From Thermodesulfatator sp. (GTDB lineage: Bacteria > Desulfobacterota > Thermodesulfobacteria > Thermodesulfobacteriales > Thermodesulfobacteriaceae), in assembly GCA_027036915.1 (NCBI GenBank), contig JALWCD010000245.1, positions 3,959-18,034 of the forward strand: a DNA stretch of 14,076 nt. The letters are read 5' to 3'. Both the position numbers and the translations under genes were made by a program. Shown piece after piece: positions 1-14,076 of this stretch. The notes beneath the pieces are model-generated. The model made no database searches, had not been told where the DNA came from, and saw only the letters and a program-made list of their open reading frames with translations. Positions within the stretch are counted from its first letter, which is position 1; every line of letters starts with the position of its first letter.

Positions 1-1
1 G

Positions 2-253
2 AACACCATCGAACGTCTGGTGGTCTTCGCCCGGCGTCCGGTCATAGGACCGGAGGATTTGTACTTTGCGGGTTTCGAGGCCGAAAAACTGGACCTCGAC
101 CTGGAGGAGGACCTCACCCTGGAGGAGGTGGAGAAACGTTACATTCTGCGGGTCCTGAGGGCCTGCGAGGGCAACAAGACCCTGGCCGCCCAGAAGCTCG
201 GAATCGATCGCAAAACCCTGCGGGAAAAACTCAAACGCTGGGGCCTAGCCTGA
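2..253 (+). CDS. C-terminal end of a Fis-type (probably sigma-54-dependent) transcriptional regulator, partial
   Basis: The reading frame is open from the left edge of the window, so this is the last 83 residues of a longer protein. It begins NTIERLVVFARRPVIGPEDL, which resembles the region after the AAA+ domain in NtrC-family activators (the usual E-L-x-N-x-I-E-R-L stretch). It ends in a Fis-type helix-turn-helix: an acidic linker, then LEEVEKRYILRVLRACEGNKT and LAAQKLGIDRKTLREKLKRWG. In the family this domain binds enhancer sites and the missing central domain drives sigma-54 RNA polymerase. The receiver and AAA+ domains lie outside the window, so the signal it responds to is unknown. Its 3' end overlaps the convergent W-P repeat gene by 23 bases, leaving no room for a conventional terminator between them. 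Confidence 0.85.
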   Translation, partial: NTIERLVVFARRPVIGPEDLYFAGFEAEKLDLDLEEDLTLEEVEKRYILRVLRACEGNKTLAAQKLGIDRKTLREKLKRWGLA

Positions 254-1640
254 GGAACCACAGGATTTGAAGCCCCAGCCCCCTTGAGGACCAGCTGAGA
301 CCCAGCAGGCCGTGAAGAAGTTTTACCTCCCGGCCCGTGGGGGAATGTTTATAGGAGAAAAGAAAGGCCAGTTCATGGATTTTTATTCCGGCCTCGACCT
401 CGTAACGGTAAAGCCCCCACAGGAGGCGCACATAGCGCCGTTCATCCGCAAACCGATAGACCTCAAAGAGTCTCAGAAGGGGCCCCAGATTGCGTTCTAG
501 CCCCTCGTCATAAAAGGGCAAAAGGGCCGGGAAATAAAAGAGGCTTTCACCGCTCCCGGACCGAGACCAATAGAGAAAGAGAGGCCAGGCCCTCACAAAC
601 CTTTCCCGCTCCTCACCCCGGCGGACAATTTTCCGGTAGCTAGAAAGGAGCAAAAAGCGCCCGGCAATCTCCTCCTCGTCCCCCCGTCGGAGGTGTTCGC
701 CCTGAAAAAGGGGCCAGAGGACAAAATTGGATTCGTAATCCGGCTTTTTCCGAAAACCGAAAAGCGGCCAGAGACGAAAGCCCCTCCGCTCCTCTCCCCT
801 CTGCCACTGGACGAAAGGCCAGGGAAAATCCCACTGTCTGAAACGACCGTCTCGACTCCACACCCGCTGGAAAAAGGGCCAGAGATAGATCCTCCTCCGG
901 TAAGAAGGGGTGTCCTCTCGCACGTAAAGGGGCCAGATCATACGTTTGGTGAAGGCTGGCCGGCCTTCTTCGTAGCGGGTCTCCCGTATGAAAACCGGCC
1001 ACAGGATGAAACTCCGGCGGAAAGCCCCTTTCTTTTCCCGGTAACCGAAAAGGGGCCAGACCTTAAAACCCGAAAGGGTCGGACCCCGACTGTAGTTGAA
1101 GATGGGCCAGAGGACATTGGTGGAACGATCACCGTCCACCAGGGTGGTGGAGTAAAGGGGCCAGAGGAAGAAACGAATTTCGTCGTAGCCGAAACGGCCC
1201 TTCAGCGTGCCGTAAAAGGGAAAGATTCCCCCGTAGCCCTCGCCCTCCGCCGTGCGCCCCCAGAAGATGGGGAAATAGGTGTGGCTCTTCTCCTGCCCCT
1301 TCTTCTCTCCCTCCTCCCAGTCGTAGGAAAAGAAGGGCACGAACCGAAAACGACGATAGGTCTTCTCCTGGTGGTAATGGCCGAGAGGGGAAAAGAAATA
1401 GAGGTCCTTTTCACCGGAAGCCCTGCGGTCAACCCAGGAAAACAGGGGACGCAGGGAAAAAGAAGCCTCCCGGCCGTTGCGATAGCGATAAAAAAAAGGC
1501 CCGGCCACCTCCAGGCGATTCACCTCTCCGGTCCGGGCGTAAAAAAAGAAGGGCCAGAGATTAACCCGATTTTCACCAGCCCGGACCGGAAGGGAGGCCC
1601 CCAGGATCGCAATGAGGAACAACCACAGGATTCTTCTCAT
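231..1640 (-). CDS. Secreted W-P repeat protein of unknown function, last gene of the mla operon
   Basis: I recognise no named family. The 469-residue protein starts with a signal peptide (MRRILWLFLIAILGASLPVRA, cut near residue 21), so it should cross the inner membrane. The rest is an array of short, aromatic, probably beta-stranded segments around a core of Trp-Pro plus two hydrophobic residues (LWPFF, LWPLY, VWPLF, IWPLY). Trp-Pro occurs at W29, 160, 178, 195, 214, 236, 254, 274, 291, 309 and 352; from 160 to 309 the spacing is a steady 17-22 residues. Between 45 and 145 the same pattern appears without Trp (AGPFF, LRPLF, FVPFF, YFPIF, IFPFY). Charged turns separate the segments. The start overlaps the mlaD stop by one base (TGATG), so the two are translationally coupled. 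The repeats suggest a beta-barrel or other all-beta fold in the outer membrane or periplasm. The last residue is Val rather than the aromatic typical of outer-membrane barrels, so location is open. Confidence 0.8.
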   Translation of the reverse strand: MRRILWLFLIAILGASLPVRAGENRVNLWPFFFYARTGEVNRLEVAGPFFYRYRNGREASFSLRPLFSWVDRRASGEKDLYFFSPLGHYHQEKTYRRFRFVPFFSYDWEEGEKKGQEKSHTYFPIFWGRTAEGEGYGGIFPFYGTLKGRFGYDEIRFFLWPLYSTTLVDGDRSTNVLWPIFNYSRGPTLSGFKVWPLFGYREKKGAFRRSFILWPVFIRETRYEEGRPAFTKRMIWPLYVREDTPSYRRRIYLWPFFQRVWSRDGRFRQWDFPWPFVQWQRGEERRGFRLWPLFGFRKKPDYESNFVLWPLFQGEHLRRGDEEEIAGRFLLLSSYRKIVRRGEERERFVRAWPLFLYWSRSGSGESLFYFPALLPFYDEGLERNLGPLLRLFEVYRFADERRYVRLLWGLYRYEVEAGIKIHELAFLFSYKHSPTGREVKLLHGLLGLSWSSRGLGLQILWFLRLGPSV

Positions 1641-2716
1641 CAGTGCATGGCGGCTCCGGCAATGGTTCCCAGGACCGAAATGGGCACCTGCTCCTGGATC
1701 CCGGTGGTGGCCCGGTTCACGTTCTGAAGGGCGCGTTTGGCTTCGAAGTAAAGGGAATCGTCGTTCACCAGTTTACCCAGCGTGCCCTCGCCTCTTTCGA
1801 TCTTCTTTACGATTCGTTCCAGGGAAGAGGCGGCTTCGTTCAGATGATTGTAAAGGGTCTTATCCGTAAGGAGTTTGCCCAGCGTGCCCTCACCCTTGTT
1901 AATCTTTTCGGCCACCTCCGCGATAGCCAGAGAGCCCTTCTCCACACTCTTCATGGCTTCCCGGAAGGACAGATAGAGTTCCTCATCCGTCAGGAGTTTG
2001 CCCAGCGTGCCCTCCCCTCTCTGCATCCTCTCCGAGATCTCCCGCAGATTGGCCATGGTGACCTTGAAGTCCGAAAAACTGCTCTTTATTTCCCGATAGA
2101 GTTCCTCATCGGTGAGGAGTTTGCCCAGCGTCCCTTCCCCCCGGGCCACCTTCTCTCCCACCTTCTTGAAGGCCGCGCTGGCGTCGCGAAGGTTCACGAT
2201 AAGCTCCCGGAGGTTGTTTTTACCCTCCTCGCTGCCGATGAGCTCCGCCAGACCCGAGGTCACCTGCCGTAGATCCTTGAGAGCCGGCCCCACCTCGGCG
2301 ATCACCTCGCTGAGATCCATGGGGCTCTCCGTGCGGGCGATGGTCTCCCCGGGCGCGAGTTTTTCCGGGGCCCGCCCCTGCTTGATCTCCACAAAACGAT
2401 CCCCCAGGACCCCGGCCGTCCGGATCCGGGCCTCGGCGTCTCTGGCGAGCTTTACATCCTTATAAATCAATAGCTCCACCCGGGCCCGGCCTTCCGGAAG
2501 GAGCGAGATCCGCCCCACCTTTCCGATCTCTACCCCCGCCATCTCCACCCGGGCTCCCCGCACCAGCCCCGAAACATTTTCAAACACGCCATACACGGGA
2601 TAAGTCCCCTTGGGCACCAGAGATTCCTCCGCCAGCTTGACCGTGAGATAACCCAGAGCCAGAAGGGCGGCCAGGACAAAAATACCCACCTTGATTTCGG
2701 TGCTCTTCTTATACAT
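1640..2716 (-). CDS. mlaD: MlaD-like MCE-domain lipid-binding protein
   Basis: This is the substrate-binding subunit of an Mla-type phospholipid transporter, anchored in the inner membrane and projecting into the periplasm. The 358-residue product has a short cytoplasmic tail, one membrane helix (about residues 10-28, VGIFVLAALLALGYLTVKLA), an MCE domain at about 38-115 (V-x-G-x-A-V-type core RGARVEMAGVEIGKVGRI) and a long, mostly helical C-terminal part. That part carries four copies of a GEGTLGKLLTDEELY motif at residues 192-207, 233-248, 274-289 and 308-323. E. coli MlaD is about half this length, so the tail is a large extension. I chose the start at 2716 because GGAGGAGGG lies five bases upstream and the membrane helix then sits normally; an upstream start at 2746 would add ten residues inside mlaF. 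It overlaps mlaF by eight bases. Confidence 0.93.
   Translation of the reverse strand: MYKKSTEIKVGIFVLAALLALGYLTVKLAEESLVPKGTYPVYGVFENVSGLVRGARVEMAGVEIGKVGRISLLPEGRARVELLIYKDVKLARDAEARIRTAGVLGDRFVEIKQGRAPEKLAPGETIARTESPMDLSEVIAEVGPALKDLRQVTSGLAELIGSEEGKNNLRELIVNLRDASAAFKKVGEKVARGEGTLGKLLTDEELYREIKSSFSDFKVTMANLREISERMQRGEGTLGKLLTDEELYLSFREAMKSVEKGSLAIAEVAEKINKGEGTLGKLLTDKTLYNHLNEAASSLERIVKKIERGEGTLGKLVNDDSLYFEAKRALQNVNRATTGIQEQVPISVLGTIAGAAMH
1748..2143 (-). repeat. Four tandem 16-codon repeats inside mlaD
   Basis: Four in-frame copies encode [R/K]GEGTLGKL[L/V][T/N]D-x-x-LY. The first three are 41 codons apart and the last follows after 34 codons. On the plus strand the conserved core reads ttgcccagcgtgccctc with few changes. 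The segments between copies differ in sequence but keep a helical, heptad-like character. This is a protein-level repeat and not an array of mobile or regulatory DNA. Confidence 0.9.
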
Positions 2717-3467
2717 TTCGGCCCTCCTCCGGATGACAGCCTTCAAAGGCGCTCTTTAAAAATTCCCTTACAAAAGGGTGCTCGCTTTTTCTTATTTCCT
2801 CGGGCGACCCCTCGGCCACCACCCGCCCCTCGTGCAGGATGGCAATATAATCCGCGGCCCGCATGGCAATGGGCACGTCGTGACTCACCACCACCCCGGT
2901 AAGCCGGTATTGCCGCTGGGTCTCCCGGATCAGTTTCATGATGGAGACCTGGAGGATGGGGTCAAGCCCGGTGGTGGGCTCATCAAAAAGAATGATCTCC
3001 GGTTCAAGGGCCAGGGCCCGGGCCAGGGCGGCCCTCTTCTTCATCCCTCCGGAAAGCTCCGAGGGATATTTGTCGCGGGCCTCAAGCAACCCCACCACCG
3101 AAAGCTTTTCGGCCACCTTCTCCTCGATTTCACGCTTTGAAAGCCTGCTATGCTCCCACAGAGGAAAGGCCACGTTTTCGGCCACGGTCATGGAGTCGAA
3201 AAGGGCCCCTTCCTGAAAAAGGAAACCGAATCGCCGCCGGAGTTTCTGCCACTGCCGATCCGAAAAACCCGTCACGTCCTGCCCGTCGATAAGGATGCGC
3301 CCCCGATCCGGTTTCAGCAAACCGATAATATGCTTGAGAAGCACGCTCTTTCCCGTTCCGCTTCGCCCCATGATGAAGGTGAGTTTTCCCGCCGGGATCC
3401 TGAGGTTGATGCCCCGCAGGACCTCGTGTTCCCCGAAACTCTTGTGGAGATCGACCAGTTCCACCAT
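2709..3467 (-). CDS. mlaF: MlaF-like ABC transporter ATPase
   Basis: This is the cytoplasmic ATPase that powers lipid movement through MlaE. All nucleotide-binding motifs are present in the 252-residue product: Walker A GRSGTGKS (34-41), Q-loop Gln at 85 (FLFQEGALFDSMTV), signature LSGGM (138-142), Walker B IILFDE (158-163) followed by PTTGLDP, and the switch His in VVVSHD (196). GALFDSMTVAENVAFPL and LSGGMKKRAALARAL are typical of MlaF/Ttg2A rather than of amino acid importers. The gene starts two bases after the mlaE stop (TAG-CC-ATG) and has no strong ribosome binding site, so translation is probably coupled to mlaE. Its end overlaps mlaD. The start at 3467 gives the full first beta strand (MVELVDLHKSFG). 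Confidence 0.95.
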   Translation of the reverse strand: MVELVDLHKSFGEHEVLRGINLRIPAGKLTFIMGRSGTGKSVLLKHIIGLLKPDRGRILIDGQDVTGFSDRQWQKLRRRFGFLFQEGALFDSMTVAENVAFPLWEHSRLSKREIEEKVAEKLSVVGLLEARDKYPSELSGGMKKRAALARALALEPEIILFDEPTTGLDPILQVSIMKLIRETQRQYRLTGVVVSHDVPIAMRAADYIAILHEGRVVAEGSPEEIRKSEHPFVREFLKSAFEGCHPEEGRNV

Positions 3468-3469
3468 GG

Positions 3470-4240
3470 CTAAAAGAGAAGAGAGGTCATAATGTAATCA
3501 CCCACCAGGATACTCACGGAAGCGATCACCACCGCCTCCGTGGTGGCCCGACCCACGCCCTCGGCCCCTCCGGAGGCGTTGTAACCCTTGTAACACCCTA
3601 TGATGGCAAGCAAGCCGCCGAAGACCAGGGCCTTGTAGATTCCGCTCGCGATATCCATCCACTCCACCATCTCCTGCATCTTCTTGATAAAGATACCCGC
3701 ATCCACCTTAAGGAGCATCACCCCCACCAGATAACCCCCGGCGATGCCCACCAGATCTGCAATCACCGTAAGGAGAGGGACCATCAGAACCGCGGCCCAG
3801 AAGCGTGGGACCACCAGGTAGTGCACCGGGTTGACCGCCATCACCTCCAGGGCGTCTATCTGCTCCGTGACCCGCATGGTTCCGAGTTCGGCGGCCATGG
3901 CCGAACCGGCCCGGGCCGTAACCATAAGACTGGTAAGCACCGGCCCGAGTTCCCGCACCAGGGAAAGGGCCACCAGTCCGCCCAGAAGGCTTTCGCCCCC
4001 GAATTTGGAAAGCGCGCGGTAGCTCTGAAAAGCGATGACCATCCCGGAAAAAAGGGCCGTAAGCACCACCACCAGCAGGGAATTGACCCCCACAAACTCC
4101 ATCTGTTTGAAGAAGAGTCTTACCCGATAAGGGGGTTTTACGGTGTAAGCCAGGGTGGTCAGGAAAAGAAGAGCCATTCCACCGGCCTGAGAAACGAACC
4201 CCAGACCCAGCCTTCCGAGATATTGCAGGAAGCCGAACAT
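3470..4240 (-). CDS. mlaE: MlaE-like ABC transporter permease
   Basis: This is the inner-membrane permease of the Mla-type lipid transporter; in known complexes an MlaE dimer pairs with MlaF and a ring of MlaD. The 256-residue length is normal. The most diagnostic stretch is residues 97-138, ELGPVLTSLMVTARAGSAMAAELGTMRVTEQIDALEVMAVNP, which contains the family's E-L-G-P and A-x-x-A-E-L-G-T-M motifs and the conserved E-Q-I-D-A-L. Several hydrophobic helices follow the usual pattern (about 52-75, 95-112, 148-175, 205-225 and 232-253). The start at 4240 has GGGGAGGGG just upstream and lies close behind a consensus-like promoter. It begins the transporter block mlaE-mlaF-mlaD. No mlaB or mlaC is found beside it. 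Confidence 0.95.
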   Translation of the reverse strand: MFGFLQYLGRLGLGFVSQAGGMALLFLTTLAYTVKPPYRVRLFFKQMEFVGVNSLLVVVLTALFSGMVIAFQSYRALSKFGGESLLGGLVALSLVRELGPVLTSLMVTARAGSAMAAELGTMRVTEQIDALEVMAVNPVHYLVVPRFWAAVLMVPLLTVIADLVGIAGGYLVGVMLLKVDAGIFIKKMQEMVEWMDIASGIYKALVFGGLLAIIGCYKGYNASGGAEGVGRATTEAVVIASVSILVGDYIMTSLLF

Positions 4241-4263
4241 GCCCCTCCCCGTTTTAGGGTCCC

Positions 4264-4293
4264 ATTATACAATCATTCCTCGTTCTCTAGCAA
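4264..4293 (-). promoter_or_regulatory. Probable promoter for the mlaE-mlaF-mlaD block
   Basis: On the minus strand there is a perfect -10 box TATAAT (4264-4269) and a -35 box TTGCTA (4288-4293, four of six consensus bases) separated by 18 bases. Transcription would start near 4257, leaving about 16 bases of leader that contain the mlaE ribosome binding site. The -35 box lies inside the last codons of the kinase gene. It is a sequence match only, but it sits where an internal promoter would be useful. Confidence 0.5.
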
Positions 4294-5112
4294 GCTCACG
4301 ATTTCGCCTTTAGAGGGCACCCCGGATAGTCCCGGACGGCTGACCCCGATGGCGGCCATTTCCATGGCCTTTTCGAGGGCCCGGGCCGGATTTTCTCTCT
4401 TAAAAAGGAGGGCGAAGAAGGCCCCGGCCAGGATGTCCCCGGCCCCGGTGGTATCCACGGCCCGGACCTTACGGGCCGGGAAAAACTTCTCCCGGTTTTC
4501 CACGAAGAGGCTGGCCCCTTCGGCCCCGCGGGTGAGAACCAGGATCCTCGAGCGTTCTTTGAGGGCCGCAAGCAGCCCCTCGGGATCCGCGGCCAGATCC
4601 TCCCGGCTCACCACCAGGGCTTCAAAATCAGGACTGCGGGAAAGATCCGGTCTCACGGGCTCGACCCTGCCCTCGCGCCCCACCTTTCTGAACCAGCCCT
4701 GGGGGTTGGCCACCAGGAAGCGGTAGCGAAAAGCCCGGCGGTAAACCCCGGCCTCAAGGGGCAATTCATCAAGCACCGGGGCCAGATGCAGGACCTCGGT
4801 CTCAAGAGGCCTCTCGAAGAAGGCCTCCAGATCAAGGGGGGCGGCCCGGGCCAGCACCCTCTGACGGCGCCCCTCCGGCGTCTCCAGGTTCTCAAAGACC
4901 GTGGTCTGCCGAGAGGTCTGAAGATGAAAGAAGAGTTCCGGAAAAAGGTTCTCCAGGGTCTCCAGGGGCTCCGCCGAGGCGGTCAGCACGTGCGTTTCGA
5001 GACCCAGCCTTCTTACGGTGAGCCCGGCGTAAAGGACCGCTCCCCCGAAACGAAACCCCCCTTCCGGGACGAGATCCCGGGTGAGATGCCCCACCAGGAG
5101 GTAGCGGGCCAT
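4273..5112 (-). CDS. PfkB-family (ribokinase-like) carbohydrate kinase
   Basis: The 279-residue protein belongs to the PfkB fold and should phosphorylate a sugar, nucleoside or related small alcohol using ATP. The clearest evidence is the C-terminal PfkB signature AVDTTGAGDILAGAFFALL, with DTTGAGD at 220-226 and the catalytic-base Asp at 226. The N-terminal part has a Gly-rich substrate region (GGAVLYAGLTVRRLG, 23-37). It is slightly shorter than ribokinase (about 300), and I cannot name the substrate. Its ATG follows the ilvD stop without a gap (TAGATG), so it is translationally coupled to a branched-chain amino acid gene; that does not by itself define a substrate. The stop is 32 bases before mlaE. 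Confidence 0.88.
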   Translation of the reverse strand: MARYLLVGHLTRDLVPEGGFRFGGAVLYAGLTVRRLGLETHVLTASAEPLETLENLFPELFFHLQTSRQTTVFENLETPEGRRQRVLARAAPLDLEAFFERPLETEVLHLAPVLDELPLEAGVYRRAFRYRFLVANPQGWFRKVGREGRVEPVRPDLSRSPDFEALVVSREDLAADPEGLLAALKERSRILVLTRGAEGASLFVENREKFFPARKVRAVDTTGAGDILAGAFFALLFKRENPARALEKAMEMAAIGVSRPGLSGVPSKGEIVSLLENEE

Positions 5113-6771
5113 CTATTCCTCTAGCACCGCCCCCCGGGCCCCGGAGGTCACCAGCCTGGCGTAGCGGGCCAGCACCCCGGAAACCTTCCTGCGCCTGGGA
5201 CGGAACTTCCGGCGTCTCTTCTCCAGTTCCTCCTCCGGAACCAGGAGGTCCAGCCGGCGTGCCGGGATATCGATCCGGATGGGGTCTCCGTCCCGAACCA
5301 GGGCTATGGGCCCTCCCTCGGCGGCCTCGGGGGAGACGTGGCCGATACAGGCCCCCTGGGTTCCCCCGCTGAAACGGCCGTCGGTGATGAGGGCCACCGA
5401 GGAACCAAGACCCATCCCGATGAGAGCCGAGGTGGGCGAAAGCATCTCCCGCATCCCCGGCCCCCCTTTGGGACCCTCGTAACGTATGACCACCACATCC
5501 CCGGGACGAATCTCCCTCCCGAGGATGGCCTTATAGGCCTCTTCCTCGGATTCGAAGACCCGGGCCGGCCCTTCGTGACGCATCATCTCCGGGACCACGG
5601 CGCTGGTCTTGACCACCGCCCCTTCCGGAGCCAGACTTCCCCAGAGAATGGCTATACCCCCCTCCTCCCGGTAGGCCCTCTCCAGGGGCCGAATGACCTC
5701 CGGATCCCGAATGCGAGCCGATTTCAGGACGGCCTCCAGGGTTTCTCCGGTGGCGGTAAGGACTCCGGTGTCGATGAGTCCGGCCCGTTTGAGTTCCGCC
5801 ATGACCGCCGGAATTCCGCCGGCCTCATGAAGCTCGGGCACGCTGTGGGGGCCGGCCGGAATGAGACTGGCCAGGACCGGAGTCTTGCGCGAGATCTCGT
5901 CAAAGACCGTAAGGGGCAGATCCAGCCCGGCCTCCCGGGCGATGGCCGGCACGTGAAGCACGGTGTTGGTGGAACAACCCAGGGCCATGTCCACCGCGAT
6001 GGCATTGCGGAAGGCGGCCTCGGTGGCGATCTTCCGGGGGGTGATCCTCCTGCGCAGGAGTTCGACCACTTTGAGACCGGTCTTCTTGGCCAGCCGCAGT
6101 CTTTCGGCCGAAACCGCCGGTATGGTCCCGTTTCCGGGGAGGGCCAGGCCCAGGGCCTCCGAAAGACAGTTCATGGAATTGGCCGTAAACATCCCGGCAC
6201 AGGACCCGCAGGTGGGACAGGCGCATTCCTCGAGTTCCGCGAGTTCCTCCTCCGTGAGGGCTCCACTTTTGACCTGGCCGATCCCCTCGAAGACCGAAAT
6301 CAGATTGACCTTGCGCCCCCGGAAGGACCCGGTGAGCATGGGACCTCCGGAGACCAGAAGGGCCGGAATATTCAAACGTAGGGCTGCCATGAGCATACCG
6401 GGGGTGATCTTGTCGCAACTTGAGACCAGGACCAGGGCGTCGAAGGCGTGGGCCCGGGCCATGATCTCTATGCTATCGGCAATGATCTCCCGGCTCACCA
6501 GGGAATACCTCATGCCCTCGTGGTTCATGGCGAGGCCATCGCAGACCCCGATGACCCCGAACTCCACGGGCACGGCCCCGGCCATGCGGATGCCGGCCTT
6601 GACCGCCTCGGCGATCTGACGCAGATGTACATGCCCGGGCACAATCTCGTTAAAGGCGTTGGCCACCCCCACCAGGGGTCTGCGCAACTCTTCCTCGGTA
6701 AGCCCCAGGGCCCGAAGAAGGGAGCGGTGAGGGGCCCTTTCGAGACCCTTTTTGATGCGATCGCTTCGCAT
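5113..6771 (-). CDS. ilvD: Dihydroxy-acid dehydratase
   Basis: The enzyme removes water from 2,3-dihydroxy-isovalerate and 2,3-dihydroxy-3-methylvalerate in valine, leucine and isoleucine synthesis, and feeds pantothenate synthesis. The 552-residue length is normal. Visible family motifs are [15 protein letters not shown] (77-91), [10 protein letters not shown] (117-126, Fe-S ligand C119), [18 protein letters not shown] (185-202, Fe-S ligand C191) and the late [16 protein letters not shown]. The first-cysteine position reads VPGHVHL, as in the E. coli enzyme, and not the P-C-N-x-H of [2Fe-2S] members. That suggests an oxygen-sensitive [4Fe-4S] type, by inference. The start at 6771 has GGAGGAGG six bases upstream. 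It is the first gene of the leftward operon, and no other ilv or leu gene is nearby. Confidence 0.97.
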
Positions 6772-6803
6772 ATTCGACCTCCTCCTTTGCCCTTTCCCCT
6801 CCA

Positions 6804-6831
6804 GTTATAACACCCTTGCCTTTTCGGTAAA
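6804..6831 (-). promoter_or_regulatory. Candidate promoter for ilvD
   Basis: On the minus strand a -10 box TATAAC (6804-6809) lies 16 bases from a -35-like TTTACC (6826-6831, four of six consensus bases). A transcript would start near 6797 and include the ilvD ribosome binding site at 6778-6785. This is a plausible but unproven match in the only intergenic gap where a promoter can sit. Confidence 0.4.
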
Positions 6832-6843
6832 AGCGGTTAATTT
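6816..6843 (+). promoter_or_regulatory. Weak candidate promoter for the nfu-rpoZ-dnaJ operon
   Basis: On the plus strand TTGCCT (6816-6821) and TAATTT (6838-6843) are 16 bases apart, with four and three consensus matches. The site overlaps the candidate ilvD promoter on the other strand, so the divergent operons might interfere with each other. The gap holds nothing better, but the match is poor. Confidence 0.25.
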
Positions 6844-6874
6844 TAGCATCAAATTCGGAAAGGGGGTTTTTCTT

Positions 6875-7099
6875 ATGCGAGAAGCCGTGGAGGCCGCGCT
6901 GAACAAGGTAAGGCCCATGCTTCAGGCCGACGGCGGGGACGTGGAGCTGGTGGAAATTACGGAAGACGGGGTGGTTAAGGTCCGTCTGCAGGGGGCCTGC
7001 GGGGCCTGCCCCATGTCGCAGATGACCCTCAAGATGGGCATCGAGCGTTATCTCAAGAAGGAGGTTCCGGAGGTCAAGGCCGTGGAGGCCGTAATGTAA
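6875..7099 (+). CDS. Nfu-type iron-sulfur carrier (stand-alone NifU C-terminal domain)
   Basis: This 74-residue protein is a free-standing Nfu domain that binds an Fe-S cluster between two subunits and passes it to client enzymes. The diagnostic features are the N-terminal [26 protein letters not shown] and the cluster-binding [13 protein letters not shown] with Cys at 42 and 45. It lacks the other NifU or NfuA domains. The ATG at 6875 is chosen because AGGGGG lies upstream and the homology begins there; a longer frame back to 6752 would run through the promoter region. IlvD on the other side of the promoter and the radical SAM protein further on are Fe-S enzymes and possible clients, but this is only context. 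The stop is ten bases before rpoZ. Confidence 0.92.
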
Positions 7100-7109
7100 G
7101 GAGGGGGCC

Positions 7110-7373
7110 ATGGCCCGGGTAACGGTTGAAGACTGTCTAGAGAAAGTTCCCAACCGCTTCAAACTCATTCACCTGACCGTGGAACGGGTGAGACAGTTAA
7201 GGAAAGGGGCCAAGCCCCTGGTGGAGTGCGACAACAAGGAGATCGTAACGGCTCTGAGGGAGATCGCCGCCGGGAAAGTAACCTTCGAGAACATCAAGGA
7301 ACTGGCCAGGGAGGCCGAAGAATTCTCCATCTCGGATCTTCTTGAGGGCAAGGCCCCCGGTGAGGAGTCGTGA
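7110..7373 (+). CDS. rpoZ: DNA-directed RNA polymerase omega subunit
   Basis: Omega is the small subunit that helps fold and stabilise the beta' subunit of RNA polymerase. The 87-residue product has the typical N-terminal signature [20 protein letters not shown], the central [13 protein letters not shown] and the conserved [28 protein letters not shown] lies a few bases before the start. Its usual spoT or gmk neighbours are absent. Instead it sits between an Fe-S carrier and dnaJ, and its stop overlaps the dnaJ GTG start by four bases (GTGA). Confidence 0.94.
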
Positions 7374-8485
7374 AGAAAGACTACTATGCCATCCTGGGAG
7401 TTCCCCGGAACGCCACCCAGGAAGAAATCAAAAAGGCCTATCGTCGCCTGGCCTTAAAGTACCATCCTGACCGCAATCCCGACAATCCGGAAGCCGAGGA
7501 GAAATTCAAGGAAATCTCCGAGGCCTACGAGGTCCTTTCCGACCCGGAAAAGAGGGCCATATACGACTCACAGGGGCTGGCAGGCCTTCACCGGCGCGGT
7601 TTTCGGGGCTTCGAGGACGTGGAGGACATCTTCTCGGCCTTCTCCGATCTCTTTGAAGAATTCTTTGGCTTCGGGTTCCGGGAAAAACCCGGGCGCAAAC
7701 CCCGCCCGGGAGCGGACCTCTCCTATGAGCTCACCCTGAGCCTGGAAGAGGTTTACTCCGGTAAGGAGACCGAGATCACCTTAGAGAAATACGAACGATG
7801 CGAGGCCTGCGGGGGGTCGGGGCTTTCCCCGGGCTCTCAGCCGCGCTATTGCCCGGTCTGCAAGGGCCGGGGTCACATCGTGCACTCGGAAGGCTTTTTC
7901 AGGGTGAGCACCACCTGCCCCCACTGTCACGGTCTGGGAACCTACGTGGCCGACCCCTGTCCCAAGTGCCGGGGAGAAGGCCGGGTTTGGCGGCGCAAGA
8001 GACTGAAGGTGCGGATCCCCCCGGGAGTGGATGAGGGCAGCATCATCCGGATCGCCGGGGAAGGTGAGGCCGGGCTTTACGGAGGGCCGGCCGGAGACCT
8101 TTATCTCAAGATCCGCACCAAACCGCACGAGTATTTCCGCCGCGAGGGGAAAAACCTTCATCTCTCGCTGGTCATAGGGGTGGTGGACGCCATTCTGGGA
8201 GCCGAAACCGAAATCCGTCACCTCTCCGGAGAGAAGATCCGGATCAGGATCCCCCGCGGCAGTCAGCCCGGAGACCGTATCCTCATCAAGGGTCGGGGGC
8301 TTCCGGATCCCCGGGGAGGAGAGCCCGGCGACCTCATCGTACACCTGGAAGTGCGTCTGCCCAGCCGGATCAACCGGGAACAGGAGGACCTCCTTCGACG
8401 TTTTGCGGAGCTTGAGAAGACCGGGGGCCCCCAGGTCAAGGGCCGTAAAAAGAAGGGGTTCTGGGAAAAGATCTTTCGGGAATGA
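7370..8485 (+). CDS. dnaJ: Type I DnaJ (Hsp40) co-chaperone
   Basis: DnaJ delivers unfolded proteins to DnaK and stimulates its ATPase. The 371-residue product has a full type I layout: a J domain at 1-68 with HPD at 32-34, a Gly/Phe-rich segment (about 70-107), four zinc-binding C-x-x-C-x-G-x-G repeats at 144-151, 161-168, 183-190 and 197-204, and C-terminal substrate-binding domains. The first repeat reads CEACGGSG and the last CPKCRGEG. It starts with GTG at 7370, supported by GAGGAG upstream, overlap with the rpoZ stop and the expected [11 protein letters not shown]. No dnaK or grpE is nearby, which is unusual though common where chaperone genes are scattered. Its stop overlaps moaC (ATGA). 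Confidence 0.96.
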
Positions 8486-8994
8486 AGCCCATGCATTTTA
8501 CCCATCTTCATCCGGACGGCAGCGCCCGCATGGTGGATGTTTCGGAGAAAGCGGCTACGCCCAGGGAAGCCGTGGCCCGGGGCCGGGTACTCCTGGGCGA
8601 AAAGGTCTTTAGCCTGGTAAAGGACCGGAGCCTTCCCAAAGGGGACCTCTTCGGAGCGGCCCGGATCGCCGGAATCCTGGCGGCCAAAAGGACCTGGGAG
8701 CTGATTCCCCTCTGTCACCCCCTTCCCATCACCAAGATCGAGATCCATTTCGCCCTCAACGAAGAAGCCCTGAGCCTTGAGATCGAAGCCCGGGTCAAGA
8801 CCGTGGCCCGCACCGGCGTGGAAATGGAGGCCCTCACCGCGGTCTCGGTGGCGGCCCTCACGGTCTACGACATGTGCAAAGGGATTGACAAAGGCGTCCG
8901 AATTACGGATATTCGGCTAGCGGAAAAACGCGGCGGCAAGAGCGGCGAAGTCATCCTGGAGGAAGGAGGCTTGTATGGATCCCAAAAAGCTTGA
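8482..8994 (+). CDS. moaC: Cyclic pyranopterin monophosphate synthase
   Basis: MoaC makes cyclic pyranopterin monophosphate, the first stable intermediate of molybdenum or tungsten cofactor synthesis, from the product of MoaA. The 170-residue sequence carries family motifs in order: [18 protein letters not shown] (17-34), [25 protein letters not shown] with His 79, and [25 protein letters not shown] with catalytic Asp 130 and Lys 133. The MKPM start at 8482 overlaps the dnaJ stop by four bases; a second Met at 8491 is possible. MoaA and the other moa genes are not in the window, so the pathway must be completed elsewhere. The 3' end overlaps the following dksA-like gene by 20 bases. Confidence 0.95.
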
Positions 8995-9337
8995 ATACTT
9001 CAAAAACCTTCTTCTGGAGAAAAAGAAAAGACTCATCGCCGAGGCGGATCGCACCTTCCACGCCCTGGAAGGGGGAGCCGAGCATCTGGCGGACCCCACC
9101 GACATCGCCACCCAGGAAAGCGATCTGGGCTTCGAACTACGCCTGAGAGATCGGGAGCGCAAGCTCCTCAAAAAGATAGACAAGGCCCTCAAGAAGATCG
9201 AGGAGGGCTCCTACGGCATCTGTGAGGCCTGCGGGGAGGAGATCGAGGAAAGGCGCCTGGAGGCCCGCCCGGAGGCCACCCTCTGCATTCGCTGCAAGCG
9301 CGAACAGGAAAAGATGGAGAAACTCCGCGGAGAATAA
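8975..9337 (+). CDS. dksA: DksA/TraR-family zinc-finger transcription regulator
   Basis: Members bind in the RNA polymerase secondary channel and, often with ppGpp, change initiation at selected promoters. The 120-residue product has a long charged coiled coil (about 1-75) whose tip carries the DPTDIA motif (D40, D43, A45), matching the D-x-x-D-x-A of active DksA. A C4 zinc finger follows with Cys at 83, 86, 104 and 107 (CEAC and CIRC). It is shorter than E. coli DksA (151) but normal for relatives in many phyla. GGAAGGAGG lies upstream of the ATG at 8975. Being in one operon with rpoZ is suggestive, since omega and DksA both act with ppGpp in E. coli; a link here is inference. The gene next downstream starts four bases after its stop. 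Confidence 0.9.
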   Translation: MDPKKLEYFKNLLLEKKKRLIAEADRTFHALEGGAEHLADPTDIATQESDLGFELRLRDRERKLLKKIDKALKKIEEGSYGICEACGEEIEERRLEARPEATLCIRCKREQEKMEKLRGE

Positions 9338-9340
9338 CCT

Positions 9341-10327
9341 TTGCCGGAGATCCGCGAGGACCCGGTAAGCGGTCGTCTCTCCCTTATCGCGCCGGAAAGA
9401 GGGCAACGGCCCACGGATTTCCGGATCCCGGAAGAGGAGAGACGGGAGGGGAGCCGCTGTCCCTTCTGTCCGGGCAACGAGGAGCTCACCCCTCCGGAGA
9501 GTCTGAGGCTTTCGGCCGGGGGAGGATCTTCTTCCTGGCAGGTAAGGGTGGTCCCGAATCGCTATCCGGCCCTGCGTCCGGACGCGGATAAGGCGGCCGG
9601 AGATCCCCTTCACCGGATCACGCCCGGTCTGGGGTACCACGAGGTCATCATTGAGACCCCGGAACACGAAAAGTCTCTTGAAAGTTTCTCTCCCGAGGAA
9701 ATGGATCTGGTCTTCCAGGCCTTCGTCCTCCGGGCCCGGGCCTTCCTTGAGAAGGGCCGGTGGCGTTACGCCCTCTTTTTCAAGAACCGCGGACGACGGG
9801 CCGGGGCCTCCCTCAGTCACAGCCACAGCCAGCTCATGGCCCTGCCCTTCGTTCCCCCCCTCCTGGAACGGGAGCTCGCCCGCGCCCGGGCCTTCCATGC
9901 CGAGACCGGGAAATGTCTTTTCTGTCGTCTGGCAAGAGAGGAGGCCTCCGGACCACGGCTCCTTTTCGAGAGCCGGCACTTCGTGGCCTTTCAGGCCTTT
10001 GCCCCCAGACAGCCTCTGGAGACCTGGATCCTGCCCAGGCCCCACGGTCTTGATTTTCTGCACCTGGAAGAGGACCTCCGGAGGGAATTCTGCGAGACCC
10101 TTCTCCGGGTTCTTCGCCTGCTGGAAAGGACCCTTCCCGGCCTGCCCTATAACTTCTTCCTGCACCTTGAACCCCTGGGGTCCCCGCCCCTGCCCTACTT
10201 TCACTGGCACCTCGAGCTCGTGCCGGCCCTGACCCGGGTGGCCGGTTTCGAATGGGGGACGGAGGCTTACATCGTGCCTCTGAGGCCCGAAGAAGCCACG
10301 GCCTTCCTGCGCACCCTGAAACCGTGA
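9341..10327 (+). CDS. galT: Galactose-1-phosphate uridylyltransferase-like protein
   Basis: GalT exchanges UMP between UDP-glucose and galactose-1-phosphate in the Leloir pathway; relatives use other nucleotides such as ADP. The 328-residue protein has CPFC (C40, C43), the conserved VPNRYPAL, GYHEVIIETPEH, and an active-site HSHSQ at 160-164 in which the middle His 162 is the expected UMP-carrying nucleophile. A second CLFC pair (C192, C195) and FHWHLELVP with H288 and H290 complete the two HIT-like halves. HSHSQ in place of the usual H-P-H-[GST]-Q is a variant, so the sugar or nucleotide is uncertain. The start is TTG at 9341, with GGAG nine bases upstream. No galK or galE is nearby. The stop overlaps the rsmG GTG start (GTGA). 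Confidence 0.88.
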   Translation: MPEIREDPVSGRLSLIAPERGQRPTDFRIPEEERREGSRCPFCPGNEELTPPESLRLSAGGGSSSWQVRVVPNRYPALRPDADKAAGDPLHRITPGLGYHEVIIETPEHEKSLESFSPEEMDLVFQAFVLRARAFLEKGRWRYALFFKNRGRRAGASLSHSHSQLMALPFVPPLLERELARARAFHAETGKCLFCRLAREEASGPRLLFESRHFVAFQAFAPRQPLETWILPRPHGLDFLHLEEDLRREFCETLLRVLRLLERTLPGLPYNFFLHLEPLGSPPLPYFHWHLELVPALTRVAGFEWGTEAYIVPLRPEEATAFLRTLKP

Positions 10328-10959
10328 GCCCGGAAAGGTTTCTACGGGAGATAAAAAAACTCGCCCCGGAGGCCGGGGAAGAAACTCTTCAAAAGCTTCT
10401 CCTTTTTGGCCGACTTCTACGGGAAACGGCCCACCCCCTGGGACTTATCGGCGAGACCCGGGAGACCGACCTCCTGGAAAAACATCTCATGGACTCTGCC
10501 TTCCTCCGGCCTCACCTTCGACAGGGGCCGGTGGCGGACCTGGGAAGCGGGGCCGGGCTTCCCGGGCTGGTGCTGGCCATCCTTTCTCCGGAGCTTGAGA
10601 TCTGGCTGGTGGAACCCCGGCGAAAGGCTATCTCTTTTCTGGAATATGCCCGGGTTAGTCTGGGGCTTGAGAGGGTAAGGATCGTTCGGGCCCGGGCCGA
10701 AGCCCCGGAGGTCCCCCGCGGGTATTTCGAGACCGTGACCGCCCGGGCGCTTGCCGACCTTGAGAGCCTTTGGCGGCTGGCCGAACCGCTCCTGCGGCCC
10801 GGAGGCTTTCTCCTGGCCCCCAAGGGCCCGCGGGGTCGGACCGAGGTGGAAAACCTCAAAAACCACCATCCCGATCTGGTAGTGGAAACCTTTCCCTATC
10901 GGCTTTCCGGCGGGGGCTTGCGGATGGTGGTGAGAGTTCTCAAAGGGTCTCCCAGTTGA
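10324..10959 (+). CDS. rsmG: 16S rRNA (guanine-N7) methyltransferase
   Basis: RsmG (GidB) methylates G527 of 16S rRNA with S-adenosylmethionine. The 211-residue product matches the family in length and shows motif I VADLGSGAGLPGLVLAI (70-86), then VEPRRKAISFLEYA and the KHLMDSAFL stretch that corresponds to R-H-L-x-D-S. The late TARALADLESLWRLAEPLLRPGGFLLAPKG is also typical. Where many members have N-L-T-A-I, this one reads LGLIGET, a small deviation. I chose GTG at 10324, in GTGA overlap with the galT stop; a longer frame back to 10252 would lie fully inside galT. It is the last gene of the rightward operon, away from the common gidA/parAB setting, and its 3' end overlaps the convergent zinc-finger gene by 20 bases. 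Confidence 0.92.
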   Translation: MSPERFLREIKKLAPEAGEETLQKLLLFGRLLRETAHPLGLIGETRETDLLEKHLMDSAFLRPHLRQGPVADLGSGAGLPGLVLAILSPELEIWLVEPRRKAISFLEYARVSLGLERVRIVRARAEAPEVPRGYFETVTARALADLESLWRLAEPLLRPGGFLLAPKGPRGRTEVENLKNHHPDLVVETFPYRLSGGGLRMVVRVLKGSPS

Positions 10960-11158
10960 GACAGTTGGGACAGACCCAGGTAATGGCGTTACAGGAAAAA
11001 TACTTCTGGTCCCGGGAGAGACAGACCTGACAGACCGTAAAACCGCAACGCCGGCACCTCCAGAGAAGGGGGCGTTTCTCCCCGCAGAAATCGCACTCGC
11101 CGGAGCCGTATTTGGGATTCCGGCCTTTAAGACCGCGATCGGGCCTTGAGCCTGGCAT
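10940..11158 (-). CDS. Small nine-cysteine zinc-finger protein of unknown function
   Basis: I do not recognise a named family. The 72-residue protein has nine Cys at 22, 25, 35, 38, 43, 46, 56, 63 and 66, in the pattern C-x2-C-x9-C-x2-C-x4-C-x2-C-x9-C-x6-C-x2-C. Eight of them could form two zinc sites in a cross-braced, FYVE- or B-box-like fold. Conserved-looking pieces are ECDFCGEKRPLLWRCRRCGF and ITWVCPNCLNW. There is no signal peptide or membrane helix, so it is probably cytoplasmic. The ATG at 11158 is chosen; GGAGGA lies 12 bases upstream, which is long, while a TTG at 11170 lies too close to it. It overlaps the end of the LPS-kinase-like gene by 32 bases and is the third gene of this operon. 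Confidence 0.7.
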   Translation of the reverse strand: MPGSRPDRGLKGRNPKYGSGECDFCGEKRPLLWRCRRCGFTVCQVCLSRDQKYFSCNAITWVCPNCLNWETL

Positions 11159-11867
11159 CGTGAGCCGCAATCCTCCGGATCTTCTTTTCCAATTTTTTAA
11201 GCATGGAGGGGCTTTTGAGCCAGGGGTGGAAACGAAGATAGCCTTCGAGGAAGCGGGCCTCGAATTCCCCGGCCTCCGGCCCCAGAAGCTCTCTTGCGGA
11301 ATAAAAAAGCTCCGCCAGATCCTTGATGATCCAGCGGGGCTTCGGTCTCCCGGCCCATCTCACCCGTTGAAGGTCGATGAGGGTCAGGCGGTGGCCGTTC
11401 CAGAAAAAGTGACAGAGGTAGAAATCCTGGTGGGAGAAACCCTGGGCGTGAAAACGGGCGGCGGTCTCCACCAGAGGAGGTATGAGCTCCCGAAAGCTTC
11501 CCGGAGAATCCCGGAGGAGGTCCTCAAGGCGCACCCCGGGGGCTTCCAGAAAGACGCTCAAGGCCCTTCGAGGGCGTATCCCCCGCTCCAGCCCGAAGGC
11601 CACGGGCTCCGGGACCCCGAATCCCCGGCGGCTCAATTCCCGGGCGGCCCACCATTCCCTCTCCGCCCCGGTTCGAAATTCCAGGGCCCCGAAACGGAAA
11701 TAACGTTTAAGGAAGAGCCGCCGGCCGGAAACCTCCAGGCGCCGGATTTCCCGCTCCCGCTTGATCTTGAAGACCCGGGCCGGGACCTCCCACAGGGCCT
11801 CAAAGGACGCAAGCCCCGCCCCCGCAAGGATTTCCCGCCAGCTCGGCTCAATCTCGAAAATTCTCAT
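11127..11867 (-). CDS. WaaP/Kdo-kinase-like lipopolysaccharide kinase
   Basis: The 246-residue protein looks like the WaaP (RfaP)/KdkA group of kinases, which transfer phosphate from ATP to heptose or Kdo of the LPS inner core at the inner face of the cytoplasmic membrane. Visible kinase features are the ATP-contacting Lys 54 in LFLKRYF, Glu-rich GAEREWWAARELSRRG (67-82), the catalytic loop HQDFYLCHFFW with Asp 148, and the metal-binding LIDLQR with Asp 165. HxDFYxCH followed by LIDLxR is the hallmark of WaaP. E. coli WaaP is slightly longer (265). The basic C-terminus (KKLEKKIRRIAAHDARLKARSRS) could contact membrane or nucleic acid. The start overlaps the radical SAM stop by four bases (ATGA). 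The exact sugar is not predictable; InaA-like stress kinases are the alternative. Confidence 0.83.
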   Translation of the reverse strand: MRIFEIEPSWREILAGAGLASFEALWEVPARVFKIKREREIRRLEVSGRRLFLKRYFRFGALEFRTGAEREWWAARELSRRGFGVPEPVAFGLERGIRPRRALSVFLEAPGVRLEDLLRDSPGSFRELIPPLVETAARFHAQGFSHQDFYLCHFFWNGHRLTLIDLQRVRWAGRPKPRWIIKDLAELFYSARELLGPEAGEFEARFLEGYLRFHPWLKSPSMLKKLEKKIRRIAAHDARLKARSRS

Positions 11868-13168
11868 GCGACCAGGTTCCGGACATAGACCTTGAGTTCC
11901 TCTATAGCCTCCCAGTCGGGATTTTTGAAGGCCGGAAAAACGGAATTGTTGTGATAGAGGGGATCCTCGGTGAGAGGATAACGGGAAACCTCCCGGGCGA
12001 CCTCAAAAAGCGGGGTTCCCGGAACCGGGGAGTATTCCGCGAGAATGGGCCGGGCCCCCAGACGGGCCACGTATTCCGCTGCGCGGCGCACCCGGGTAAG
12101 GGGTTCTCCCGGAAGCCCGCAGAGGAGATAGACGCCGATCTCCCGCGGGTGGTAGCCGGCCTCCTGGAGGTACCGCACGGCGGCCTCGAATTCCTCAAGT
12201 CCCACCTTGTGGTCGTAGCGTCTCTCCAGGGTCTCAAGCCCCAGTCTCAGGGTCACGAAACCCGCCCGCTTGAGCCAGCGGGCCACCTCCCCCGTAAGGA
12301 AGCGGGCATGGAGGGCGTTGGGGGTGTGAAACCGAATCCGTAGCCCCCGCCGACAGACCTCCTCAAGAAGGGGCCCCAGGTGATGTTCAAAATCCCAGAG
12401 GAGGGCGTCATCATAAAAAGCGAAATCCACCACTCCGTATCTTTCGTGCCAGTAAAGGATTTCTCTAAAAACCTCCCCCGGTGTTCGCCTTTCAAAACCC
12501 GGAAAGAGGATCCCGGAAGCACAGTAGGCACAGCGGAAAGGGCAACCCTTTCCCGTAAGAAGCACCACATAGGGCAGTTTGCGCTGGAGATCAAAGACCG
12601 GATAGTCGAAAGGGGCGGGCTCTCCGGAGGGTTCGATCAGGGTCCGGATACGGGCCAGGATGGCCTCCTCCCCGGATTCGGTCACGATCTCGGCTTCGGG
12701 GAAATTCCGCCGGGCGTGTTCCGGACAGAGCCGGGCGTATACCCCACCAAGAAGGATGGGGGTTTGCGGAAAGAGTTTTCTCAAAAGCCTGTAGGCCTCA
12801 AGGGCCCCGGGATACCAGTAAGTCAGAAGGGCGGTCAGAAGGATCAGGCGCGGCGGACTCAGACGCCGCATGTCCGTTTCCGCAAGGGCCGGAGGGAGGC
12901 CGTAGCGGGCAAACCCCCGGGGGACATCCGCCAGAATGGCCGGTTTCGGAAGCCGCTCCCGGTAAAAATGTCCCGTGCCGTAAAGTTTCCTTTTGGGTTT
13001 GCGGGGCAGTTCCGGGTGAAAGGGATCAAGGAGATCCAGAAGACCAACCCGATAGCCTGCCTGCCGGAGAAGGCCTCCCAGTTTGAGAAGCCCATAGGGC
13101 CTCAGCCAGAGATCGTAAGCCGCAAAATCGTATATCCAGGGATTGACCAGAAGGACATCCACTTTCAA
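11864..13168 (-). CDS. Radical SAM protein with an N-terminal cobalamin-binding-like domain
   Basis: The 434-residue protein carries a radical SAM core with the [4Fe-4S] motif GCPFRCAYCAS (Cys 209, 213, 216), and an N-terminal Rossmann-like domain (VDVLLVNPW, GLLKLGGLLRQAGYRVGLLDLLDP) like the B12-binding domain of many radical SAM enzymes. The base-off motif D-x-H-x-x-G is not visible, so cobalamin binding is doubtful. LLGGVYARLCPEH and VTESGEEAI link the two domains as in that class. The reaction is unknown; coupling with an LPS-kinase-like gene hints at modification of a cell-envelope glycan or lipid, by inference. In-frame start choices are TTG at 13168 and GTG at 13162, both without a ribosome binding site. 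A longer frame to 13246 would translate through a tRNA fragment and is rejected. Confidence 0.85.
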   Translation of the reverse strand: MKVDVLLVNPWIYDFAAYDLWLRPYGLLKLGGLLRQAGYRVGLLDLLDPFHPELPRKPKRKLYGTGHFYRERLPKPAILADVPRGFARYGLPPALAETDMRRLSPPRLILLTALLTYWYPGALEAYRLLRKLFPQTPILLGGVYARLCPEHARRNFPEAEIVTESGEEAILARIRTLIEPSGEPAPFDYPVFDLQRKLPYVVLLTGKGCPFRCAYCASGILFPGFERRTPGEVFREILYWHERYGVVDFAFYDDALLWDFEHHLGPLLEEVCRRGLRIRFHTPNALHARFLTGEVARWLKRAGFVTLRLGLETLERRYDHKVGLEEFEAAVRYLQEAGYHPREIGVYLLCGLPGEPLTRVRRAAEYVARLGARPILAEYSPVPGTPLFEVAREVSRYPLTEDPLYHNNSVFPAFKNPDWEAIEELKVYVRNLVA

Positions 13169-13170
13169 AA

Positions 13171-13214
13171 TGGCGGCCCCACTGGAATTAGAACCCGAGT
13201 CTATGGCGTGAAGA
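13171..13214 (-). pseudogene. Decayed 3' half of a tRNA-Glu gene (UUC-like), putative old att site
   Basis: Read on the minus strand, the 44 bases match the 3' half of tRNA-Glu: anticodon loop TCTTCAC (13208-13214, anticodon TTC but with C at the normally invariant U33), stem GCCAT, AGAC, a T arm, acceptor TGGGGCC, discriminator G and encoded CCA (13171-13173). The T stem has one C-A mismatch and one G-T pair (TCGGG with TCCAG), so it has decayed. No D arm or 5' acceptor half is present upstream. It is identical to the copy at 13937-13980 at 34 of 44 positions. CCA ends two bases before the radical SAM TTG start. Confidence 0.8.
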
Positions 13215-13256
13215 AAGACATCGGGCCCGAAATCCTTATGTGTCAAGGGATTTCAT

Positions 13257-13514
13257 TCAGGAAGAGCTTTTTCTTAATCGGCCCTCATCGGTTGCAAACG
13301 GGTTTGACAGTAAAAAGTCTCTTTCCATGTCTTTAAGCACATGAGTCGGAACCTCTAAGAGAAGGAAAAACTCTTTAGGGTAGAGGTAGGCTTCCCCGGA
13401 TTCATCTATCACTTTAAAAAGGCCGTGTTCTTCTCCTATGAGAGGGTAGAGCTTCCATCTTTCAAGGGATGCTTCATAACCCTGGTTTTTGACGCAAAGG
13501 ACGACTTTATTCAT
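13257..13514 (-). CDS. Small protein of unknown function, second gene of the island pair
   Basis: I cannot name a family. The 85-residue product begins MNKVVLCVKNQGYEASLERWKLYPLIG and has a central GLFKVIDESGEAYLYPKEFFLLLEVP, which reads like a small mixed alpha/beta fold that binds a partner. There is no signal peptide, membrane segment or metal motif. Its ATG overlaps the end of the upstream small gene by eight bases, so the two are translated together. Local G+C is far below that of the core genes (27 of 60 at 13381-13440), in keeping with acquired DNA. A toxin-antitoxin-like or other two-component unit is possible from size and overlap alone, and this is weak inference. Confidence 0.7.
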   Translation of the reverse strand: MNKVVLCVKNQGYEASLERWKLYPLIGEEHGLFKVIDESGEAYLYPKEFFLLLEVPTHVLKDMERDFLLSNPFATDEGRLRKSSS

Positions 13515-13755
13515 GGCTTAAAATCCGGATTATTCGTTTTATTTTAAATTCCTTCTTTCCGATCCCATGGGCTTCGTACCAGTGTATTTCGGCCAAGGCT
13601 ATGGTTCCATCCGGCAATCTTATCTTAGCAGTTCCTTTCAGCTTTCGCCATCTTTCAGGGCCATAAACCTTACGAAGCCGTTTCAATTCTCGAATGGAGC
13701 GTCCTACGGCTATGGTTTCGAGGTCTTGGACAGGTCCCAGAATTTCGAAGAACAT
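13507..13755 (-). CDS. Small basic protein of unknown function, first gene of the island pair
   Basis: The 82-residue product reads MFFEILGPVQDLETIAVGRS, then IRELKRLRKVYGPERWRKLKG, KIRLPDGTIALAEIHWYEAHGIGKKEFKIKRII. Its features are a basic first half, a beta-strand pair and a compact HWYEAHGIG motif, which looks like a conserved active or binding site. I do not recognise a named family or function. A TTG at 13773 would add six residues (LKCFG and the first residue); I prefer the ATG at 13755, because the added residues look unlike the rest, although no good ribosome binding site supports it. Part of the gene is very AT-rich (18 G+C of 60 at 13501-13560). It overlaps the next gene by eight bases. 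With no promoter recognised, it may depend on upstream transcription. Confidence 0.68.
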   Translation of the reverse strand: MFFEILGPVQDLETIAVGRSIRELKRLRKVYGPERWRKLKGTAKIRLPDGTIALAEIHWYEAHGIGKKEFKIKRIIRILSHE

Positions 13756-14076
13756 CCCGAAACATTTTAGCAAAGCTTTTTCGGCCTCACCGCTACTTTT
13801 ATTTCACCATCACTTCCCAAGAAGTCTCCCGAAAAATCGCTGAAAACTGCGAAGAAGATCTTACGAAGGGTTCAGAAAGTGACTTAACTCCGGAAAAAAA
13901 CCTTCGAGAGTCCAGGACCCTTCACTTTGAAAATTATGGCGGCCCCACCGGGACTCGAACCCGGGTCTCTGGCGCGAGAGTGGGATCCGCCTTTTTCATT
14001 CTTCGTCAGATTTAACTTTTCTTGCAATTTTACCACGCATTAAAAGTCATGCTATCCATGAAATTCCACTTTTTGG
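13756..14076. other. Gene-poor, low-GC stretch at the island edge
   Basis: No protein-coding frame of useful length is visible on either strand. It contains the tRNA-Glu 3' half at 13937-13980. Upstream of the small genes (13775-13936) I see no convincing promoter pair. Short inverted pieces occur (CGAAGG at 13865 with CCTTCG at 13901) but with a 30-base loop and no U-run, so I do not call a terminator. On the minus strand, a frame open from the right edge ends at a TAA at 14030-14032, giving 14 codons; it may be the tail of a gene beyond the window, but it is too short to support. Confidence 0.5.
13937..13980 (-). pseudogene. Well-preserved 3' half of a tRNA-Glu gene (CUC), putative att site
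   Basis: On the minus strand this reads anticodon loop CTCTCGC (anticodon CTC, U33 kept), 3' anticodon stem GCCAG, AGAC, a perfectly paired T arm (CCGGG, loop TTCGAGT, CCCGG), acceptor TGGGGCC, discriminator G and encoded CCA at 13937-13939. The bases before the anticodon loop (GGATCCCA) cannot pair with GCCAG, and no GGCCCCA 5' acceptor strand appears up to the window edge, 96 bases away. The gene is therefore cut exactly at the anticodon loop. This is a known crossover place for tyrosine integrases, so the fragment is best read as an attachment-site remnant and not as a working tRNA. Confidence 0.82.

Follow-up and report, generated by a model that had tools for sequence, protein, structure and literature searches.

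Two displaced tRNA-Glu 3' halves point to stacked insertions at a tRNA-Glu(CTC) gene in a Thermodesulfatator genome

Integration at the anticodon loop of tRNA genes, and the stacking of elements at one RNA gene, have both been described. In the Islander collection, 2083 of 3919 islands have anticodon-centred attachment sites (subsite A) and 125 tandems are reported (PMC4383910), and a review of archaeal recombinases describes how the 7-bp anticodon loop, together with its stem, fits the core site (PMC8371274). A review of IMEs sets out decay to a CIME (cis-mobilizable element) followed by later accretion (PMC5704250), and in Dehalococcoides islands are stacked at ssrA, some of them without an integration module (PMC3146451). 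In this study, we analysed a window of 14,076 nucleotides, meaning the whole stretch of DNA under consideration, from the assembly of a heat-loving bacterium, Thermodesulfatator sp. (G000; 263 contigs, 90.8% complete, 1.73 Mb). We conclude that elements have stacked at least twice at its tRNA-Glu(CTC) site, a case of tandem accretion of tRNA-targeted islands, which is a known kind of event in a new place; our confidence in this explanation as a whole is high. The mechanism is textbook and already known. In a literature search that was not exhaustive we found no published description of this tRNA-Glu(CTC) site, and by term search "genomic island", "mobile" and "transpos" each occur 0 times in the Thermosulfurimonas dismutans genome paper (PMC4911364).

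The features of the locus (Table 1) resemble each of these systems in part. As in Islander islands of subsite A, a displaced 3' fragment starts from the anticodon loop and, in a relative, a tyrosine integrase lies just inside the tRNA, whereas for the recent insertion considered here the assembly contains neither the intact tRNA nor the integrase (PMC4383910). As in the tandem accretion described for CIMEs, an integrase-less remnant lies between two attachment halves at one tRNA and a further insertion has been added; unlike a CIME, the remnant has a decayed outer half and arm, and no transfer genes were seen (PMC5704250). Given the decay of that half and arm, the segment is probably no longer mobilizable. 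Dehalococcoides likewise has several islands at a single RNA gene, with a copy of the 3' end of that gene bounding each; these islands differ in their serine recombinase, which acts at the tmRNA T loop, and in their cargo of reductive dehalogenase genes (PMC3146451). A partial tRNA gene of 44 bp and a complete one, with 44-bp direct repeats, also flank the island PYG1 of Pyrococcus yayanosii; that island, however, is archaeal, sits at tRNA-Gln(TTG), and is a single one with both ends known (PMC9897764).

Table 1. Features at the right-hand end of the window, with the basis of each assignment.
Position	Strand	Feature	Basis
11864..13162	-	Radical-SAM protein gene (start inferred); core flank and, in the simplest reading, ancestral right-hand neighbour of tRNA-Glu(CTC)	Radical_SAM above cut-off
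13171..13214	-	Probable older displaced 3' half of tRNA-Glu, now decayed; marks the chromosomal edge of the insertion tract	35/44; position as intact tRNA in G003
13215..13936	.	Probable integrase-less remnant of an older element, G+C 0.44	Homologous to G005 and G001 segments; no integrase match on contig
13257..13514	-	orfA, 85 aa, uncharacterised	Homologue in G008 about 0.7 kb from its displaced half
13507..13773	-	orfB, 88 aa, small and uncharacterised, from a very large protein family	Profile and homologue search, predicted fold
13937..13980	-	Probable displaced 3' half of tRNA-Glu(CTC), attR of the more recent insertion	43/44 against relatives' tRNA; cut base as in G008 fragment (44/44)
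13981..14076	-	Probable right arm of the recent integrative element, to the contig end	Aligns with right arms in G001, G005 and G008; single copy in own assembly

The minus strand from 13980 to 13937 corresponds to nt 33-76 of a 76-nt tRNA-Glu(CTC) gene whose sequence is the same in seven related genomes (G001, G002, G003, G004, G005, G007 and G008), and the only mismatch among the 44 bases is the one just 3' of the anticodon. ARAGORN places the anticodon at gene positions 35-37, so that the half starts with the first base of the 7-nt loop and extends through CCA. A chance match is excluded by its E value of 1.6e-15 against the whole 1.73-Mb assembly. An overlooked 5' half directly beside the fragment is likewise rejected, as the bases that precede it are not a D arm; ARAGORN found no complete tRNA in the window, and the 5' half of the gene had no match in the assembly at E <= 1e-4. 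The original prediction of a tRNA-Glu 3' half, cut at the anticodon loop and with nothing of the gene before it, is thus upheld, and the most plausible reading of the fragment is a displaced attachment half of the attR type. The window covers positions 3959-18034 of its contig (C245), which ends with it, 96 bases past the cut, and the intact tRNA-Glu(CTC) presumably lies beyond that end. Elsewhere in the assembly the Rfam tRNA model has 38 matches, 37 of them over its cut-off, and among the loci around these matches ARAGORN places a tRNA-Glu(TTC) on contig C33. That tRNA-Glu(CTC) was not found in this 90.8% complete assembly is not taken as a real gene loss, as tRNA-Phe was not found either.

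A second, decayed tRNA-Glu 3' half lies 770 bases away in the same orientation, separated by 8 bp from the inferred start of the radical-SAM gene. BLAST aligns it with nt 36-76 of the tRNA gene at 85%, and 35 of 44 bases are identical over the span of nt 33-76. It is interpreted here by comparison with the relatives, which include Thermosulfurimonas dismutans S95 (G008), Thermosulfurimonas sp. S012_5 (G003), the metagenome-assembled genome (MAG) HyVt-483 (G005), Thermodesulfobacteriaceae S143_67 (G001), a further Thermodesulfatator sp. (G007) and two Thermodesulfobacteriales MAGs (G030 and G034). Strain S012_5, the closest of those searched as judged by the radical-SAM protein (86%), has an empty site: a divergent UvrA-like gene, an intact tRNA-Glu(CTC) and, 8 bp on, the radical-SAM gene, with no insert. 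The radical-SAM label rests on a Radical_SAM domain above its cut-off (a B12-binding domain is below its own), and the UvrA-like label on the 775-aa copy in HyVt-483, for which UvrA is the best family at 501 bits, under the 730-bit cut-off. tRNA-Glu(CTC) also precedes the radical-SAM gene in G006, G007 and G009, by about 33, 306 and 161 bp. No tRNA was seen just before the gene in G010, and in G002 and G005 the gene has a different location, where the stretch examined around it contains no tRNA match. The simplest reading is that the order of tRNA-Glu and radical-SAM gene is ancestral and that the decayed half is what remains of the original 3' half of the tRNA.

Since the intact tRNA of strain S012_5 and the decayed half occupy equivalent places beside the radical-SAM gene, the chromosomal edge, and with it the G+C step, lies close to 13.2 kb, which makes 13937 an internal junction. 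The base composition agrees, with a G+C of 0.607 over positions 1-13170, 0.439 over 13212-13936 and 0.365 over 13981-14076. The original prediction had placed the start of a steep G+C drop in the region of the fragment, and the edge of the island at the fragment itself. Neither placement is supported, as the fall begins near the second copy and the core-genome edge is the older half, which leaves 13937 as a junction between two insertions. What stands is the event proposed for the fragment, in which integration at the anticodon loop, by an element of the tyrosine-recombinase kind, left the old 3' half displaced. Two observations count against a simple account of the neighbourhood. The UvrA-like gene of the source genome is on contig C57 and no longer has a tRNA-Glu behind it, and therefore the surroundings have been rearranged in this genome as well. 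In addition, a TPR-protein gene, and not the radical-SAM gene, lies beyond the small inserted segment in S143_67 and HyVt-483, which speaks against a simple series.

The 0.7-kb stretch between the two halves is related to segments in other genomes, with 84% identity over 493 bp to the segment that follows the intact tRNA-Glu in HyVt-483 and 83% over 481 bp to contig C140 of S143_67. Its first 130 bases, after the older half, match neither segment, nor any other relative compared. The attachment halves at its two ends differ in preservation (inner 43/44, outer 35/44), and most of the outer arm is missing in the alignment. Its coding content consists of two open reading frames (85 and 88 aa) that match no named family; integration and transfer genes are absent, and no integrase match was found anywhere on the contig. 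The larger product, from orfB, could alternatively start at an internal ATG at 13755, giving 82 aa as in the relative in HyVt-483. It belongs to a family of proteins of about 80 aa with a strongly conserved core, for which at least 7994 of the 7999 scored candidates listed, the window's own protein included, were significant (E <= 1e-3), yet it has no match in Pfam, NCBIfam, PHROG or PADLOC at the thresholds used. A protein 99% identical to that of orfB is encoded on a contig of 7460 bases, which may represent the same locus in a different assembly. AlphaFold predicts a confident beta-alpha-beta-beta-beta fold (pLDDT 90) that has no match in the PDB at E <= 0.001; Rad52 fragments were the best structural matches, and at an E value of 0.17 they are not taken as meaningful. 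For orfA, 12 of 14 candidates, again counting the window's own, reached E <= 1e-3, and there is a weak match to PHROG 34144, of unknown function. Neither profile, of orfB or of orfA, matched a PDB sequence at E <= 0.1.

That the body of the recent element extends to the right of 13937, as originally predicted, is borne out by the 96 bases found there, which match the right arm of the relatives' element. Their alignment score with the right arms of S143_67 and HyVt-483 was reached by 0 of 1000 dinucleotide shuffles in each case, and that with the right arm of T. dismutans S95 by 2 of 1000. For the same bases, alignments with two stretches upstream of intact tRNAs (score reached by 999 and 190 of 1000 shuffles) and with two left arms (906 and 352 of 1000) scored in the ordinary range. 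In the relatives, the right arm precedes a displaced half in S143_67 and T. dismutans S95; HyVt-483 has the arm without a recognisable half after it, even under a permissive search (best E 0.39, on the wrong strand). The left arm, which follows the intact tRNA, is common to G002, G004, G007, G008 and G034 and is shared in part by G005; G034 belongs to another family. BLAST finds no left arm in G003, G006, G009, G025-G033 or G039, and G001 has too little sequence at this point. In T. dismutans S95, a 44-nt half with the same cut and 44 of 44 bases identical stands before the radical-SAM gene, and the intact tRNA-Glu(CTC) is near the UvrA-like gene on another contig, with the left arm following.

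Both kinds of element end in the relatives also carry a repeat, GGTGTCCATA, of which there are 9 exact copies, always at such ends, in 248,628 bp of 24 loci where 0.41 would be expected; these loci were chosen around the sites in question, and two of them overlap by 3 kb. Seven of the nine copies are 47-104 bases from a tRNA or a half, the remaining two are in the right arm of HyVt-483, and eight fall in six of the 24 loci. We infer that the repeats are arm sites of the integrase. The window has 0 matches to the repeat with up to 1 mismatch and is therefore counted as having lost it, a point against the reading. An integrase gene is seen in G034. There, a stop-to-stop open frame that starts some 0.1 kb after the tRNA-Glu has matches to PF00589 and to N-terminal domains of integrases; the C-terminal part continues in another frame, which makes this a broken tyrosine-integrase gene just inside an intact tRNA-Glu. 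In G004 a two-piece integrase match lies 6.7 kb after the tRNA-Glu, and in HyVt-483 a sub-threshold remnant (20.9 bits) comes after the small segment. The assembly of the source genome has 6 integrase matches, none of them on the contig of the window.

Relatives of the first piece of the G034 integrase were found in 7 of 297 sampled genomes of the phylum at E <= 1e-30, and in 6 of these 7 a tRNA is in the same locus (within 1.5 kb on either side). The tRNA is just before the integrase and in the same direction as it, an arrangement also seen in G034, in two of the six (tRNA-Lys in G026, tRNA-Arg in G018) and on the other side in four. At the tRNA-Lys site, two copies of GGTGTCCATA, one with a mismatch, lie 12 bases apart after the tRNA and beside the related integrase. 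No displaced half was found within the 5.6 kb examined at the tRNA-Lys site or the 6.8 kb at the tRNA-Arg site. A search of IMG/VR with the integrase piece returned no relative, and the tRNA-half and paired-repeat patterns no exact match; there is thus no sign of a known phage.

Across 41 genomes of the order, tRNA-Glu(CTC) is matched in 40 at E <= 1e-4. Fragments that start at nt 33-41 occur in three of the 41, two in the source genome and one each in S143_67 and T. dismutans S95, a count that leaves out two matches lacking the 3' end, in G041 (at a contig start) and in G042. The left arm is retained in G002 and G004 (99% complete), which have one tRNA-Glu match each, with no displaced half at E <= 1e-4. 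The left arm is followed in G004 by an IS256-family transposase gene and in G002 by a gene with a transposase match under the cut-off; the right ends of these elements seem to have been lost. In S143_67, the small segment is followed by a decayed half of nt 41-76, and the contig with the tRNA (C90) would join contig C140. The site is therefore seen empty in strain S012_5, with one small element in HyVt-483 and probably in S143_67, and with the small element and a second insertion in the source genome.

These states, together with the two halves, suggest a history that would begin with tRNA-Glu(CTC) followed after 8 bp by the radical-SAM gene. The first element to integrate would have recombined with the anticodon loop, using its own copy of the 3' half to rebuild the tRNA and pushing the old half to the right-hand side, and would then have decayed to the 0.7-kb remnant, keeping two small open reading frames and losing its integrase. 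Later, a related element would have recombined at the same loop with the still-functional tRNA, pushing out the second 3' half; in this genome, too, the agent would be a tyrosine integrase. We infer the direction of these events. Serial insertion at an intact tRNA predicts that the younger half is nearest the tRNA and the older one farther away, and the match of 43/44 for the proximal half and 35/44 for the distal half fits this. The near-perfect state of the proximal half also suggests that it was under selection until recently.

The opposite order would produce an identical final map. The large element would have come first, and the small one would have entered its displaced half (attR) later, bringing the half at 13937 with it, and integration into attR has been described for tandem mobile-element structures (PMC5704250). 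We consider this unlikely, however, given that the half at 13937 would be intact at 43 of 44 bases though never under selection, and that the small segment of HyVt-483 lies directly after the intact tRNA-Glu, without the large element. Breakage of the tRNA-Glu gene by rearrangement, or misassembly at the contig end, with no site-specific integration, would suit both a contig that stops 96 bases beyond the cut and the separation of the UvrA-like gene from tRNA-Glu in the source genome. It is very improbable all the same, since T. dismutans S95, a strain assembly, has the same cut base with a homologous arm, the two halves share one orientation, and the arm is common to other genomes. We give next to no credence to the half being a functional split-tRNA piece, or an independent tRNA-like RNA, for although its T arm and acceptor 3' strand are intact and cmscan matches it to a tRNA-like family at 23 bits, below the gathering threshold of 42.5, the assembly has no 5' half at E <= 1e-4, the older copy is decayed and relatives keep the whole gene.

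Serial insertion at the intact tRNA is thus the reading that we prefer, and it fixes an insertion hot spot, the tRNA-Glu(CTC) between the UvrA-like and radical-SAM genes, in a little-studied group of bacteria whose related genomes show the site empty, singly and doubly occupied. It also illustrates that a tRNA half found close to the end of a contig can mark a boundary inside a stack of islands and not the edge of an island. A wider proposal, tentative and in our view rather doubtful, is that the arms and the integrase belong to an unnamed element family of the Thermodesulfobacteriales, characterised by paired GGTGTCCATA arms and an integrase with an N-terminal Cys-rich segment. Such a family might have spread from one bacterial family to another and from sites at one tRNA to those at another (tRNA-Glu and tRNA-Lys), and its integrase-less mini-islands with orfB and orfA might have been moved in trans by resident relatives.

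Several minor observations concern the surroundings of these sites. Sugar-nucleotide genes (for GDP-mannose dehydratase, mannose-1-phosphate guanylyltransferase and RfbA) are found in T. dismutans S95 (4887-7449 of a locus on contig C13) and in G002 (10782-11660 of a locus on contig C2); transposase genes share these contigs, and all are at most about 15 kb from the tRNA-Glu or its half. The sugar-nucleotide genes are a possible cargo of the element, putatively for surface polysaccharide. In S143_67, the sequence after the decayed half is 74% identical over 155 bp to the sequence after the intact tRNA-Glu in G030, a member of another family, possibly reflecting a further, older insertion at the tRNA-Glu site. 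Within the source genome, contig C137 has a truncated tRNA match at 2690-2746, resembling tRNA-Thr(TGT) by eye, with a tyrosine integrase match about 1.1 kb away (1132-1620), and this is possibly another insertion site. On contig C54, a tyrosine integrase match (9525-10001) lies about 270 bp from a tRNA-Leu(CAG) at 10267-10350.
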